The position numbers and the translations under genes were made by a program. The notes below the pieces were generated by a model that was not told the DNA's origin, did not search any database, and saw nothing but the letters and a program-made list of their open reading frames with translations. Shown here in pieces: positions 1-64,000 of a DNA stretch of 64,000 nt. Positions within the stretch are counted from its first letter, which is position 1, and the number at the start of each line of letters is the position of its first letter. The stretch comes from Blastopirellula sediminis (GTDB taxonomy: Bacteria; Planctomycetota; Planctomycetia; Pirellulales; Pirellulaceae): NCBI RefSeq assembly GCF_020966755.1, contig NZ_JAJKFT010000010.1:744001-808000 (forward strand), read 5' to 3'.

Positions 1-132
1 AAGGAGTTCCGAATAACGATTGCAGCAGTCGAAACATTGCGCCCCTGCAAAATCGGGGATGCGCGCCAATACCAAACCGAACATTTTTTACTGCTCGACG
101 GCGGCCCGATGAGCCGCATGCCGAAGGAGACG

Positions 133-477
133 ATGATGCAAGCTTTCGCCATCCGGGCGCTGATCTGCGGCTTTGTTTTGGCCGCTGGCCTGACGGTCGC
201 CGCCGATAACGCGTCGGCCCAACAGCCGTTCACGCAGTACTACGTCGCCGATCCCTACATGGGCGTCCACGCCGAGATGTACGTCTCGCCGGTTCCGACC
301 CCGCCGCTGGTCGGTCATACGTCCATTACGTATCCGCCGCTGGCTCCGCACGAGTGGTTGTACCCGCACACGCGACGTTACTACCAAACCTACAACGGCG
401 GACGCGGCTGGAATCGGACGACCGTCCGTTGGTACGGCGGTCACAACTGGCTATCGCCGGCTAATCCGTTGTTCTAA
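133..477 (+). CDS. Small secreted aromatic-rich protein, unknown function
   Basis: I do not recognise a family. The 114-residue product begins with a hydrophobic segment (AIRALICGFVLAAGLTVAA) followed by an Ala-rich cleavage region (ASAQQ), so it is probably exported by Sec. The mature part of about 85 residues is rich in Tyr, Trp, His and Pro and has no cysteine pairs. The start is set by AAGGAG at 124-129. ATG codons at 133 and 136 are both in frame, and the second has the better spacing. An ATG at 109 and an in-frame TTG at 37 would also extend the frame but lack such a site. The gene is followed after 44 bases by another small secreted protein of similar composition, so the two may be co-transcribed up to the terminator near 1052. 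An envelope or extracellular-matrix role is only a guess. Confidence 0.6.
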   Translation: MMQAFAIRALICGFVLAAGLTVAADNASAQQPFTQYYVADPYMGVHAEMYVSPVPTPPLVGHTSITYPPLAPHEWLYPHTRRYYQTYNGGRGWNRTTVRWYGGHNWLSPANPLF

Positions 478-521
478 GTCGGCCCGACGACCAAGCAAGT
501 TCTAAGCAAGGATCCCGAGCG

Positions 522-1031
522 ATGACCCGTAACCTGATTTTCGCCGCGCTGCTGGGCGTCACGGCGATGGCCGCGATCGCGGCCAAAGCGGAAGCCGGCT
601 GGCCTGTCACCTATAACGGCGCCGCCGTTATCGCCGCTGAAAATGCGGCTGGCTATCCGTGGCATGGTGGATACTACTATCAAGACTGGCACACGCCGGT
701 CGCGTTGGTCGTGCCGCCGACCGCCTCGATGCAGACGCACTACAGCTGGGGCGTTCCGTCGAGCCGCGTCACGCCGATCAACCATCAGTTCACTCCGATC
801 AATCCCGGTCCGGTCGGCGACGTTTCGATGCTTCGCCCGACCCCGTACTGGCCGAACAACACCTATCAGTTCGGCGTGTATTACGTCCGCGGACCTTGGG
901 AACATCGCGAACCGAACCCGTACAGCTCGTGCCATCACGGCGGCGGCGGGATTTGCCATGGCCTCTTGAATCGGCTTGGCTCTGGCTGCGGAAACGGCAA
1001 TTGCAACGGCAACTGCCCGAACTGCCGCTAA
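522..1031 (+). CDS. Secreted Tyr/Gly-rich protein with Cys-rich C-terminus
   Basis: The 169-residue product has a clear signal peptide (hydrophobic LIFAALLGVTAMAAIAA, then AKAEA before GWPV). The mature part is rich in Tyr, Trp, Pro, His and Gly. The last 40 residues contain seven cysteines in short Gly/Asn spacers, including a His-Gly stretch (CHHGGGGICHG) and a tail with CGNGNC, CNGNC and PNC. The Cys/His pattern suggests disulfide cross-linking or metal binding outside the cytoplasm, but no family was recognised. AAGGA lies upstream of the ATG. It follows the other small secreted protein and is ended by a strong rho-independent terminator. Planctomycete envelopes are known to be rich in Cys-containing proteins, which fits but does not prove an envelope role. 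Confidence 0.65.
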   Translation: MTRNLIFAALLGVTAMAAIAAKAEAGWPVTYNGAAVIAAENAAGYPWHGGYYYQDWHTPVALVVPPTASMQTHYSWGVPSSRVTPINHQFTPINPGPVGDVSMLRPTPYWPNNTYQFGVYYVRGPWEHREPNPYSSCHHGGGGICHGLLNRLGSGCGNGNCNGNCPNCR

Positions 1032-1051
1032 ACGAATCAACGTTTTCCTTG

Positions 1052-1085
1052 AAAAAGGGGGGAGCATCATGCTCCCCCTTTTTTT
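1052..1085 (+). terminator. Rho-independent terminator
   Basis: A GC-rich hairpin (GGGGGAGCAT against ATGCTCCCCC, almost no loop) is preceded by an A-run and followed by seven or more T. It lies 20 bases after the stop of the Cys-rich secreted protein and should end that transcript. Confidence 0.85.
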
Positions 1086-1200
1086 GCGCTTTTGCGGCGG
1101 CCGGCGGAACCCCACGTTGATCTTGACGATCCCCCGACTGTCGCCGACTATCCGCAGGCAGACATCCCACATTCGGTCGCAGTTTTCGGAGCCCCACCCG

Positions 1201-1413
1201 ATGCGTCTTCGCCCTCTCCTAACGTCGCTCGTAATCGCCAGCGTCATGCTCGTTTCGACCGGATGCCTAAGCCTCAGCTTGGGAGGCAGAACGTGCACCG
1301 GCAACAGTCCCGAAACGATGGCCCGCATCGCGGCGCTCGAGCAGCGGGTCAATGCACTGGAACAGATGCTGCCGCCGCCGGTCGAAATGGTAATGACGCC
1401 GGCAGGGCGCTAA
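1201..1413 (+). CDS. Small lipoprotein with short coiled coil
   Basis: This 70-residue product has a type II signal peptide: Arg-containing n-region, hydrophobic core LLTSLVIASVMLV, and lipobox STGC with the lipidated Cys at about residue 22. The mature part has a short heptad-like segment (MARIAALEQRVNALEQML) resembling the coiled coil of small outer-membrane lipoproteins, then a short Pro/Val/Met tail. The ATG at 1201 is chosen because it places the signal peptide at the N-terminus; a longer in-frame extension back to 976 would overlap the preceding gene and terminator. Probably a trimerising or peptidoglycan-proximal lipoprotein of unknown role. The 274 bases after it hold no convincing gene. 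Confidence 0.65.
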   Translation: MRLRPLLTSLVIASVMLVSTGCLSLSLGGRTCTGNSPETMARIAALEQRVNALEQMLPPPVEMVMTPAGR

Positions 1414-1687
1414 GACAGCGCTGGATAGCGACGTTGACGAATTTACCAACTCGGTATCATGCGGCGTCTCGCATTCAAGCGCGAGCCGGCTTGCGTCTTG
1501 ATAGTTGACGGGTATGTTTCGCTGGACGAATATTCGCCAAATTGGGTGCGCGTCGAACGAGAATGTTGTTTCGCCCTGGGAAAGCGGCCACAATACGAAC
1601 GAATGTCAGAGGGGTCGCCATACGCCGCATTCAAGCGACCCCTGCAAGGCGACAGGAACGCTTTGACGACATGGGGCAAAACGTAAG

Positions 1688-3166
1688 ATGGCGAAAATGA
1701 CCGGGTCGGTCGGTTCTACCGACGACTTCACGATTGATATCGAGATCTGTCCGATCGCGATCATGCTGGTTTCGTCAGCCGGGAAGATTCTGCGCAGCAA
1801 TCGGCGTCTCGATCAACTCTTTGGTTACTCGACCGGCGAACTCCACGGACAATCGGTCGAAGTTCTCGTTCCCACGCACGTCCGCCCCTACCATTCGGAC
1901 CTGCGTAACGCCTTCTTCGAGGTCCCAACCAGCCGTCGCATGGGGACCGGTCGCGACTTGCATGGCGCTCGCAAAGACGGCGTGATGATTCCGGTCGAAA
2001 TCGGCCTCGATCCGGTCCAAGTCGACGACGACGTCATGGTGATCGTCTCAGTCCTCGACATTCGCGAGCGGAAGAAAAACGAGGCGATGATCCTCCGGGC
2101 GCTCAACGCCGCTGCCAGCGCCATGATCCAGGTAAGCGAAGCGGGCGCAATCGAACTGGTGAACAACAAGGCCTGCCAGCTGTTCGGCTACAAGCACGAA
2201 GAGATGATGGGACAGCCGATCGAAATGCTAGTGCCGGAGCGTTTCCGCCGCAAACATGCGGTCTATCGCAACAGCTACAACAACGATCGCTACGCCCGGA
2301 ACATGGGCGCCGGACGCGACCTGTTTGGCGTACGAAAAGATGGGACCGAATTTCCGATCGAAATCGGTCTGACGCCGGTCGAGGAAATGGAAGGGAAGTC
2401 GACGATGGCCACCATCATCGACATCACCGACCGCAAGTCGAAAGAGCATGACATCGCTCAGAAGGCGATCCAACTGGAGCGGCTGAACGAAGAGCTCAAT
2501 CAATTCGCCTACAGTGCGTCGCATGATCTGAAAGCGCCTCTCGCTTCGATCGCCGGCTTGTTGCACGTTTGCGAAAGCGATCTGGAGCTAGGCGACTTCG
2601 AGGAAGTGAAGCTCAACATTCCAAAAGCGAAAGCGCTCGCCGAACGCCTGGCCGCGCGGATCGAAGTGGTCCTGTCGCTGGCGAAATCGGACCTCGTTTC
2701 GATTAACTGGGAAGAGGTCGACGTCGAGCAGCGATTCCAAACGATCTGGTCGGCGCTCAAGCACGAAGGAGTCGACGTCGAAACCGACTTTCAGCATGCC
2801 GAACCGGTTTACAGCATTCCGGTCCGCTTTGACGTAACGCTCGAAAACCTCCTCTCCAACGCGATCAAGTATCAAGACCCGGCGCAAAAGAACCGTCTGG
2901 TACGGATCAAAACATGGACCGCCGACGATCAATTCTGCTTGTCGGTGGCCGACAACGGCGTTGGCATTCCCGCCGAATTCCACAATCGCGTTTTCAAACT
3001 ATTCCAGCGTTTTTCCGACGACGACAAAGCCGGCAGCGGGATTGGGCTCGCGCTCGCGAAAAAGTACATTACCCAGCTAGGCGGCACGATTACTTTCGAG
3101 TCCGCCAAAGGAAAAACGATATTCTCGGTCGTCTTACCGCAGAATAACCGTCTCGCAAATCGATAG
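1688..3166 (+). CDS. PAS-PAS sensor histidine kinase (cytosolic)
   Basis: This 492-residue kinase has two similar PAS domains (about residues 15-130 and 140-255), each ending in the typical ERKK or DRKS linker, then HisKA and HATPase domains. The H-box ASHDLKAPLASI places the phospho-acceptor His at residue 279. The N-box is ENLLSNAIKYQ (Asn391), with G1 ADNGVGIP, F-box KLFQRF and G2 GSGIGLALA. No membrane segment or signal peptide is visible, so it is likely a soluble sensor. The two PAS domains share the GTGRDLHG/GAGRDLFG and RKDG motifs and look like a tandem duplication of the same type. The next gene, a single-domain response regulator 16 bases downstream, is the obvious partner. The ligand is unknown. 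Confidence 0.9.
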   Translation: MAKMTGSVGSTDDFTIDIEICPIAIMLVSSAGKILRSNRRLDQLFGYSTGELHGQSVEVLVPTHVRPYHSDLRNAFFEVPTSRRMGTGRDLHGARKDGVMIPVEIGLDPVQVDDDVMVIVSVLDIRERKKNEAMILRALNAAASAMIQVSEAGAIELVNNKACQLFGYKHEEMMGQPIEMLVPERFRRKHAVYRNSYNNDRYARNMGAGRDLFGVRKDGTEFPIEIGLTPVEEMEGKSTMATIIDITDRKSKEHDIAQKAIQLERLNEELNQFAYSASHDLKAPLASIAGLLHVCESDLELGDFEEVKLNIPKAKALAERLAARIEVVLSLAKSDLVSINWEEVDVEQRFQTIWSALKHEGVDVETDFQHAEPVYSIPVRFDVTLENLLSNAIKYQDPAQKNRLVRIKTWTADDQFCLSVADNGVGIPAEFHNRVFKLFQRFSDDDKAGSGIGLALAKKYITQLGGTITFESAKGKTIFSVVLPQNNRLANR

Positions 3167-3182
3167 AGAAGCAGGAGCCGAG

Positions 3183-3602
3183 ATGACCGTTACGATTGCC
3201 GTGGTAGACGATAGCGATGTCGATCGTTACCTCGTACAGCGCGTCGCCAAGTATTTGGAGATGGACGCCAAGGTGATCGAATTCGAAGCAGGCGATCACT
3301 TCTTCGACGCGATCATCGACGAACAACGGCGCGCTACCGATTTCGGCGACTTCCCGCCGCCGGTTCTGATCTTGCTCGACATCAACATGCCGCGGATGAA
3401 CGGCCACGAAGTTTTGGAGTCGATGCAAGAGAAGTTCGGCAAGGAGTACAACTTCATGGTCGTCGTGATGTACTCGTCGTCCGATTTCGCCGAAGACAAA
3501 CTGAACGCCATGAAGTTCCCGTTCGTCAAAGACTACATCGTCAAACCGATCACCAAGGATCAACTGCAGCAAGCGATTGATCGCTATTGCCTGGCGACGT
3601 GA
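3183..3602 (+). CDS. Single-domain response regulator
   Basis: This 139-residue protein is a stand-alone receiver domain. It has the acidic pair in VVDDSD, the phospho-acceptor Asp66 in LLDINMPRMNG, the Ser/Thr switch in MYSSSD, and the conserved Lys in VKPIT. AGGAG at 3174-3178 gives good spacing to the ATG. It lies 16 bases after the PAS kinase and is almost certainly its phosphotransfer partner. With no output domain it probably acts by protein contact or as a relay, like the Rcp1/CheY-type regulators often paired with PAS or phytochrome kinases. The stop TGA is followed within a few bases by the start of the GrpB-family gene, so the three may be one transcript. Confidence 0.9.
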   Translation: MTVTIAVVDDSDVDRYLVQRVAKYLEMDAKVIEFEAGDHFFDAIIDEQRRATDFGDFPPPVLILLDINMPRMNGHEVLESMQEKFGKEYNFMVVVMYSSSDFAEDKLNAMKFPFVKDYIVKPITKDQLQQAIDRYCLAT

Positions 3603-3606
3603 TGCG

Positions 3607-4158
3607 ATGTTCGATCCGAATCTTGAAACCGGCCTGATCGGCGGCGTCGAACGGCGCGAGATTCAGATCGTCGACTACCAACCGGATTGGCCAGAAACGT
3701 TCGCCGCTCACAGCCGCCAGATCCAAGCCGCAATTCAGGGCGCGGCGATGCAAATCGAGCATATCGGCTCGACGTCGGTTCCTGATCTCGCAGCCAAGCC
3801 GATCATCGACATTCTGCTGGTCGTCGCCAACTCGGCCGACGAGTCGAGCTATCTGTCTCACTTAGAACAAGTCGGCTATCAGCTGCGCGTTCGCGAGCCC
3901 GATTGGCATCAGCATCGGATGCTTCGCACGCCCGAGAGGGACGTTCACATCCACGTCTATTCGACCGGCTGCGTCGAGATTGACCGCAACCTGGCTTTTC
4001 GCGATCGACTGCGTCAGTGTGCAGAAGATCGCATTCGTTATGAACGCGTCAAACGGGAACTCGCCCAGCGCTCGTGGGACGATATGAACCAGTACGCCGC
4101 CGCGAAGACCGAAGTGATCGAAAGCGTTCTCTCAGCGGCCGGCGACGCGACGAACTAG
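3607..4158 (+). CDS. GrpB family protein (UPF0157, nucleotidyltransferase-like fold)
   Basis: The 183-residue sequence matches the GrpB/UPF0157 family. It has the opening V-x-Y-x-P-x-W-P-x-x-F (VDYQPDWPETF), the IEHIGSTSVP nucleotidyltransferase-like motif, AAKPIIDILLVV, and the HIHVYSTG segment. Members are about 170-190 residues, so this is full length. The fold resembles minimal nucleotidyltransferases, but the cellular role of most members is not established; fused versions occur with dephospho-CoA kinase. The ATG at 3607 is chosen because it lies 5 bases after the preceding stop and matches the usual N-terminus; another ATG at 3602 is out of frame. Its last four bases overlap the end of der on the opposite strand. 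Confidence 0.85.
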   Translation: MFDPNLETGLIGGVERREIQIVDYQPDWPETFAAHSRQIQAAIQGAAMQIEHIGSTSVPDLAAKPIIDILLVVANSADESSYLSHLEQVGYQLRVREPDWHQHRMLRTPERDVHIHVYSTGCVEIDRNLAFRDRLRQCAEDRIRYERVKRELAQRSWDDMNQYAAAKTEVIESVLSAAGDATN

Positions 4159-5585
4159 TCGTCGTTCAACTCGTTCAGCATGTCGCTTTCCGATCCGTCC
4201 GCCAGATCGCCGTCATGCGGACTGATCGAACCCTCGCCCCCTTCGCCGTCTCCACCTTTGAAGTCGGCTTCCTGGCGGCGATGCAGATAGAGCTTGATCG
4301 GCACTTCGCTAAAGCTGACGTGATCGCGAAGCATCGAAAGCAGATAACGGCGATAGCCGTCGCTGAACGCCTTCGGCGAGTTGCACTTCAACACGATCGT
4401 CGGCGGCTGAGCGCCGATCTGCGTGGCGAAGTAGATCTTCGGGCGACGCAGCTTGTAGAGCGGCGGCGGCGACTTTTCGAGAGCGAAGCGAATGATGCGA
4501 TTCAATTCGCCGGTCGAGATGCGTTCGCGCGACTGCTTGTACAGCATCTGCGCGTGGTTGAGCAGCGCTTTGACGTTCTTGCCGGTCTGACCGGTGATGA
4601 ACGCAACCGGCGCGTACGGAATGTTGCGGAAGGTGTCGTGCAGGTAGGTCGCCCAGCGATCGGTCGGCATCTTGTCGTGGTAGAGATCCCACTTGTTGAC
4701 GACGAAAACGACCGGCTTGTAGTTCTCAGCGATGTAAGCGACCAGCTGCTTGTCGACCTTGCTGATCTGCTGCGACGCGTCGAAGAACATCAGCACCACG
4801 TCGGCCCGGCGAATGCTTCGCTCAGCGCGATGGGTGCTGTAGAAGTCGATATCGGTCTTCACGCTGACGCGGCGACGCAAGCCAGGCGTATCGATCGCGG
4901 TGAACGACTTGCCGTCGAGCTCAAAGCGGATGTCGACGCTGTCGCGGGTCGTGCCGGCCACTTCGCTGACGATCATTCGTTCGGCGCGGGCCAACGTGTT
5001 GACGAAAGTGCTCTTGCCGACATTGCGACGGCCGACGACGGCGATCTTCATCTCCGGTTCGCCGCTGGAAGCTTCTCCCTCTTCGGCGTCGGGCAAACGA
5101 TCGGCGATGACGTTCAGCAGGTCATCTTTGTTTCGGTTCTGCAGCGTGCTGACCGGGACCAACATTCCCCGCCCCAGTTGATAGAACTGGTCGGCGTCAT
5201 GGTCCATGTGCGATTCGTCGGTCTTGTTGGCGACCAGCACGATCGGCTTGTTGACGTGCCGCAAACGTTGGGCGACTTCCTGATCGAGCGGCAGAATCCC
5301 GTCACGAGTATCGACCACAAACAAAATCAAATCGGCCGAGTCGATCGCGATGTTGATCTGTTGTTCGATTTCGTCGGTCAGGTCGTCGACGTCGTTAATC
5401 CCGATCCCGCCGGTGTCGACGATTTCGAAGTAGCGATCGCGCCACTGCATCAGATAGGTCATGCGGTCGCGGGTGACCCCGGCCACGTTGTCAACGATCG
5501 CCAAACGCCGACCAGCGAGCCAATTAAACAGGCTCGACTTCCCCACATTAGGGCGACCAACGATGACGACTTGCGGCAAACTCAT
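4155..5585 (-). CDS. der: Ribosome-associated GTPase Der (EngA)
   Basis: Der is an essential tandem GTPase for 50S subunit assembly. Both G domains are visible. The first has GRPNVGKS (10-17), the switch Thr in GVTRDR, DTGG and NKTD. The second has GRRNVGKS (185-192), GTTRDS, DTPG and NKWD. A KH-like domain occupies roughly residues 350-440 (FALEKSPPPL, then IYFATQIGAQPPTIVLKCN). At 476 residues it is slightly longer than usual because of an acidic Gly/Asp/Glu tail after the KH-like domain, which looks disordered. The ATG gives the canonical start immediately before QVVIVGRPNVGKS. It converges on the GrpB-family gene with a 4-base overlap of the stop codons. Confidence 0.97.
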   Translation of the reverse strand: MSLPQVVIVGRPNVGKSSLFNWLAGRRLAIVDNVAGVTRDRMTYLMQWRDRYFEIVDTGGIGINDVDDLTDEIEQQINIAIDSADLILFVVDTRDGILPLDQEVAQRLRHVNKPIVLVANKTDESHMDHDADQFYQLGRGMLVPVSTLQNRNKDDLLNVIADRLPDAEEGEASSGEPEMKIAVVGRRNVGKSTFVNTLARAERMIVSEVAGTTRDSVDIRFELDGKSFTAIDTPGLRRRVSVKTDIDFYSTHRAERSIRRADVVLMFFDASQQISKVDKQLVAYIAENYKPVVFVVNKWDLYHDKMPTDRWATYLHDTFRNIPYAPVAFITGQTGKNVKALLNHAQMLYKQSRERISTGELNRIIRFALEKSPPPLYKLRRPKIYFATQIGAQPPTIVLKCNSPKAFSDGYRRYLLSMLRDHVSFSEVPIKLYLHRRQEADFKGGDGEGGEGSISPHDGDLADGSESDMLNELNDD

Positions 5586-6087
5586 GGGATTTCTACAGAC
5601 TCAAATGCCAGCGGCGCGCCCCGCAAGATTCCGACGGAAACCTTCCTGATTCCCCTCGAACTCATCCCCCCCGGTCAGAGCGGCGCCTAAGTAAACACCC
5701 AGTGTAGACGAAGACGGTCGGGAAAGCACGGCGCCCCAGCCGCAACCGATCGGAAACTGCCGTTCTGCGGGGATTGCCGGAAAGCGGGGTCTGGAAAAGG
5801 GCGAAACGGAGCCCCATACCCCCATTTTGCGGCTAAGGAGGCGGCGAAGAGCCGATTCCAAATTGAAGGCGCCTTTCGGTCGTCAGAGAATTCGACAATC
5901 AAACGATCAGAAGCGGCGGAAGACGCGACCGCGTCCACCAACTGGAACTCCCAACGCCGCGACTCGCTATTCGGTTGTCGCGAAGATGCTAAAAGCTTCT
6001 CAGCGAGATCTTCAAGCGATCACTCGACTCCCCACCGTGCGCAAGCGGGGAAATCGAGTCGTCAAGGTTTCGTGCTGCGAAGCCGGC
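5586..6087. other. Intergenic region between der and a pentapeptide gene
   Basis: No convincing gene is seen; the open frames lack ribosome sites and family features. The der promoter must lie at the left end. A hairpin-capable segment at about 6022-6059 (ACTCGA, then CCCC, against GGGG, then TCGAGT, with a loop near 12 bases) sits just past the 3' end of the reverse-strand pentapeptide gene. It could be a weak terminator, although it lacks a T-run. Confidence 0.4.
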
Positions 6088-6720
6088 TTAGGCCCAGACC
6101 TTCCACCACGGACGTTTCGCCTTCGACTTCGGGATCGGTTGGAACTTCTTGTGCTTCGTACAGGCGTTCTTCGCTCGCTCGATCAGCGTGCCGCTCATGT
6201 TGGCGTCATGCATGTCGGCGTCGGTGAAGTCGGCGTCGTCGATTTTGGCGTTGCTCAGGTTGGCGCCAACCATGATCGCGCCGCGGAGGTCGGCTCGCGT
6301 TAGATTGGCGGACGACAGGTCACACCGCAGGTCGCACATGCTGAGGTCGGCTTCGACCAGCCGCGCCGAAGAGAGATTGCCCCCTTCCAGCTTGGCGTAA
6401 CGCATGTTGGCGTTGGTCATGTTGGCGCCGGTGAAGTTCGAGCGCTGCAATAGGGTGTCGGTAAAGTTGGTCTTTTGCAGATTCGCCCCGGTAAAATCGG
6501 CGTCTTGCGCCGAAGCGCCGATAAAGGAAGCTCCTTCCAAGTCGGACCCGGCGAAATTACAGCCGTTCATACTGTCGCTGTCAAAAACGCAGTCGCGGAG
6601 GACGCGATTGGAAAGGTCGGCCCCTTTCAAATTCTTGCCAACCAGTTTTTGCCCCTGGAGGCAATCGGCGTCCATTTCAAAAAGAATGTCGCCTGATTCC
6701 CGATGCTTGATTTGAATCAT
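6088..6720 (-). CDS. Pentapeptide-repeat protein with PWWKVW tail (copy 1)
   Basis: This 210-residue protein is a pentapeptide-repeat (right-handed quadrilateral beta-helix) protein. Repeats of the A(D/N)Lxx type run from about residue 25 to 185, for example LKGADLSNR, FTGANMTNANM and LTRADLRGAIMVGANLS. It begins with a short non-repeat strand (IQIKHRESGDILF) and ends in a basic linker and the tail RPWWKVWA. The ATG at 6718-6720 is chosen because the paralogue at 7195-7869 starts at the same point; an upstream in-frame extension is compositionally unlike a protein. No signal peptide or membrane segment is visible. Some family members bind DNA gyrase as DNA mimics, but most have no known function. 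No neighbouring gene suggests a role. Confidence 0.85.
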   Translation of the reverse strand: MIQIKHRESGDILFEMDADCLQGQKLVGKNLKGADLSNRVLRDCVFDSDSMNGCNFAGSDLEGASFIGASAQDADFTGANLQKTNFTDTLLQRSNFTGANMTNANMRYAKLEGGNLSSARLVEADLSMCDLRCDLSSANLTRADLRGAIMVGANLSNAKIDDADFTDADMHDANMSGTLIERAKNACTKHKKFQPIPKSKAKRPWWKVWA

Positions 6721-7194
6721 AATAGCCCGTTGCCCGCTTTCTAGAAGTTTAGAGATACGACAACCGCGCTTTCCGATGACCAAACACCGCCAAGCCGAAC
6801 AGGTATCGCTTCCGCCAAGCGGTACGAAAAATTCGGCGACGGCCCGAGGAGGAATGTACCCCTGCGGCAAGTCTGCGGAAAACGCTTCGCAATAATGCCT
6901 TGCTAGTCTCTGCGCCTACTTCTCTGCTGCGCTCATCTCTATTACGCCGTCGGCCTCTGTCGCCTCATTCCATGGCGTTTCTGTTCCTGGTCGATTGGGG
7001 TGACGTCACCAAGCAATCGCCCTTAAAGCGATGCGAAGGTAAGGCCGTCTTCCCCAATTGCATGCGGGTAAAAGATCTGACCAGTTACTTATGATTCTAG
7101 AAAAGCAGTAGTTACGCCCCAAGAGAAAAATTGCAACTTTCTTGGTGCAGATTCGGTAAGATGCGAAGTATCGTCGCTCAACTGGGTGGAAACT
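6721..7194. other. Intergenic region between the two pentapeptide genes
   Basis: No convincing gene is seen. It should contain the promoter of copy 1, since copy 2 ends at 7195 on the same strand and 474 bases separate them. A perfect 12-base palindrome, GGTGACGTCACC, lies at 6999-7010 and could be an operator half-site pair. A second inverted repeat (GGTGGAAA at 7185-7192 against TTTCCACC at 7207-7214) straddles the stop codon of copy 2 and may simply follow from its Trp-Trp-Lys codons. Confidence 0.4.
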
Positions 7195-7869
7195 TTACTT
7201 CCAAACTTTCCACCATGGGCCCTTTGGCTTGCTTGGTCGACTTTGCATTTCCTGCATCGCGCCATCGAGCAAAGTACCTTTGAGAATTGCGCCGGTAAGC
7301 TTCGCACCCACTAGTTTCGCACCATCAAGATTTGCGCTCGTAAGATCGGCGCCCATCATGATCGCGCCGTCGAGTTGCGCGTTGCGCAAGCTCGTTCGCC
7401 GCAGCGCCGCGCCGGTCAAATCGGAGGAGCGCATGTCGCAGCGATTCATCTTCGCCGAACAGAAGTCGCCGCGCAGCGTCGCCATGCTGAGATCGCAATC
7501 GGACATCGACGCTTGGGTTAGTTTCGCCGCGGTCAGGTCGGCGTATCGAAACGAACTGCGGGTTAGCGTCGCTTCGACGAACGACGCGCGATGCGCCTGG
7601 GCGTTCGAGAAGTCGGCGCCTCCTCCTTCGCACCCATCCAAATTGGCGTCGGCCAGGCTGGCGTTTTGCAAACTGGCCGACTCGAGTCGAGCCCCGCGCA
7701 GGTCGGCATGCCGCAAGTCGGCGATGTCGAGATTGGCGCCGCGCAGATCGGCGCCAGCCAGGTCGGCGTAGGCGAGCGCCTTGCTCGACAAATTCGCCCC
7801 CCGTAACGTATCGGCCGCTACTTGGAACAGCGGCTCGCCGGTTTCCCGATGTCGAATTTCGATGGGCAT
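7195..7869 (-). CDS. Pentapeptide-repeat protein with PWWKVW tail (copy 2)
   Basis: This 224-residue protein is the paralogue of the 6088-6720 product. It has the same opening strand (IEIRHRETGEPLF), a beta-helix of about 30 pentapeptide repeats from about residue 20 to 200 (for example LAGADLRGANLDIADLRHA and MMGADLTSANLDGAKL), and a basic linker ending in GPWWKVWK. The start ATG at 7867-7869 is chosen by alignment with the paralogue. The repeats themselves have diverged considerably while both ends are kept, which suggests the ends carry a function. It is probably cytosolic. Both genes point the same way, separated by a 474-base spacer, so they look like an old tandem duplication with separate promoters. 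Confidence 0.85.
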   Translation of the reverse strand: MPIEIRHRETGEPLFQVAADTLRGANLSSKALAYADLAGADLRGANLDIADLRHADLRGARLESASLQNASLADANLDGCEGGGADFSNAQAHRASFVEATLTRSSFRYADLTAAKLTQASMSDCDLSMATLRGDFCSAKMNRCDMRSSDLTGAALRRTSLRNAQLDGAIMMGADLTSANLDGAKLVGAKLTGAILKGTLLDGAMQEMQSRPSKPKGPWWKVWK

Positions 7870-8142
7870 AGCGTTATCGGCGCCTACCAAGAAAAAAGTA
7901 AGCCGAATCGATCTCCCCTTTTCCAGCCAAATAGGGGAAAAGAGGCGGTCGAGGCGCATGCCGCAGGCGAGTGGTCGCGACATTCCAGCCAAAATCGGAC
8001 CGTATCCATCTACCGCAGAGGTTGGGTAAATCCGAATATAGAGAGAGCTCTGGCCACGCCCTAGAGTTTCTGCTTTAGTTTTTGATGAAGTTTTGGCGTC
8101 GTTTTCGCGTCACCAGTTCGCTCTCGGTACGAAAGAATCCGC

Positions 8143-8949
8143 ATGAAATTCAAGGTCGACATCGACGTTTATCGCGGTCCGCTCGACCTGCTACTTTACC
8201 TGGTGCGCAAACATGAAATCGACATTCGCGACATCCCGATCGCGATGATCACCGAGCAGTACGTCCTGTATCTCGACATCCTGCAGCAGATGGACGTCGA
8301 CGCGGCGGCCGACTTTCTCGAAATGGCGAGCACCCTGGTCGAGATCAAATCGAAGCTGCTCCTCCCCGGCGTCGAAGCGGACGAAGAGCTGATCGACGAC
8401 CCGCGCGAGCAACTGGTCGAACGCCTTTTGGAATACAAACGGTTTAAAGACGCGGCCGGACTGCTCGACGATCAAGGGCGGGCGTGGAACCGCCGCTTTT
8501 CGCGACTCTCCGACGATTTGCCGCCGCGACGGATCGATCCCGCGCAACAGCCGATTCACGAGGTGGAGCTATGGGACCTGGTCAGTGCGTTGACGCGCAT
8601 CGTCCGCGACAGCAAAACGGTCCAGCCGACCAACATCGTTTACGACGACACGCCGATCCGCGTCTACATGCAGCGGATCCATCAGCGAATCGTCGACGAA
8701 GAAAAGGTCTCGTTCACCTCGATGTTCGAAGGCGCCGTGCACAAGGTAGTGATCATTGGTCTCTTCCTGGCGGTCCTCGAACTGGTCCGACACTGCCACG
8801 TCGTTGCGCAGCAGCCTGAGCCGCACGGCGAGATCTATCTCTCAGCCGGCGACGGTTTCAGCACCGAATTCACGCTGACCGACGTCGACGACTACTCCTC
8901 TTCAGCGGCGGAGCAAGAACCCCCGTCCGACCCACCTGAGAACGCTTAG
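8143..8949 (+). CDS. scpA: Segregation and condensation protein ScpA
   Basis: ScpA is the kleisin subunit that bridges SMC heads in the bacterial condensin. The N-terminal ScpA domain is clear: F-x-G/R-P-L-D-L-L-L-x-L (VYRGPLDLLLYLV), then the helix around EIDIRDIPIAMITEQYV, and AADFLEMASTLVEIKSKLLLP. The C-terminal winged-helix region (around SFTSMFEGAVHKVVIIGLFLAVLELVRH) is also present. At 268 residues it is of usual length, with an acidic Ser/Glu tail. No scpB follows; the next 490 bases are non-coding and lead into an unrelated DUF1559 gene, so ScpB must be encoded elsewhere. Confidence 0.93.
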   Translation: MKFKVDIDVYRGPLDLLLYLVRKHEIDIRDIPIAMITEQYVLYLDILQQMDVDAAADFLEMASTLVEIKSKLLLPGVEADEELIDDPREQLVERLLEYKRFKDAAGLLDDQGRAWNRRFSRLSDDLPPRRIDPAQQPIHEVELWDLVSALTRIVRDSKTVQPTNIVYDDTPIRVYMQRIHQRIVDEEKVSFTSMFEGAVHKVVIIGLFLAVLELVRHCHVVAQQPEPHGEIYLSAGDGFSTEFTLTDVDDYSSSAAEQEPPSDPPENA

Positions 8950-9439
8950 CCGACATCGCGCTGACGTCGCTCCGCTTTTGATAGCGCGCTGAAGGTACGC
9001 GCCGACTCAAAAATGGGCTTTCCCTACCTCTTGTCGATTCCCCTGCGCAAACGTGCCGGATTCATGCGCAAAAGCGAGATTATTTTTCCTTCGGATTTCC
9101 ACGGTGATTTCGCGTCGTACTGCGGCGAGTTTAACGGCCAGCTTCGGCGCTTCCTGGCAATACAGAAATGGACAACACAGACCCTATACTAGCGGCTGAC
9201 TATCACTCACAAAAATTGCGCCATTAGCCATTGATGTATTTGCCTTTTAGAAAACGACGGCTCCAAAAGTCTTCACGAATTCTTCAATGAATTCGACGTT
9301 AAGAAGCCTCTTGCCCACCGCCAGCGGTTGCTACCTTGGTCCGCTTTACAGCACGACTGATTAGCACGCTAAGCGAAATCAACGTCGCGCTGACGTTGAA
9401 CATCGCGGTTTCAGGGACTTTTAAAGAGGCGTCCAATTC
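8950..9439. other. Intergenic region upstream of the DUF1559 cassette
   Basis: No gene is supported here. The region must hold the promoter for the DUF1559 / lipoprotein / DUF1559 cassette. Close to the start, 9380-9398 is a perfect inverted repeat of 7-base arms, CAACGTC and GACGTTG around a 5-base centre, ending 41 bases before the ATG. A second weaker symmetric element repeats GAATTC around a 6-base spacer near 9278-9295. Either could be a regulator site, but I cannot assign one. Confidence 0.35.
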
Positions 9440-10417
9440 ATGAAGCGTTCCCAACAAAGCGCCGGGTTTACCCTGGTCGAACTCCTCGTCGTCATTGCGA
9501 TCATCGGCGTGTTGATCGCATTGTTGCTGCCGGCCGTGCAGCAAGCTCGCGAAGCGGCTCGCCGCATGCAGTGCACCAACAACTTGAAACAAGTCGCGCT
9601 GGCGACCCACAACTTTCAAGACACTTACGGCTACATCGTTTTCGGCGGCCGCGACGGCTCGCTGACCGATCCGATCGACTCTTGCTGCAGCTCGTCGACC
9701 GTCGAAGGTTGGAACTGGTCGTTTCACCTGACGCCGTTCATGGAACAGCAGAACATCTATGAGTTGGCCGACTACAGCAATCCCTCCGGTGCGCTGAACG
9801 TCGTCGCCGCGTCGGGCGTTCCCGCTTACTACTGCCCTTCGCGTCGCGCTCCGAAAGGCTACGGCAGCGGACTCTACTATCGCTGCGACTACGCTGGAAA
9901 CGCCGGCGAACGGACGCAAGGAGATCTTCGAGCTCCGGGGAGCGTTGGCGAACACGGCGTGATTCGCAACCTGGCGACCAACAAAAAACTGACGATTGAA
10001 AAGATCCGAGACGGTTCGTCCAACACGATCATGTTCGCCGAAAAGGCGCTGAACGCCGACTCGCACGGCAGCGAAGGGGGCGACAACGAACGCTGGAACA
10101 ACGCCGGCTGGGACGAAGACAACATCCGCTACGGCAGCCACCGCGACAGCAGCGGCAACGTCGTTCCGCTGACGCCGATCTCCGACGACTTCGCTCCGTA
10201 CGCCGATCGTTCGGGCACGTGGAACTTCCATCTCAAGCCGGCGCTTGGCTTGGGTCTCTACACCAAGTGGCATCCCTATTTCGGCGCTTCGCACACCGCG
10301 GGGATGAACGCGGCGTTCGCTGACGGTTCGGTTCGCTTCATCGCGTTCAACATCGACGGCGAAATGTTCCGTCGCGCCTGTCATTCCGACGACGGCGAAG
10401 TCCTGCAACTCGACTAA
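9440..10417 (+). CDS. DUF1559 protein with prepilin-type N-terminus (copy 1)
   Basis: DUF1559 proteins are a planctomycete-expanded family with a type IV pilin/pseudopilin N-terminus. Here the prepilin peptidase site is G-F-T-L-V-E-L at residues 9-15 with Glu+5, followed by the hydrophobic helix LLVVIAIIGVLIALLLPAVQQAREAARR. The body has the family's N-N-L-K-Q and the C-terminal H-x9-DG signature (HTAGMNAAFADGSV). At 325 residues it is typical. It should be exported and processed by a PilD-like peptidase and may build a pseudopilus or surface structure; the molecular role is not established. It is followed by a tiny lipoprotein and then a second DUF1559 gene, and all three are probably co-transcribed. 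Confidence 0.92.
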   Translation: MKRSQQSAGFTLVELLVVIAIIGVLIALLLPAVQQAREAARRMQCTNNLKQVALATHNFQDTYGYIVFGGRDGSLTDPIDSCCSSSTVEGWNWSFHLTPFMEQQNIYELADYSNPSGALNVVAASGVPAYYCPSRRAPKGYGSGLYYRCDYAGNAGERTQGDLRAPGSVGEHGVIRNLATNKKLTIEKIRDGSSNTIMFAEKALNADSHGSEGGDNERWNNAGWDEDNIRYGSHRDSSGNVVPLTPISDDFAPYADRSGTWNFHLKPALGLGLYTKWHPYFGASHTAGMNAAFADGSVRFIAFNIDGEMFRRACHSDDGEVLQLD

Positions 10418-10495
10418 GCGAGTCGACTGATTCTCAGAACTGCGCGGTCTATTTGCATCTCAAAACAAACTCCAATTCAACAAGGCGATACCAAG

Positions 10496-10684
10496 ATGGC
10501 TATTTTACGCTTCGCACTCCTCTTCTCCGTCCTCACGTTGGCGCTCGGTTGCGGCGGTTCGTCCGCTTCCAATCCTCCGGAGCTGACGCAGGAACTGCAG
10601 GAAAAGATCAAAGCGGAAGACGCGGCGGTTGAAGACGCAGAACGCGCGGCCAGCGATTCCTACAAGCCGGCCAAAAAGAAATAA
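10496..10684 (+). CDS. Small lipoprotein between the DUF1559 genes
   Basis: This 62-residue protein is a probable lipoprotein. It has a hydrophobic core (FALLFSVLTLA), lipobox ALGC with Cys at about residue 18, a short Gly/Ser linker, then a charged helical segment (ELTQELQEKIKAEDAAVEDAERAA) and a Lys-rich tail. The mature part is only about 44 residues. It sits 78 bases after one DUF1559 gene and 77 bases before the next on the same strand. Small lipoproteins in this position could anchor or chaperone the pilin-like neighbours, but that is inference from position only. Confidence 0.7.
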   Translation: MAILRFALLFSVLTLALGCGGSSASNPPELTQELQEKIKAEDAAVEDAERAASDSYKPAKKK

Positions 10685-10761
10685 CTCGCTTTGCGCCGCC
10701 GATTTCGGGCGGCCAGCGTGAGATCTTTCCTTTCATTCCTACCTACAGAGGTCTTCCCCCT

Positions 10762-11742
10762 ATGATTAGCAAACGTAACCCGCGCCGCGCGTCGGGCTTT
10801 ACTCTGGTTGAGTTGCTGGTCGTGATCGCCATCATCGGCGTTCTGATCGGCCTATTGCTGCCGGCCGTGCAGCAAGCTCGCGAATCGGCGCGTCGCACCC
10901 AATGCAGCAACAACCTGAAACAGCTCGGCCTGGCCGCGCACAACTTCCAAGCGACCTATGGTCGCCTGGTTTGGGGCGCGCGAGACGGCCAGCTGACCGA
11001 CTCGACCACCGCGTGCTGCAACGCGCTGACGGTCGAAGGTTGGAACTGGAGCTTCCACTTGCTGCCGTTCATCGAACAGCAAAACCTGTATGAGCTGGGC
11101 GATTACAACAATCCGACCGGCACGCAAGACATTGTTGCGCAAAACTTCGTGGCAGGGTTCTTCTGCCCCACGCGTCGCGCTCCGGAAGCTTATGGGTCGG
11201 GCCTGACCTACCGCTGCGACTATGCCGCCAACGCCGGCGAACGGTCGCAGGGAAGCATTCGCAACTCGAGCAACCTGGGCGAACATGGCGTCATGCGTCA
11301 CCGCAACAACACCAAGGGAGAATTAACGGTCGAACGAATCCGTGACGGATCGTCGAACACCATCATGTTCGCGGAGAAGGCGCTCCACCCTGACGCTCAT
11401 GGCATCGAAGGTGGAGACAACGAACGCTGGAACAACGCCGGTTGGGACGAAGACAACGTTCGCTTTGGCAGTCACGTCGACTCGTCGAAAAACGTCACCG
11501 CACTCCCGCCGATCAGCGATCGCGACGCTCCGAATCCCAACAACAGCTGGCAGTTCGGCAAAGCGGGCCTCGACCTCGGCCTCTATGGCGAATGGCATCC
11601 CTACTTCGGTTCGTCCCACAGCGCCGGTCTCAACGCGGTTCTGGCCGATGGCTCGGTCCGGTTCATCGCCTACACGATCGACGGCACGACCTTCCAAAAC
11701 GCTTGCCTATCGGACGACAAGCAGACGATCTCGTGGGACTAA
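10762..11742 (+). CDS. DUF1559 protein with prepilin-type N-terminus (copy 2)
   Basis: This 326-residue protein closely resembles copy 1 over its full length. It has the prepilin cleavage region SGFTLVELL, helix VIAIIGVLIGLLLPAVQQARESARR, the N-N-L-K-Q motif, the shared interior strings SNTIMFAEKAL and GGDNERWNNAGWDEDN, and the H-x9-DG motif (HSAGLNAVLADGSV). The two are a recent tandem duplication separated by a small lipoprotein gene. As with copy 1, export and N-terminal processing are expected. A strong terminator 41 bases after the stop closes the cassette. Confidence 0.92.
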   Translation: MISKRNPRRASGFTLVELLVVIAIIGVLIGLLLPAVQQARESARRTQCSNNLKQLGLAAHNFQATYGRLVWGARDGQLTDSTTACCNALTVEGWNWSFHLLPFIEQQNLYELGDYNNPTGTQDIVAQNFVAGFFCPTRRAPEAYGSGLTYRCDYAANAGERSQGSIRNSSNLGEHGVMRHRNNTKGELTVERIRDGSSNTIMFAEKALHPDAHGIEGGDNERWNNAGWDEDNVRFGSHVDSSKNVTALPPISDRDAPNPNNSWQFGKAGLDLGLYGEWHPYFGSSHSAGLNAVLADGSVRFIAYTIDGTTFQNACLSDDKQTISWD

Positions 11743-11782
11743 GCGATTGTTTGAAGTTGCAATTCCAACGCCAAAAAAACAA

Positions 11783-11811
11783 AAGACTCGCCTCTTAGGC
11801 GAGTCTTTTTT
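11783..11811 (+). terminator. Rho-independent terminator, possibly bidirectional
   Basis: A perfect 10-base stem, AAGACTCGCC against GGCGAGTCTT around a 5-base loop, runs into a T-tract on this strand and has an A-tract before it. It lies between the end of the DUF1559 cassette and the end of mnmA on the other strand, so it can serve both. Confidence 0.9.
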
Positions 11812-11832
11812 CATGCAGAGCAGGGGAGTGCG

Positions 11833-12945
11833 TCACTCGATCCAACCGCCTCCGAGCACCTGATCGCCGTCATAGCATACGACCGCTTGTCCGGGCGCTA
11901 CTCCGCGGCGCGGCTCGTCAAAGATGACCGCGATCCGTCCTTCCGGAAGTCGCTCGACCGTCGCCGGCGCGTCGTCGCTGTTGTAGCGAATCTGGGCGCG
12001 GCAGCGGACAGGGCCTTCCGGCAAGTCGACCAGCCAATTGCAATCGCGAGCGGTCAGCTCAAGCCGGCCAAGCTCTTCTTTTTCACCAATCACCACGCGG
12101 TTGGTATCGGCTTCGATCCGGACGACGAACCGTGGTTCGCCCATTGCCACACCCAAACCTTTGCGCTGGCCGATCGTGTACTTCTCGATCCCGTCATGCG
12201 TACCGACCACTTCGCCGCTGGTCGTAACGATCTCGCCAGCCGTTTGCAGATCGGAGCGGCGAGCTTTGATGAATTCGTCATGCTTGCCGGAGGTGACGAA
12301 GCAGATCTCCTGACTGTCCTTCTTGTCGGCGACCCGCATGCCGATTTGCCCCGCCAGCTCACGAATCCGCGACTTTTCAAAATGTCCAACCGGCAACAAC
12401 ATTCGCCGCAGATATTCGCGCTCGATGCCAAACAGGACGTAAGTCTGATCCTTGCCGGGATCGACGCCCCGAACCAGACGCGGCAAGTCGCCCGGCTGAT
12501 CGGTCAATAAGCGGGCATAGTGCCCTGTAGCGACGTACTCGGCGCCGACGCTGTCGGCGTAGTCGAACAGTTTGCCGAACTTTATCCAGTTGTTGCACAT
12601 TACGCAGGGGTTCGGCGTTCGCCCGGCGACATACTCTTCGACGAAGTAGTCGATGATCCGTCCAAATTCACGTTGCAGGTTGAGCGCGTAAAATGGGATG
12701 CCCAGGTTGTCGGCGACGCGGCGTGCATCCGCCGCATCGCTAGCACTGCAGCAACCCTGCTTGTGGTCGGGACGATCGTTCAAGATCGGCAGCGCCGACT
12801 GGCCGTCGATCTGACAGCTAGCAATCGGAGACTGTTCTCCATGACGCATAAACACGCCGATAACCTCATGCCCCTCTTCTAGGAGAAGGTGTGCGGCGAC
12901 GCTGCTATCAACGCCCCCCGACATGGCTAGAACAACTCGCGCCAT
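11833..12945 (-). CDS. mnmA: tRNA-specific 2-thiouridylase MnmA
   Basis: MnmA thiolates U34 of tRNA-Lys, -Glu and -Gln in an ATP- and persulfide-dependent reaction. The PP-loop SGGVDSS is at residues 9-15. The catalytic cysteine region is GRTPNPCVMCN (Cys114, Cys117), and the second active-site Cys is in SQEICFV about a hundred residues later. The C-terminal beta-barrel portion (DEPRRGVAPGQAVVCYDGD) is complete. At 370 residues it is of usual length. There is a small insertion around residues 38-66 containing additional cysteines (SCQID, GCCSASD); GCCS is common in the family. It converges on the DUF1559 cassette across a shared terminator. Confidence 0.96.
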   Translation of the reverse strand: MARVVLAMSGGVDSSVAAHLLLEEGHEVIGVFMRHGEQSPIASCQIDGQSALPILNDRPDHKQGCCSASDAADARRVADNLGIPFYALNLQREFGRIIDYFVEEYVAGRTPNPCVMCNNWIKFGKLFDYADSVGAEYVATGHYARLLTDQPGDLPRLVRGVDPGKDQTYVLFGIEREYLRRMLLPVGHFEKSRIRELAGQIGMRVADKKDSQEICFVTSGKHDEFIKARRSDLQTAGEIVTTSGEVVGTHDGIEKYTIGQRKGLGVAMGEPRFVVRIEADTNRVVIGEKEELGRLELTARDCNWLVDLPEGPVRCRAQIRYNSDDAPATVERLPEGRIAVIFDEPRRGVAPGQAVVCYDGDQVLGGGWIE

Positions 12946-13196
12946 CCGACGTCAAACCTTACGAAATTGCCGCAGACCGCCTACACCGCCAGTCTAGAGG
13001 CCTTTTATGATCAAACCTTTGAATTATACAGGCTATTCCGAATAATGCGGCCGATCACAGTCAGCCGATAACCCTCCCGTCGAGATTGTTCTTTGTCCGA
13101 TCTCTCTTGAAGAGCGCAATCCTCACCTGGCGGCCACCCCCCTGTTTTGCCGCTGCTCGGACAAGCCAAGCCACGACACTTAACCCACAACCAAAC

Positions 13197-13970
13197 ATGA
13201 TACGACTCCCGGAAGCCCGTGGCTCGCGCCTCGCACCTTTGACCGGCATGTCCGCCGAGGCGCTCCATCTATGGAGTATCCCGCTTCGAGCCGGCAAGTC
13301 GCAGGTCGCCCAGCTGCGCGCAATGCTATCGGCCGCGGAGCGTGAAAAAGCGGACGGCTTTCTGTTGGAAGCTCAGACCGAGCGCTACATCATCTGCCGC
13401 GGCGCTGTCCGCCAGATCCTGGCCGAGTACCTGCAATTGCCCGCGACTCAGCTCTCGCTGACGGCCGGAAAATACGGCAAGCCGCTCGTCGAACACCAAG
13501 ATTCGCTCTGGTTCAACGTCAGCCACTCCGGCGATCTGGCGGTGCTGGCCGTTTCAACCATCGGCGAAGTCGGCGTCGATATCGAACAGGTCCGCGAAAT
13601 TCGCGGCCTTCCCCGGATGATCGATCGCTGCCTGGCTCCGTGCGAACGCCCAGAAGTGCTCCGCTTGCCGTCAGCCGAGCAGAATCGTCAGTTCCTGCGG
13701 TACTGGACGCACAAAGAAGCGTATTTGAAGACCTTTGGGGTCGGAATTCGCCGTCCTCTGGAAAAGTTGGAAATCGACCTGGTTGCGCCTCCTGCACGAC
13801 GCGTGATCGACCATGGCGATCGTTCTCCCGAAGAAATGGGCGCTTCCATCACCGAATTCTGCCCGGCTGAGGGGTATGTGGGGGCGATTTCGGTCTCTGG
13901 CTCGATTCCGGACGAAATTGCCGCTCAGGCGTGGGTCGGTGGTCGCTTCCGGGCCCAACGTGTAGGATAA
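13197..13970 (+). CDS. 4'-phosphopantetheinyl transferase (Sfp type)
   Basis: This enzyme transfers the phosphopantetheine arm of CoA to a Ser of carrier proteins. The family signatures are visible: F-N-V-S-H-S (WFNVSHSGD), G-V-D-I-E (VGVDIEQV, Mg-binding Asp and Glu) and W-T-H-K-E-A-Y-L-K. At 257 residues from the ATG at 13197 it is of Sfp length; an ATG at 13248 just before ALHLW is an alternative, and neither has a strong ribosome site. It lies 31 bases before a free-standing ACP and about 460 bases before the PKS, so the natural reading is that it activates both carrier domains. Its C-terminal 60 residues are less conserved than the core. Confidence 0.92.
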   Translation: MIRLPEARGSRLAPLTGMSAEALHLWSIPLRAGKSQVAQLRAMLSAAEREKADGFLLEAQTERYIICRGAVRQILAEYLQLPATQLSLTAGKYGKPLVEHQDSLWFNVSHSGDLAVLAVSTIGEVGVDIEQVREIRGLPRMIDRCLAPCERPEVLRLPSAEQNRQFLRYWTHKEAYLKTFGVGIRRPLEKLEIDLVAPPARRVIDHGDRSPEEMGASITEFCPAEGYVGAISVSGSIPDEIAAQAWVGGRFRAQRVG

Positions 13971-14001
13971 ATCCATTACGTAACGACGTGAGAGGACCTA
14001 C

Positions 14002-14271
14002 ATGACAAGCGACAAATCGGCCGCTGGCGCTTCTGCCACGGCGGAAGAAATCCAAGAGTGGATGGTCGCCTATCTTGCCCGCGAGCTGGATACGGCGCCC
14101 CAGTCGATCGACGTAACGGCTCCGTTCGAATCGTTTGCGCTCGATTCGGCGGCGGCGATCGGTATGACCGGCGACCTGGAACAATGGCTCGGACGCCGCA
14201 TCGACCCGACCGTCGTCTACGACTATCCGACGATCGAAGAATTCTCGGAATACCTGGCCGATCGGCGATAA
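14002..14271 (+). CDS. Free-standing acyl carrier protein
   Basis: This 89-residue carrier protein has the four-helix ACP pattern (EEIQEWMVAYLARELD, then the Ser-bearing helix, then DPTVVYDYPTIEEFSEYLA). The pantetheine Ser is Ser49 in ALDSAAAIG. The residue after it is Ala rather than the usual Leu or Met, a departure from the DSL motif that is nevertheless seen in some PKS-associated carrier proteins. AGAGGA sits upstream at good spacing. Its position between a phosphopantetheinyl transferase and a PKS that already has its own ACP suggests it supplies a starter unit, accepts the product or delivers an amino-acid or acyl group. This is inference from gene order. Confidence 0.88.
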   Translation: MTSDKSAAGASATAEEIQEWMVAYLARELDTAPQSIDVTAPFESFALDSAAAIGMTGDLEQWLGRRIDPTVVYDYPTIEEFSEYLADRR

Positions 14272-14429
14272 ACGCCGCTGATGGGCACGGATGCAAGCGG
14301 CGCAGGTTAAAAGGCGCAATATCGCTACAATAATCGTCAAGGCTTGCGCCGCTCGCCAGTCCGATCCCCTTCCGGACGAGCCCCTACACGGCCGTCATTC
14401 CCAAGCCACGACGTAGATTGATAACCGCG

Positions 14430-17400
14430 ATGCATCTACCTCACTCGCCGATCGCCGTGGTGGGCGTCGGTTGTCGTTTCCCCGGCGCCGCCGATCCGGC
14501 CGCCTATTGGGAGCTCCTCGCCGGCGGCGTCGACGCGATTCGTCAGACGCCGGCCGATCGCTGGGACGTCGACGCGCTCTACAGCAGCGAGCCGGCCACA
14601 CCTGGCAAAACCAGCACCCGCTGGGGCGGCTTTCTGGACGACGTCGCCGACTTCGATCCCGCCTTCTTTGGGATCTCTGGCCGCGAAGCCGAAAAGATGG
14701 ATCCGCAGCAACGCCTGCTGTTGGAAGTAGCGTGGGAAGCGCTCGAAAACGCCGGCATCCCGGTCGATAGCCTCGCCGACTCGCCGACCGGCGTCTACGT
14801 TGGCATCAGCAACAGCGACTACGCCCGACTGATGTTCCGCGGGCTCGAATCTCTGAACGCCTACAGCGCGACCGGGACCAGCCTCTCGATCGCCGCCAAC
14901 CGACTGAGCTACGTCTTCAACTTCCGCGGCCCGAGCGTCGCGATCGACACCGCGTGCAGCTCTTCGCTGGTCGCGGTTCACCTGGCTTGCCAAAGTCTGC
15001 AGAGCGGCGAGTCGAATCTCGCCCTCGCCGGCGGCGTCAACATGATCCTGACGCCGGAAGGGACGATCACCTTCTCGCAAGCGCGGATGATGTCGCCTGA
15101 CGGACGCTGCAAGACGTTCGACGCCAAAGCGGACGGCTACGTCCGGGGCGAAGGATGCGGCATGGTCGTGCTGAAACGGTTGGAAGACGCCGAACGCGAC
15201 GGAGATCGCATCCTGGCCGTCGTCCGCGGTTCGGCCGTCAATCAAGACGGTCTCACCAACGGGCTGACTGCTCCCAATGGTCCGTCGCAGCAAGACGTCC
15301 TGCGCGCGGCGCTCGCCGATGCGCACCTCAATCCGCATGACGTCGAGTACATCGAAGCGCACGGTACCGGCACTTCGCTCGGCGATCCGATCGAAGTCCG
15401 TTCGCTGAAGAGCGTCCTGGCCGTCGATCGCCCTGCCGAAAAGCCGCTCCGGATCGCGTCGGTCAAAACGAACATTGGCCACTTGGAATCGGCCGCCGGC
15501 GTCGCTGGTCTGGTGAAGTGCATCCTCGCCCTCTCGCACGAGAAGATCCCGCCGCATCTGAACTTCAGCGAGCTGAACCCGTACATCGATCTCTCCGACG
15601 CGCCGATCGAAATCCCGCTTGCGCCGACCGATTGGAAATCGGAGCGCGGCCATCGGATCGCCGGCGTCAGCGCCTTCGGCTTTGGCGGCACCAACTGCCA
15701 TGTGATCGTCGGCGACTACGTCAACCAAAAGACGAAAGAAACCTACGCCAACTTCCAGCGCCCGCAGCATGTGGTCACGCTCTCGGCCGCCAGCGCAACC
15801 GGTTTGGCCGAAGTTGCGACCCACTATGCCGACCTGCTGGCGGAACATCCCGATCTCGATGTCGCCGACTTCGCCTATTCGGTCAACGTCGGACGCTCGA
15901 AACTGGAAACTCGCCAGGGCTTGATCGTCGATTCGCGCGAAGCGGCGATCACGCAGCTTCGCAAGATCGCCGGGACTGCGCCGAGCGAAGAGAGCGGCGC
16001 CAAACGTCGCAAGCTGAAGACCGCCTTCCTCTTCACCGGGCAAGGCTCGCAGTACTTCGGCATGAGCAAGACGCTGTACGAAACGCAGCCGATCTACCGT
16101 GCGACGCTCGATCGCTGCGCCGAGATCCTTGCGCAGTACGACGTGCCGCTGCTTGAGATCCTGTTCGGCGCCGACGCCGACGCGGTCAACCAAACCGCTT
16201 ACACGCAACCGGCCCTGTTCGCCGTCGAGTACTCGCTGTACGAACTCTGGAAGTCGTGGGGCGTCGAGCCCGACATGGTGATCGGGCACAGCGTCGGCGA
16301 ATATGTCGCCGCCTGCGCCGCCCGCGTCTTCTCGCTCGAAGATGGTCTGAAGCTGATCGCGCTTCGCGGCAAGCTGATGAACTCGCTTCCGGCTGGCGGC
16401 GGCATGGCCGCGATTTCGGCCGGGCCGTCGGTCGTCGATCCGCTGATCGCCGCCAACCCGACCAAGCTCTCGGTCGCCGCTTACAACAGCCCGCAGCAGA
16501 CGGTGATCTCAGGCGAAATGGCCGCGCTCGATGCGGCGATCGCCGAGTGCGAAAAGCAGGGAGTTCGCGCCACCCGCCTGACCGTCTCGCATGCGTTCCA
16601 CTCGCCGCTGATGGATCCGATTCTCGATGAATTCGAGAAAACGATTGGCCAGATCGAACTCCATCCGGCGTCGATTCCGCTCGCCGCAAACCTGACCGGA
16701 CAATGGGCCGGCGACGAAATCACCACGCCCTCTTACTGGCGCAACCATCTGCGCGAAGCGGTCCGCTTTGGCGACGGAATGGCGCTGCTGGGTAAGAAGG
16801 GCGCCAAGGTCTTTATCGAGGTCGGCCCGAATCCGATTCTAACCGGGCTCGGCCGCGCGACGCTTGATGGCAAAGATCTGAACTGGCTCTCGTCGATGCG
16901 CGCGAAGCGCGACGAGTGGCAAACGCTCCTCGGTTCGCTCGCCCAGCTGTTTGAACTCGGCGGCAAGATTGACTGGCACGGCTTTGAAGCAGGCTACGCG
17001 CGCACCAAGATCGAGTTGCCGACCTACCCATTCCAGCGCTCGCGCTTCTGGGCGCCCGACAGCGCCGGTCCTGCCGATAGCGGCGGCTACGTCAGCACGG
17101 CGGCGACGCCGGTCGTCGGCGGTCATCCGCTCCTCGGCGTACTTCATCCGACGGCGCTCGATGAGAAGCTGTACGAGTCGACACTCTCCGCTTCGCGCCC
17201 CAACTACCTCCGCGATCATCAACTGTTCGGGCAGCCGGTCTTTCCGGCGACCGGTTACATCGAAATCGCGCTCGCCGCTGGCCGCGAACATTTCGCCGCC
17301 ACCAACGTTGCGGTCGAAGGGCTGAACATCCATCAGCCGTTGGTCCTCGACGACGCGCTCCGCTCGGTGCAAACCTTGCTCACCCCCGGCGACTCGGTTT

Positions 17401-20400
17401 GCGACTTCCGTATTCTCAGCCGCGAAGCCTCCGGCGAGACCGACGCCGTCTGGAAGCTGCACGCCTCCGGCAAGGTCGCGCTGACCGACGCGGCGCCGGA
17501 AGAGCTGAAGCTGCAAGACGTCTACTTCAAGATGGAAGGGGAAATCGAAGTCGAGCCGTTCTACGCCGCGTGTCGCGCGAGCGGTCTCGATTACGGTCGC
17601 GCCTTCCGCGGCATCAAGAAGATGGGAACCGGCGGCGACGACGCGCTGGCCGAAGTCTCGCTCGCCGCACAGCAGAAGAGCGACGCGTCGCACTACGCGC
17701 TCCATCCGGCGCTGCTCGACGCTTGTTTGCAGACGGTCGGCGCCTTGGTCGCTGATCAAGTCAACGCCGACTCCACCTTCGTCCCGATCGGCGCCGCCGC
17801 GGTCCGCGTCTTCGCCCCGCATTCGCCGGCCCATGTGATTTGCCATAGCTGCATCACCGAGCGGAAGAGCGGTCGCTCGCCGCAAGTCGTCGCCGACGTC
17901 TTCCTCGCCAGCGAAGAAGGAGAAGAGCTCGCCGAAATCCGCGGCCTCCGTTTGATGCGGGTCTCGCGGCAAGATTTGCAGCAGCGGCTGCATCACCATG
18001 TCGACGGCTGGCTCTACGAAGTGATCTGGCGCGAAACGCCCCGGATCGGCTCGCCGCTGTCGGTCGACGAAACGCAAACGCCCGCGTGGCTGGTTTGGAT
18101 CGCAGACAAAAAGAGCCCGCTCGCCGCGTCGCTCCACAAAGAGCTGACCGATCGCAAGCAGCGCTGCGTAATTACATCGCCGGGCAAGAAGCTGAAAGTC
18201 ACCGCCGACGCCGCCGAACTCGCGACCGGCGATCCTGCTCAGTTCGATCAACTCCTCACCGAGTTGAAGCTTTCGGCCGCAGCTCCGCTCCGCGGCGTAA
18301 TCGTGTTGGCCAATGACGCCGCCGCGACCGACACGCAGGCCGTTCAAACGACGCTCCACCTGACGCAAGCGCTGCTGAAGCTCGACGATCAATCGCCGCA
18401 GTTGACCCTGGTGACGCAAGGAGCGCAGCAAGTTGCCGCCGATAGCGGCGTCGCCCAGCCTCCGGGAACAGCTCTGTGGGGACTGGGCCGCGTCATCGCC
18501 GCCGAAGCGCCGAAGCTCTCCTGCACGCGGATCGATCTCGATCCGGCTGGCGCCGAAAACGCCTCCCGCTTGTTCGGCGAACTATGGGTTCCCGACAAAG
18601 AAGTTGAAATCGCCCTCCGCGGCGACAAGCGTTATTCCTCACGGCTCGTTTCGGCCGCCGACGCCAAGCGCGGTCAGCTGGCGATTCCGTACGGACCGTA
18701 CAAGCTCGGCCTGCAAAAGTTCGGCCTGATCGATCAACTTACGTTGCGCGACCTGGCCGTCGCCGAGCCCGGCGAAACCGAAGTCGAAATTGCCGTCAGC
18801 GCCGCGGGCCTCAACTTCCGCGACGTGCTGCGCGCGCTTGGCATGCTGCAAGAGTACGAAAAAGAGATCGGTATTCTGAGCGAAGCGGACGTCACGTTCG
18901 GCTTTGAATGCTCCGGCGTCGTGACTCGCGTCGGCGGCAAGGTGAAGTCGTACCAGCCAGGGGACGCGGTGATCGCGCTGGCGACCGCCAGCATGGCGAG
19001 CCACCTGACGATCGACCAGAACTACGTCGCGCCTCGTCCGACCAAGATGTCGCACGAAGAAGCGGCGACGCTGCCGCTCGCCTATCTGACCGCCTATTAC
19101 GGCCTGGTCAAACTGGCGCAGCTGAAGAAGGGGGACCGCGTCCTGATTCACGCCGCAGCTGGCGGCGTTGGACAAGCGGCGGTCGCCATCGCCCAAGCGG
19201 CCGGCGCCGAAGTCTTCGCCACCGCCAGCCGCGGCAAGTGGGACTTCCTCCGCTCCCTCGGCGTCGAGCATATCTACGACTCGCGCACGACGAGCTTCGC
19301 CGACAAGATCGCCGCCGATACTGACGATCGCGGCGTCGACGTCGTCCTCAACAGCTTGAACCAGGACTTCATTCCGAAGAGCGTCGAAGTCTTGGCCGAG
19401 AAGGGGCGTTTCGTCGAGATCGGCAAGATCGGCGTCTGGACGAAGGAACAGTTCGCTGAAGTTCGCCCGAGCGCCAAATACTTCCCATTCGATCTGGGAC
19501 AGGAAGAGCGCAACGACGTTGGCCTGATCGCTCGCTTGTTGGATGAACTTGGCCCGCAGTTCAACTCCGGCGCGCTTCGTCCGCTGCCGATGGAAGTCTT
19601 CCCGGTCGAAAAGTCGGTCGAAGCGTTCCGTCACATGCAGCAGGCCAAGCATCGCGGCAAAGTTGTGATCGGCATGGCGCGCCCGCTAGGGGAAACATCG
19701 CTGGTCAGCGCAAGCGGAACCTACCTGATCACCGGCGGTCTCGGCGCACTTGGCCTGGAAGTCGCTTCGTGGCTCGTCAGTCGCGGGGCCAAGCATTTGG
19801 CGCTCGTTAGCCGCAGCGGCAAGCCGAACGAAGCGGCCGCCGAGCGGATCGCCGCCTGGCAGAGCGAAGGTGTCGCCGTCGACTGCGTCGCGCTTGACGT
19901 CGCCGACGCGAAGAGCGTCACCAGCGCCGTCGCTTTGCTGAACACTCAGAACCCACTGGTCGGCGTCATTCACGCGGCCGGCGTGCTCGACGACGCGACT
20001 CTGCCGCATCAATCGTGGGAGCGGTTTGAAAACGTCTTCTCGTCGAAGGTCGACGGGGCGTGGAACCTGCATACGGCGACCGCCGAACTACCGCTCGAGA
20101 TGTTCGTCACCTTCTCGTCGCTGGCGGCGGTGATCGGTTCGCCGGGTCAATCGAACTACGCGGCTGCCAACGCCTTCATGGATGGTTTGGCCACGTATCG
20201 CCGCAGCCTTGGCTTGGCCGGGCTCAGCATCAACTGGGGTCCCTGGTCAGGCGGCGGCATGGCGGCCAATCAAGATCATGCGAAATGGGCGAAGCTCGGC
20301 GTCGGCGTCATCTCGCCGCCAGAAGGTTTGTTCGCGCTGGAGCAAATCGTCAGCGATCGCCTTAGTACCAACGTCGGCGTCTTCCCGATCGACTGGAGCA

Positions 20401-22085
20401 AGTTCCTCAAGCAGTTCTCGCGCAACAAGCACCCACGACTCCTCGATCAACTCGCGACCCTCCATCGCCGCGAAGCGGTCGCCGCTGCAGGCGCCGTCGC
20501 CGGTGGATTGAAAGGTCAGCTCGCCGCCGCTGGCGAAGAGAAGCGTGCTCGCCTGGTCGCCGATTACGTCGCCGAAGCGGTCGGCAAAACGCTCGGCGTC
20601 GCCGCCGCGCAGCTCGACCGCAGCAAGCCGCTCGCCGACATGGGGCTCGACTCGTTGATGGGGATCGAGCTGAAGAACGGGCTCGAGTCGGAACTCGACA
20701 TCGAAATTCCGATGGAGAGCTTTTCGGCCGAAACGACCGTCAACAGTCTGGCCGGCGCCGTCCAAGCGGTCCTTGGCGTCGAAGGAGACGGCGCCACTGA
20801 TGCAGGTACCGGCGCAGCGCAAGCTCCACAGGCCAAAGCTCAGCAGAAGCGGTCGATCGACGAAATCGGTCCCGGCGACTACGACGTCCGCGAGTTTCCT
20901 GAGATTCGCGAGCTCGAAACGCGGCTCGAAACCTTCGCACGCATGGGGGTCGAGAATCCCTACTTCGACGTCCACGAGCGGGTCACCAAAGATACGACTG
21001 TGATCGCCGGTCGCGAGATGATCAACTTCTCGAGCTACAACTACATCGGCAGCAGCGGCGCCCCTGAGGTAAACGCGGCGGCCCAAGCGGCGATCGAACA
21101 GTTCGGCACCAGCGTCTCGGCCAGCCGCGTGGTGAGCGGCGAAAAGACGATCCACGGTCAGCTGGAGAAGGGGATCGCGAAGTTCCTGGGGGTTGAAGAT
21201 TCGGTCGTCTTCGTCGGTGGTCACTCGACCAACGAAACGACGATCGGTCACATGATGAACCCCGGCGACCTGATCCTACATGACGAACTGTCGCACAACA
21301 GCTTGATCCAAGGGTGCATCCTATCCGGCGCCCAGCGCCGCTCCTTCCGTCACAACGATTTCGAAGCGGTCGAGCGAATGCTGGCCGAATCGCGCGGCAA
21401 CTACCGCCGCGTCTTGATCGTGGTCGAAGGGGTTTACAGCATGGACGGCGACTACCCCGATCTGCCGAAGTTCATCGAACTGAAAGAAAAGTACAAAGCG
21501 ATGCTCTTCGTCGACGAGGCTCACTCGATCGGCACGATGGGCAAGACCGGCCGCGGCATCTGCGAACATTTTGACGTCGATCCGAATCGGGTCGACATGC
21601 TGATGGCGACCCTCAGCAAAACGTTCGGCAGCTGCGGCGGTTACATCGCCGGCCGCCATCAACTGGTGAAGTACCTGAAGTACACCGCGCCTGGCTTTGT
21701 CTTCAGCGTCGGCATTCCGCCTTCGAACGCCGCCGCGGCCCTCGCCGCGCTGCAGCGACTGGAATCGCATCCCGAGATCGTCGCCCAGTGCGCCGCCAAC
21801 TCCGAGCTGTTCCTCCGCCTGGCGAAAGAACGGAAGCTGAACACCGGTCTCGGCCGCAACACGCCGGTCGTGCCGGTCATCACCGGCAACTCGATGCGAG
21901 CGCTGAAGCTGTCGCGCAACTTGTACGCCCGCGGCATCAACGTGCAGCCGATTCTCTATCCGGCGGTCGAAGAAAAAGCGGCCCGGCTCCGCTTCTTCAT
22001 CACCTCGGAACACAAAGAGAAGCAAATCCGCGACACGGTCGACGCGACTGCCGAAGAGCTGGCGAAACTGGAAGCCCAAGCGTAA
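14430..22085 (+). CDS. Highly reducing type I PKS fused to alpha-oxoamine synthase
   Basis: The 2551-residue protein carries a complete reducing PKS module. KS (about 5-430) has active Cys176 in DTACSSS. AT (about 530-850) has Ser621 in GHSVGEY and HAFH at 721-724, the malonyl-type signature. DH (about 910-1190) has His930 in DHQLFGQPVFP and Asp1097. A structural region follows. ER (about 1425-1750) has the nucleotide loop GGVGQAA near 1578. KR (about 1760-1940) has TGGLGALG, LDD at 1853-1855 (B-type) and Tyr1910. ACP has Ser2075 in LGLDSLMG. A PLP alpha-oxoamine synthase (about 2150-2551) follows, with HDELSHNS, DEAHSIG and Lys2397 in LSKTFGS. There is no thioesterase, so release is expected by decarboxylative condensation with an amino acid, as for SxtA-type or serine palmitoyltransferase chemistry. 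ATG14430 is preferred to TTG14418. Confidence 0.95.
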   Translation: MHLPHSPIAVVGVGCRFPGAADPAAYWELLAGGVDAIRQTPADRWDVDALYSSEPATPGKTSTRWGGFLDDVADFDPAFFGISGREAEKMDPQQRLLLEVAWEALENAGIPVDSLADSPTGVYVGISNSDYARLMFRGLESLNAYSATGTSLSIAANRLSYVFNFRGPSVAIDTACSSSLVAVHLACQSLQSGESNLALAGGVNMILTPEGTITFSQARMMSPDGRCKTFDAKADGYVRGEGCGMVVLKRLEDAERDGDRILAVVRGSAVNQDGLTNGLTAPNGPSQQDVLRAALADAHLNPHDVEYIEAHGTGTSLGDPIEVRSLKSVLAVDRPAEKPLRIASVKTNIGHLESAAGVAGLVKCILALSHEKIPPHLNFSELNPYIDLSDAPIEIPLAPTDWKSERGHRIAGVSAFGFGGTNCHVIVGDYVNQKTKETYANFQRPQHVVTLSAASATGLAEVATHYADLLAEHPDLDVADFAYSVNVGRSKLETRQGLIVDSREAAITQLRKIAGTAPSEESGAKRRKLKTAFLFTGQGSQYFGMSKTLYETQPIYRATLDRCAEILAQYDVPLLEILFGADADAVNQTAYTQPALFAVEYSLYELWKSWGVEPDMVIGHSVGEYVAACAARVFSLEDGLKLIALRGKLMNSLPAGGGMAAISAGPSVVDPLIAANPTKLSVAAYNSPQQTVISGEMAALDAAIAECEKQGVRATRLTVSHAFHSPLMDPILDEFEKTIGQIELHPASIPLAANLTGQWAGDEITTPSYWRNHLREAVRFGDGMALLGKKGAKVFIEVGPNPILTGLGRATLDGKDLNWLSSMRAKRDEWQTLLGSLAQLFELGGKIDWHGFEAGYARTKIELPTYPFQRSRFWAPDSAGPADSGGYVSTAATPVVGGHPLLGVLHPTALDEKLYESTLSASRPNYLRDHQLFGQPVFPATGYIEIALAAGREHFAATNVAVEGLNIHQPLVLDDALRSVQTLLTPGDSVCDFRILSREASGETDAVWKLHASGKVALTDAAPEELKLQDVYFKMEGEIEVEPFYAACRASGLDYGRAFRGIKKMGTGGDDALAEVSLAAQQKSDASHYALHPALLDACLQTVGALVADQVNADSTFVPIGAAAVRVFAPHSPAHVICHSCITERKSGRSPQVVADVFLASEEGEELAEIRGLRLMRVSRQDLQQRLHHHVDGWLYEVIWRETPRIGSPLSVDETQTPAWLVWIADKKSPLAASLHKELTDRKQRCVITSPGKKLKVTADAAELATGDPAQFDQLLTELKLSAAAPLRGVIVLANDAAATDTQAVQTTLHLTQALLKLDDQSPQLTLVTQGAQQVAADSGVAQPPGTALWGLGRVIAAEAPKLSCTRIDLDPAGAENASRLFGELWVPDKEVEIALRGDKRYSSRLVSAADAKRGQLAIPYGPYKLGLQKFGLIDQLTLRDLAVAEPGETEVEIAVSAAGLNFRDVLRALGMLQEYEKEIGILSEADVTFGFECSGVVTRVGGKVKSYQPGDAVIALATASMASHLTIDQNYVAPRPTKMSHEEAATLPLAYLTAYYGLVKLAQLKKGDRVLIHAAAGGVGQAAVAIAQAAGAEVFATASRGKWDFLRSLGVEHIYDSRTTSFADKIAADTDDRGVDVVLNSLNQDFIPKSVEVLAEKGRFVEIGKIGVWTKEQFAEVRPSAKYFPFDLGQEERNDVGLIARLLDELGPQFNSGALRPLPMEVFPVEKSVEAFRHMQQAKHRGKVVIGMARPLGETSLVSASGTYLITGGLGALGLEVASWLVSRGAKHLALVSRSGKPNEAAAERIAAWQSEGVAVDCVALDVADAKSVTSAVALLNTQNPLVGVIHAAGVLDDATLPHQSWERFENVFSSKVDGAWNLHTATAELPLEMFVTFSSLAAVIGSPGQSNYAAANAFMDGLATYRRSLGLAGLSINWGPWSGGGMAANQDHAKWAKLGVGVISPPEGLFALEQIVSDRLSTNVGVFPIDWSKFLKQFSRNKHPRLLDQLATLHRREAVAAAGAVAGGLKGQLAAAGEEKRARLVADYVAEAVGKTLGVAAAQLDRSKPLADMGLDSLMGIELKNGLESELDIEIPMESFSAETTVNSLAGAVQAVLGVEGDGATDAGTGAAQAPQAKAQQKRSIDEIGPGDYDVREFPEIRELETRLETFARMGVENPYFDVHERVTKDTTVIAGREMINFSSYNYIGSSGAPEVNAAAQAAIEQFGTSVSASRVVSGEKTIHGQLEKGIAKFLGVEDSVVFVGGHSTNETTIGHMMNPGDLILHDELSHNSLIQGCILSGAQRRSFRHNDFEAVERMLAESRGNYRRVLIVVEGVYSMDGDYPDLPKFIELKEKYKAMLFVDEAHSIGTMGKTGRGICEHFDVDPNRVDMLMATLSKTFGSCGGYIAGRHQLVKYLKYTAPGFVFSVGIPPSNAAAALAALQRLESHPEIVAQCAANSELFLRLAKERKLNTGLGRNTPVVPVITGNSMRALKLSRNLYARGINVQPILYPAVEEKAARLRFFITSEHKEKQIRDTVDATAEELAKLEAQA

Positions 22086-22129
22086 CGCTTCCTTAGTAGC
22101 CCGAAGCGCAAGCGAGTGATAAGCGGTAG

Positions 22130-22147
22130 GTCAGGCCTTGGCCTGAC
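22130..22147. terminator. Hairpin between convergent PKS and hydrolase genes
   Basis: A perfect inverted repeat, GTCAGGCC-TT-GGCCTGAC, lies 45 bases after the PKS stop and 35 bases before the end of the convergent hydrolase gene. There is no T-run on either side. Just upstream (about 22095-22118) is a short GC-rich string (CCCGAAGCGCAAGCGAGTGA) that I recall as a dispersed repeat in planctomycete genomes; no second copy was noticed in this window. Confidence 0.45.
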
Positions 22148-22181
22148 GATTGCGGTTGGATGACCAATTCAAGCGTGACCA

Positions 22182-24389
22182 CTACGCGGAAGGTAGCTCT
22201 TCGTTGATCAACTGTTTGTACTGCCCTTCAAACCACCGCGCGACGTCGCTTTTGTAGAACGTCGAAAAACGACTTTCGCTCGGGCCGCCGGGCAAGTTGG
22301 ACCAAGCCTCGCTGGTCGCCATATCGGCGACGAAGTGATAACTCGGCGCGAAGGTCGACGACCGTTTCGCCGTTTGCAGGACGTGCCCCTGGAAGATCGT
22401 CGCGAAGTTCCCCGGCATCGGGTAGGGCCGACTTTCAAAACCAAGCAGTCGCCCGACGCTGATGCCGCCGAAGAAGCGATCGGTGAAATGGAAGTTGTTC
22501 ACTTCGGACCACGGCTTCTCCACTTCCAGCTTCAGCTTCTCCGCCGCTGCGCGGATCAGCTCTCCTTTGTCTCGTCCCTTCCACCAGAGCGACTCCTCCT
22601 TTTTCAAGATCCGATCGACCGCGGCGATCACCATGCTCGAAAAGCCGACCCGCGATGCGACGTACAACACGCGGCGACGTCCGAGTCCTTCGGCCTGGCC
22701 GAAGATTTCTAGCAGGGTGTTGCGATAGAGCCGCTGGAACAGGACCGCCTCGTGGCTGTCGGGCGAATAGTCGAGGCTCCAATTCTCCAGCCGCCGAACG
22801 ATCGACTTGTCGGCGACGTGCGGCAGCAAATAAGGCAGCAAGTCCCGCGCTTGCAGACTGACCAGGTCGTACTGCAGCGCCTGCATCTCTTCGACCGTCA
22901 CTTCGTCGGCGTAGGACAACTGCTCGACGATGCGGCGTTTGCGATAGTCGGGGAGCGTTTGACTGGTGACCCGCACGCCGTCCACTTCCGGCTGCTCTTC
23001 GTTGGCCGTCGCAACGAAGCCGCACTCTGGATTGTAGATGCTCGGCAGGTACTCGGCGGATAGGAAGCCGTTCCAATGATTCGCTTCGTCCCACGCGGCG
23101 AGCGGCGCTAGTCCTGTCGCGCCGCTACGACGTACCGGAAAGCGGCCGTTCCCTTGCATGCCGATGTTACCTTCGGCGTCGGCAAAAACCCAGCAGAGCG
23201 TCGGCTGCGGACATTGCTCGGCCACTTCCATCGCCGACACGACGTCAGACGACGCGATCACGTCGAGCCACGAACCAATCGCAGTGCCGCTGCCGGGCGT
23301 CGTGCCGCTCCACGCGAGCGAGAACTGATAGCCCGGCGTCAGCGGATCGGCGTCAAGCGTTCCTTGCGGATTCTCAAGCACGATCATCGTTTCGGCGTCG
23401 GCCCCTTTGCGGCCGAGAATTTCCTCGCGAACTTCAAAGTCCATCCAGGTATGCGCGCCGCGGCGATATTGCCACTGACCCGTCGGCGACACGCGACAAT
23501 CTTCGATGAAGATGTCGATCGTATCCCCTTTCATGTAGGTGACGCCCCAGGCGAGGTTCGACGTGCGGCCGACGGCGACCAGCGGACAGCCAGGGAGCGT
23601 CGCCCCCATCACGTAGTCGTCTCCCCAGTTCAGAACCGCTTCGTACCAGATCGCCGGCAAGCGATTGATTTCGAGATGGGGATCGGAGCAGAGAAGCGCT
23701 CCGCCCGAGGCGGTTCGCGACGGCGCGACTGCCCACGCGTTGCTGCCGGCCAAACGCGGCAAGTCGGCGAGCACTTCCAGCGCCTCGTCCGACATCCGCG
23801 GCAGCGAAGGAACATGCCGGATCAAATCAAAGTCGACATGCTCCAGCCGGCCTTCAAACATTTCGCGGAGCGCCGCTTCGCTGGCGCCGGACTGGATCAA
23901 TTCGACGACGATCCGTTCGTTCTCGAGCTGACTGACGGCGAGCCCGCCGAAGCTGAGAAGATTGCCGATCAGCAGCACGCTGACCGGGTCCCACGGCTCC
24001 GACGCAAAGCCGGTCGCCCACATCGGCCACGATTGCCCGACCGCCATGGCGCCGTCGTTGACCCCGGCGGCGTAGTGAACGATTTGCTCGTGGATGTGAG
24101 GCTGCAGCAGCGTCACTTCGCGGTGATGATTGCGATGCAAACCGATCCGGCGAAAAAATCGGTCGGTTTCGCGCAATTCTTCCTTGTCGGCGATCAATTC
24201 CGACGCCCGACCGGCCGAAACCGCTCGCGCAAACATGATTTGCGTGATGCGGTCGGTCGCATGCATATAGCCGAGGCCATAGAGCGCATCGTCGCGAGAT
24301 TCGGCGAAAACATGAGGAACGCCAGCTTCATCGCGAGCAATCCGTAACTTTCGCTGGCAGTTCGGCGTCGAAAGGGGAGTTAATGTCAT
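22182..24389 (-). CDS. Penicillin acylase family Ntn-hydrolase
   Basis: The 735-residue protein belongs to peptidase family S45 (penicillin/AHL/cephalosporin acylases). These are made as one chain and self-cleave in front of a catalytic Ser. The cleavage motif is clear: GSNAWAV, with the nucleophile Ser216, then S-D-P-H-L-E, the usual pattern. N-terminal features such as DEAGVPHVFAES and ALYGLGYMHATDR are typical. It should hydrolyse an amide between an acyl chain and an amine. Most members are periplasmic, but the N-terminus here (MTLTPLSTPNC) has no signal peptide, so it may be cytosolic or start elsewhere. It converges on the PKS; whether it acts on the PKS product is unproven. The nearest upstream gene, the sugar permease, is divergent. 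Confidence 0.9.
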   Translation of the reverse strand: MTLTPLSTPNCQRKLRIARDEAGVPHVFAESRDDALYGLGYMHATDRITQIMFARAVSAGRASELIADKEELRETDRFFRRIGLHRNHHREVTLLQPHIHEQIVHYAAGVNDGAMAVGQSWPMWATGFASEPWDPVSVLLIGNLLSFGGLAVSQLENERIVVELIQSGASEAALREMFEGRLEHVDFDLIRHVPSLPRMSDEALEVLADLPRLAGSNAWAVAPSRTASGGALLCSDPHLEINRLPAIWYEAVLNWGDDYVMGATLPGCPLVAVGRTSNLAWGVTYMKGDTIDIFIEDCRVSPTGQWQYRRGAHTWMDFEVREEILGRKGADAETMIVLENPQGTLDADPLTPGYQFSLAWSGTTPGSGTAIGSWLDVIASSDVVSAMEVAEQCPQPTLCWVFADAEGNIGMQGNGRFPVRRSGATGLAPLAAWDEANHWNGFLSAEYLPSIYNPECGFVATANEEQPEVDGVRVTSQTLPDYRKRRIVEQLSYADEVTVEEMQALQYDLVSLQARDLLPYLLPHVADKSIVRRLENWSLDYSPDSHEAVLFQRLYRNTLLEIFGQAEGLGRRRVLYVASRVGFSSMVIAAVDRILKKEESLWWKGRDKGELIRAAAEKLKLEVEKPWSEVNNFHFTDRFFGGISVGRLLGFESRPYPMPGNFATIFQGHVLQTAKRSSTFAPSYHFVADMATSEAWSNLPGGPSESRFSTFYKSDVARWFEGQYKQLINEELPSA

Positions 24390-24569
24390 CGCTGGCGCGG
24401 CTATGTCGGGAGTGATCGGGTGGTATTCGTATTATCGACCGCCGGACATGTCCCAGTTGACCGCCAGCGGCGTTACAATCGTGACGCCAGTCTCTCCCCC
24501 TACCGAGAAACTGATTCAACCCCTGTTTTTATTACCCGCTTGTTCCTCGTTAGCCAACCGTGAGGCGGC

Positions 24570-25502
24570 GTGAGTTCGACGCGAAATCGTATTGCAGGCT
24601 ACGCATTCGCCAGCCCCTGGCTGGTTGGGTTGGTGCTGTTATACCTGTTTCCGTTCGCGGCGTCTTTGTATTGGAGCTTTTGTCGCTACGACCTGATCAA
24701 TCCGCCCCAGTGGATTGGGGGAGAAAACTACGCCCGAATCGCGGAGGAAATCGCCACCGGAACCGGCTTCGGCCAGGCTCTCTGGAATACCGCGTATTAC
24801 GCCGCCGTTAGCGTCCCCCTCTCGATACTGCTCGGAATCACGCTGGCGGTGCCGCTATCGCTGCCGGTCCGCGGACAAGCGATTTTTCGGACCCTCTTTT
24901 TTCTCCCGTCGGTGATCCCAGTCGTCGCGGCCAGCATTTTGTGGATGTGGCTGCTTGATCCGACCGACGGGATCGTCAACTACGGGCTCTCCAGCGTCGG
25001 CCTCGGCCAACCGAAGTGGCTCGAATCGCCGGGGAACGTCTTCGCCGCGTTTTGGCAAACCGGCAGCTTCGCCCCTGGTTCGAAAGACGCGCTCGTCTTG
25101 ATGAGCCTGTGGGGGGTCGGCAACTTTATGGTGATCTACCTGGCGGCGCTCGGCGACGTGCCGAAGTCGCTCTACGAAGCGGCGCAGCTCGACGGCGCTG
25201 GTCCCTTGCGCCGCTTCGTGCATATCACGCTCCCGATGCTCACCCCGATTATCTTTTTCAATTTGGTGATGGGGCTGATTCAATCGGTGCAGGCCTTCAC
25301 GCAGATCTACATCGTCAGCGAGGGACGGGGCTCGCCGGCCGGATCGACGATGATGATCAGCTTGCAGCTTTTCCTGAGCGCGTTTCAGCATCTTGATATG
25401 GGATACGCGTCGGCGATCGCGTGGCTGTTGTTCGTTCTCTTGCTCGCGGCGACGTTGTTGCTCTTCCGCACATCGCATCGCTGGGTCTACTACGGAGGAT
25501 GA
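24570..25502 (+). CDS. Carbohydrate ABC transporter permease (MalF type)
   Basis: This 310-residue inner-membrane protein has six predicted membrane segments, beginning with AFASPWLVGLVLLYLFPFAASLY, and the cytosolic EAA loop (YEAAQLDGAGPLRRFVHITLPMLTP) that contacts the ATPase. It matches the UgpA/MalF-like permeases of the CUT1 sugar importer family. The start is GTG at 24570 with GAGG just upstream. Its stop overlaps the beginning of the binding-protein gene region. With the binding protein and second permease it forms a three-gene operon; no ATP-binding subunit is encoded, so a shared MsmX/UgpC-type ATPase from elsewhere is expected. Confidence 0.92.
   Translation: MSSTRNRIAGYAFASPWLVGLVLLYLFPFAASLYWSFCRYDLINPPQWIGGENYARIAEEIATGTGFGQALWNTAYYAAVSVPLSILLGITLAVPLSLPVRGQAIFRTLFFLPSVIPVVAASILWMWLLDPTDGIVNYGLSSVGLGQPKWLESPGNVFAAFWQTGSFAPGSKDALVLMSLWGVGNFMVIYLAALGDVPKSLYEAAQLDGAGPLRRFVHITLPMLTPIIFFNLVMGLIQSVQAFTQIYIVSEGRGSPAGSTMMISLQLFLSAFQHLDMGYASAIAWLLFVLLLAATLLLFRTSHRWVYYGG
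25494..25498 (+). promoter_or_regulatory. Ribosome-binding site setting the binding-protein start
   Basis: GGAGG ends six bases before ATG25505. It lies inside the last two Gly codons of the upstream permease. An alternative ATG at 25499, overlapping the permease stop, directly abuts this site and is too close to use it. Confidence 0.7.
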
Positions 25503-25504
25503 CG

Positions 25505-26863
25505 ATGAGCCGCAGCACTTTGCAAATCGCCGCGATCGTTCTGTTACTGGGCGTCGTCGCCTACGCGGCATCGCTCGGCGACAACCAAGAAGCATCAACG
25601 CCGCAGGGTCGGAGCGAAGTCCTCTTCTGGCATTTCTGGGGAGGCGCCGATCGGGCGACGGTCGAAGAGATCGTCCGCCGCTTTAACGAGTCGCAGGACG
25701 AACACTACGTTCGCGCAATTGCGATGCCGGGGAACAACCTTGACCTGAAGTTTTTTCTCGCCGTCGCCGGGGGCGATCCGCCCGACCTGCTGAATATTGA
25801 CGATCCAGTCATCGCCGACTGGGGTGCACGCGGCGCAATCCTGCCGCTCGACGCCTTCGCGCCCGCAGAGGAAGTGCGACAAGCGGAGAAGTGGCTCTTT
25901 CCCGCCGCACGGCGTCTGGCGACTTACGATGGTCGCTTGTATGCGTTACCCAATGGTCTCGATATACGAGCGCTCTACTATCATCAGACGCTGCTCGATC
26001 AGTACGGGCTGAAACCGCCGGAGACGTTGGCCGATCTCGACCAGATCGAAACGACAATCGCGCCGCCGGGACAAAAGTCGTACCAGCGGCATGGCTATCT
26101 GCCTGACTCGCGACGCTTGTGGCCGTGGGGATATGTCTTCGGCGGACAGTTTTACAACAAGGAAACGCACCAGGTGACGGCCGATGACCCGCAGATCGTC
26201 GCTTCCCTTGAGTGGATGGTTGGATTCCGCCAGCGTTATGGCCCGGCCGAGATTGCCGCGTTTCGTTCCGGCGATCAATCGCTCCCCGGCAAAGCCTTTC
26301 CGCTGCTGGCTGGTCGCTATGCGGTGATGATGGATGGCCAGTGGCGCGTCCGCGACATCCGCGCGTTTCAAGCGGCGCAAAGAGAACGAGGCGAGCCGAT
26401 CACGCAGTTCGGCGTTTGCCCGTTGCCGCCTCCGCCGGGAGGAAAAACGCGAGCCGGCTGGGTGAACGGCAACAACTTTGTCGTCCCCCGCGGCGCGAAG
26501 AACGCAGCCGGAGCGTGGGCCTTTATGAAGTTCTGGAGCGGCCTGGGACACGAAACGGAAGCGGCCCAGACCTGCGTTGCCGGCGGCTGGATTCCAGTCT
26601 CGGGGCAGGTCGTGCAACAGCCGCAGTTCCAAGCTTTCCTGAAAGAAGAGCCGATGTTCGCTCAGTTCGTCGACTTGGCCGGCAGCGAAAACCAATACCC
26701 AATTCCCGTCGTTCCGGCCGGCGCCTTTTTCGATAGCGAGATCAAGAACGTCGCCGAGCGAGCGATGCTACGAACCGAAGAGCCCGACTGCGCGGCGATG
26801 CTCAAAGAAGCGACGCGCGTGATTCAACGCCAGATTGACGCCGCGCGGGAGTCGGTCGAATGA
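25505..26863 (+). CDS. Extracellular sugar-binding protein of ABC importer
   Basis: The 452-residue protein is a family 1 solute-binding protein. It has an N-terminal hydrophobic segment (LQIAAIVLLLGVVAYAA) acting as signal peptide or anchor, then EVLFWHFWGG, the usual opening of this class. Further motifs are the GGDPPDLLNIDD segment, LDAFAP, and YALPNGLDIRALYYHQTLLDQYGL. No lipobox Cys is visible, so it is either periplasmic or held by its N-terminal helix. It lies between two permeases with overlaps at both ends (ATGA with the downstream gene), a tight operon. The sugar is unknown. The order permease-binding protein-permease is less usual than binding protein first. Confidence 0.9.
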   Translation: MSRSTLQIAAIVLLLGVVAYAASLGDNQEASTPQGRSEVLFWHFWGGADRATVEEIVRRFNESQDEHYVRAIAMPGNNLDLKFFLAVAGGDPPDLLNIDDPVIADWGARGAILPLDAFAPAEEVRQAEKWLFPAARRLATYDGRLYALPNGLDIRALYYHQTLLDQYGLKPPETLADLDQIETTIAPPGQKSYQRHGYLPDSRRLWPWGYVFGGQFYNKETHQVTADDPQIVASLEWMVGFRQRYGPAEIAAFRSGDQSLPGKAFPLLAGRYAVMMDGQWRVRDIRAFQAAQRERGEPITQFGVCPLPPPPGGKTRAGWVNGNNFVVPRGAKNAAGAWAFMKFWSGLGHETEAAQTCVAGGWIPVSGQVVQQPQFQAFLKEEPMFAQFVDLAGSENQYPIPVVPAGAFFDSEIKNVAERAMLRTEEPDCAAMLKEATRVIQRQIDAARESVE

Positions 26864-27684
26864 AGTTGAACCTGTTCGAAAAAGTGCTGGCCTATTTGGC
26901 TCTGCTGTTCGCGGCGATCCTGCTCGCTGGCCCGCTGTTGATCATGGCCTTCTCGTCGCTGAAAACGCCGGCCGAGATTCAAACCGATCCGCACGCAATT
27001 CTGCCGCAGTCATGGCGGTGGAAAAACTACCAAGACGCGGTCAGCGCGATGCCGTTCTTCCTGTACCTGCGAAACACGCTGTTGATCTGCATCGGCTCGG
27101 TGATCGGCACAGTGATTTCGTGCTCGATGACGGCGTACGCGTTTTCAAAACTGAATTGGCCGGGGCGAAATCTATTGTTCGGCGTGCTGATCGGCACAAT
27201 GCTCCTGCCGTGGCATGTGACGATGATTCCCCGATTCTTGTTGCTGCGGGAAGTCGGACTTTACAACACGCTCGGCGCGCTGATCATTCCCACATTCCTG
27301 GGAGATGCGTTTTCGATCTTTTTGCTACGGCAGTTCTTTCGCACCATTCCGGAAGAACTGAGCGAAGCGGCTCGCATCGACGGGCTGAGCGAATGGGGGA
27401 TCTTCTGGCGAATCGTGTTGCCGCTGTCGAAACCGGCGATCGCGACCGTCGCGCTGTTCCAGTTTATCGCCGCATGGAACGACTTCAGCGGCCCGTTGTT
27501 GCTCTTGAGCGACAAGCGGAACTTCCCGCTGGCGTACGGGCTAGAGCAGTTCGTCAGCTCGTATAGCGATCAAACCCACTTGCTGTTGGCGGCGGCGACT
27601 TTGTTCACGCTACCGATTGTGGTTCTGTTCTTCCTGACGCAGCGAACCTTCTTGAAAGGGATCGCAACGACAGGACTGAAGTAG
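26860..27684 (+). CDS. Carbohydrate ABC transporter permease (MalG type)
   Basis: This 274-residue inner-membrane protein is the second permease of the importer. It has six predicted membrane segments starting with VLAYLALLFAAILLAGPLLIM, the SLKTPAEI segment typical of MalG/UgpE-type permeases, and the EAA loop EELSEAARIDGLSEWGIFWR. The ATG overlaps the binding-protein stop (ATGA), indicating translational coupling. A large inverted repeat follows 11 bases after the stop and may terminate the operon. Confidence 0.93.
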   Translation: MKLNLFEKVLAYLALLFAAILLAGPLLIMAFSSLKTPAEIQTDPHAILPQSWRWKNYQDAVSAMPFFLYLRNTLLICIGSVIGTVISCSMTAYAFSKLNWPGRNLLFGVLIGTMLLPWHVTMIPRFLLLREVGLYNTLGALIIPTFLGDAFSIFLLRQFFRTIPEELSEAARIDGLSEWGIFWRIVLPLSKPAIATVALFQFIAAWNDFSGPLLLLSDKRNFPLAYGLEQFVSSYSDQTHLLLAAATLFTLPIVVLFFLTQRTFLKGIATTGLK

Positions 27685-27694
27685 CCAGAATCCT

Positions 27695-27800
27695 TGGTGC
27701 CATGCTCTTGCGGCGATAGCCGGATGAGCATGTCTTCAATGCGTGTCACCAGGGCAAAGACATGCTCATCCGGCGAAGACGCCGCAAGAGCATGGCACCA
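27695..27800. repeat. 106-bp near-perfect inverted repeat
   Basis: Two nested stems are read directly. The outer arms of 21 bases, 27695-27715 and 27780-27800, are perfect complements (TGGTGCCATGCTC... against ...GAGCATGGCACCA). The inner arms of 18 bases, 27719-27736 and 27757-27774, are also perfect (GCCGGATGAGCATGTCTT). They are separated by a small asymmetric bulge (3 and 5 bases) and enclose a 20-base centre. It fills the space between two convergent genes. It could be a bidirectional terminator, a structured RNA or a miniature inverted-repeat element; no target-site duplication is obvious. Confidence 0.85.
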
Positions 27801-27820
27801 TTAGAAACGGGGACTACGAG

Positions 27821-28951
27821 CTACTTTATCTCGCGTCCCTGCTCGTCCATATTGTTCTTCAGATCATCCACGATCACCCCACGAACGTCGCCGGGGTCGT
27901 CGTACTGCCAGACTTTGACCGACGCGAACTTGATCGACGCCGTTTTCCACGGCGCGGGGCCGGCCCAATCGGGGAGCCAAATCCCTAGGTTCAACTGCGC
28001 CGCCATCGCCGGAACGAAGCGATGATTCTCGGCAATCTTTTTGCCGTCGAGATAGTGAACCGCGTAATCGCCGGTATAGACGGCGTAGCGATCGGGACCG
28101 AGACGCTTGAGCGGATTGCCGAGATAGTCGTCAAACGGAATCGACTTCTCCTGGATCCAGTAATAGCCATCCTGCTCGGCGACCATCGCATCGGTGACGC
28201 TCGGGAGTTCCTTCAGTTTCGTGCGCCACTCGGTGACATACGTGTGGTAGTCGCCGTCGATCACGTGCGAAACGTCCCACAACAGCGGCTCATGCCGACT
28301 CTGACAAAACGTGTTGTACATCGCCTTGGAGAAGTCGCCCCCTTTGCCGAACTCAGGGAAGTCGAGCTCCGACCAATATTCGTTCGCGCCCAGGCCGTAC
28401 GCTTTCATGTGCGGGTTATACATCGGCTTGTCGGCCACGAACTGCTCGACCGGCTTGTCGCTGACGTGAACCCAGCGATAGCCGTAGGTCCACATCGCCG
28501 GAATCGCGCCGCTTGGCTCGCGCGGATTCTCGGGACCGCCGTCATACGGTTTCGCCTCGCCCACCTTAGCGACGATTTCAATCCGTCCCGAGGCGAAAAA
28601 CGGCTTCGAGACGATCACGCCGCCAACGCGATCTTTCCGTCCCCACATCCCGACGACGTCGCCGTCGTACTGATCGCCATGGCCAGTGCAGACCAGGACG
28701 TTTTTCGTTTCGCCATGAACGTCGTCCGGCGCCACCGACACGTTCTCCGGCACGACCCCATGATTGCCGCCGCCCCATTTCTTTCGCAGCACATACCACT
28801 TTTGCGGGTCGATCTGCCCCGACGACCAGTCTTCCGTAAAGACGAGTCGAGCCTCTTTCGGCGGGGCCGGTACGCTCTCGGGCAAGTCGGCGGCCAGCGA
28901 CCAGGTCGCAGCGCAGCAAGAGAATACGAGAACCGGCAACAGACGGCGCAT
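27821..28951 (-). CDS. Secreted GH16-like glycoside hydrolase
   Basis: The 376-residue product has a signal peptide (LLPVLVFSCCAATWSLA, cleavage near AADLP) and a jelly-roll-type glycosidase sequence. The catalytic signature E-x-D-x-x-E is at Glu195-Asp197-Glu200 (SELDFPEFG), as in GH16 laminarinases, agarases and carrageenases. The opening LVFTEDWSSGQIDPQKWYV matches the usual N-terminal strand of GH16, and the C-terminal region WKTASIKFASVKVWQYD matches its final strand. Aromatic residues around the active site would shape the glycan subsite. Likely extracellular or periplasmic polysaccharide degradation; the substrate cannot be read from sequence alone. The ABC importer next door might take up its products, but the genes are convergent. 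Confidence 0.78.
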   Translation of the reverse strand: MRRLLPVLVFSCCAATWSLAADLPESVPAPPKEARLVFTEDWSSGQIDPQKWYVLRKKWGGGNHGVVPENVSVAPDDVHGETKNVLVCTGHGDQYDGDVVGMWGRKDRVGGVIVSKPFFASGRIEIVAKVGEAKPYDGGPENPREPSGAIPAMWTYGYRWVHVSDKPVEQFVADKPMYNPHMKAYGLGANEYWSELDFPEFGKGGDFSKAMYNTFCQSRHEPLLWDVSHVIDGDYHTYVTEWRTKLKELPSVTDAMVAEQDGYYWIQEKSIPFDDYLGNPLKRLGPDRYAVYTGDYAVHYLDGKKIAENHRFVPAMAAQLNLGIWLPDWAGPAPWKTASIKFASVKVWQYDDPGDVRGVIVDDLKNNMDEQGREIK

Positions 28952-29067
28952 GACGAGGACTTTCGCACAGAGAAGGAAGCGATGAGCGGCTTACCTTGCT
29001 ATGATAGTCCGCAGGGGACAGGTTACTCCCAAACTAGAAAAACTTCCTGCGGCCGGGCGCATCGACG

Positions 29068-29286
29068 ATGAAAGAAGACTTCAGCGGCTTTTGCAACGCC
29101 GGACCCGAGAACGCCCAACGAGCGATCGAAGAAGCGCATCAGGCGGTGCTCGAAGAGCTGCAAATCGCGCTGGAAGAAGCGACCGACGACGCCGAACGGG
29201 CCGACATCGAACAGGCGATCGCCGATGCGGTGGCCGAGAAGGAACGAGTCTTGAAGCAGTTGCTGGGACCGAAGAACTGCACGTAA
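29068..29286 (+). CDS. Small acidic helical protein, unknown
   Basis: This 72-residue protein is not a family I recognise. It is predicted to be almost entirely helical, with heptad-like spacing and strong acidic character (AIEEAHQAVLEELQIALEEA, then DIEQAIADAVAEKERVLKQLL). A Cys lies near each end (FCNAG, KNCT). It starts at ATG29068 about 130 bases upstream of eutB on the same strand. Position suggests it may be co-expressed with the ethanolamine genes, but there is no further evidence. It could be a small dimeric scaffold or regulator. Confidence 0.5.
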   Translation: MKEDFSGFCNAGPENAQRAIEEAHQAVLEELQIALEEATDDAERADIEQAIADAVAEKERVLKQLLGPKNCT

Positions 29287-29412
29287 CGCAGCCGGTGAGA
29301 CTGCGAAAACCGGCAAATTAATTTTGAAAACTTTGTCACTTGTTTCGCAAGTTCGCTTTCGATCAACTGGAATCGATCCGCGAATGCTTGAGCCTCTTCT
29401 CTTCGCCAGAAC

Positions 29413-30783
29413 ATGAAATACCAGCATCGAATCGGCGCGACGACTTATTCGTTCCCCGATCTCAAATGCGTGCTCGCCAAAGCGACGCCAGAACGTTCCG
29501 GCGACAAGCTGGCCGGTCTGGCGGCCGAGAACAACAAAGAGCGGCTCGCCGCGCGACATGTGCTGGCCGATACGCCGCTGTCGCAGTTTCTCGATGAGCT
29601 CATCATTCCCTACGAGCTCGATGCGGTTACACGGCTGGCGGTCGATCAGCTTGACGAAGCGGCGCTGGCCGAGGTTCGTTCTCTGACGGTCGGCGAGTTT
29701 CGCGATTGGCTTCTCGCCGCCGAGACCGATGGCGCGACGATCTTGCGCGTCAGTCCAGGCCTGTTGCCGGAAATGGTCGCGGCGGTCAGTAAGTTAATGT
29801 CGAACCAGGATCTGATCCTGGCCGCGTCGAAGATCCGCGTCGTCTCGCAGTTTCGCAACACGCTTGGCCTGAAGGGACATTTCTCGACCCGCTTGCAGCC
29901 CAATCATCCGACCGACGATCCGAAGGGGATATTGGCCAGCACCATCGACGGGCTGCTCTACGGCGTCGGCGATGCGGTGATTGGGATCAACCCCGCTTCG
30001 GACGATCCCCGCGCCACGCGAACGCTGCTGGAGATGCTCGATGAACTGCGTACGCGTTTCAACATTCCCACGCAGACCTGCGTCCTTGCCCACGTCACCA
30101 CGACGATCGACCTGATGGAAGCTGGCGCCCCAGTCGATCTGATCTTTCAGTCGATCGGCGGCACTGAAGCGACGAACGACAGCTTTGGCGTTACTTTGGA
30201 GTTGCTCGATCAGGCGTATCAAGCGGGTCTGCAACTTGACCGCGGAACGGTTGGTCGCAACTGCATGTACTTTGAGACAGGGCAGGGGAGTTCCCACTCG
30301 GCTAACGCCCATCATGGCGTCGATCAACAAACCTGCGAAGTGCGGGCCTATGCCGTCGCCCGTAAGTATCGCCCGCTACTGGTCAACTCGGTCGTCGGTT
30401 TCATCGGTCCCGAGTATCTGTACGACGGCAAGCAGATCTTGCGCGCCGGCCTGGAAGACCACTTCTGCGGCAAGTTGATGGGGCTTCCGATGGGGTGCGA
30501 CGTCTGCTACACGAATCACGCCCAGGTCGATCAAGACGACATGGACAATCTCCTCTCGTTGCTGGCGCTGGCCGGTTGCAACTTTGTGATGGGAGTCCCC
30601 GGCGCCGACGACGTGATGCTTCATTACCAAAGCACCTCGTACCACGACCAACTCTATCTGCGGCAGTTGCTGGGGCTGAAACATGCCCCGGAATTTGAAC
30701 AGTGGCTGCAAGGGATGAACGTCATCGATGATCAGGGACAGATCCTGGAAGAGACGCCGCGTCACCGGTTGATGTACCTATGA
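29413..30783 (+). CDS. eutB: Ethanolamine ammonia-lyase large subunit EutB
   Basis: EutB is the catalytic subunit of the adenosylcobalamin-dependent lyase that converts ethanolamine to acetaldehyde and ammonia. Recognisable segments are the N-terminal TYSFPDLKCVLAKATPERSGD, LAAENNKERLAARHVLAD, the barrel strings FSTRLQPNHPTDDPKGI and GDAVIGINPASDD, and the C-terminal NHAQVDQDDMDNLL and GVPGADDVMLHYQSTS segments. At 456 residues it is full length. The stop overlaps the ATG of eutC by 4 bases, the usual coupling. The cobalamin must be imported or made elsewhere. Confidence 0.95.
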   Translation: MKYQHRIGATTYSFPDLKCVLAKATPERSGDKLAGLAAENNKERLAARHVLADTPLSQFLDELIIPYELDAVTRLAVDQLDEAALAEVRSLTVGEFRDWLLAAETDGATILRVSPGLLPEMVAAVSKLMSNQDLILAASKIRVVSQFRNTLGLKGHFSTRLQPNHPTDDPKGILASTIDGLLYGVGDAVIGINPASDDPRATRTLLEMLDELRTRFNIPTQTCVLAHVTTTIDLMEAGAPVDLIFQSIGGTEATNDSFGVTLELLDQAYQAGLQLDRGTVGRNCMYFETGQGSSHSANAHHGVDQQTCEVRAYAVARKYRPLLVNSVVGFIGPEYLYDGKQILRAGLEDHFCGKLMGLPMGCDVCYTNHAQVDQDDMDNLLSLLALAGCNFVMGVPGADDVMLHYQSTSYHDQLYLRQLLGLKHAPEFEQWLQGMNVIDDQGQILEETPRHRLMYL

Positions 30784-31532
30784 ACCAGGACGACATTTGG
30801 GAAAAGTATCGCCAGTTCACCCATGCCCGCATCGGCTTGGGGCGAACCGGCAGCAGCATGACGACGCGTCAGATGCTCGCGTTTCGGACCGATCATGCGC
30901 TCGCCAGCGACGCCGTTTGGGCCGACCTGAATACCGACGCCGTCCAGGCAGAACTGCAGAACCTGGGGCTCGATTCGATCTTGCTCAACAGTCAGGCCCG
31001 CGACCGACAGCAGTATGTCCAGCGACCTGACCTGGGACGCATTTTGAGCGAATCGTCGCAAGCGACGCTTCAGTCGCTGCCGCGGGAAGAGTACGAGGTC
31101 AGCATCACGCTGGCCGATGGGCTGTCGGCGATCGCGATCGAGCGAAACGCCGCGCCGCTGCTTGCTCATTTGATGCCGCTTTTGAGGCCGTATCGCGTCG
31201 CGCCGATCACCATCGTCCGACAAGGCCGAGTCGCCATCAGCGACCCGATCGGCGATCTGCTCGGCAGCCAGTTGTCGGTGATCTTGATCGGCGAACGCCC
31301 CGGGCTCACCTCTCCCTACAGCATGGGCGCCTACCTCACCTACGCCCCCTGCAGCGGCAATACCGACGAACGCCGCAACTGTATTTCCAACATTCGGAGC
31401 GAAGGGCTGCCGCATGAACTCGCGGCGCAGAAGCTCTGCTTTTTGATCGGCGAGTCGCTGCGCAAAAAGCTCTCCGGCGTAAAGCTTAAAGACCTCTTTC
31501 ACGACGATCGGCTCAATGACGCAGCCCAATAA
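30780..31532 (+). CDS. eutC: Ethanolamine ammonia-lyase small subunit EutC
   Basis: EutC binds the cobalamin together with EutB. Family strings are visible: FTHARIGLGRTGSSMTTRQMLAFRTDHALA at the N-terminus (split here into the motifs ARIGLGR and FRTDHA), LSESSQATL, VSITLADGLSA, LLGSQLSVILIGERPGLTSP, and the C-terminal CISNIRSEGL. At 250 residues it lacks the long N-terminal tail of enterobacterial EutC (about 295 residues), which targets the enzyme to microcompartments. That fits the absence of shell-protein genes nearby. The start overlaps eutB and its 3' end overlaps the permease gene by 17 bases. Confidence 0.94.
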   Translation: MNQDDIWEKYRQFTHARIGLGRTGSSMTTRQMLAFRTDHALASDAVWADLNTDAVQAELQNLGLDSILLNSQARDRQQYVQRPDLGRILSESSQATLQSLPREEYEVSITLADGLSAIAIERNAAPLLAHLMPLLRPYRVAPITIVRQGRVAISDPIGDLLGSQLSVILIGERPGLTSPYSMGAYLTYAPCSGNTDERRNCISNIRSEGLPHELAAQKLCFLIGESLRKKLSGVKLKDLFHDDRLNDAAQ

Positions 31533-32862
31533 CGAACTGAAAAAGACGCTCGGCCCGTTCATGCTGTGGGGGCTCGGCGTCGGCTACGTGATCTCCGGGA
31601 TGTACTTCGGCTGGAACCTTGGTCTCGCCGAAGGGGGAACGCTCGGCATGGCCGTAGCGACCTTGTTCATCATCGTGATGTACGTGACGTTTACCTTCAG
31701 CTACACCGAAATGGCCTGTGCGATTCCGAAGGCTGGGGGAGCGTTCGACTACGCTCGACTCGGCTTGGGAAAGCGGTGGGGCTATTTGGCCGGGATCGCG
31801 CAAAGCATCGAGTTCATCTTCGCCCCGCCGGCGATCGCCTTTGCGATCGGCGCCTATCTCAACGCCTTTCTGCCGCAATTGAGCGTCACCGCGATCGCGA
31901 TTATCGCCTACCTGATCTTCACCGGACTCAACATCGTCGGCGTCCGCTCGGCCGCTTACTTTGAGCTATTCGTTACGATTCTCGCGGTGCTCGAACTGCT
32001 GCTGTTCGCCGGCGTCAGCTACACGGCGTTTCGGTTCGAGAACTTGACGATCAACGCCCTGCCTCATGGCTGGGGAGGCGCGTTCGCGGCAATTCCCTTT
32101 GCGATCTGGTTCTTTCTGGCGATCGAAGGAGTCGCTAACGTCGCCGAAGAGGCGAAGAATCCGCAGCGGAACGTGCTGATTGGTTTTGGCTCGGCGATCG
32201 CGACCCTTGTCGTTCTCTGCATCCTGGTCTTTACCTCGGCGGTCGGCGTCGCTGGGTGGGAAGCGATCGTCTTCCCCGAACCAGGAGCGGCGCCCTCCGA
32301 TTCGCCGCTGCCGCTCGCGTTGGCCAAGATCGTCGGTGAGGGAAGCGCTCTCTATCACCTCCTGATCACGATCGGACTGTTCGGCCTGATCGCGTCATTT
32401 CACGGCATCATTCTCGCGGCCGGACGATCGACGCTCGAACTGGGGCGCGAACGTTACGTCGCTCCGATCGTCGGCGTCGTTCACCCGCGAACGAAGACGC
32501 CGGTCAACGCGCTGATCGCCAACATGCTGCTCGGCATTATCGCCCTACTGACCGGCAAGACCGCCGAGATCATTACGCTGGCCTGCTTCGGCGCGCTGAC
32601 GCTCTACATCGTCTCGATGATCGCCTTCTTCGCACTGCGGAAGAACCACGCCGATCTGGAGCGTCCGTTCAAGACGCCCCTCTATCCCTTCTTCCCGGCG
32701 ATCGCGCTAATCATCGCGGCGGCGGCGCTCGTCGCACTCAGCGTCTACAACTTCTACCTGATGCTGATCTACGTCGGCATCGTCGGGATCGGCTACGTCG
32801 CTTTTCTTTGGCATCAAGCGGCCGCGGCGAGCGAAACGGAGCTGGCCGCGGAGAGCGAATAG
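31516..32862 (+). CDS. eat: Ethanolamine permease (APC family)
   Basis: This 448-residue integral membrane protein belongs to the amino acid/polyamine/organocation superfamily and resembles the Eat-type ethanolamine permeases. About twelve membrane segments are visible, with the APC-type helix-1 motif VGYVISGMYFGWN, AIPKAGGAFDYAR, and the helix-6 region PFAIWFFLAIEGVANVAEEAKNPQRN, all typical. A Lys-rich start and acidic tail (ETELAAESE) flank the membrane core. The gene overlaps eutC by 17 bases, which supports an uptake-plus-cleavage operon for ethanolamine as a nitrogen or carbon source. Confidence 0.9.
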   Translation: MTQPNNELKKTLGPFMLWGLGVGYVISGMYFGWNLGLAEGGTLGMAVATLFIIVMYVTFTFSYTEMACAIPKAGGAFDYARLGLGKRWGYLAGIAQSIEFIFAPPAIAFAIGAYLNAFLPQLSVTAIAIIAYLIFTGLNIVGVRSAAYFELFVTILAVLELLLFAGVSYTAFRFENLTINALPHGWGGAFAAIPFAIWFFLAIEGVANVAEEAKNPQRNVLIGFGSAIATLVVLCILVFTSAVGVAGWEAIVFPEPGAAPSDSPLPLALAKIVGEGSALYHLLITIGLFGLIASFHGIILAAGRSTLELGRERYVAPIVGVVHPRTKTPVNALIANMLLGIIALLTGKTAEIITLACFGALTLYIVSMIAFFALRKNHADLERPFKTPLYPFFPAIALIIAAAALVALSVYNFYLMLIYVGIVGIGYVAFLWHQAAAASETELAAESE

Positions 32863-32875
32863 TCGCCGCGCGGTT

Positions 32876-33733
32876 TTAGTACGGCTGCGGAATAAACCGG
32901 CGTTCGCCCCGCAGGCTGTTCTCGTACGGGTGCTCCTCGTCCCGCTTCGGCAGCTTCACCTTCTTGCGGGGAATGTCTTGATAATTCCCCAAACTGAGCA
33001 GGTGCGAGATGCAGTTGAGATGGGCTCGACGTTTGTCGTCCGACGGGACGACGTACCACGGCGCTTCCGGAATATCGGTCGCCGCCATCATTGCGTCGCG
33101 AGCCTTTGAGTATTCGTACCAGCGCTTGCGGGCCTCGATATCCATCGGGCTGAATTTCCAGCGTTTGTCAGGCTGGTCAAGTCGCTTCTGGAAACGGCGT
33201 CCTTGTTCGGCGTAGCTGACGTTGAACCAATACTTGATCAAGTTAACGCCGCTGCGGATCAACATCCGTTCGAACTCCGGCGCGCTGCGGAGGAACTCTT
33301 GGTATTGATCGCCGGTGCAAAAGCCCATCACCCGTTCGACCCCGGCGCGGTTGTACCAACTGCGATCCATCAGCACGATTTCCCCGGCCGACGGCAAGTG
33401 GGCGACGTACCGCTGAAAGTACCACTGCGTCAGCTCGACGTCAGACGGTTTGCTGAGAGCGACGACGCGACAACCGCGCGGATTGAGCCGCTCCGAGATC
33501 CGCTTGATCGTGCTCCCCTTCCCGGCGCCATCGCGCCCTTCGAACAACACGACCAGACGAGTCCCTTTTTGCTTGACCCACTCTTGCGCTTTGACCAACT
33601 CGATCTGAAGTTTTTCGAGCTCCTTCTCGTAATCCTTCTTCTTCATCCGATCGTGAGGATCAAGTTCGACGTCCAAGTCGTCTTCGTGTTTTTTGCCATG
33701 ATCCGATTTCGACTTGGAAGAGCGTTTGTTCAT
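32876..33733 (-). CDS. ppk2: Polyphosphate kinase 2
   Basis: PPK2 transfers phosphate between polyphosphate and nucleotides. The 285-residue protein has Walker A GRDGAGKGS (66-74), the NPRGCRVVALSKPSDVE stretch, the Walker B motif LMDRSWYNRAGVE (Asp123, Arg124), and the lid and ending typical of the one-domain class (RWKFSPMDIEARKRWYEYSKARDAM, quoted only as a family marker by its ends RWKFSP and KARDAM). The ATG at 33731-33733 is chosen because it gives the usual charged N-terminus; an extension to 33964 has non-protein-like composition. An acidic/basic linker of about 30 residues precedes the core. It converges on the ethanolamine permease with 13 bases between stops. Confidence 0.92.
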   Translation of the reverse strand: MNKRSSKSKSDHGKKHEDDLDVELDPHDRMKKKDYEKELEKLQIELVKAQEWVKQKGTRLVVLFEGRDGAGKGSTIKRISERLNPRGCRVVALSKPSDVELTQWYFQRYVAHLPSAGEIVLMDRSWYNRAGVERVMGFCTGDQYQEFLRSAPEFERMLIRSGVNLIKYWFNVSYAEQGRRFQKRLDQPDKRWKFSPMDIEARKRWYEYSKARDAMMAATDIPEAPWYVVPSDDKRRAHLNCISHLLSLGNYQDIPRKKVKLPKRDEEHPYENSLRGERRFIPQPY

Positions 33734-34020
33734 CGTGGGGACTCTCAAAGCAGCGGGGCGGAGGGCGCCGTACGACTGGCCGGCGTCTTTCTTAGAAATG
33801 GTAGCATACGCATAGGGGGATTGTCGTGCGAATCGTGCCGGTCGTAACGACGATGACCGTGGGCGTGTCGCCAGCCGCTCCGCTGACTGATGCGCTCTTC
33901 GCGCCGCCGACGCAATCGCAGACGAGTAGGAAGTTCCACCAGGCGAAAAACGATCATTCTCCACGAATCGTTCATTCCATTCCTTTCTTCGGAGGAAACG
34001 TTCTCTTAACTAGCGCCCGC

Positions 34021-35001
34021 TCACTCCCATTGGACGACCGTTTCGGCCAACGCGAGCCCGCTTAAAAAGGCGCCTTCCACTTTGGCTTGTTGACACCAAT
34101 CGCCGCCGATCGCCAGATGCATCTCGGCGTCCGACAAACAACCGACCGACAGCGGCTCCGGCGGAATCGAATACCGCCAACGATGGGCCGTTTGGTAGGC
34201 GACGCCAGGGAGCGACACGCCGGTCGCTGCGGCGAGCGCGGCCAACATCTGCGGCGCGACCACGTCAGGCGATTCTTCCACGTGCCGAGCGCTCCACGCT
34301 TGCGTCGCGTGCAGCACCCAACATTCCTGCTCGGCGCTTCGCCCTGGCTTGCTGCTGTCCCGCGCAATCCAGGAAAGGGGCGAATCATGGACGAACGCGC
34401 CATCCAGCTCCAGCGGCAACCGCTGCGTAAACTGGACAAGGGTCGCCCAGCAAGGGTTCAGCGTCACTTGCTCGACTTGCGCCGCATAGGTCGGCGCAAC
34501 GTCGCGCAGCAGCTCCGCCGCTTGCGCCGTCGGCAACGTGCAGACGAGCCCGTCGAACGGGCCGAACGTTTCGCCGCGCTCGCTGGTCAGCGACCAGCCG
34601 GCGTCGGTACGCGCAACCGTTTGAATGCGCTGCGAGAGATGAACGGTCTGGCCTTCGGCTAAATACTTGGCGGGAGCGTTCATTGCCGGAACGCCGACAT
34701 AGCGATCGGGACTGCCGGCAGGCTCCGAGATTTCGCCGCACTGGAGAACGCCGATCGGGCCGGTCCAAGCGGCCGCGACGCCGGCGGCGATCCACGCATT
34801 CACTTCTGCCTGAAAGCGGGGATCGCGAGCGGTGAAATACTGCGCGCCGTGATCAAAGCGGAGATCCGGATCGACGCGGCGAGTCGACATGCGGCCCGCG
34901 ACGCCGCGGGCCTTGTCGAACAATCGGACATCATGTTGAGAAGAGAGCTCGCGAGCGCAAATGAGGCCCGACAATCCAGCGCCGATGATTGCGACTTTCA
35001 A
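34021..35001 (-). CDS. FAD-dependent oxidoreductase, renalase-like
   Basis: This 326-residue flavoprotein starts with the dinucleotide motif IIGAGLSGLICARELS, followed by the family strings ARGVAGRMSTRR and FDHGAQYFTARDP typical of the NAD(P)/FAD oxidoreductases related to renalase. The C-terminal motif LAIGGDWCQQAKVEGAFLSGLALAE is the usual flavin-binding end. The start is TTG at 34999-35001, with an AAGGGG-type site upstream; no ATG would preserve the Rossmann motif. In bacteria such enzymes oxidise isomeric forms of NAD(P)H, but the substrate of this member is not established. The gene lies 18 bases downstream of the PQQ-type dehydrogenase on the same strand, so the two may be co-transcribed. 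Confidence 0.85.
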   Translation of the reverse strand: MKVAIIGAGLSGLICARELSSQHDVRLFDKARGVAGRMSTRRVDPDLRFDHGAQYFTARDPRFQAEVNAWIAAGVAAAWTGPIGVLQCGEISEPAGSPDRYVGVPAMNAPAKYLAEGQTVHLSQRIQTVARTDAGWSLTSERGETFGPFDGLVCTLPTAQAAELLRDVAPTYAAQVEQVTLNPCWATLVQFTQRLPLELDGAFVHDSPLSWIARDSSKPGRSAEQECWVLHATQAWSARHVEESPDVVAPQMLAALAAATGVSLPGVAYQTAHRWRYSIPPEPLSVGCLSDAEMHLAIGGDWCQQAKVEGAFLSGLALAETVVQWE

Positions 35002-35019
35002 GCTCTGTTCCCCTTCTGG

Positions 35020-36234
35020 CTACTTCTTCGACTTGAATCGATAGAGGGTGCCGAACTCGCCGAAGATGGCGCTGACGATCACATCGCCCGATTCATCTTG
35101 GCCGAACGTCACGACCGGCGGGTTCGACGAATTGGCGATGCGATAGTTGCCCTTCACCTTCTTCGCTTCCAAGTCATAGTCCAGCGCCCAAACTTTACCG
35201 GTCACGTAGTCGGCGTACAAGTATTTTCCGACCAATTCCGGCACGGCCGTTCCGCGATAAACGACGCCGCCGGTGATCGACTTCCCTACATTGTGGTCGT
35301 ATTCCCAGATCGGATCCATCATTTTGTCATTCGCATCAACGCCGCTGTTCTTGAACTGGTGGAAGCCTTCGCGCTTGTTCCAGCCGTAGTTGCCCCCTTT
35401 GACGATCAGGTCGATCTCTTCCCAGATGTCCTGACCAACTTCGCCGCACCACAGGACGCCGGTCTTGTGATCGAAGCTGAACCGCCAGACGTTACGCAGA
35501 CCATAGGCGTAGATCTCTGGGCAAGCGTCCTTCACGCCGACGAACGGGTTGTCGGCCGGGATCGCGTAGTTCTTGCCGTCGGCCTGGTGATCGACGTCGA
35601 TGCGCAAAATCGAACCGAGCAGCGTCGAGAGGTTCTGGCCGTTTCCGTTCGGATCGCCGCCGCTGCCGCCGTCCCCCAGACCGATGTAGAGATAACCGTC
35701 GGGGCCGAACTCGATCGTGCCGCCGTTATGATTCCAGAACGGCTGCTTGATCGTCATGATCACTTTTTCGGAAGCGGGATCGGCCTTGTTCGGATCGTCC
35801 TTCGAAACCGAGAACTCCGAAATCACCGACAGCTGCGGTTCTTTTTCGGTGGTGTAGTAAGCGTAGAACTTGCCGTTCGACTTGTAGTCCGGGTGAAACG
35901 CGAAGCCCAGGAAGCCTTCTTCGTTCTGACGCGGATTGAAGTGAACGTTCTTTTCGATGTCGAGGAAGACTTCGGTCGTTTCCCCTTCCGCTTCATCCTT
36001 CGGCATGATGTGAATCACCCCTTGCTGTTCGGCGATGAACAAGCGGCCGCTGCCGTCGCCGGCGTTGGTGATGATCAAGGGACGACGGATGCGCAGGTTC
36101 TTGAACGTGCGGACCATCTCAACCGTGTCGAGCGGCGTTTCGGAGAAAGCGACCGGCGCGGTATCTTCGGCCCGCAGCACGGCGGCGAACATTGCCAACA
36201 AGACAAACAGCGAAAAAGTTCGGCGAAGCGGCAT
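35020..36234 (-). CDS. Secreted PQQ-dependent sugar dehydrogenase-like protein
   Basis: The 404-residue product has a signal peptide (RRTFSLFVLLAMFAAVLRA) and a six-bladed propeller of the glucose/sorbosone dehydrogenase (GSDH) family. Diagnostic segments are RRPLIITNAGDGSGRLFIAEQQG, GFAFHPDYKSNGKFYAYY, NHNGGTIEFGPDGYLYIGLGDGG and AYGLRNVWRFSFD; the HNGG motif contains a conserved His of the PQQ/Ca site. Such proteins oxidise sugars or related alcohols in the periplasm, and they are very common in planctomycetes. The ATG at 36232-36234 places the signal peptide at the start. No cytochrome domain is fused. The substrate is unknown. Confidence 0.9.
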   Translation of the reverse strand: MPLRRTFSLFVLLAMFAAVLRAEDTAPVAFSETPLDTVEMVRTFKNLRIRRPLIITNAGDGSGRLFIAEQQGVIHIMPKDEAEGETTEVFLDIEKNVHFNPRQNEEGFLGFAFHPDYKSNGKFYAYYTTEKEPQLSVISEFSVSKDDPNKADPASEKVIMTIKQPFWNHNGGTIEFGPDGYLYIGLGDGGSGGDPNGNGQNLSTLLGSILRIDVDHQADGKNYAIPADNPFVGVKDACPEIYAYGLRNVWRFSFDHKTGVLWCGEVGQDIWEEIDLIVKGGNYGWNKREGFHQFKNSGVDANDKMMDPIWEYDHNVGKSITGGVVYRGTAVPELVGKYLYADYVTGKVWALDYDLEAKKVKGNYRIANSSNPPVVTFGQDESGDVIVSAIFGEFGTLYRFKSKK

Positions 36235-36326
36235 GGATGCGACTCGTGGGTTGGAAGGGGGGAATCGGATACGGGGATATTCTAGCCTCCGCAACCGCCC
36301 CTTTCTATGAGCCGCCCCACACGAAA

Positions 36327-37370
36327 TCAGGCCAATCCGCCCGATTCGGGGGCGACCGCCGCAGTCGGCTCGGTCGCTAGTCGCGAAGCGAGACGAACCG
36401 CTTCGATCAGGCTCGAAACGCCCGCTTTGCCTTGCCACGCGATATCAAAGGCGGTCCCGTGATCGACCGAAGTCCGGATAATCGGCAGTCCCAGCGTGAT
36501 GTTTACCGCGACGTCGAACGCGAGCGCCTTCAGCGGAATATGCCCCTGATCGTGATACATGCAGATCACGCAATCGGTCGTCGCGCGGCGCTCGCGCAAG
36601 AAGACCGTATCCGGCGGCAACGGCCCACTGATTTCAATGCCAAACGCTTGCGCATCGGCCACCGCCGGCGCGATGATCCGCTCTTCTTCCGAATTGCCGA
36701 ACAGGCCATGTTCGCCGGCATGCGGATTCAATCCGCAGATCAGCATCTTCGGCGCACGTCCTCGAATGCGGCGCATCGCCTCATGACAAAGCTCGATCAC
36801 TTCAACGATCCGCTCACGGCTTAATAGTCCCGGCACTTCGCCATAGCCGACGTGCGTCGTCACAAAGCCGCACGTGATCTCTTCCGACGTCAGCATCATG
36901 CAGATCCGCGCCGAGTCGGTCTCGTCCGCGAAGATCTCGGTATGCCCCGGATAGTTCACCCCGGCGGCGTGCAACGCTTCTTTGTTGATCGGGCCGGTGC
37001 TGATCGCGTCGACTTGCCCCGCTTCGGCGGCGCGAATCGCAGCCAGGATGTATTCGTAACACGCGCGTCCGCACTCAGCCGCAATCTTGCCCGGCAAAAT
37101 CGCCGCCGCGTCGATCGCGTGCAAGTCATAGATCGCCGGCGTCGTCAGCGAGCGGAGCGCATCGGCGCCATCCGCCACGTCGACGATCGTTTCGCACATC
37201 GGCAGGTCGAGCAGCTCCGCAACGCGGCGCAATAGCTGGGCGTCGCCAAAGACGATCGGCGTGCAATACTCGGCAACTTCAGCGTTGGCCAACAAGCGTA
37301 GGGCGATCTCCGGACCAACTCCGGCCGGATCCCCCATCGTGACGGCAATTCTCGGTTTCATGGCGCTCAT
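36327..37370 (-). CDS. pdxA: 4-hydroxythreonine-4-phosphate dehydrogenase PdxA
   Basis: PdxA oxidises 4-phosphohydroxy-threonine in the DXP-dependent pathway to pyridoxal phosphate. The 347-residue sequence has the N-terminal [13 protein letters not shown], the metal-binding His in [41 protein letters not shown], and the C-terminal [13 protein letters not shown] and [16 protein letters not shown] motifs. Metal ligands and substrate His residues are all present. The ATG at 37361, giving [11 protein letters not shown], is an equally plausible start. It is divergent from the PhzF-like gene. A local PLP demand exists from the alpha-oxoamine synthase, but distance makes a specific link unlikely. 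Confidence 0.95.
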
Positions 37371-37504
37371 GGCTAGGTAAGAAAGACAGCGGCTTCTCTT
37401 TATTAGAATCAGATCGCCGCTCGACCGCTAGGAAGGCGAACCTGCCAACCGGCTCGCTTGTCGAGGGAAGAGTGGAACCCGCACCCAATCCCAGAGAGTC
37501 TGTT

Positions 37505-38296
37505 ATGCCCTTTCCGCTCTATCAGATCGACGCATTTACATCCCAGCCCCTCTCCGGGAATCCGGCCGCCGTCTGTTGGCTGCAGCAATCCTGCGAAGAT
37601 AGCTGGCTGCAACGGGTCGCGGCGGAAATGAATCTCTCCGAAACGGCTTTTCTCTGGCAAGAGAAAAGCCGTTTTCGTTTGCGCTGGTTCACGCCGACGG
37701 TCGAAGTCGATCTATGCGGACACGCCACCTTGGCGGCGGCTCACTTTCTGTGGGAAACCGGCAGAGCGTCACCGACTGCGACGATCGAGTTCAACACGCG
37801 CAGCGGAGTTCTAACGGCGGCTAGAATTGACGAGCGAATCGAACTCGATTTTCCAATCGATGAGATTGAAGTCTGCCCTCCGCCAACCGGACTGATCGCG
37901 GCGCTCGGATGTAAAGCGATTGCGACGGGCCGCAATCGCCGCGACGTGCTGATTGAAGTCGCTTCGGAAGAAGAACTGCGAAGCGTGACGCCCGACTTTC
38001 GCCGGTTGGCCGAGATCCGCGCACGCGGCGTGATCGTCACTTGTCGCGGTGATGGAGAGCGATACGAATTTCTCTCTCGCTTTTTCGCGCCGGCCTGCGG
38101 TATCGACGAAGATCCGGTCACCGGGTCAGCCCACTGCGCGCTGGTCACATACTGGGCGCCGAAGTGGAAAAAAGAAACGCTGCGAGCGTTTCAATGCTCG
38201 CAGCGCGGCGGAGAGTTGGAGGTGACGCTCGATGGTGATCGCGCCAAACTGCGCGGCGCGGCGGTCACGGTCTTACGCGGCGAACTCGACGCGTGA
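37505..38296 (+). CDS. PhzF family isomerase-like protein
   Basis: The 263-residue protein belongs to the PhzF (diaminopimelate epimerase-like) fold. It has the opening YQIDAFTSQPLSGNPAAV, the catalytic-type Glu46 in NLSETAF, RWFTPTVEVDLCGHATLAAAH, and the second-half motif GIDEDPVTGSAHC. It matches YddE/YfhB-like members more than the phenazine enzyme itself, and no other phenazine genes are nearby. A small-molecule isomerase activity is likely, with unknown substrate. The start at ATG37505 lies 3 bases into a favourable context. Its stop is 3 bases from that of the convergent sulfatase. Confidence 0.9.
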   Translation: MPFPLYQIDAFTSQPLSGNPAAVCWLQQSCEDSWLQRVAAEMNLSETAFLWQEKSRFRLRWFTPTVEVDLCGHATLAAAHFLWETGRASPTATIEFNTRSGVLTAARIDERIELDFPIDEIEVCPPPTGLIAALGCKAIATGRNRRDVLIEVASEEELRSVTPDFRRLAEIRARGVIVTCRGDGERYEFLSRFFAPACGIDEDPVTGSAHCALVTYWAPKWKKETLRAFQCSQRGGELEVTLDGDRAKLRGAAVTVLRGELDA

Positions 38297-38299
38297 GAT

Positions 38300-39967
38300 T
38301 TATTCGAAAGAGAAGTCGTATCGATTGGCGGCTTTGGCGTTTCTCACCGTCAGTCCCGTCGTACGGAAATCGCCAAATTTATCGGGGATCTTCACGCCGC
38401 GGACGGTTACTTTAAATTCACCCTCAGGAAAGCTTTCGCCCGGTTCCATTTTCATGACGTATTTCCCCTCTTCGTCCGTCACTCCGCTCGCTTTCGCTTT
38501 ACCGCCGCGGCCATACATCGTCACCTTCGCGCCGGCGACCGGCTGACCACGATAGACGACGACTCCGCTCATGCTCCAAGCTTTTGCGTTCTTCGCGACC
38601 GGCGTTTTCTCACTATCCGCATCTTTGGCGTTGGTCGTCGGCAGCCATTTCGCCAGCCGTTTTTTCACCGCGTCGTTTTCCGGCAAGTCGGCGACGTTGG
38701 TCCATTCCTGCGGATCTTCCTGATGGTCGTACAGTTCTTCGCTCCCGTCGGCGTAGCGAATGTAGCGCCAGCGCTCATCCCGAACTGCATGGTTGTTGCG
38801 ACCATGCGTGGTAACGGCTGGTCGATCCCACGCGGCGGTCGGATCCTTTAAGAGCGGCGCCAGGCTCTTTCCTGCGACTTCCTTCGGCGGAGTGAGTCCG
38901 CACAAGTCGGCCAGCGTCGGATAGAGATCGAGCAGCGTCACCGTTCGCTCGCAGCGCTGCTCCGGCGTGGTAACGCCCGGGGCGACGATCAGCAGCGGCA
39001 CTCGATCCGCTTCTTCCCACAAGGCGAACTTTCGCCAGTGGAGTTTCTCTCCCAAGTGCCAACCATGGTCGCCCCACAGAACGATGATCGTATTGTCGGC
39101 GTAAGGGCTCGCTTCCAGAGCGGCGATCAATCGGCCGATCTGAGCGTCGGCGAATTCGATGCTCGCCAGATAACCTTGCACCGCTTTGGCGTAGTTGTCG
39201 GTTTCAATCACCTTCTTGTGATCGCCGCTTGGCTTGGCGATCTTCACGCCGGCCTCCGGCACATCGGCCAGGTCATCTTCTTTGATTTGCGGCAGTTGAA
39301 TTTGATCGAGCGGGAAGTGATCGAAGTATTCCTGCGGCACATACCAGGGAAGGTGAGGGCGATAGATGCCGCATGCCAGGAAGAGCGGCTTGTCATGCTT
39401 CTTCTGCAACTGCTCGATCGCGAAGTCGACCATCTGGTAGTCGCTCATCTCGGCGTCTTTGGCGTCGATCGGTCCCCAATCGAAATGGGACGTGTTCGGA
39501 ATCCCGTTAACCGGCGTCTGCTTTGGCTTCGGATCGCCTGTCTGCTTCAGGTACTCGTCGAAACCTTTCTCTTCGCGATACGAACCGTGGAAGAGCTTGC
39601 CGCAACCGATCACCTCGTAGCCGTTCTGTTGATAGAACTGCGGCAGCGTGATCGCATCCGGCATCGCCGGGCGCCACGGTTGGTCGTTGTGATAGACGCC
39701 GGAGGTGAACGGTGCGATCCCGGTCAGCAGCGAAGCGCGCGAAGGATTGCAAGCCGGCGCCGAGCAATAGGCTCGCTCAAACAACATCCCCTTCGCCGCC
39801 AGACGATCGACGTTCGGCGACTTCGTCTGCGGATGCCCACCAAGGCAATGCACCCAGTCGTTCAAGTCATCGACGGCGATGAACAAGACGTTCGGCTTGT
39901 CGGCGGCGTGGGCCAGCGACGCAAGCAGCGGAAAAAGTGCGACAGCGCAGGCGATCAGGCGAAGCAT
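38300..39967 (-). CDS. Secreted sulfatase with C-terminal carboxypeptidase-like Ig domain
   Basis: This 555-residue protein has a signal peptide (LIACAVALFPLLASLAHA) and a formylglycine-dependent sulfatase domain of the iduronate-2-sulfatase type. It opens with NVLFIAVDDLNDW and carries the maturation motif Cys73-Asn-Pro-Ser-Arg77, where Cys is converted to formylglycine. The metal-binding WGDHGWHLGE region is further on. After about residue 470 comes a Thr/Lys linker and a carboxypeptidase regulatory-like beta-sandwich (VVYRGQPVAGAKVTMYGRGG ... DEEGKYVMKME), an addition not found in the core family. It likely removes sulfate from algal or animal polysaccharides. Planctomycetes carry very many sulfatases. 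Confidence 0.93.
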   Translation of the reverse strand: MLRLIACAVALFPLLASLAHAADKPNVLFIAVDDLNDWVHCLGGHPQTKSPNVDRLAAKGMLFERAYCSAPACNPSRASLLTGIAPFTSGVYHNDQPWRPAMPDAITLPQFYQQNGYEVIGCGKLFHGSYREEKGFDEYLKQTGDPKPKQTPVNGIPNTSHFDWGPIDAKDAEMSDYQMVDFAIEQLQKKHDKPLFLACGIYRPHLPWYVPQEYFDHFPLDQIQLPQIKEDDLADVPEAGVKIAKPSGDHKKVIETDNYAKAVQGYLASIEFADAQIGRLIAALEASPYADNTIIVLWGDHGWHLGEKLHWRKFALWEEADRVPLLIVAPGVTTPEQRCERTVTLLDLYPTLADLCGLTPPKEVAGKSLAPLLKDPTAAWDRPAVTTHGRNNHAVRDERWRYIRYADGSEELYDHQEDPQEWTNVADLPENDAVKKRLAKWLPTTNAKDADSEKTPVAKNAKAWSMSGVVVYRGQPVAGAKVTMYGRGGKAKASGVTDEEGKYVMKMEPGESFPEGEFKVTVRGVKIPDKFGDFRTTGLTVRNAKAANRYDFSFE

Positions 39968-40084
39968 GGGGGGAAGCTCCAGACGCAGAATGAGCGGGTG
40001 GTTTGCGCAAGGATGCGCCGGGAGCCTGCATTATTGTCGAAAACTTCCGCCGTTTCAGCCGAATCGGCGGAAATTCAAGTTCGC

Positions 40085-41707
40085 TTAGTAATCCCGCAGC
40101 ATTTCGGTCGCGGCATTCTTGCCGGCCGCCCCCATCACCCCGCCGCCTGGATGGCTGGCGGCGCCGCACAAATAAAGCCCGGCGATCGGCGTCCGATGAT
40201 CGGCCCAGCCCGGGACCGGTCGCGTCACAAAGAGCTGATTGAAGTTCATCGCTCCCTGCATGATATTGCCGCCGGTGATGCCGTAGGTCCGCTCCAGGTC
40301 GAGCGGCGACAGAACCTGGCGATGCAAAATGGAGCCCGGCACGTTCGGCGCATATTCGGCAAAAACTTCAATGCAGCGATCGGCGAACGATTCCTTGATA
40401 TCGTCCCACGATCCTTCCTTCAATTTGTACGGAGCGTACTGCACGAACATCGAGAGGATATGCTTTCCTTCCGGCGCGATCGTATCGTCGACCGAGGTCG
40501 GCATCGTCATTTCCAAGATCGGACTGGCGCTCGGTCGGCCATACTTGGCGTCATCGTAGGCCCGTTCAATGTAGTCGATGTCCGGCGAAACGTGCATCGT
40601 TCCATGATGCTGCGGGCAAACGCCGGTCGAGGGGAGGGCGGTGAAGTTCGGCGGTTCCGACAGCGCGAGATTCACCTTCGCCGAAGCGGACGCATAGTCG
40701 ATGTTTTTCACCGCCGCCAGGAACTCCGGCGGAAGTTGATCGGGATCGAGAAACTCTTCAAACGTCCAGTGAGCGTCGACGCTCGAACCGACGCATTCCG
40801 CTTCGATCGTGTCGCCGCTGACCAACTGCACGCCGCGGACTTTCCCCTTGTCGACCAGGATCCGTGAGACCGGCGCTTCGCGGCGAATATCAACGCGATA
40901 CTGACGACACGCGTTTTCGAGCGCCGTAGCCAGGCCTCCCATCCCGCCGCGAACATAACCCCAAACGCCTCGTTTGCCGCCGGCTTCTCCCATCACGTGG
41001 TGCATCAACACATACGCGGTTCCCGGCGCCGAGATCGACGCGAAGGCGCCAATGATCGCGTCGGTGGCGAGCGTCGCGCGAAGCGGTTCGCTTTCAAACC
41101 AGCGTTCGACGATCGGACGGGCAGCGCCAGTCAGCAATTCCAGGGCGGCGGGGAGATCGGTCCCCAGTTTCCCCAGTTCGCTATACATGTCCCACAGCCG
41201 GCCTGCATCGCGCAGTCGCTTCGTGACGCCGATCTTGCGCCAGCTCTTCGGCATCGGTAGCGGATCGGGGGCGGTCCGGGAAAGGAGGGGCTCGATCACC
41301 TTGGCGACGTTTTCGAGCAGCTGGTTGTATTTCGGATAGTTCTCCGCGTCGCGCTGGCTGAATTTGGCGATTTCCTTTTGGGTCGCCAGTTCGTCGGGCC
41401 CCATCAGTAGGGAACGGCCATCGAGCGTCGGCGTGAACGAGGAGGGATTACGCGGCAAAATCGCCAGGCCGTGCGACTTCAGCTGCAAGTCGCGAATGAT
41501 CTCCGGCAGAAACAGGCTGATGACGTACGCCGCGGTCGAGACCTTAAAACCGGGCCATAGCTCTTCGGTGGTGCTGCATCCGCCCAGAACGTGACGACGC
41601 TCCAGCACGCAGACTTTCTTCCCCGCCTTGGCGAGGTAAGCGGCCGTGACCAGCCCATTGTGTCCGCCGCCGATAATGACGCAGTCGTAAAATTGTCCGC
41701 CAGCCAT
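40085..41707 (-). CDS. Phytoene desaturase-like FAD oxidoreductase (PYROXD2 type)
   Basis: This 540-residue flavoprotein begins with the FAD motif CVIIGGGHNGLVTAAYLAKAGKKVCVLE and continues with RRHVLGGCSTTEEL, the typical carotenoid-desaturase-like N-terminus. The middle matches the PYROXD2 group (GYVRGGMGGLATALENA). The C-terminal flavin signature is GLYLCGAASHPGGGVMGAAGKNAA. It is not accompanied by other carotenoid genes, so despite the fold I would not call it a carotenoid enzyme; the physiological substrate of this group is unknown. It is divergent from the following unknown gene across about 200 bases. Confidence 0.88.
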   Translation of the reverse strand: MAGGQFYDCVIIGGGHNGLVTAAYLAKAGKKVCVLERRHVLGGCSTTEELWPGFKVSTAAYVISLFLPEIIRDLQLKSHGLAILPRNPSSFTPTLDGRSLLMGPDELATQKEIAKFSQRDAENYPKYNQLLENVAKVIEPLLSRTAPDPLPMPKSWRKIGVTKRLRDAGRLWDMYSELGKLGTDLPAALELLTGAARPIVERWFESEPLRATLATDAIIGAFASISAPGTAYVLMHHVMGEAGGKRGVWGYVRGGMGGLATALENACRQYRVDIRREAPVSRILVDKGKVRGVQLVSGDTIEAECVGSSVDAHWTFEEFLDPDQLPPEFLAAVKNIDYASASAKVNLALSEPPNFTALPSTGVCPQHHGTMHVSPDIDYIERAYDDAKYGRPSASPILEMTMPTSVDDTIAPEGKHILSMFVQYAPYKLKEGSWDDIKESFADRCIEVFAEYAPNVPGSILHRQVLSPLDLERTYGITGGNIMQGAMNFNQLFVTRPVPGWADHRTPIAGLYLCGAASHPGGGVMGAAGKNAATEMLRDY

Positions 41708-41911
41708 CGCCGCTCCGCCGAGAGGAGAAATGTTATCCTAACTTCAACGGCTAGCATCGCCCCGACGCCGCCTCAAAGTCGAGCGCAGTTTTTCTGGCCG
41801 TCAGAATCGGCACGATCCGACCAGGCCGCTTTCTTCACTCGCGCGGCTCGGCTTGTTACGATAGATCGTTCCTCTTTGTTCCCGCATGCTCAGCCTTCAG
41901 GAGACTCGCCG

Positions 41912-43069
41912 TTGTCCGCCAGCCCCTATGACGAAATTCGGAGCGCCCTCGACGAAAAAGGCGCCGAGGCGGCCCTCGAACGTCTTTCGGACCAGTTGCG
42001 ACTCGAAAAGAAGCATTACGAGCTGTTCGAATCGCTCAAGATGCTCGCGCGACTGCGGCTCGGCTTGCCGCTCCTCTACAACGACATCGGCGACGAACTG
42101 ACCGAAGAGAAGCGGAACCAGCTGGAAGACGCGCTGATTGAAGTTTGCCGCGAAGTCGGCACGCTCCTCTTGGACGAAGGGCGGATTCGCGAAGGTTGGT
42201 ACTACTTGCGTCCGGTCGGCGACAAAGAGCCGGTCCTGCGGGCAATTCAAGAAGCCGACCTGCAGGAAGAAGATACGCTCGACGACGTGATCGAAGTGGC
42301 CCTGCACGAAGGAGTCGATCCGGAACTCGGTTTCGGTTTGCTGCTGGAACATCACGGCACCTGCAATGCGATCACCACCTACGAACAACAGTTCTCGGGG
42401 CTTCCCCCTGCCAAGCAAAAGCCGCTGGCGGCGAAGTTGCTAAAACATCTGCACGAGGAACTAACGGCGACAGTCAAAGCCGACATCTCGCACCAGGAAG
42501 GAAGCGATCCGACCGAACCGACGCTGGCCGAGATCATTGAACCGCGCGAATACTTGTTCAACACCGGCGGTTATCACGTCGATGCGAGTCACCTGGCGGC
42601 GACGGTCCGTTTCGCGCGGGTGCTGGACGATCCGGAACTGATCCGACTGGCGCTCGACTTGACCGCTTATGGGCGGCGTCTCGATCCGCAGTTGCAGTAC
42701 GAGCAGCCGGTACCGTTTACCGACACCTATCCCCACAATGCCCTCTTCTTCCAAGCGCTGTTGGGAGAAAACTACGAAGCGGCGATGAAGCACTTTCGCG
42801 AGAAAGCGGAAGCGAGCGACATTCGCCGCGAAGGTTCGTTGGCGATCGAGACCTACATCTCGCTGTTGGCCCGCACCGGCAAAGCGAGCGAAGCGCTCGA
42901 CGTCGCGCTCCGGATGATTCCGGAAGGGGTCCACACGATGGGAATCGCTCCGACGCTGGTCGAGCTCTCGAACGCCTCGGGCGACTACGAAAAGCTGGCC
43001 GCCTTTTGCCAAAAGCGAAACGACATGCTCGGCTTCATCACGAGCTTGCTCCAGTCGAAAGCTCGCTAG
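41912..43069 (+). CDS. Conserved helical protein, function unknown
   Basis: The 385-residue product is not a family I can name. It is mostly helical, with paired-helix segments resembling degenerate tetratricopeptide repeats, for example SDQLRLEKKHYELFESLKMLARLR at about 25-48 (named by its ends SDQLRLE and MLARLR), RIREGWYYLRPVGD, FFQALLGENYEAAMKHF and YISLLARTGKASEALDVALRM. No signal peptide or membrane segment is seen. The start is set to TTG41912 because AGGAGA at 41899-41904 has ideal spacing; the frame is open further upstream to 41591 but would overlap the divergent gene and has non-protein-like composition. It converges with 3 bases between stops on the cyclase gene. Confidence 0.75.
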   Translation: MSASPYDEIRSALDEKGAEAALERLSDQLRLEKKHYELFESLKMLARLRLGLPLLYNDIGDELTEEKRNQLEDALIEVCREVGTLLLDEGRIREGWYYLRPVGDKEPVLRAIQEADLQEEDTLDDVIEVALHEGVDPELGFGLLLEHHGTCNAITTYEQQFSGLPPAKQKPLAAKLLKHLHEELTATVKADISHQEGSDPTEPTLAEIIEPREYLFNTGGYHVDASHLAATVRFARVLDDPELIRLALDLTAYGRRLDPQLQYEQPVPFTDTYPHNALFFQALLGENYEAAMKHFREKAEASDIRREGSLAIETYISLLARTGKASEALDVALRMIPEGVHTMGIAPTLVELSNASGDYEKLAAFCQKRNDMLGFITSLLQSKAR

Positions 43070-43072
43070 TCG

Positions 43073-44767
43073 CTACTTGCGCTCGATCGGCAGGGCGCCG
43101 TTCCAGCCTTCCGTTGGAACAGGGCCCACCTCGGCGATGTACGCTTCGATTAATTTGCGCAAGGGATGCCCTGCGCCAGTTCGGCGGAACGCTTCGAGCG
43201 ACGCAGACCAGTCGCCGCGATCGAACGCTTCGAGCGCTGGCTCCAGTTCCGAAAACTTCGCCGGCGTGTCGGAAGAAGAGAGAGCGTAGACCGCCGTCGC
43301 CTCTTCCATTCCGGCTGGCTGCACTTTCAGCAACCGCTCGAATCGCAGATCTTCGCAGCCGGCCGCTTTAGCGGTCGCTTCGTCGACCAGCGCCGGCGAG
43401 GCGAACTGCTTCGTGAGACTTTCCAATCGTGCGGCCAGATTGACCGGCGGACCGAGCGTCGTCACCTTCACTTGATCCTGACTGCCGATCTTGCCGGCGA
43501 CGGCGCCTCCTGACGCAATCCCGACTCCCACGCGGTACCGACCATCTCGATCGGCCGCTTCCAAAATTTGCATCGCCGCCCGACAAGCGGCTGACGCGTC
43601 ATCCTCTTTGGCGACGGGCCAGCCCCAAAAGCCCATCACCGCGTCTCCATGAAAGTCGCCGATGACCCCTCCATGCCCGAGGATGGCGGCGGTCATCATC
43701 CCAATCGCGTCGCTCACTTCGGCCAGCAGTTGCAGCAAACGATCGCGCTGCAGTTCGGCACGGCGGCTGAAACCGCGGAGATCGCAGAATAGCACCGTTA
43801 CGTCAGCGATACGCGGCTTGAGCAGATCTTCCCAGTCATCTTGTTGGATCAGCTGCTGCAAGCTGGGGGAGAAGAACTGGGAGAAGGAGGCTTGACGCTT
43901 TTGCAACTCGCGAGCGTTCAGCAAATTGCCATAGGTCGCGGCGGCCAGCAACGTAAATTTCAGGTCGTCTTGTAACGTCGCCACTTCGGTCGCCTGTCCG
44001 ATCAATCGTGGGCTGACCCCCGAGACGTAAAGGACCGCCGGCAACGAACCGATCGGCACGCCAAGCGCCCACTCCGCATGTGGATCGACCGTAATGCCGG
44101 AAGAAGGCTGATCGTCCCCTTTCTCCCAGACGTGAATCGTACATTCGCGACTCTTGAGCGTCTGAAAGATCAGCTTCGCGCTCGGCGTCATCGGAACCGA
44201 CTCGTCGCGTAAATGAATCGCCGACGTGACGATCGGGTCCCCACGCTTTTCGAAGATCGCGGCGCCCTTGGCGTGCGGAATTCCCTTGAGGACGACTTCC
44301 AGCGTGCGAGCCGCCAACTGTTCGTCGCTGACCGCTCCGGCGACTTCGCTCGCCAGTTTCGAAATCGCGTCGATGCGTTCTCCCGCAACGCGGAAGGGTG
44401 CGGCCTGTAAACGAGCCGGGGCCAGAGTGACTTCGGCCTGGGGGCTGGGGGACTCGATCGTCGCGTCAATTTCGTGCGGAACGACGTGAAACTCGGTTCG
44501 ACCGATCACGAAATACTGCCCAGGCGTGGCGGTCAGAGATTCAGTCGCACGCCCCTGAAAGAAAATCGGGTTGGCGGCGGCGGCCAGGCGACGCACCTTC
44601 AGCGCTTTGCCGTCCCAAGTCGCCTCCGCATGTTGCCCGGAAATTTTGACGTCCCACGGCGCCGCGAATGGTTCCGTTTTGCGGCCAATCAGAAACGGTC
44701 GGCCAATTTCCAAGGGACGGCGCGCGCGGCGATTCGATTGCGTATCGCGGACGAACAAATCAAACAT
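43073..44767 (-). CDS. FHA-GAF-class III nucleotidyl cyclase
   Basis: The 564-residue protein has an N-terminal FHA-like domain (about 1-95: RPLEIGRPFLIGRK, then ISGQHAEATWDGKALKV), a GAF domain (about 125-295: ISKLASEVAGAVSDEQLAA ... AAIFEKRGDPIVT) and a class III cyclase domain (about 320-500). Metal-binding Asp329 (FCDLRGFS) and Asp375 (HGDAVMGFWG) are kept, as are Asn443 and Arg447 of the transition-state motif VNLAARLE. The two residues that usually choose the purine base, a Lys four before the second metal Asp and the Asp of GDxVN, appear as Asp371 and Pro440. So it is a cyclase by fold, but nucleotide specificity is uncertain. A short helical tail follows. It is likely cytosolic. Confidence 0.88.
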   Translation of the reverse strand: MFDLFVRDTQSNRRARRPLEIGRPFLIGRKTEPFAAPWDVKISGQHAEATWDGKALKVRRLAAAANPIFFQGRATESLTATPGQYFVIGRTEFHVVPHEIDATIESPSPQAEVTLAPARLQAAPFRVAGERIDAISKLASEVAGAVSDEQLAARTLEVVLKGIPHAKGAAIFEKRGDPIVTSAIHLRDESVPMTPSAKLIFQTLKSRECTIHVWEKGDDQPSSGITVDPHAEWALGVPIGSLPAVLYVSGVSPRLIGQATEVATLQDDLKFTLLAAATYGNLLNARELQKRQASFSQFFSPSLQQLIQQDDWEDLLKPRIADVTVLFCDLRGFSRRAELQRDRLLQLLAEVSDAIGMMTAAILGHGGVIGDFHGDAVMGFWGWPVAKEDDASAACRAAMQILEAADRDGRYRVGVGIASGGAVAGKIGSQDQVKVTTLGPPVNLAARLESLTKQFASPALVDEATAKAAGCEDLRFERLLKVQPAGMEEATAVYALSSSDTPAKFSELEPALEAFDRGDWSASLEAFRRTGAGHPLRKLIEAYIAEVGPVPTEGWNGALPIERK

Positions 44768-45094
44768 GCCAGTTCCAGTCGCCAGACAGAGGTGAAGGAT
44801 CGACTGCGACTAAGGATACCAGAATTGCCGAGCGGAAGTCATTTCGGCTTCGCTAGCAGATGATTCGCCGCGGATGCGCCCAGCCGGAATTGCACCAGAA
44901 CGATTACGCCGCCTCTGCCGGTTTCGGAACGCGTCTCAGTTCCCATGAAGAGAATTGCCGCAAAGGGACGACGGTACGACTACGCAATTGTCCTCCAGGC
45001 GACTCGGATTTTGACGGTCGATCTCATTTCGTCAATAATCCGGGCAACCTGTATTCCGTCCCCTGCGCCTCTACTGTCCATCGCCCTCGCAAGC
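44768..45094. other. Intergenic region before the large sensor kinase
   Basis: This gap holds the divergent promoters of the cyclase gene and the sensor-kinase gene. An in-frame ATG at 44945 would extend the kinase by 50 residues; the extension is basic and irregular, so I leave it out. Nothing else is supported. Confidence 0.35.
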
Positions 45095-48000
45095 ATGTTA
45101 CGCAAATACCTTCTGCTGGGGATCGTTCCTGCACTTGCCGCCGTCGGCCTGGCGATGGTGCTCAATTACGTCATGACCCGGACGCTGGTGTTGGAGGAAA
45201 TCGAGCAAGTCCAGCAAACCGAACTCCAGTTGCAGATCGAACGGATCGAAACGTTTTTCACGCGACTGGTCGTACGTTTGGAAACGCTGGCCTCATCGCC
45301 GGAACTACGTGGGGGAAATCTGGAAGAGATCATGCCCTACCTGACGGAGGAGCGTCATGCGCTAGGGGATAGTGTTGAAGCGATGTTTTTCAACAACGCC
45401 GCTGGCGACGTTTACGGAACGGATGGCACCGAGTTCAACGTTCGCGATCGCGATTACTTCGCGCGCATCTCCGCTGGCGAAACGGTAATCTCCCGGCTCT
45501 TAAAAAGTCGTGGTTCGGGGGAAGACATCGTCCTGGTCTTGGTCCCCACGTACGACTCCAGCGGAATGCGAAACGGGGCCGTCGGTTTGACGATCCTGGA
45601 AAAGCACCTCGTCAATTACATCAACAACGCCCAAGTCTCGCACGAAGCCAAGCTGTTTTTGGTCGACGATCAAGGGCGGTTGATCGTTGGCGATCAGAAA
45701 GCCAACCTCGCCGCGTCGACGATTAAGGGGGGGGAGCGGAGCTCAATCACTGACGACAAAGGGGGAGGGCAAACGGTAGTGATCGGCGAAGTGCCGAACA
45801 CCGGTTGGTCGCTCGCGCTGATCTATCCCGACGAAACGACCTTCCTGCCGATCTTTCGCCGCCTGCGCTGGGCGCAGTTAGGCGGCGCCATCGTCGGCCT
45901 GGCGGTTGCGATCGGATTGGGGATGCTGTTCACGAATGCGGCGATGGCGCCGATCAAAAAAATCTCGGACGCCCACTCGCGCTACGCCAAGGGAGACAAG
46001 AGCGTCCGTTTGCCAGTCGACGAACTGAACGAGTTCGCCCCGCTGGCGCAGTCGTTCAACTTTCTCGCAAGTCGCATCTCGGCGGTCGAAAGCGAACGGG
46101 AAAAGCATCTGGCCGACGTCGAAGCGAGCGAATCTCGCTTTCGCGCCCTGTTTGACGCCGCCGCGGATGCGATGTTCCTGGTCGATACCGATGCACGGAT
46201 CATCAACGTCAACGACGAGGCGTGCCGCAGTCTCGGCTATACGCGTGAAGAGTTGCAGCAACTGCACTCTGACGACATCGAAGTGCAGTGGAAGCGAAAA
46301 GAGATCGTCGATCTGCACGACTCGCTCGACGATCGCGAGCCGTTATCGCCCCAAATGGGTCGACATCGACGCAAAGATGGGACCGAGTTTCCGGTCGAAG
46401 TCCGCATCGGACGCTTCGTCGAAAATGGCCAACCGCTCTTTATCGCGATCGTGCGCAACGTCGAACTCCGCTTGCAGCAGGAAGAGATCATCCGCCGCGA
46501 AAAGGCGATGCTCGAACGCGTCATGCAGGCCAGCGTCGCCGCCATCACCATCGTCGATGCGCATGACAAAACGCGCTTCGCCAATAAACGAGCGGTCGAA
46601 CTGCTCGCCCTGACGCCGACCGAAAATGGCTTCTCCGAACCTGCATGGCTCCGCTTTGACCTGAACGGCAAGCCGCTCGATTCTGAAACCCAAACCGCCT
46701 ACGCGACCGTCAAACAGACCAACGCCCCAGTGTACGGCGTTCGCTACATCCTGGAACGGGAACCGGGAGATCGCCGTGTTCTCCACATCAACGGCGCCCC
46801 GCTGCAAAACGAACAAGGAGAGTTCGACGGCGCGGTACTGGTCATTGACGACGTTACCGACGCCTACCATGCCGAACGCGCCCTGAAGGCGAGCGAAGAC
46901 CGTTTTCAGTTGGCGGTCCGCGGCGCCCAACAGGGGATCTGGGAATGGGACCTGGTGGAAGATCATATCTACTGGTCCGACCGAATGTTTGAACACTTCG
47001 GCCTGTCCCCCTTCGACGGCCCGCCGCCGCGAGAAATCATTAACAATTGGGTCCATCCCGAAGATCGCCAGCGCGTCGACGCGATGTTTGAAAAGTTCAT
47101 GGCCAACGAAGGGGCGTTCGACGCAGAGTGCCGTTTCCGCAACTCCTCGGGCGAATATCGCTGGTTTCGAATTTCGGCGGATGGCGAGCGCGACGCCCAA
47201 GGAAAAGTCGTTCGCCTGGCGGGAGCGCTAACCGACGTTACCGCGCGCAAACAAGCGGAACAGTTCGTGCGCGAAAATGAAGAGCGCTATCGAGGGATCT
47301 TTGAAGCGGCGGTAAACGGCTTCTACATCTTTACGCTCGACGGCAAGCTCATCGACGTGAACCCAACCGCATGCCGGATTCAAGGGTTTACGCGGGAAGA
47401 AATGCTTGAGATGGGGCCGCACAATTTTATTCACCCGGACAGCCATGCGGCATTTGCGGAATTCCTTCAAGTGGTCGCGGAAGGTAAACATTTCGAAGCG
47501 ACGGCGCTCGGCATCCGTAAAGGGGGGGGAGTATTTTACTGTGACGTGATCGGCGTCCCGTACTACATCGGCGGTCGGATGTTGGCCCTCGCTTCCGTCC
47601 TGGATGTGACCGAAGCCCGACTCGCGGCCAAAGAACGCGAAACCTTGATCGCCAACCTGGAAGCGAAAAACACGGAATTAGAGAGATTTACTTATACGGT
47701 TTCCCACGACCTGAAATCTCCGCTGATAACGATCAAAGGATTTCTAGGGGCGCTCGCCCAGGATATTGATCGCAGCGATATGCCAGCGGTCCAGGAAGAT
47801 ATGCAGATCATCAGTGATGCGGCCGAAAAGATGAAGGATCTGCTGGACGACCTCTTGGAATTGTCGCGTATCGGCCGGGTCTGCAATCCCAACGGCTACG
47901 TCGACGGCCGACAGCTGGTCGACGCCGTTCTGACCTTTTTGGCGGGGCGGATCGCCGAAAAGCAGGTCCACGTTGCAGTTACGTGCGACGATAGTCAGTT

Positions 48001-48370
48001 TTACGGAGACCGGGTGCGGCTTCAGGAAGTGCTCCAAAATCTTGCCGAAAATGCGGTAAAATATTCGGATCCAACTGATCCACGCGTAACAATTCAATTA
48101 TCCTCCGATAAGAAGTACACGACCTGTTGGGTACGAGACAACGGGCCAGGGGTCCCCGAGCACTTCCGGGAGAAGATCTTCGGCCTGTTTGAAAAACTTG
48201 ATCCGCATTCCGATGGAACGGGCATCGGGCTTGCGATCGCCAAACGAATCATTGAGTTTCACCATGGAGAAATCTGGGTAGAGCCGAATCCGGTCCAAGG
48301 CTCTTGCTTTTGCTTCCGCATTCCGCGGGAACCCAGTTCCCCATTGTTATCGACTGCTACGCCAGGTTAA
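45095..48370 (+). CDS. Membrane sensor histidine kinase: Cache, HAMP, four PAS
   Basis: This 1091-residue kinase starts with a membrane helix (YLLLGIVPALAAVGLAMVL), then a periplasmic double-Cache-like sensor (about 30-270, with VEAMFFNNAAGDVYG, FNVRDRDYFARI and DDQGRLIVG motifs), a second helix (LGGAIVGLAVAIGLGMLF) and a HAMP domain ending near residue 340. Four PAS domains follow in the next 500 residues; the third is of the PAS_3 type (WEWDLVEDHIYWSDRMFEHFG). The kinase core has His871 in VSHDLKSPLITIKG, N-box NLAENAVKY, G1 DNGPGVP and G2 GTGIGLAIAK. AsnAsp-type ligands of Cache suggest an amino acid or carboxylate signal, not proven. The next gene, a response regulator 7 bases away, is the expected target. 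Confidence 0.9.
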   Translation: MLRKYLLLGIVPALAAVGLAMVLNYVMTRTLVLEEIEQVQQTELQLQIERIETFFTRLVVRLETLASSPELRGGNLEEIMPYLTEERHALGDSVEAMFFNNAAGDVYGTDGTEFNVRDRDYFARISAGETVISRLLKSRGSGEDIVLVLVPTYDSSGMRNGAVGLTILEKHLVNYINNAQVSHEAKLFLVDDQGRLIVGDQKANLAASTIKGGERSSITDDKGGGQTVVIGEVPNTGWSLALIYPDETTFLPIFRRLRWAQLGGAIVGLAVAIGLGMLFTNAAMAPIKKISDAHSRYAKGDKSVRLPVDELNEFAPLAQSFNFLASRISAVESEREKHLADVEASESRFRALFDAAADAMFLVDTDARIINVNDEACRSLGYTREELQQLHSDDIEVQWKRKEIVDLHDSLDDREPLSPQMGRHRRKDGTEFPVEVRIGRFVENGQPLFIAIVRNVELRLQQEEIIRREKAMLERVMQASVAAITIVDAHDKTRFANKRAVELLALTPTENGFSEPAWLRFDLNGKPLDSETQTAYATVKQTNAPVYGVRYILEREPGDRRVLHINGAPLQNEQGEFDGAVLVIDDVTDAYHAERALKASEDRFQLAVRGAQQGIWEWDLVEDHIYWSDRMFEHFGLSPFDGPPPREIINNWVHPEDRQRVDAMFEKFMANEGAFDAECRFRNSSGEYRWFRISADGERDAQGKVVRLAGALTDVTARKQAEQFVRENEERYRGIFEAAVNGFYIFTLDGKLIDVNPTACRIQGFTREEMLEMGPHNFIHPDSHAAFAEFLQVVAEGKHFEATALGIRKGGGVFYCDVIGVPYYIGGRMLALASVLDVTEARLAAKERETLIANLEAKNTELERFTYTVSHDLKSPLITIKGFLGALAQDIDRSDMPAVQEDMQIISDAAEKMKDLLDDLLELSRIGRVCNPNGYVDGRQLVDAVLTFLAGRIAEKQVHVAVTCDDSQFYGDRVRLQEVLQNLAENAVKYSDPTDPRVTIQLSSDKKYTTCWVRDNGPGVPEHFREKIFGLFEKLDPHSDGTGIGLAIAKRIIEFHHGEIWVEPNPVQGSCFCFRIPREPSSPLLSTATPG

Positions 48371-48377
48371 GTAAACG

Positions 48378-48818
48378 ATGCAAGGACGACCTATCAAGGT
48401 TCTGTTGGTTGAAGACAACGCAGCGCATGCGAAGCTCGTCATGCGCAGTTTCCGCGAACATGCCGTCGCCAATGAGATCGTCCATGTCGACAACGGCGAG
48501 TCGGCCCTGGAATACATGTTTCAGATCGGCCAATATCAAAACGTCGAAACGCTTCCGGATCTCGTGCTGCTTGATCTGCGGCTTCCCAAGTACGACGGTC
48601 TCCACGTCTTAAGCGAGATCAAAAAGAACCCTTCGACCGCCAACATTCCGGTCGTGGTGCTTACCACCAGCGACGCCGAAGCGGACGTCAATCAGGCGTA
48701 CGGCCACCATGTGAACAGCTACCTGGTCAAACCGATTGATTTTATCGAGTTCTCCAAAATGCTTAGTGATCTCGGCTTCTACTGGCTGGTTTGGAACGAG
48801 CCGCCCAAACGACGGTAG
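48378..48818 (+). CDS. Single-domain response regulator (Rcp1-like)
   Basis: This 146-residue receiver-only protein has the acidic pocket VEDN, phospho-acceptor Asp66 in LLDLRLPKYDG, the switch Thr in LTTSD and Lys in VKPID. It resembles the Rcp1 regulators that pair with PAS/phytochrome kinases, including the slightly longer C-terminus (FYWLVWNEPP). It follows the Cache/PAS kinase after 7 bases and is followed almost immediately by the next signalling gene. With no output domain it probably relays phosphate or acts by contact. Confidence 0.92.
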   Translation: MQGRPIKVLLVEDNAAHAKLVMRSFREHAVANEIVHVDNGESALEYMFQIGQYQNVETLPDLVLLDLRLPKYDGLHVLSEIKKNPSTANIPVVVLTTSDAEADVNQAYGHHVNSYLVKPIDFIEFSKMLSDLGFYWLVWNEPPKRR

Positions 48819-48833
48819 ACGGAGTCTGGTTGC

Positions 48834-48840
48834 GAGAGGA
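48834..48840 (+). promoter_or_regulatory. Ribosome-binding site setting the GTG start at 48848
   Basis: GAGAGGA lies seven bases before GTG48848, the codon that begins the receiver domain of the hybrid kinase. It decides against the longer frame that overlaps the upstream regulator. Confidence 0.65.
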
Positions 48841-48847
48841 CCTGCCT

Positions 48848-50764
48848 GTGCCCGACGAATATCGCATCTTGATCATCGAAGACGAACGCGCTCACGCGAT
48901 TTTGATGAGTCGGGCGTTCAATACGTTCTCTACGCAATTTGAAGTCGTCATCGCCTCTTCGCTGGAAGAGGCGCGTCGCGAAATCGATGAGCGACGCCCT
49001 GACCTGGCGCTGGTCGACAACATGCTCCCCGACGGTCGCGGCGTCGATCTGTTGTCGCATCGCCGTCCTGAAGACCAGCAATTCCCGATCGTCGTGATGA
49101 CCAGTTACGGCGACGAACGAACCGCCGTCGAGGCGCTCAAACGGGGCGCCATCGACTATGTCGTCAAAACTGAACATTTCTTCGAGGATCTGCCGCGCAT
49201 CGCCGAACGCGCGATTCGCCAATGGCAGTTGATCTGCGACAAAAAGGATGCGGAACTAGCGCTGCGCAACAGCGAACGCCGCTATCGCGCACTGGTCGAC
49301 AATTCGCCGGTGCCGATCCTGGTTCACAGCATGGAAAAAGTCGTGCTGGCCAACGAGAAGGCGGTCGAATGCCTGGGCGGCACGTCGGACGCCGACCTGA
49401 TCGGTCGCCCGATCGACGACTTTATCGTGCCGGATGAGCGGGAATTCGTTCGCCGACGTATTGAAATGCTCTACGCCGGCGAGCCTACCACGGCTGCCGA
49501 ACAGCACATGTTGTGCGTCGATGGACGCATCATCGACGTTTCGGTCGCCGGCACGCCGATCGACTACCACGGCAACCCGGCCTGCCAGATCGTGTTCCTT
49601 GACATCACCGAGCGGAAACGGGCCGAGCTGGCGTTGAAAATTCGCGAACGAGCGATCGCGTCGACCACCAATGGCGTCTTCATCGTCGGTCTCTCGGATA
49701 ACGAACCGCAAATCGTCTACGGCAACCCGGCGCTCGAAGCGATGCTTGGCTTTGATCCCGGAAAACTAGAGGGGAAAAGCCTCGACGTGTTCCGCGCCGA
49801 CCCGCGCGAAGCCGATCAATTGCGGCAACTGCGGTGGGGCATCGTCAACGGCGTGGCGATGCAAGAGACGCTTCGCTTGGCCCGCGCCGAAGGGGAATTC
49901 GGCTGGTGCGAGATTTCCATTGCTCCGGTTCGCGGCGAAAAGGGAATCGTCACGCATGTCGTCGGCGTGGTAAACGACATCGCGGAGAAGATCCTCGCCG
50001 ACGACGAGCTGCGCCGGAGGAATATGGAATTGGCGCACGTCGCCCGACTGAGCACGCTGGGCGAAATCGTGGCCGGCATCGCGCACGAAGTGAATCAACC
50101 CCTCTACGCGATCTCCAACTACGGCAGCACTTGCCTGAACTTGTTGAAGTCGCAGCGCGAAGACCGCGAAGAGAACATCGCCCACTGCATCACCCGGATC
50201 GTCGATCAGGCGACCCGCGCCGGCGAAATCATTCGCCGCTTGCGAAACTTCGCCAGCCGGACCGATCCGAAGCTCGAGAATCGCGAAGCCCATGAACTGA
50301 TTCATGATTCGGTCGAATTGATCGCCCCGATGATTCGCGACAACGACGTCTTTGTACAGTATGATCTTCCCGAGAAGCTCCCCCGGGTCGCAGTGGATGC
50401 GATCCAGATCCAACAGGTTCTGATCAACCTGGTGACCAATGCGTGCGAAGCGATGAAAGCGATTCCCGGCCACAAAATTGTGACCATTAGCGCGCAAGTC
50501 AAGGACGACCTGGTCGAGTTTTGCGTACGCGATTCCGGCCCAGGTCTCCCGGACGGAGTCGATATTTTTGAAGCGTTCCGCACGACGAAAGAAGGCGGAA
50601 TGGGGATGGGATTGGCAATTTCTCGCTCGATAATCGAGCTCCACGGCGGTAAGATTTGGTGCCAGCCGTCCGCCGACGGAGCGGAGTTCCGATTTACATT
50701 GCCGACTGCAACTGAACCTACGGAAAAAGAAAATGCCAACGACGCCAACCGTGTTCATCATTGA
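48848..50764 (+). CDS. Hybrid REC-PAS-PAS histidine kinase (FixL-like)
   Basis: The 638-residue protein has an N-terminal receiver domain (about 1-125, Asp57 in LVDNMLPDGRG), two PAS domains (about 140-265 and 270-390) and a kinase core of the HPK4 type with His413 in GIAHEVNQPLYAISNYG. The N-box NLVTNACEAM, G1 RDSGPGLP and G2 GMGMGLAISRSI are present. The start is GTG48848, chosen because GAGAGGA at 48834-48840 lies 7 bases upstream; the frame is open earlier but would overlap the response regulator. An N-terminal receiver suggests it is itself controlled by another kinase, possibly the large one upstream. Its C-terminus overlaps the FixJ-like regulator gene by 32 bases. Confidence 0.92.
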   Translation: MPDEYRILIIEDERAHAILMSRAFNTFSTQFEVVIASSLEEARREIDERRPDLALVDNMLPDGRGVDLLSHRRPEDQQFPIVVMTSYGDERTAVEALKRGAIDYVVKTEHFFEDLPRIAERAIRQWQLICDKKDAELALRNSERRYRALVDNSPVPILVHSMEKVVLANEKAVECLGGTSDADLIGRPIDDFIVPDEREFVRRRIEMLYAGEPTTAAEQHMLCVDGRIIDVSVAGTPIDYHGNPACQIVFLDITERKRAELALKIRERAIASTTNGVFIVGLSDNEPQIVYGNPALEAMLGFDPGKLEGKSLDVFRADPREADQLRQLRWGIVNGVAMQETLRLARAEGEFGWCEISIAPVRGEKGIVTHVVGVVNDIAEKILADDELRRRNMELAHVARLSTLGEIVAGIAHEVNQPLYAISNYGSTCLNLLKSQREDREENIAHCITRIVDQATRAGEIIRRLRNFASRTDPKLENREAHELIHDSVELIAPMIRDNDVFVQYDLPEKLPRVAVDAIQIQQVLINLVTNACEAMKAIPGHKIVTISAQVKDDLVEFCVRDSGPGLPDGVDIFEAFRTTKEGGMGMGLAISRSIIELHGGKIWCQPSADGAEFRFTLPTATEPTEKENANDANRVHH

Positions 50765-51380
50765 TGACGATCCCGCCGCGCGGGAATCGATCGGAATGCT
50801 GATTGATTCCTTGGGGCTGAAGACCGAGCAGTTTTCGTCGGCCGAAGAATTCCTCTCCGCCTTTTCCGCCGATCGCTGCGGCTGCGTCATTACCGACGTG
50901 CGAATGCTGGGGCTCAGCGGAGTCGAGTTGCAGGAACGCCTGTTGGCGGTCGGATACCGAATTCCGGTAATCCTGATCACCGCGCATGCCAACACCCAGA
51001 CGACCGTCCGCGCGATGCGCAACGGCGCCGTGACCTTCCTCGACAAGCCGTGCAAAGAGCAGGAAATTGTCGACGCGGTCAATGAAGCGATCGCCCTGGA
51101 CGCCAAGTGGCGGGCCGAAGACATCGACAAGGAAGAAGCGGAGAGGCTCTACCAGACCTGCACCGAAGGGGAAAAAGACGTCATGCGCCTCATGGTGCAA
51201 GGCAAAGCGAATAAAGTGATCGCGCGCCGTTTGGACGTCAGTCTACGAACGGTCGAAGCGCGACGCCATAACGTTTTCAAGAAGATGGGGGTCGACAACG
51301 TTCCGGACCTGGTCCGTCTGGCGATTCGCTTGGAGCAGGACATCGACTCGACCGGCGGTGAGGATGACGACGCCTCCTAG
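50733..51380 (+). CDS. FixJ-like response regulator with LuxR-type HTH
   Basis: This 215-residue transcriptional regulator has a receiver domain (about 1-120) with DDDPAAR, phospho-acceptor Asp55 in VITDVRMLGLSG, the switch Thr in LITAHA and Lys in LDKPCKEQ. After a linker comes a LuxR-type helix-turn-helix (about 140-200: LTEGEKDVMRLMVQGKANKVIA region, with KVIARRLDVSLRTVEARR). It is of usual FixJ/NodW length. It overlaps the preceding kinase by 32 bases, which is strong evidence that they form a cognate pair. Target promoters cannot be read here. Confidence 0.94.
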   Translation: MPTTPTVFIIDDDPAARESIGMLIDSLGLKTEQFSSAEEFLSAFSADRCGCVITDVRMLGLSGVELQERLLAVGYRIPVILITAHANTQTTVRAMRNGAVTFLDKPCKEQEIVDAVNEAIALDAKWRAEDIDKEEAERLYQTCTEGEKDVMRLMVQGKANKVIARRLDVSLRTVEARRHNVFKKMGVDNVPDLVRLAIRLEQDIDSTGGEDDDAS

Positions 51381-52161
51381 TCCCTCTGCGGTCGATTGCT
51401 ACGACTATCCGCAGTATTGGGACCTCGCGTTTCGAGACGAGACCCTCTTTGAAGCCGACTTCGTCGAGTCGGCTTTTGAAAAGTACGCGCGACTGCCGCT
51501 CCGGACCATTCTGGAACCAGGCTGCGGCGGCGGTCGCTTGATGGTCGAACTCGCCAAACGGGGTTACCAAGTCAGCGGCTTCGACCTGAGCGAGCCCTCG
51601 GTCCGCTACGTCCAGCAACGCTTGCGCCGTCGCTCGCTGCCGGGCGAAGTCTTCGTTGGCGACATGACTGACTTTACGCTTGCGAAACCGGTCGATTGCG
51701 TCGTCAACTTCGTAAATACGTTTCGCCACCTGACGACGGAAGAAGCCGCTCTGGCCCATCTGCAGCATGTCGCCGCCGCACTTCGCTCCGGCGGACTTTT
51801 CCTGCTTGGCTTTCACCTGATTCCGCTCGACGCCGATCCGGAATGCACCGAGCGTTCGACCGCTCGTCACGGCCAGACGAAAGTCACCCTGACCCTCCGG
51901 GTGGTCGACTTCAATCGCCGCCGCCGGCTCGAACGGATCCGCTTTAACCTGCGAGTAAAGAGCGGCCAGCGCGACCTGAAGCTGCAATCCGAGTACGACT
52001 ATCGGCTCTACACGCGCAAGCAGTTTCTTCAGCTGCTCGCGAAAGTTCCCCAACTGGAGCTCTGCGGCACGTTCGATTTCAACTACGACATCGACGAGCC
52101 TGTCCCGCTGGATGACGAACTTTCGGACGCAGTTTTCGTGCTACGAAAACGGGACGAATAA
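51364..52161 (+). CDS. SAM-dependent class I methyltransferase
   Basis: The 265-residue protein has the Rossmann methyltransferase core. Motif I is ILEPGCGGGRLMVELAKRGY and motif II is VSGFDLSEPSV, with DMTDF and VVNFVNTFRHL later. A C-terminal beta region (about 175-265) with paired strands follows. The substrate is not apparent. The start ATG51364 lies inside the end of the FixJ-like gene (17-base overlap); GTG51358 is an alternative. Being coupled to a two-component regulator suggests a role connected with that pathway, such as modification of a receptor or small molecule, but this is inference. A tRNA gene follows on the other strand. Confidence 0.85.
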   Translation: MTTPPSPSAVDCYDYPQYWDLAFRDETLFEADFVESAFEKYARLPLRTILEPGCGGGRLMVELAKRGYQVSGFDLSEPSVRYVQQRLRRRSLPGEVFVGDMTDFTLAKPVDCVVNFVNTFRHLTTEEAALAHLQHVAAALRSGGLFLLGFHLIPLDADPECTERSTARHGQTKVTLTLRVVDFNRRRRLERIRFNLRVKSGQRDLKLQSEYDYRLYTRKQFLQLLAKVPQLELCGTFDFNYDIDEPVPLDDELSDAVFVLRKRDE

Positions 52162-52196
52162 CGGCCGGTTCAAGAGAAAAACCGGCGAAAAAGAGG

Positions 52197-52269
52197 TACG
52201 GACGGAGGGACTCGAACCCCCAACCCTCGGTTCCGAAGACCGATGCTCTATCCATTGAGCTACGTCCGC
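52197..52269 (-). tRNA. tRNA-Arg (anticodon TCG)
   Basis: Read on the reverse strand, the 73-base sequence folds as a complete cloverleaf: acceptor stem GCGGACG against CGTCCGT (one G-T pair), D-arm GCTC/GAGC, anticodon stem TCGGT/ACCGA with loop CTTCGGA giving anticodon TCG, 5-base variable region, and T-arm with TTCGAGT. The CGA codon for Arg is read. The 3' CCA is not encoded in full. Confidence 0.96.
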
Positions 52270-52465
52270 ACGTAGGAAGCAGTGCGCATACGGGCCATCC
52301 GCCCGCGGTGCAGCACCGCAAATAATACCATCTTGCCCGCTCGCAGCAATGGCGCCAGCACAGGGAAAAGCCCCGTTTCGGCGCTATACTCGTTTTTAAG
52401 CTCGGCTTGCGCAATAATAGAGGGCTTTCCTGGACTTGGGTTCACCAACGCAGCAAATTCTTATC

Positions 52466-53149
52466 ATGGCGCTGGTTACATTACGCATCATCGACGGCGC
52501 GGATCGCGGTTCCGTGTTTGACCGTCTCGAAACGCCGGTCACGATCGGTCGTGAGGAGGGGAACTCCCTCCAACTGAAAGACGAACGCGTCAGCCGCTTT
52601 CATATCAAGATCCAGGAAGACCATGGCAAAATCGTCCTGGTCGACCTCGAGAGCACCAATGGGACTCGCGTCAACGGCGAGGACATCCATCTCCGCATCT
52701 TGCGGTACGGCGACATGATCCACGTCGGCCGCTCGGTGATTCTGTACGGCTCGGAAGACGAAATTGCCGATCGCTTGGCCCAGCTCCGTTTGCAGCGACA
52801 AAAAGAACGGGGCGAAGAAGATCAAACCAATGGTCCTCAGAGCCCCAGCGACAGCGCCTCGTCGCTCGAGTTTGAGCTGAACTGGAACAACCACGAAGAG
52901 GACATTCAGGCGGCGATCTATACGCTCGAACCGCCGGAACTGCCGGAGCGTCTCAGCCCGGCCCAAGCGGCGCAACTGGCCGAATTGCTGGAATACATCC
53001 ACATTCGGATTCGCCATTTGCTGCTGTCGGTTGAAGTGAACGACGCGGCCGAAAAGGTAGCGCTCGACACTCGCGAATGGCAAAACCTGCTCGACCTCCA
53101 GGCCCGCATCTCGGTCCTGCTCCGTCGCATCGGCGATCCTGGACTCTAA
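52466..53149 (+). CDS. FHA-domain protein
   Basis: The 227-residue protein has an N-terminal FHA domain (about 1-95), which recognises phosphothreonine. The hallmark residues are present: GRE ([10 protein letters not shown] region; actual VTIGREEGN), S-R-x-H ([10 protein letters not shown]) and N-G-T ([10 protein letters not shown]). The remainder is helical, with a coiled-coil-prone segment ([16 protein letters not shown]) and a C-terminal helical domain. It lies next to no kinase gene, so its phospho-partner must be encoded elsewhere (a Ser/Thr kinase lies 10 kb away at the right edge). The start ATG52466 is preferred over 52436. It converges with a 4-base overlap on the copper ATPase gene. 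Confidence 0.88.
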
Positions 53150-55662
53150 TCCAGCTTCGCCGTTCGCAAACGCAGCGAATTCCCAATCACCGAGACCGAG
53201 CTGAAACTCATCGCCGCCGCTGCGATCATCGGATTGAGCAGCAAGTGATGCGAAAGGGGATAGAGCACTCCGGCCGCGATCGGAATTCCAATCACGTTGT
53301 AGGCGAACGCGAAGAAGAGATTCTGGCGGATGTTCTTCATCGTGCGGCGACTCAGCTTTACGGCCCGCACGATCCCGCGCAGATCTCCTTTGACCAGCGT
53401 CACGCCGGCCGATTCGATCGCCACATCCGATCCGGCGCCCATCGCGATCCCGACATCGGCGGCAGCCAGGGCAGGGGCGTCATTCACGCCGTCTCCCGCC
53501 ATCGCCACGACATATCCTTCGTCTTTTAACTGCTCGACGCGCTGCTGCTTATCCTGCGGACGGACTTCGGCCGTAAAGTCGTCGATCCCCAACTGCTTGG
53601 CGACCGACGCAGCGGTTCGCTGATTGTCGCCGGTCAGCATGATCACCTTCAGCCCCAAGTCATGCAGTTGGCGAATCGCCTCCGGCGTCGATTCCTTGAT
53701 CGGATCGGCCACCGCAACCAGACCGGCCAGCTTGCCGTCGAGGGCGACCAGCATCATCGTTCGTCCTTGCCCCTGAAGTTCGGCGACGCGGCCGTTCATC
53801 GCGTCTCGCTCTTCGACGTTTCGCTCTGCCAGCAACGCGCTGTTGCCGATCAAAACCTGTCGACCTTCCACTTCGCCGCTGACGCCGCCGCCGGGGATCG
53901 AATCGAAGTTGGTCACGCTCGGGACCTCGATCTCCTGCTCTTCGGCGCCGGCAATAATCGAGCGAGCTAAGGGATGCTCGCTGTTCTGCTCCACCGCCGC
54001 CGCCATCCGCAAGACGCCGCTCGGCGAAAGCTTTTCGAGCGACTCGAACTCCGTCAGCTTCGGTTTGCCGGCGGTTAAGGTCCCCGTCTTGTCGACCACG
54101 ATCGCGTTCACCTTTTCCATGTGCTCCAGCACTTCGGCGTCTTTGATCAGCACCCCTTCGGCCGCTCCACGACCAACGCCGACCATGATCGACATCGGCG
54201 TCGCGAGTCCCAGTGCACAGGGGCACGCAATGATCAGCACCGCCACAGCGTTCACCAGCGCCCACGAGAACGCGTAATCTTTCGGCCCAAAAATTGCCCA
54301 GACGATAAACGTGATCACCGACGTCGCCAACACCGCCGGCACAAAGTACCCCGCGACCTGGTCGGCGATTCGCTGGATCGGGGCGCGGCTGCGCTGGGCG
54401 CTGGCCACCATGTCGACGATCTGCGACAAGACGGTGTCTTCGCCCACCTTCTCCGCTTCCATCAGGAACGAACCGGTGCCATTCACCGTGCCGCCGATCA
54501 CCTCTTCGCCTGCTTGCTTCTTGACCGGGTTCGGTTCGCCGGTCAGCATTGACTCGTCGACGCTACTCTCGCCTTCAGTCACACGACCATCGACCGGGAT
54601 CTTTTCGCCCGGCCGAACGCGAAGGAGATCGCCGGACTGCACTTCGTCGAGCTCGACGTCGACTTCCTTCCCGTCGCGCACCAGGTGCGCCGTCGGCGGC
54701 GCCAGCGCAATCAACGCTCGAATCGCGCCGCTCGTCTTCTTGCGAGCCCGCAGTTCCAGCACTTGCCCCAACAAGACCAGCGCCGTGATCACCGCCGCCG
54801 CTTCAAAGTAAACATCGACGCGGCCATTATGTTTGAACGCCTCCGGAATCAGGTCAGGCGCGAGCACTCCCACCAAACTGTAGAGATACGCCGCGCCGGT
54901 ACCGACCGCAATCAGCGTGAACATATTCAAGTGCCCAGTCAAAAACGAGCGGCCGCCGCGCACAAAGAAAGGCCAACCGGCCCACAGCACAACCGGCGTG
55001 CTGAGCGCCAACTGCACCCACGAATAGGCCGAACCGAGCCACTCATCAAACGGCACTCCGACCATCGGCCCCATCGCCAAGATCAACACCGGCAGCGCCA
55101 GCGCCGTCGCGATCCAAAATCGCAACGTCATGTCGTTCAGTTCGTCGTCTTCGTGCTCGTCGCTTTCCGTGGTGACCGTCTTCTTTTCCAGCTCCATGCC
55201 GCACTTGGGGCATGTCCCGGGAAGATCTTGCTCGATCTCCGGATGCATCGGACAGGTGTAGATCGTCTTTTTCGTCGCGTGCTTTTTCGCCGACGGATTC
55301 GGTTCCAGCGCCATCCCGCACTTCTGGCAAGAGCCTGGCTTGTCGCTCTCGACGCCGGGGCACATCGGGCAAATGTAAGCGGCGGTAGAAGGCGCCGATT
55401 TTTTGGCCGGCGCGGTCGACAGTTGCGTCAGTTCCATTCCATGGCCGCCGTGCGCAGGACTATGGCCGTGACAGCAGGAATGCCCCGACTCTTGCGCAGC
55501 GGCAACCGGAGCCCCTGATTCTTGTGCTGCGAACTTCGTCCGGCAATGCTCGCTGCAGAAGTAATAGGTCTCGCCGTCTCGCTCCAGATGGAGCCCCGTG
55601 TTGGGATCTACGTCCATTCCGCAGATGGGGTCTTTCGCCACGCTGTCGGCTCCTTCAATCAA
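53146..55662 (-). CDS. copA: Copper-translocating P1B-type ATPase with YHS and HMBD modules
   Basis: The 838-residue protein pumps Cu(I), or possibly another soft metal, out of the cytosol. The N-terminus is unusual: a YHS-type module (DPICGMDV ... [12 protein letters not shown]), a His/Cys-rich linker ([15 protein letters not shown]) and two heavy-metal-binding HMBD modules (YICPMCP ... CGMALEP and [25 protein letters not shown], quoted by their ends). Classical GMxCxxC domains are absent. The core has eight predicted membrane helices, the metal-gate motif Cys480-Pro-Cys482, phospho-acceptor Asp524 in DKTGT, and the nucleotide-binding HP and GDGVNDAP motifs. The final helices carry YN and MSFSS, as in Cu(I) pumps. 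The gene name is by function class. Confidence 0.92.
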
Positions 55663-55749
55663 ATGCTTCCCGGCTAGCTGCTCTCGTTGCGCTTATTGTT
55701 TCCGATGCCGGCGACGAAGACGAGGTTGCATCCCGGGCCAAAACGCGCA

Positions 55750-55777
55750 AAAGCCGAGACTTACGTCTCGGCTTTTG
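55750..55777 (-). terminator. Rho-independent terminator
   Basis: A perfect 12-base stem, AAAAGCCGAGAC against GTCTCGGCTTTT around a 4-base loop, lies between the end of the amidohydrolase gene (55816) and the start of copA (55662). It should stop amidohydrolase transcription, so copA is likely transcribed from its own promoter. Confidence 0.85.
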
Positions 55778-55815
55778 CAAAATTGGTCAAAATTCGGGCG
55801 ATCTACGCCGCTGGT

Positions 55816-58437
55816 CTAGAAACTAAGGCAGCAGGGCGGCGAAACGAGCGTTTCATAAAATCGCTCGGCCAGCGGAACCTTGGGCGCCGTCGCTCGATCG
55901 TAGACCACCTTGCCGTCGACAATCACCGCGACGACGTGGGTCGTCTGTTCCAGCGGATCGCCGTCGTACAGCACGATGTCGGCCACCTTGCCCGCTTCGA
56001 GGCTTCCGAACCGATCGTCGACTTTCAAGATCTTGGCCGCATCAAGCGTCAGCGCTTTCAGCGCCTTCTCAAACCCAAGCCCATGCGCCGCGGCGAGTCC
56101 CGCTTCCAGACGCACAACAAATGACTTCGGCACATAACCTTCAAAACCGCTTCCCAGCGCCACCGGGATCTCCTTTTCAGCCAAGTAGGCGGCGTTGGTC
56201 GTCAGCGTGTTGATCTTGCTCAGATCGCCGTTCTTCTGCTGCGTCGGATGGACCAGCACCGGCACATTGGCCTGCTTGATCATCTCGGCCACGCGAAACG
56301 CTTCGGTCCCCAGGCCAAATTGCAGGTCAAAGTGAAACTCTTCCGATAACCGGAGCGCCGTCTGTAGATCGTCAGCCCGATCGGCGACGAAGAGAGCCGG
56401 CAGCTTCTTATCGAGCAAGTCGGCCAACGGATCTTTCGACATGTCCGGCTCGACCGTTTCTCCCTTGTCGAGTTTCTTTTGGCGGTCGCGACGGAAGTTG
56501 CCGGCATCGGACAACGTCTTCCGCAACCCGGAGATCACCCCCATCCGCGTATCGCCCCCGCCATGTCCTTTGGCGGCGTTGCCGATGTTGAAGACGATCG
56601 CCTGCGGAAAGCGAACGGTCATCTCCGTCACGTCGGTCCCGTGCGTCCGGTACAAGCCCGACTGCCCCGCGATCACATTGCGTCGCCCAGGGCAAGAATG
56701 AACCAGCGTAATTCCGTTGGCCAGCAGATGACGCAGCAGCGGCTCGGCCGGATTGAAACCGTCGGTCGCGCGGAGATCGGGATGCATCGCGCCTCCCTTT
56801 TCGTCCGCTTCCTGATCGGCGTCGATGTTGATCATGCCCGAGAGCGGCACCGAGCTATAGGCGTCGATCAAGCCCGGCGTGATCGCGCTCGCTTCGATGA
56901 CCGGCGCCTCTTTCGGAAACTCGAACCCTTTGCGGGGGCTGACATGTGCGATCTTTCCATCCTTTACATGAACGACGCCGTTTTTGATCGGCTCGCCAGA
57001 GACGGTATGAACCAGCCCGGCGACCACGACAAACTCGGCGGCGGCTCCGTCAGGACGCTTCGCATTTTTCGGCGCCTTGGGCGCCGGATGCGCCGCGGTC
57101 GGCGGAGCGATCGGCTCGTAGAAAGGCACTTCAGTCGAAGCGTTCAAGGCGAAGCCGCCGATCTGATAACGCTGCTCTTCTCCGTCGCGCAGATCGAAGA
57201 CCGACTCGCCGTTGATGTACGTCTGCAAGACGCGGGTATAGATGCTGAACGGTTCGCCGCTCAGCACGACGAAGTCGGCGTCTTTCCCCGCTTCAAGCGA
57301 GCCAATCTTCGCGTCCAGGCGCATCGCCTGGGCGGCATGCAGCGTCACCGCGCGCAGCGCGGTCTCTTCTGGCAATCCACCCCGAACGGCGGTCGCCGCC
57401 GTGCGAAGCAAAAAGCGGCTGTCGGTCACCGGGTCGTCGGTGTTGATGACGATTTTGACCCCAGCTTCGTTCAGCATCGCGGCCGTTTCGTCATACCACT
57501 CGATCGTCTCCGGCTTTCCGCCGGGACTATCAACGATGGTGTGCGAGACGATGGCGCCTGACTTGGCGATCTGATCGAGCACCTTGAACGCCTCGGTCCC
57601 GTGCTGGATCACCAGTTCAAAGCCGAACTCTTCTTTTAGTCGCAATGTGGACAGGATGTCGTCGGCGCGATGGGTGTGGAAATGAACGGTGCGGCGACCA
57701 TCGAGCACTTCCATCAGCGGCTCCATCGCCAAGTCGACGGTCGGCGGATCAGGCGATTCGCCTGCCGCTAGCTTCTCGCGGTACTTCGACCACTTCTCGC
57801 GATATTGCTGCGCCTTCAAAAACTCGCTCCGCTGCATCGCGGCGACTTTCATCCGCGTCGCCGGCGACTGGCCGCGACCGCCATAAACTCCCTTCGGATT
57901 GTCGCCGTTGGCCATTTTCAGCCCACCGAGGTTCTCAGGCGTTGCTAGCGACATCGCGGTCGGGCTGTGACCGTTGAGTTTGATGTAGATCGTTTGGCCG
58001 CCGATCACGTTGGCGCTTCCCGGCATGATGTTGGCCGTGGTAACGCCTCCGGATTGAGCAATGCGAATGCTGGGGTCAAACGGATTGAGCGAATCGAGGG
58101 CACGCACGCTCGACTGAACCGGCCCGGTCGTCTCGTTGGCGTCGTTCCCTGCGCCGGGTCGGCCGAAGAGCCCGATGTGCGAATGGGTGTCGACCAGGCC
58201 CGGAATGATCACCTTGCCGGCGAGGTCGATTTCGGTCGCGTCTTTGGGGGTTTCGATCCGCTTGGAATCGCCAACCGCAACGACTTTCCCTCCCGATACG
58301 ATCATGGCGCCGGGATCGTAGGTTTGGCCGGTCGCGGTCAGAATCTTGGCCCCACGATAGACGATCGCCGACTGGTCGGCGGCAAGCAGGTTACCGGCCA
58401 TCATCGCTAGCGCCAGCATCGCGCCCCAAATCCGCAT
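55816..58437 (-). CDS. Two-lobed secreted amidohydrolase with degenerate second lobe
   Basis: The 873-residue product has a signal peptide (AMLALAMMAGNLLAA) and two similar amidohydrolase lobes joined near residue 455 by an Ala/Pro/Lys linker. Lobe 1 (about 20-450) has the metal motif D-T-H-S-H (His85, His87), HFHTH and N-T-D-D, as in imidazolonepropionase-like hydrolases. Lobe 2 (about 470-870) aligns with the same spacing and shares ADDL...TLRL/TALRL, GTEAF and FGSLEAGK strings, but its metal positions are Tyr527 and Ser529 instead of His, HFHTH is ALFVAD and T-D-D is G-S-G. Such fused proteins are known in planctomycetes and Bacteroidetes. Probably a periplasmic peptide or amide hydrolase; the second lobe is likely structural. 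Confidence 0.88.
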   Translation of the reverse strand: MRIWGAMLALAMMAGNLLAADQSAIVYRGAKILTATGQTYDPGAMIVSGGKVVAVGDSKRIETPKDATEIDLAGKVIIPGLVDTHSHIGLFGRPGAGNDANETTGPVQSSVRALDSLNPFDPSIRIAQSGGVTTANIMPGSANVIGGQTIYIKLNGHSPTAMSLATPENLGGLKMANGDNPKGVYGGRGQSPATRMKVAAMQRSEFLKAQQYREKWSKYREKLAAGESPDPPTVDLAMEPLMEVLDGRRTVHFHTHRADDILSTLRLKEEFGFELVIQHGTEAFKVLDQIAKSGAIVSHTIVDSPGGKPETIEWYDETAAMLNEAGVKIVINTDDPVTDSRFLLRTAATAVRGGLPEETALRAVTLHAAQAMRLDAKIGSLEAGKDADFVVLSGEPFSIYTRVLQTYINGESVFDLRDGEEQRYQIGGFALNASTEVPFYEPIAPPTAAHPAPKAPKNAKRPDGAAAEFVVVAGLVHTVSGEPIKNGVVHVKDGKIAHVSPRKGFEFPKEAPVIEASAITPGLIDAYSSVPLSGMINIDADQEADEKGGAMHPDLRATDGFNPAEPLLRHLLANGITLVHSCPGRRNVIAGQSGLYRTHGTDVTEMTVRFPQAIVFNIGNAAKGHGGGDTRMGVISGLRKTLSDAGNFRRDRQKKLDKGETVEPDMSKDPLADLLDKKLPALFVADRADDLQTALRLSEEFHFDLQFGLGTEAFRVAEMIKQANVPVLVHPTQQKNGDLSKINTLTTNAAYLAEKEIPVALGSGFEGYVPKSFVVRLEAGLAAAHGLGFEKALKALTLDAAKILKVDDRFGSLEAGKVADIVLYDGDPLEQTTHVVAVIVDGKVVYDRATAPKVPLAERFYETLVSPPCCLSF

Positions 58438-58703
58438 GATCTACTCTCCAGGTGGTATTTCCTAAGTGCAATCCTCTAGTGTAGTTCACGCCCTGTCCGG
58501 GCGCCTCCTGGAGGGCGAAAGTTCGGCATCGGCGTTGTCGGGTTTGCGGCATTTTTGTATAAGCCGACGCCTCGCCGAAGTCCGGCCGAGATCAGTCCCG
58601 GCCCCAGCGCCGCGGATTGCAAGCGGATCACAACGAACCCACAAGGCCCACCGAGATCTCTGCTTTACTACGCGAAAAACCTTGCAGAGACATTTGAGCA
58701 CCC

Positions 58704-59684
58704 ATGATCTCTCGATTTGTACAAATCTCGACCTGGCTCCTGCTGACATGCATCGTCGCAAATGCGTACGCGCAAGATGTGACGAACGCCTACGCCGAAA
58801 CGACGTCGCAGTCGCCGCCGCCGGAAGTTAACGTGGCTGCCATGTTCATCGACGGCGATTTCGCCCCCGAGACCCTGCTCTGCAATTTCGAGTACGAACC
58901 GATTCCGATTCCTGACGTGAACGCCGACGTCGGCGATATCGAAGCCGAAGCGATCGGCGATCCCGACTACGGCTATCTCGGCTACGTCCCCGGCGGCCAG
59001 TACGTCCACATCGACTATTGGTTTGGAGAGGCCAAGTGGGACAGTTCGGTCGAACTGGGGATCAACGGTCAGACCGGCAACACCGAATCGCTCAGTTTGC
59101 GATCCGGCGCCAAGGTCAAACGCGTCGGCGCGGCGACGACCACCATCGCTGACATCATCTACGCCCGGACGAGCAACAACGGCGTCCCGACGCAGGACAA
59201 CGCCTTGTTTAACGCCAAGATCGAATGGCCGTTTGTGAACAAGCGTTGGCACATCTACGCCAAGAACGGTATGGAATACGACGCGTTTAAAGACTTCGGA
59301 CTACGCCTCTGGGTCAGCGGCGGTATGGGCTACGAGGTCGTAAAGACGGACGACACCGATCTGACGGTCGAACTCGGTTCTGGTTTCTCGAAAGAGTTTG
59401 ACAGCCCAGACGACGAGTACAAGCCGGAAGGCGCCATGACGATTCTGTTCGATCACAACTTCAACAAGCGGCACTCGTTTGAAGGGAAGTACGAATACTA
59501 TCCCGAGTGGCAGGAGTTCGGCGAATACCGCAGCATTTCGGACATCGGCTACAAGATCCTGCTCGACGACACGGCGAATCTGAGCCTGAAGTTTGGGGTG
59601 ATCAACCGCTTTGACAGCACCCCGGGCGTCGACAAAAAGAAGAACGACACCAACTACTCGATCTTGCTGATCTGGAAGCTGTAA
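58704..59684 (+). CDS. DUF481 outer-membrane protein
   Basis: The 326-residue protein has a signal peptide (TWLLLTCIVANAYAQ) and, from about residue 110, the amphipathic strand pattern of the DUF481 beta-barrel family, beginning GEAKWDSSVELGINGQTGNTES and ending in aromatic-rich strands (YSILLIWKL). A 90-residue acidic N-terminal segment without clear fold precedes the barrel. The product probably sits in the outer membrane. Function of DUF481 is unknown (salt-stress-related YdiY is one member). It stands alone on its strand and precedes a convergent small gene with a hairpin between them. Confidence 0.85.
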   Translation: MISRFVQISTWLLLTCIVANAYAQDVTNAYAETTSQSPPPEVNVAAMFIDGDFAPETLLCNFEYEPIPIPDVNADVGDIEAEAIGDPDYGYLGYVPGGQYVHIDYWFGEAKWDSSVELGINGQTGNTESLSLRSGAKVKRVGAATTTIADIIYARTSNNGVPTQDNALFNAKIEWPFVNKRWHIYAKNGMEYDAFKDFGLRLWVSGGMGYEVVKTDDTDLTVELGSGFSKEFDSPDDEYKPEGAMTILFDHNFNKRHSFEGKYEYYPEWQEFGEYRSISDIGYKILLDDTANLSLKFGVINRFDSTPGVDKKKNDTNYSILLIWKL

Positions 59685-59690
59685 GGGGAC

Positions 59691-59723
59691 AAAAAAAGGA
59701 CGCTGCGAAAAATGCGGCGTCCT
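59691..59723 (-). terminator. Rho-independent terminator for the 66-residue protein gene
   Basis: A 10-base stem with one G-T pair (AGGACGCTGC against GCGGCGTCCT, 7-base loop) is followed on the reverse strand by a run of seven T. It lies 83 bases past the end of the small reverse-strand gene. The orientation shows that the small gene is really transcribed. Confidence 0.8.
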
Positions 59724-59805
59724 GCGGATAAGTGAGAGTTTGCCGGCTTCTGAAAGTATTCCGGCGCCCACTCTTTAGGCTGCGGGCGATCTCGCGTCCG
59801 AATAA

Positions 59806-60006
59806 TTAGCGCTCTTGGCGAATCGACTTGCCGAGCGAATTCTTGGTTACGTACGAAGCGAACTTCAGCTCGAGGTCGGTCAGTTGCTGTTCCATCCAAG
59901 CGTCGACTCGCTGGATGGTTTCGGGCTGGGCGACGATGACGGTCTCGGCGAGAAGCGTCGAAGACGAATTGCGAACTTCAGGATGGATCTTGCTGAACGA
60001 TTTCAT
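59806..60006 (-). CDS. 66-residue protein, unknown function
   Basis: The product is short, polar and mostly helical (MKSFSKIHPEVRNSSSTLL at the start, quoted by its ends MKSFSK and SSTLL, then ETIQRVDAWMEQQLTDLEL and a basic tail KNSLGKSIRQER). No family was recognised. The ATG at 60004-60006 has a perfect AGGAGG at 60015-60020 with 8-base spacing, and a good terminator follows the gene, so it is very likely translated despite its size. It lies alone between an outer-membrane gene and a 570-base region without other genes. No signal peptide or membrane segment is visible. Confidence 0.7.
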   Translation of the reverse strand: MKSFSKIHPEVRNSSSTLLAETVIVAQPETIQRVDAWMEQQLTDLELKFASYVTKNSLGKSIRQER

Positions 60007-60014
60007 GGCGTTGG

Positions 60015-60020
60015 CCTCCT
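60015..60020 (-). promoter_or_regulatory. Strong ribosome-binding site of the 66-residue protein
   Basis: The full consensus AGGAGG on the reverse strand lies eight bases before the ATG. It is one of the best sites in the window and is the main reason for accepting this short gene. Confidence 0.75.
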
Positions 60021-60036
60021 GAGTAGGTATTCGCAA

Positions 60037-60577
60037 ATCGGTGCTAACTCTTAATCGCTAGGCGAGCACAATCCAGGACAATGCAACCGGTGCGCCATGT
60101 TCGCGGGTATTTTCCGCAATTGGCCGTTTTTGGGCCGCAACCTGGGAATTTGTAAGCACTTCTGCAATTCTGACTACGCTTTTCGGCTGAATGCCGTTCG
60201 GATCAGGTGTGCCTAAAAGACATCAAAGTGCCATTTTGGTCAACATCGACCGCTGCGCTTTGCGGCGACTTCGGGGCCAGCGGGGTCGTTCTAAGGCCAA
60301 GATCGCCCTGTTTTGAGAACCCGTGGCGGTCAATCCGATTATTCCTGCTTCTGGGGGAGAATCTGATAGCAGCATGCCCCCGGCTGGGGAGCCGTTTGGA
60401 TTTCCCAATTTTTTTCTCGCCGATCTGCGCGAATCTCCCAATATCGCCTCAAGTGCTGCGAAGACTTCCTTATGTCAGGCGTTTCTGTTCCGGAGGCAGG
60501 GAATGAGCGAAACCACAAACAAAGCTTGCTTGCACGATCGCTGCCGGCAGCTCCGCAGTCACTGGGAGGGTTTTTCG
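60037..60577. other. Intergenic region before the coiled-coil/FHA/kinase operon
   Basis: No separate gene is supported. The region should hold promoters for the small reverse gene (left end) and the operon (right end). An ATG at 60503 with GGAGG at 60492-60496 is in frame with the coiled-coil protein and would add 25 residues with three charged cysteine-containing turns; a second site (GGGAGGG, 60564-60570) serves ATG60578. Both may be used. Confidence 0.4.
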
Positions 60578-61426
60578 ATGTTCAAAAAAATGATTCTTGT
60601 GGGCGCCGGTTCCGCGATGGCGCTCGGACTACTGTTTGGCCGCGACGCCGTCAGCTACGTCGCCACCGGGTATGGTCGGCTCCACGACCAAGTGAAACAA
60701 AACGTGCCGATCGAGTTTGAACTCGAACGCGCCCACCGGATGATCAATGATCTGACTCCGGAAATTCGCAGCAACATGCATCTGATCGCCAAGGAAGAGG
60801 TCGATGTCGACAAGCTTCAGCGTCAGGTCGAGAAGCTGAACCAAGGCCTCGCCCAGGACAAGCGCGAAGTCCTTCGCCTGAAAACCGACCTGGACGACGG
60901 CTCGCAGACCTATCAATACGCCAGCCACCGCTACACCCGCGATCAAGTGAAGGCCGATCTGGCCGGTCGTTTTGAACGCTTCAAGACGCAGGACGCGACC
61001 CGCGAAAAGCTGGAAGGGATCCTCAGCGCTCGCCAGAAGGGGTTGGAAGCCGCTCGCGCCAAGCTGGACGGCATGTTGGTCGCCAAGCGTCAGCTGGAAG
61101 TTGACGTCGAAAATCTGCAGGCTCGCCTGAAGATGGTCGAAGTCGCCCAAACGACCAGCGCCTTCAAGTTCGACGACAGCCAACTGTCGCGTACCGAGAA
61201 GCTGCTGGAAGAGATCTCGACGCGGATTGAAGTCGCCGAGAAGCTGGTCTCTTCGGAAGGTTACTTCGGCGAACAGATCCAGCTGGACGAAGTCGAAGTG
61301 AAGGACGTTTCGGACGAAGTCGCGGCTTACTTCTCGGGCGGCGACGCCGAGGAAATCGCCGTCGACCAACGCGTTCCGACGATCGAACTGACCAGCAAAA
61401 AGCCGGCCCAGCCGAGCTTGAACTAA
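60578..61426 (+). CDS. Coiled-coil protein with N-terminal membrane anchor
   Basis: This 282-residue protein begins with a short hydrophobic segment (MILVGAGSAMALGLLFG) and continues as a long coiled coil with heptads from about residue 40 to 215 (for example VDVDKLQRQVEKLNQGLAQ and LEGILSARQKGLEAARAKL). The Asp/Glu-rich C-terminus ends in a short unstructured tail. It looks like a periplasm- or cytosol-facing coiled-coil scaffold. The family is shared by planctomycetes in my recollection but has no named function. ATG60578 follows GGGAGGG at 7-base spacing; ATG60503 is a possible longer start. It is the first gene of an apparent operon with an FHA protein and a Ser/Thr kinase, so it could be a substrate or scaffold for the kinase. 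Confidence 0.78.
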   Translation: MFKKMILVGAGSAMALGLLFGRDAVSYVATGYGRLHDQVKQNVPIEFELERAHRMINDLTPEIRSNMHLIAKEEVDVDKLQRQVEKLNQGLAQDKREVLRLKTDLDDGSQTYQYASHRYTRDQVKADLAGRFERFKTQDATREKLEGILSARQKGLEAARAKLDGMLVAKRQLEVDVENLQARLKMVEVAQTTSAFKFDDSQLSRTEKLLEEISTRIEVAEKLVSSEGYFGEQIQLDEVEVKDVSDEVAAYFSGGDAEEIAVDQRVPTIELTSKKPAQPSLN

Positions 61427-61484
61427 CGATTATTCCGGCGCCCGGCAAGAAACGCCCGGCGCCGACGAATGACAGGATGGATGG

Positions 61485-61529
61485 GATGCGATGCGAAGAG
61501 GGTGAAAGCCCTCTTCGCTGCGTCGCATC
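61485..61529 (+). repeat. Strong hairpin inside the operon
   Basis: Left arm 61485-61502 (GATGCGA, then TGCGAAGAGGG) pairs with right arm 61509-61529 (CCCTCTTCGC, then TCGCATC) around a 6-base loop TGAAAG with one small bulge. It has no T-run, lies between the coiled-coil gene and the FHA gene, and so is more likely an mRNA processing or stability element than a terminator. Confidence 0.7.
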
Positions 61530-61628
61530 GGGCCACGGAAAGCAGGCCCAGCGTAGTCGTGCTGCCGCCGAATGGGATCGACGGCGAAAAGCGCGTGTTC
61601 GAGGGCTTCCCAACGAACTAAATTAGTA

Positions 61629-62402
61629 ATGAGACGCCAGCCGCAAAACTCGCCGGACTCGGACTCGCGAAAAACGCGTCCCGGGCAAGTTTGGTTGAGC
61701 CACGGCGACGTCTCTTACGCGTCGGCCGTCCTGGAAACTCAGGTCGGCGACAAGACAGCACGGGAACGGGTCATGAATCGATCATCGGCGGAACCATTGG
61801 CTGAAGCGCCTTCGCGGCGTCAGTTGTGGGTCGATGGAGTCGGCGGTTTCCTGCTGCTGACTTCGCCGGACGTGTTGATCGGCCAGGCGACGCCGCAAAG
61901 CGGAGTCGACCTGCCGATCTTGGGAGACGTCAGCCGGCGGCACGCTTGGATTCGTCGCCGCGGATCGGAATATGTGGTCGAGCCGCTGGCTGAAGTTCGC
62001 CGGCGCGGAAAACTACTCGACCAGCCGACCGTCTTATCGGATGGAGACCTGATCCAGTTGGGGCGAAGCGTCGTCCTCAGCTTCCAGAAACGGCATCCGC
62101 TGAGCGCCAGCGCGGTCCTGCGACTGGAAAGCTCGCAGCGGACCGAACCGGCCGCCGATGCGATCGTGCTGATGGCCGAAACCTGCATCCTGGGCCCCAA
62201 GGGTTGCAACCATGTGGTCTGCGGCGGTTGGAAACAGGATGTGGTATTGTACAAGCAGGGAGAGGGGCTTCATGTCCGCTCTCCTGGCGCATTTCAAGTG
62301 AACGGCGCCGCGGTGAAAAACAAATCGCCGCTGGTCGCCGACTGCTCGGTCCAGGGAGAAGACTTTTCGTTTTATCTGGAACGACTGGCCGCCAGCGCGT
62401 GA
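61629..62402 (+). CDS. FHA-like domain protein of the kinase operon
   Basis: The 257-residue protein has an FHA-like domain (about 60-155) with the S-R-R-H motif (DVSRRHAWIRRRGSEYVV) and the strand LSDGDLIQLGRSVVLSF. The Gly-Arg of the first loop is replaced by LIGQATP, so phosphothreonine binding may be altered. The C-terminal 100 residues form a second beta-rich region (DAIVLMAETCILGPKGCNHVV) that resembles another FHA-like fold. The start at ATG61629 has no clear Shine-Dalgarno site; an upstream frame reaches 61572. It lies 202 bases after the coiled-coil gene and 157 bases before the kinase start, all on one strand. A role reading kinase-phosphorylated partners is plausible. Confidence 0.72.
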   Translation: MRRQPQNSPDSDSRKTRPGQVWLSHGDVSYASAVLETQVGDKTARERVMNRSSAEPLAEAPSRRQLWVDGVGGFLLLTSPDVLIGQATPQSGVDLPILGDVSRRHAWIRRRGSEYVVEPLAEVRRRGKLLDQPTVLSDGDLIQLGRSVVLSFQKRHPLSASAVLRLESSQRTEPAADAIVLMAETCILGPKGCNHVVCGGWKQDVVLYKQGEGLHVRSPGAFQVNGAAVKNKSPLVADCSVQGEDFSFYLERLAASA

Positions 62403-62559
62403 CCGAGAGCGCGGCGAGACGCGGGGAACGTCTCTGACGGCCGAATTGCGGGGAAACAATTCGATGCGCGATGACGCAGCGACGATAGAGCCGGAAGAGG
62501 AGCAGCGGCACACAGCCGACCTCTCTCCGCAGGCCAATCATCGCCCGCGAGGGGGAACG

Positions 62560-64000
62560 ATGAAATTTACCTATGCCAGCGGATCGAAGCCGTTAGAGGG
62601 CTTCACCATTAAACGAGGCGTCGGCGCCGGGGGCTTCGGCGAAGTCTTCTACGCGCTAACCGACTCCGGCAAGGAAGTCGCCCTCAAACATATCCAACGC
62701 AACCTCGACATCGAGATGCGCGGGGTCAAGCATTGCTTGAACCTGAAGCACCCGCATCTGGTCGCGCTCTTCGACATCAAGTTTGACGACGCCGGCGAAG
62801 GCTGGGTCGTCATGGAATACGTCCGGGGCGAAAACCTGAAGGAAATCCTCGATCGTCGCCCCAGCGGCCTGCCGCCGGAAGAAGCGATTCGCTGGTTCCG
62901 TCCGATCGCGGCCGCCGTCGGCTATCTGCATGACCATGGCATCGTTCACCGCGACCTGAAGCCAGGCAACATCTTTAACGACGCCGGCACGATCAAAATC
63001 GGCGACTACGGCCTCTCCAAGTTCATCTCGGTCAGCCGCCGTAGCGGACAAACCGAAAGCGTCGGGACGTTCCACTACATGGCGCCCGAGATCGGCAAAG
63101 GGGTCTACGGCAAAGAGATCGACATCTACGCCCTCGGCATCATGCTTCATGAGATCCTGACCGGCCATGTTCCCTTCGAAGGGGAAAGCAGCCAGGAGAT
63201 CATCATGAAGCACCTGACCGCCGAGCCTGACCTGCGCGGCGTGCCGGAGCCGTTCCGCTCGACGATCGCCAAGGCGCTGGCGAAAGACCCGGCCAAACGA
63301 ACCGGCACCGTCGAAGAAATGCTGGCCAACCTCGGCCTCTCGAAAAACGAGACGGTCGTCGAGTCGCTGCATGACGACGTCAAGATCGAACGTCCCCGAC
63401 AATCGGCGCCGCAAGCCGAAGATCCGATCGTTCCGCCGCTCAACAGCGCCGAACCGGACGAGCCGGTCGCTCGTGCGATCTCCGGCGGGATGCGTTCGCT
63501 GAATGACTGGTGGAACAACGACAACATCAGCTTGCTGCCGAAGATCTTGGTGCTGGTTCTCTGCTCGGTCGCGCTGATCGCCAACCTTGGTTGGTTGATA
63601 CCGCTCGGTCTGTTGGCAGGGGCCGCCTACATGGTCTATCTGCTCGGCCGGACGATCTACCTTCACATGAACGACACGCCGGCGAAATCGTCGGCGACGC
63701 AATATTCGACGTACCATCCGGTGGTGATGACGCGCAAAGAGCGCGCTCAGGAAAGGCGAACGCAAAAGATCAGTCGTCGTGAGCGCGAACGGAACGCGCT
63801 CGCCGCGATCCCGCTCGACCTGCGGATGAAAAGCCTGGTCGGCTCGTTCCTGGTTAGCGCCGTTTCGGCGGCGGTGATCTCGCTGCTGGCGCTGATCTTG
63901 GGAGGAGTCTCGCTTGAAGCTGCGCCTGCGACTTGGGCGCCGCTCTTCGGCTGGTTGACCGTGATGACGATCTGCGGTTCGTGGAGCGTCCTGTTGGTCG
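62560..64000 (+). CDS. Ser/Thr protein kinase with membrane C-terminus (partial)
   Basis: The frame is open to the right edge, so only the first 480 residues are seen. The kinase domain (about 15-270) has the Gly-rich loop GVGAGGFGEV, Lys43 in VALKH, the catalytic loop H-R-D-L-K-P-G-N with Asp132, D-Y-G (Asp149) in place of D-F-G, and M-A-P-E. After an acidic Pro-rich linker, membrane segments begin near residue 325 (KILVLVLCSVALIANLGWLIPLGLLAG region) and another near 430 (LVGSFLVSAVSAAVISLLAL). It is thus a transmembrane kinase whose extra part lies beyond the window. ATG62560, preceded by GAGGGGG, is chosen over ATG62464 because it gives the start MKFTYASGSKPLEGF typical of this planctomycete group as I recall it. 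Confidence 0.88.
   Translation, partial: MKFTYASGSKPLEGFTIKRGVGAGGFGEVFYALTDSGKEVALKHIQRNLDIEMRGVKHCLNLKHPHLVALFDIKFDDAGEGWVVMEYVRGENLKEILDRRPSGLPPEEAIRWFRPIAAAVGYLHDHGIVHRDLKPGNIFNDAGTIKIGDYGLSKFISVSRRSGQTESVGTFHYMAPEIGKGVYGKEIDIYALGIMLHEILTGHVPFEGESSQEIIMKHLTAEPDLRGVPEPFRSTIAKALAKDPAKRTGTVEEMLANLGLSKNETVVESLHDDVKIERPRQSAPQAEDPIVPPLNSAEPDEPVARAISGGMRSLNDWWNNDNISLLPKILVLVLCSVALIANLGWLIPLGLLAGAAYMVYLLGRTIYLHMNDTPAKSSATQYSTYHPVVMTRKERAQERRTQKISRRERERNALAAIPLDLRMKSLVGSFLVSAVSAAVISLLALILGGVSLEAAPATWAPLFGWLTVMTICGSWSVLLV

Follow-up and report, generated by a model that had tools for sequence, protein, structure and literature searches.

We find in Blastopirellula sediminis a single gene that probably encodes a sphingoid-base synthase: a polyketide synthase (PKS) whose reducing module would make or extend a saturated chain, fused to an alpha-oxoamine synthase (AOS) that would off-load this chain with an amino acid, most likely L-serine. 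We put the probability of this reading at about two in three. That a PKS and an AOS make sphinganines is known already from a system of two separate proteins, SgaA and SgaB, as reported in PMC12134224. New here are a PKS half that is evidently home-grown in Pirellulales, an AOS placed where relatives have an acyl carrier protein (ACP) or a thioesterase, a small ACP that is kin to starter-loading ACPs, and an AOS nearest by identity to proteins in which an acyl-AMP ligase and an ACP precede the AOS (FAAL-ACP-AOS). The features lie as follows in the window, by which we mean the whole stretch of 64,000 nucleotides that was analysed.

13197..13970, plus strand: PPTase, an Sfp/HetI-type 4'-phosphopantetheinyl transferase of 257 aa (PF01648, E 5.8e-16; PF22624)
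14002..14271, plus strand: small ACP of 89 aa (PF00550, E 2.7e-14)
14430..22085, plus strand: PKS-AOS fusion KS-AT-DH-ER-KR-ACP-AOS, 2551 aa from the ATG at 14430 (Pfam), with the seven domains below
14445..15719, plus strand: KS domain, aa 6-379 (Pfam; C176, H311, H351)
16026..16934, plus strand: AT domain, aa 533-835 (Pfam; GHSVGE and HAFH, the latter presumably marking a malonyl type)
17124..17981, plus strand: DH domain, aa 899-1184 (Pfam; H930, D1097)
18720..19679, limits approximate, plus strand: ER domain, pieces within aa 1448-1747 (ADH_N, ADH_zinc_N, ADH_zinc_N_2)
19716..20249, plus strand: KR domain, aa 1763-1940 (Pfam; LDD motif, which we take to indicate B-type)
20562..20762, plus strand: C-terminal ACP of the PKS, aa 2045-2111 (Pfam; S2075)
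20844..22082, plus strand: AOS domain, Aminotran_1_2 at aa 2196-2538 (Pfam; PLP lysine K2397 at 21618-21620)

These Pfam domains and coordinates confirm the first-pass annotation of a PPTase, a free ACP and a 2551-residue protein of this domain order. Its claim that no thioesterase is present also held, as no thioesterase family matched any of the three proteins and the next downstream gene is a convergent penicillin-amidase homologue. We rejected the amidase as a partner, given its orientation and the occurrence of its family in the fetched stretches of G001-G003 and not in those of G022, G045 and G012. The PPTase scored best against the NCBIfam model HetI (152.6 of 370 bits, below cut-off); it is 79-90% identical in three congeners and 42-46% in G022, G045 and L152, and the stretches fetched for G012 and L153 gave no match.

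We propose that the PPTase arms both ACPs and that a saturated acyl chain is made or lengthened with malonyl units on the one reducing module, presumably by iteration with full reduction in each cycle. At the C-terminal AOS, a PLP-bound amino-acid carbanion, most likely that of L-serine, would attack the acyl-ACP thioester with loss of CO2, and the product released would be a 3-keto-sphinganine-like 2-amino-3-ketone. It is possible that the starter is delivered on the small ACP and that an SDR later reduces the ketone. The PKS-AOS locus has no keto-reductase gene, and the genome SDRs matched by the S. meliloti SDR (10) and the Cylindrospermum SDR (9) are of general type, with best identities of 35% and 37%.

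When the window protein was aligned with eight other PKS-AOS proteins of its clade, invariant positions included C176, H311 and H351 of the KS, S621 of the AT, H930 and D1097 of the DH, K1873, S1897, Y1910 and N1914 of the KR, S2075 of the ACP, and H2289, D2362, H2365, K2397 and R2521 of the AOS. The one varying site among those looked at was the KR LDD aspartate, which is E in L043; the ER was judged by its family match alone, and the other catalytic domains residue by residue. The five AOS residues align with PDB 3a2b, and the domain carries the PLP lysine, the PLP-stacking His, the Asp and His of D-x-A-H, and the substrate-binding Arg that define the alpha-oxoamine synthase superfamily. Pairwise Nei-Gojobori dN/dS indicates purifying selection on all three genes: against G001 and G003 it was 0.06-0.13 for each gene and likewise for the AOS part taken separately, and against G045, a more distant genome, it was 0.17-0.20 (PPTase left out there). 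The conserved residues and low dN/dS point to an intact AOS rather than the inactive one that the first-pass annotation had named as fatal to its interpretation.

All trees in this work are quick or FastTree trees. A tree comparison of the AOS with AONS, KBL, ALAS and SPT, proposed along with the original annotation, placed it apart from all four and with the PKS-adjacent AOS of PKS+AOS pairs; canonical SPT, KBL, BioF, ALAS, PigH-like rows and other references fell elsewhere (support 99 and 100). This clade is shared with Rkp/Wcb/Sga-type systems (15 rows, support 100), and the window AOS is 47-54% identical to PKS-adjacent AOS from Pseudomonas, S. meliloti, Caballeronia and Paraburkholderia. 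Against chains of solved structure, the domain scored 230 bits with an AONS/KBL and 224 with human SPTLC2. Outside the PKS-AOS group, the nearest AOS by identity are those of FAAL-ACP-AOS proteins (up to 67%). In free trees the window AOS nests inside the FAAL-AOS clade, but a swap of FAAL for PKS as loader within that clade was not borne out: constraining FAAL-AOS to one clade without the window AOS improved the fit by 6.86 log units over the best unconstrained tree obtained (p-AU 0.64). A constraint placing the window AOS with Rkp/Sga-like rows was not rejected (p-AU 0.59), and joining it with the Planktothrix and G204 AOS was weakly rejected (p-AU 0.033). Eukaryotic LCB2 appeared as sister of this AOS clade with support of 89 and 86, which we treat as a lead only; two alternatives, each with a p-AU of 0.22, were not rejected.

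PfSgaA, PfSgaB and PfSgaC of Pseudomonas fluorescens MYb115 are described as yielding long-chain sphinganines through an iterative monomodular PKS and a serine-specific SPT (PMC12134224, 2025). According to that report, SgaB joins acyl-CoA almost exclusively to L-serine, labelled serine is incorporated into sphinganines in vivo, and an sgaA mutant regained sphinganine production only with complete sgaAB. The window system is alike in that a PKS-made chain would be joined to an amino acid by an SPT-like AOS; Sga consists of two separate proteins with an SDR in the cluster, whereas the window encodes one fused protein. We infer the place of SgaA/SgaB in the AOS clade from the gene surroundings of L079, a comparable pair on a Pseudomonas plasmid, whose KS falls in another clade than the window KS and whose DH-ER gap is about 610 aa, versus about 260 in the window PKS. 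Sinorhizobium meliloti (L083) likewise has a reducing PKS and an AOS of the same clade, followed by an SDR, in genes that we take to be RkpA, RkpG and RkpH. The Rkp, Wcb and Sga systems share with the window a monomodular PKS with DH, ER and KR, but their separate PKS and AOS genes with a nearby SDR and surface-polysaccharide genes are not seen in the window gene and its scanned neighbours; the Rkp/wcb loci also differ in their polysaccharide-export neighbourhood and in a KS outside the window KS clade.

The same single-protein layout, KS-AT-DH-ER-KR-ACP-AOS, occurs on Planktothrix agardhii plasmid p3 (L080, WP_042158693.1; 2532 aa), with 51% identity in the AOS and 42% in the PKS, and with glycosyltransferases nearby. 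In Pirellulales FAAL-ACP-AOS proteins, the chain would be activated by an N-terminal ligase where the window protein has PKS domains, and the internal ACP belongs to another group; a B. marina A-CP-AOS protein, A3ZWL3, appears in Table 2 of PMC3870968. The Caulobacter-type set of acyl-CoA synthetase, ACP and SPT described in PMC9386255 also has an SPT-type AOS with a dedicated ACP, but as separate proteins, with a canonical SPT and no PKS. The swf genes of sponge symbionts were set aside as a match, as they have the same PKS layout but different release domains in the account of PMC3908369. A limited literature search turned up no paper that we recognised as treating a fused PKS-AOS protein.

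For the PKS half, the KS tree groups the window KS with Pirellulales PKSs. Trees joining it in one clade with Rkp/Sga-like KS or with the Planktothrix KS were rejected (p-AU 9.8e-5 and 5.6e-5, respectively; the KS groups for these constrained tests were named after sight of the first tree). Where the window protein has its AOS, its Pirellulales relatives terminate with an ACP or a thioesterase. An exchange of thioesterase for AOS was considered but is not claimed: the related G056 (L258) PKS terminates in a thioesterase, but the G010 (L256) PKS, nearest by KS, terminates in its own ACP, and gain or exchange would both fit. Of the three related PKSs included in the ACP tree, two have C-terminal ACPs that group with that of the window PKS, G010 being the exception; the C-terminal ACP of the window PKS stands away from the ACPs of FAAL-ACP-AOS proteins. 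The fused version looks assembled separately from its known two-protein counterpart; if so, a reducing PKS was coupled to an SPT-like enzyme more than once in evolution.

Among NCBIfam models, the small ACP is matched best by a stretch of Pks13, its N-terminal ACP region, and the protein groups with ACPs of FAAL-ACP proteins located just upstream of four related PKSs. By this kinship and by gene position we read it as a starter-loading ACP that has lost its acyl-AMP ligase; the PKS may accordingly lengthen a starter brought to it. The sphingoid-like interpretation of the first-pass annotation keeps its support from the intact reducing module, the intact AOS, the lack of a thioesterase and the AOS kinship, while its "one-protein route" is too simple. 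Nor is the PKS-AOS the sole candidate route to such lipids, since the same genome encodes two further AOS enzymes, each fused to an acyl-AMP ligase and an ACP.

It is also conceivable, at somewhat less than even odds, that the PKS-AOS extends a preformed starter for a few cycles, with the ligase part of a FAAL-ACP-AOS protein loading the small ACP; this is compatible with a sphingoid-base synthase and differs only in the origin of the chain. Besides its kinship, the small ACP is well conserved (94-96% identity among congeners, dN/dS 0.06-0.08), and a FAAL query of the genome gave two matches at E<=1e-15, each within a FAAL-ACP-AOS protein, one of which belongs to a tight clade found in 6/7 PKS-AOS genomes. 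On the other hand, the PPTase/ACP/PKS-AOS locus has no FAAL gene, each FAAL already has its own ACP, and the tight clade, which also takes in a G037 protein that lacks a PKS-AOS partner, may be merely the divergent FAAL-AOS of those genomes. FAAL-ACP-AOS is the usual AOS form in Pirellulales, and the PKS-AOS occurs in 7/98 related genomes. A broader and more tentative scheme is that Pirellulales have a widespread sphingoid-base synthase whose AOS can draw on alternative acyl suppliers. An acyl-AMP ligase arm would be the common one; Blastopirellula and a few relatives would instead use a complete reducing PKS, to which the AOS was added for release. A starter on the loading ACP left without its ligase, charged in trans by that of the partner FAAL-ACP-AOS protein, would then give extended long-chain sphingoid bases.

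We think it unlikely that the AOS takes glycine or alanine instead of serine, its 1-deoxy-type aminoketone then entering a secondary metabolite and no membrane sphingoid lipid. Of the NCBIfam models, bioF scores highest with the window AOS, although below cut-off (354.4 of 426.45 bits), as are 2am3keto_CoA (247.8 of 493), ALAS (249.8 of 338.55) and, by a wide margin, the canonical SPT models NF047599, NF047600 and NF047603 (263.2 of 500, 294.7 of 640 and 213.3 of 670); the low SPT scores also count against the sphingoid-base synthase reading. Carrier-protein-linked AOS domains of Streptomyces griseoviridis serve a prodiginine product. Such domains of this species appear in Table 2 of PMC3870968, and none of the 10 neighbouring genes scanned (9440-33964) is a recognised sphingolipid gene. 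Serine is favoured instead by the separation of the AOS clade from BioF, KBL, ALAS and PigH-like rows and by the reported preference of SgaB (PMC12134224). A serine after D-x-A-H, common to the window AOS, 3a2b, SPTLC2 and LCB2a, is a weak hint in the same direction, as it is also present in a PigH-like enzyme and absent from a Parabacteroides SPT-like row.

Still less probable is a lipid on which a surface polysaccharide is anchored or carried, as might be drawn from the rkp/wcb capsule loci, rather than a free membrane lipid or signal. Four plasmid records show PKS+AOS pairs next to genes for polysaccharide export or capsule, or to LTA-synthase-like genes, and rkp/wcb are tied to polysaccharide biosynthesis and export in PMC3908369. 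However, among the 10 scanned neighbours, nine had family matches, none of a surface-polysaccharide type, and one had no match; moreover, flanks vary among PKS-AOS loci, with G022 sharing a tRNA-modification gene and G045 and G012 sharing no window flanking cluster. That the AOS is a non-catalytic relic, with the chain hydrolysed off or passed to a further enzyme, is highly improbable: nothing in its favour was found, the catalytic residues are retained, and the AOS-only dN/dS is 0.06-0.09 against two congeners.

To our knowledge, sphingolipids of Planctomycetota are known from gene surveys only. If the PKS-AOS is a sphingoid-base synthase, one would expect Pirellulales in general to make sphingoid lipids; at the gene level, Spt-like proteins reported in 138 Planctomycetota MAGs offer hints (PMC11334938). 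The PPTase/ACP/PKS-AOS gene set is also present in a described strain, Blastopirellula marina DSM 3645, which could serve to study direct chain transfer from a PKS carrier protein to an AOS. As minor observations, promoter-like sites numbered 2 versus 1.3 expected and terminator-like sites 4 versus 10.1, and repeats, viewed without a chance control, looked like short coding similarities.

The gene set in question, with its neighbors, reads as follows in the window:

13197-13970, plus strand: phosphopantetheinyl transferase (PPTase)
14002-14271, plus strand: small ACP
14430-22085, plus strand: PKS fused to an alpha-oxoamine synthase (PKS-AOS), 2551 aa, KS-AT-DH-ER-KR-ACP-AOS
22182-24389, minus strand: penicillin amidase homologue, convergent to the PKS-AOS gene
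24570-32862, plus strand: downstream transport-system genes, EutB (ethanolamine ammonia-lyase), and amino-acid permease

The first-pass annotation had claimed a PPTase, a free ACP, and a 2551-residue PKS-AOS without a thioesterase, and its coordinates and domain order held as described; a family scan of the three proteins gave zero thioesterase matches. The catalytic residues checked by alignment were identical in the window PKS-AOS and eight others of its clade. dN/dS was 0.06 to 0.13 against the congeners G001 and G003 and, where compared, 0.17 to 0.20 against the related genome G045. This is a real, selected, and conserved gene set. Among the loci fetched, those of three congeners also carried a member of the penicillin amidase family, and those of G022, G045, and G012 lacked one.

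The window spans positions 744001-808000 of contig C10, and kinship makes the host a Blastopirellula species (Pirellulales). The 7.05-Mb host genome contains four AOS-family domains (E ≤ 0.001): that of the window PKS-AOS, two at the C termini of proteins that also carry a fatty acyl-AMP ligase (FAAL-ACP-AOS), and one above the bioF cutoff. A FAAL search (E ≤ 1e-15) returned both FAAL-ACP-AOS proteins and nothing else, and there were three PF01648 matches. The FAAL-ACP-AOS loci are as follows:

L005 8584-11958, minus strand: FAAL-ACP-AOS protein
L006 8621-11950, minus strand: FAAL-ACP-AOS protein, third AOS of the host genome

The L006 AOS domain was closest to the solved Sphingobacterium SPT, 3a2b (282.7 bits), and is thus more canonical than the window AOS.

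Among related genomes, 85 of 98 had an AOS at E ≤ 1e-100, which lay inside a frame of >2,500 aa in seven (G000 to G003, G012, G022, and G045). From the remaining 78, 73 were fetched (G023, G025, G068, G091, and G095 were left out); in 72 of these 73 genomes without PKS-AOS, at least one AOS frame also carried a FAAL, the exception, G035, having an AOS frame with ACP only. In Pirellulales, the AOS usually takes the form of a FAAL-ACP-AOS protein of ~1,150 aa, and such proteins are candidates for a sphingoid-like lipid route shared across the order. Main-group FAAL-AOS proteins were found at E ≤ 1e-100 in none of the seven PKS-AOS genomes; six of them each had one of a separate tight clade, which also takes in a protein of G037, a genome without a PKS-AOS match. 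G012 had two PKS-AOS copies, one broken off at a contig end.

A pattern scan in which a script classed the best 80 of at least 571 relatives, several ending at contig ends, gave 66 FAAL, 8 PKS, and 6 other. Of the 8 PKS rows among these best 80, five came from planctomycetes, and at least three of the five coincided with the G002, G022, and G012 contigs. The other three came from Deltaproteobacteria/Myxococcales MAGs; the two of them that were scanned had the order KS-AT-ACP-KR-DH-AOS. Deltaproteobacteria MAG PKS-AOS genes lie at L200 868-7932 and L218 4367-11239, with AOS domains ~60% identical to the window AOS. In a phylum-wide draw, 12 of 294 genomes had an AOS at E ≤ 1e-110. One genome of another family, G204, had one KS-AT-DH-ER-KR-ACP-AOS and one FAAL-KS-AT-AOS protein.

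The nine Pirellulales PKS-AOS rows formed one clade in the KS tree (support, 99), adjacent to a PKS without AOS from G010 (support, 91). Joining this clade with the Planktothrix agardhii plasmid PKS-AOS fusion was rejected (p-AU, 5.6e-5), as was joining it with RkpA/Sga-like rows (p-AU, 9.8e-5), the KS groups for these topology tests having been named only after a first tree was viewed. Because the related PKSs end in an ACP (G010) or a thioesterase (G056), the AOS was either added or replaced a thioesterase. Three related PKSs were sampled for their C-terminal ACPs, and that of the window PKS grouped with two of these, apart from the G010 ACP and from the ACPs of FAAL-ACP-AOS proteins; on this basis, we place the join between ACP and AOS.

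By identity, the window AOS was nearest to FAAL-ACP-AOS domains (up to 67%), and trees placed it inside or beside them, both of which fit. Holding it with Planktothrix and G204 was weakly rejected (p-AU, 0.033); holding it with two-protein Rkp/Sga-like rows was not (p-AU, 0.59). Two trees made the bacterial AOS clade the sister of eukaryotic LCB2, with unstarred support values of 89 and 86; other placements of LCB2 relative to it were not rejected (p-AU, 0.22). Tyrosine at window residue 2203 occurs in this bacterial clade, human SPTLC2, and plant LCB2a. Together, the tyrosine and the sister placement offer a clue to where eukaryotic SPT came from.

Four loci were fetched from 26 related-PKS matches outside the PKS-AOS genomes. 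None of the four had an AOS; in all of them, a FAAL and an ACP immediately precede the KS, forming a protein of their own in three loci and fused to the PKS in the fourth. The window small ACP has the same position and, in a tree from a short alignment, falls with the ACPs of these loci (branch values, 0.94 and 0.81); we read it as a putative loading ACP remaining after ligase loss.

PMC12134224 reports that SgaB joins acyl-CoA to L-serine almost exclusively and that sphinganines require sgaAB. The predicted window chemistry is close to that system, although SgaA/SgaB are two proteins and the window PKS-AOS is one, and the likeness to SgaB comes from gene context. The novel elements are the fusion of the two activities in Pirellulales, a PKS half of separate descent, the use of an AOS for release by a kind of PKS otherwise seen to terminate in an ACP or a thioesterase, and the loading role proposed for the small ACP.

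The window AOS falls in a clade of AOS genes adjoining PKS genes and, by analogy, may use serine. It has a tyrosine, common to eukaryotic LCB2 and the L006 AOS, where 3a2b, KBL, BioF, and ALAS carry asparagine; such residues are weak hints of serine. Against canonical SPT models it scored far below the cutoff, and SDR searches of the host genome yielded no keto-reductase that could be named. In Cylindrospermum sp. NIES-4074 (L226 7647-12256), a FAAL-ACP protein, an AOS 58% identical to the window AOS, and an SDR stand in series, which looks like a compact cyanobacterial sphingoid-base operon. Plasmid PKS and AOS pairs (L079, L082, L083, and L089) adjoin capsule, LTA-synthase-like, or polysaccharide-export genes.
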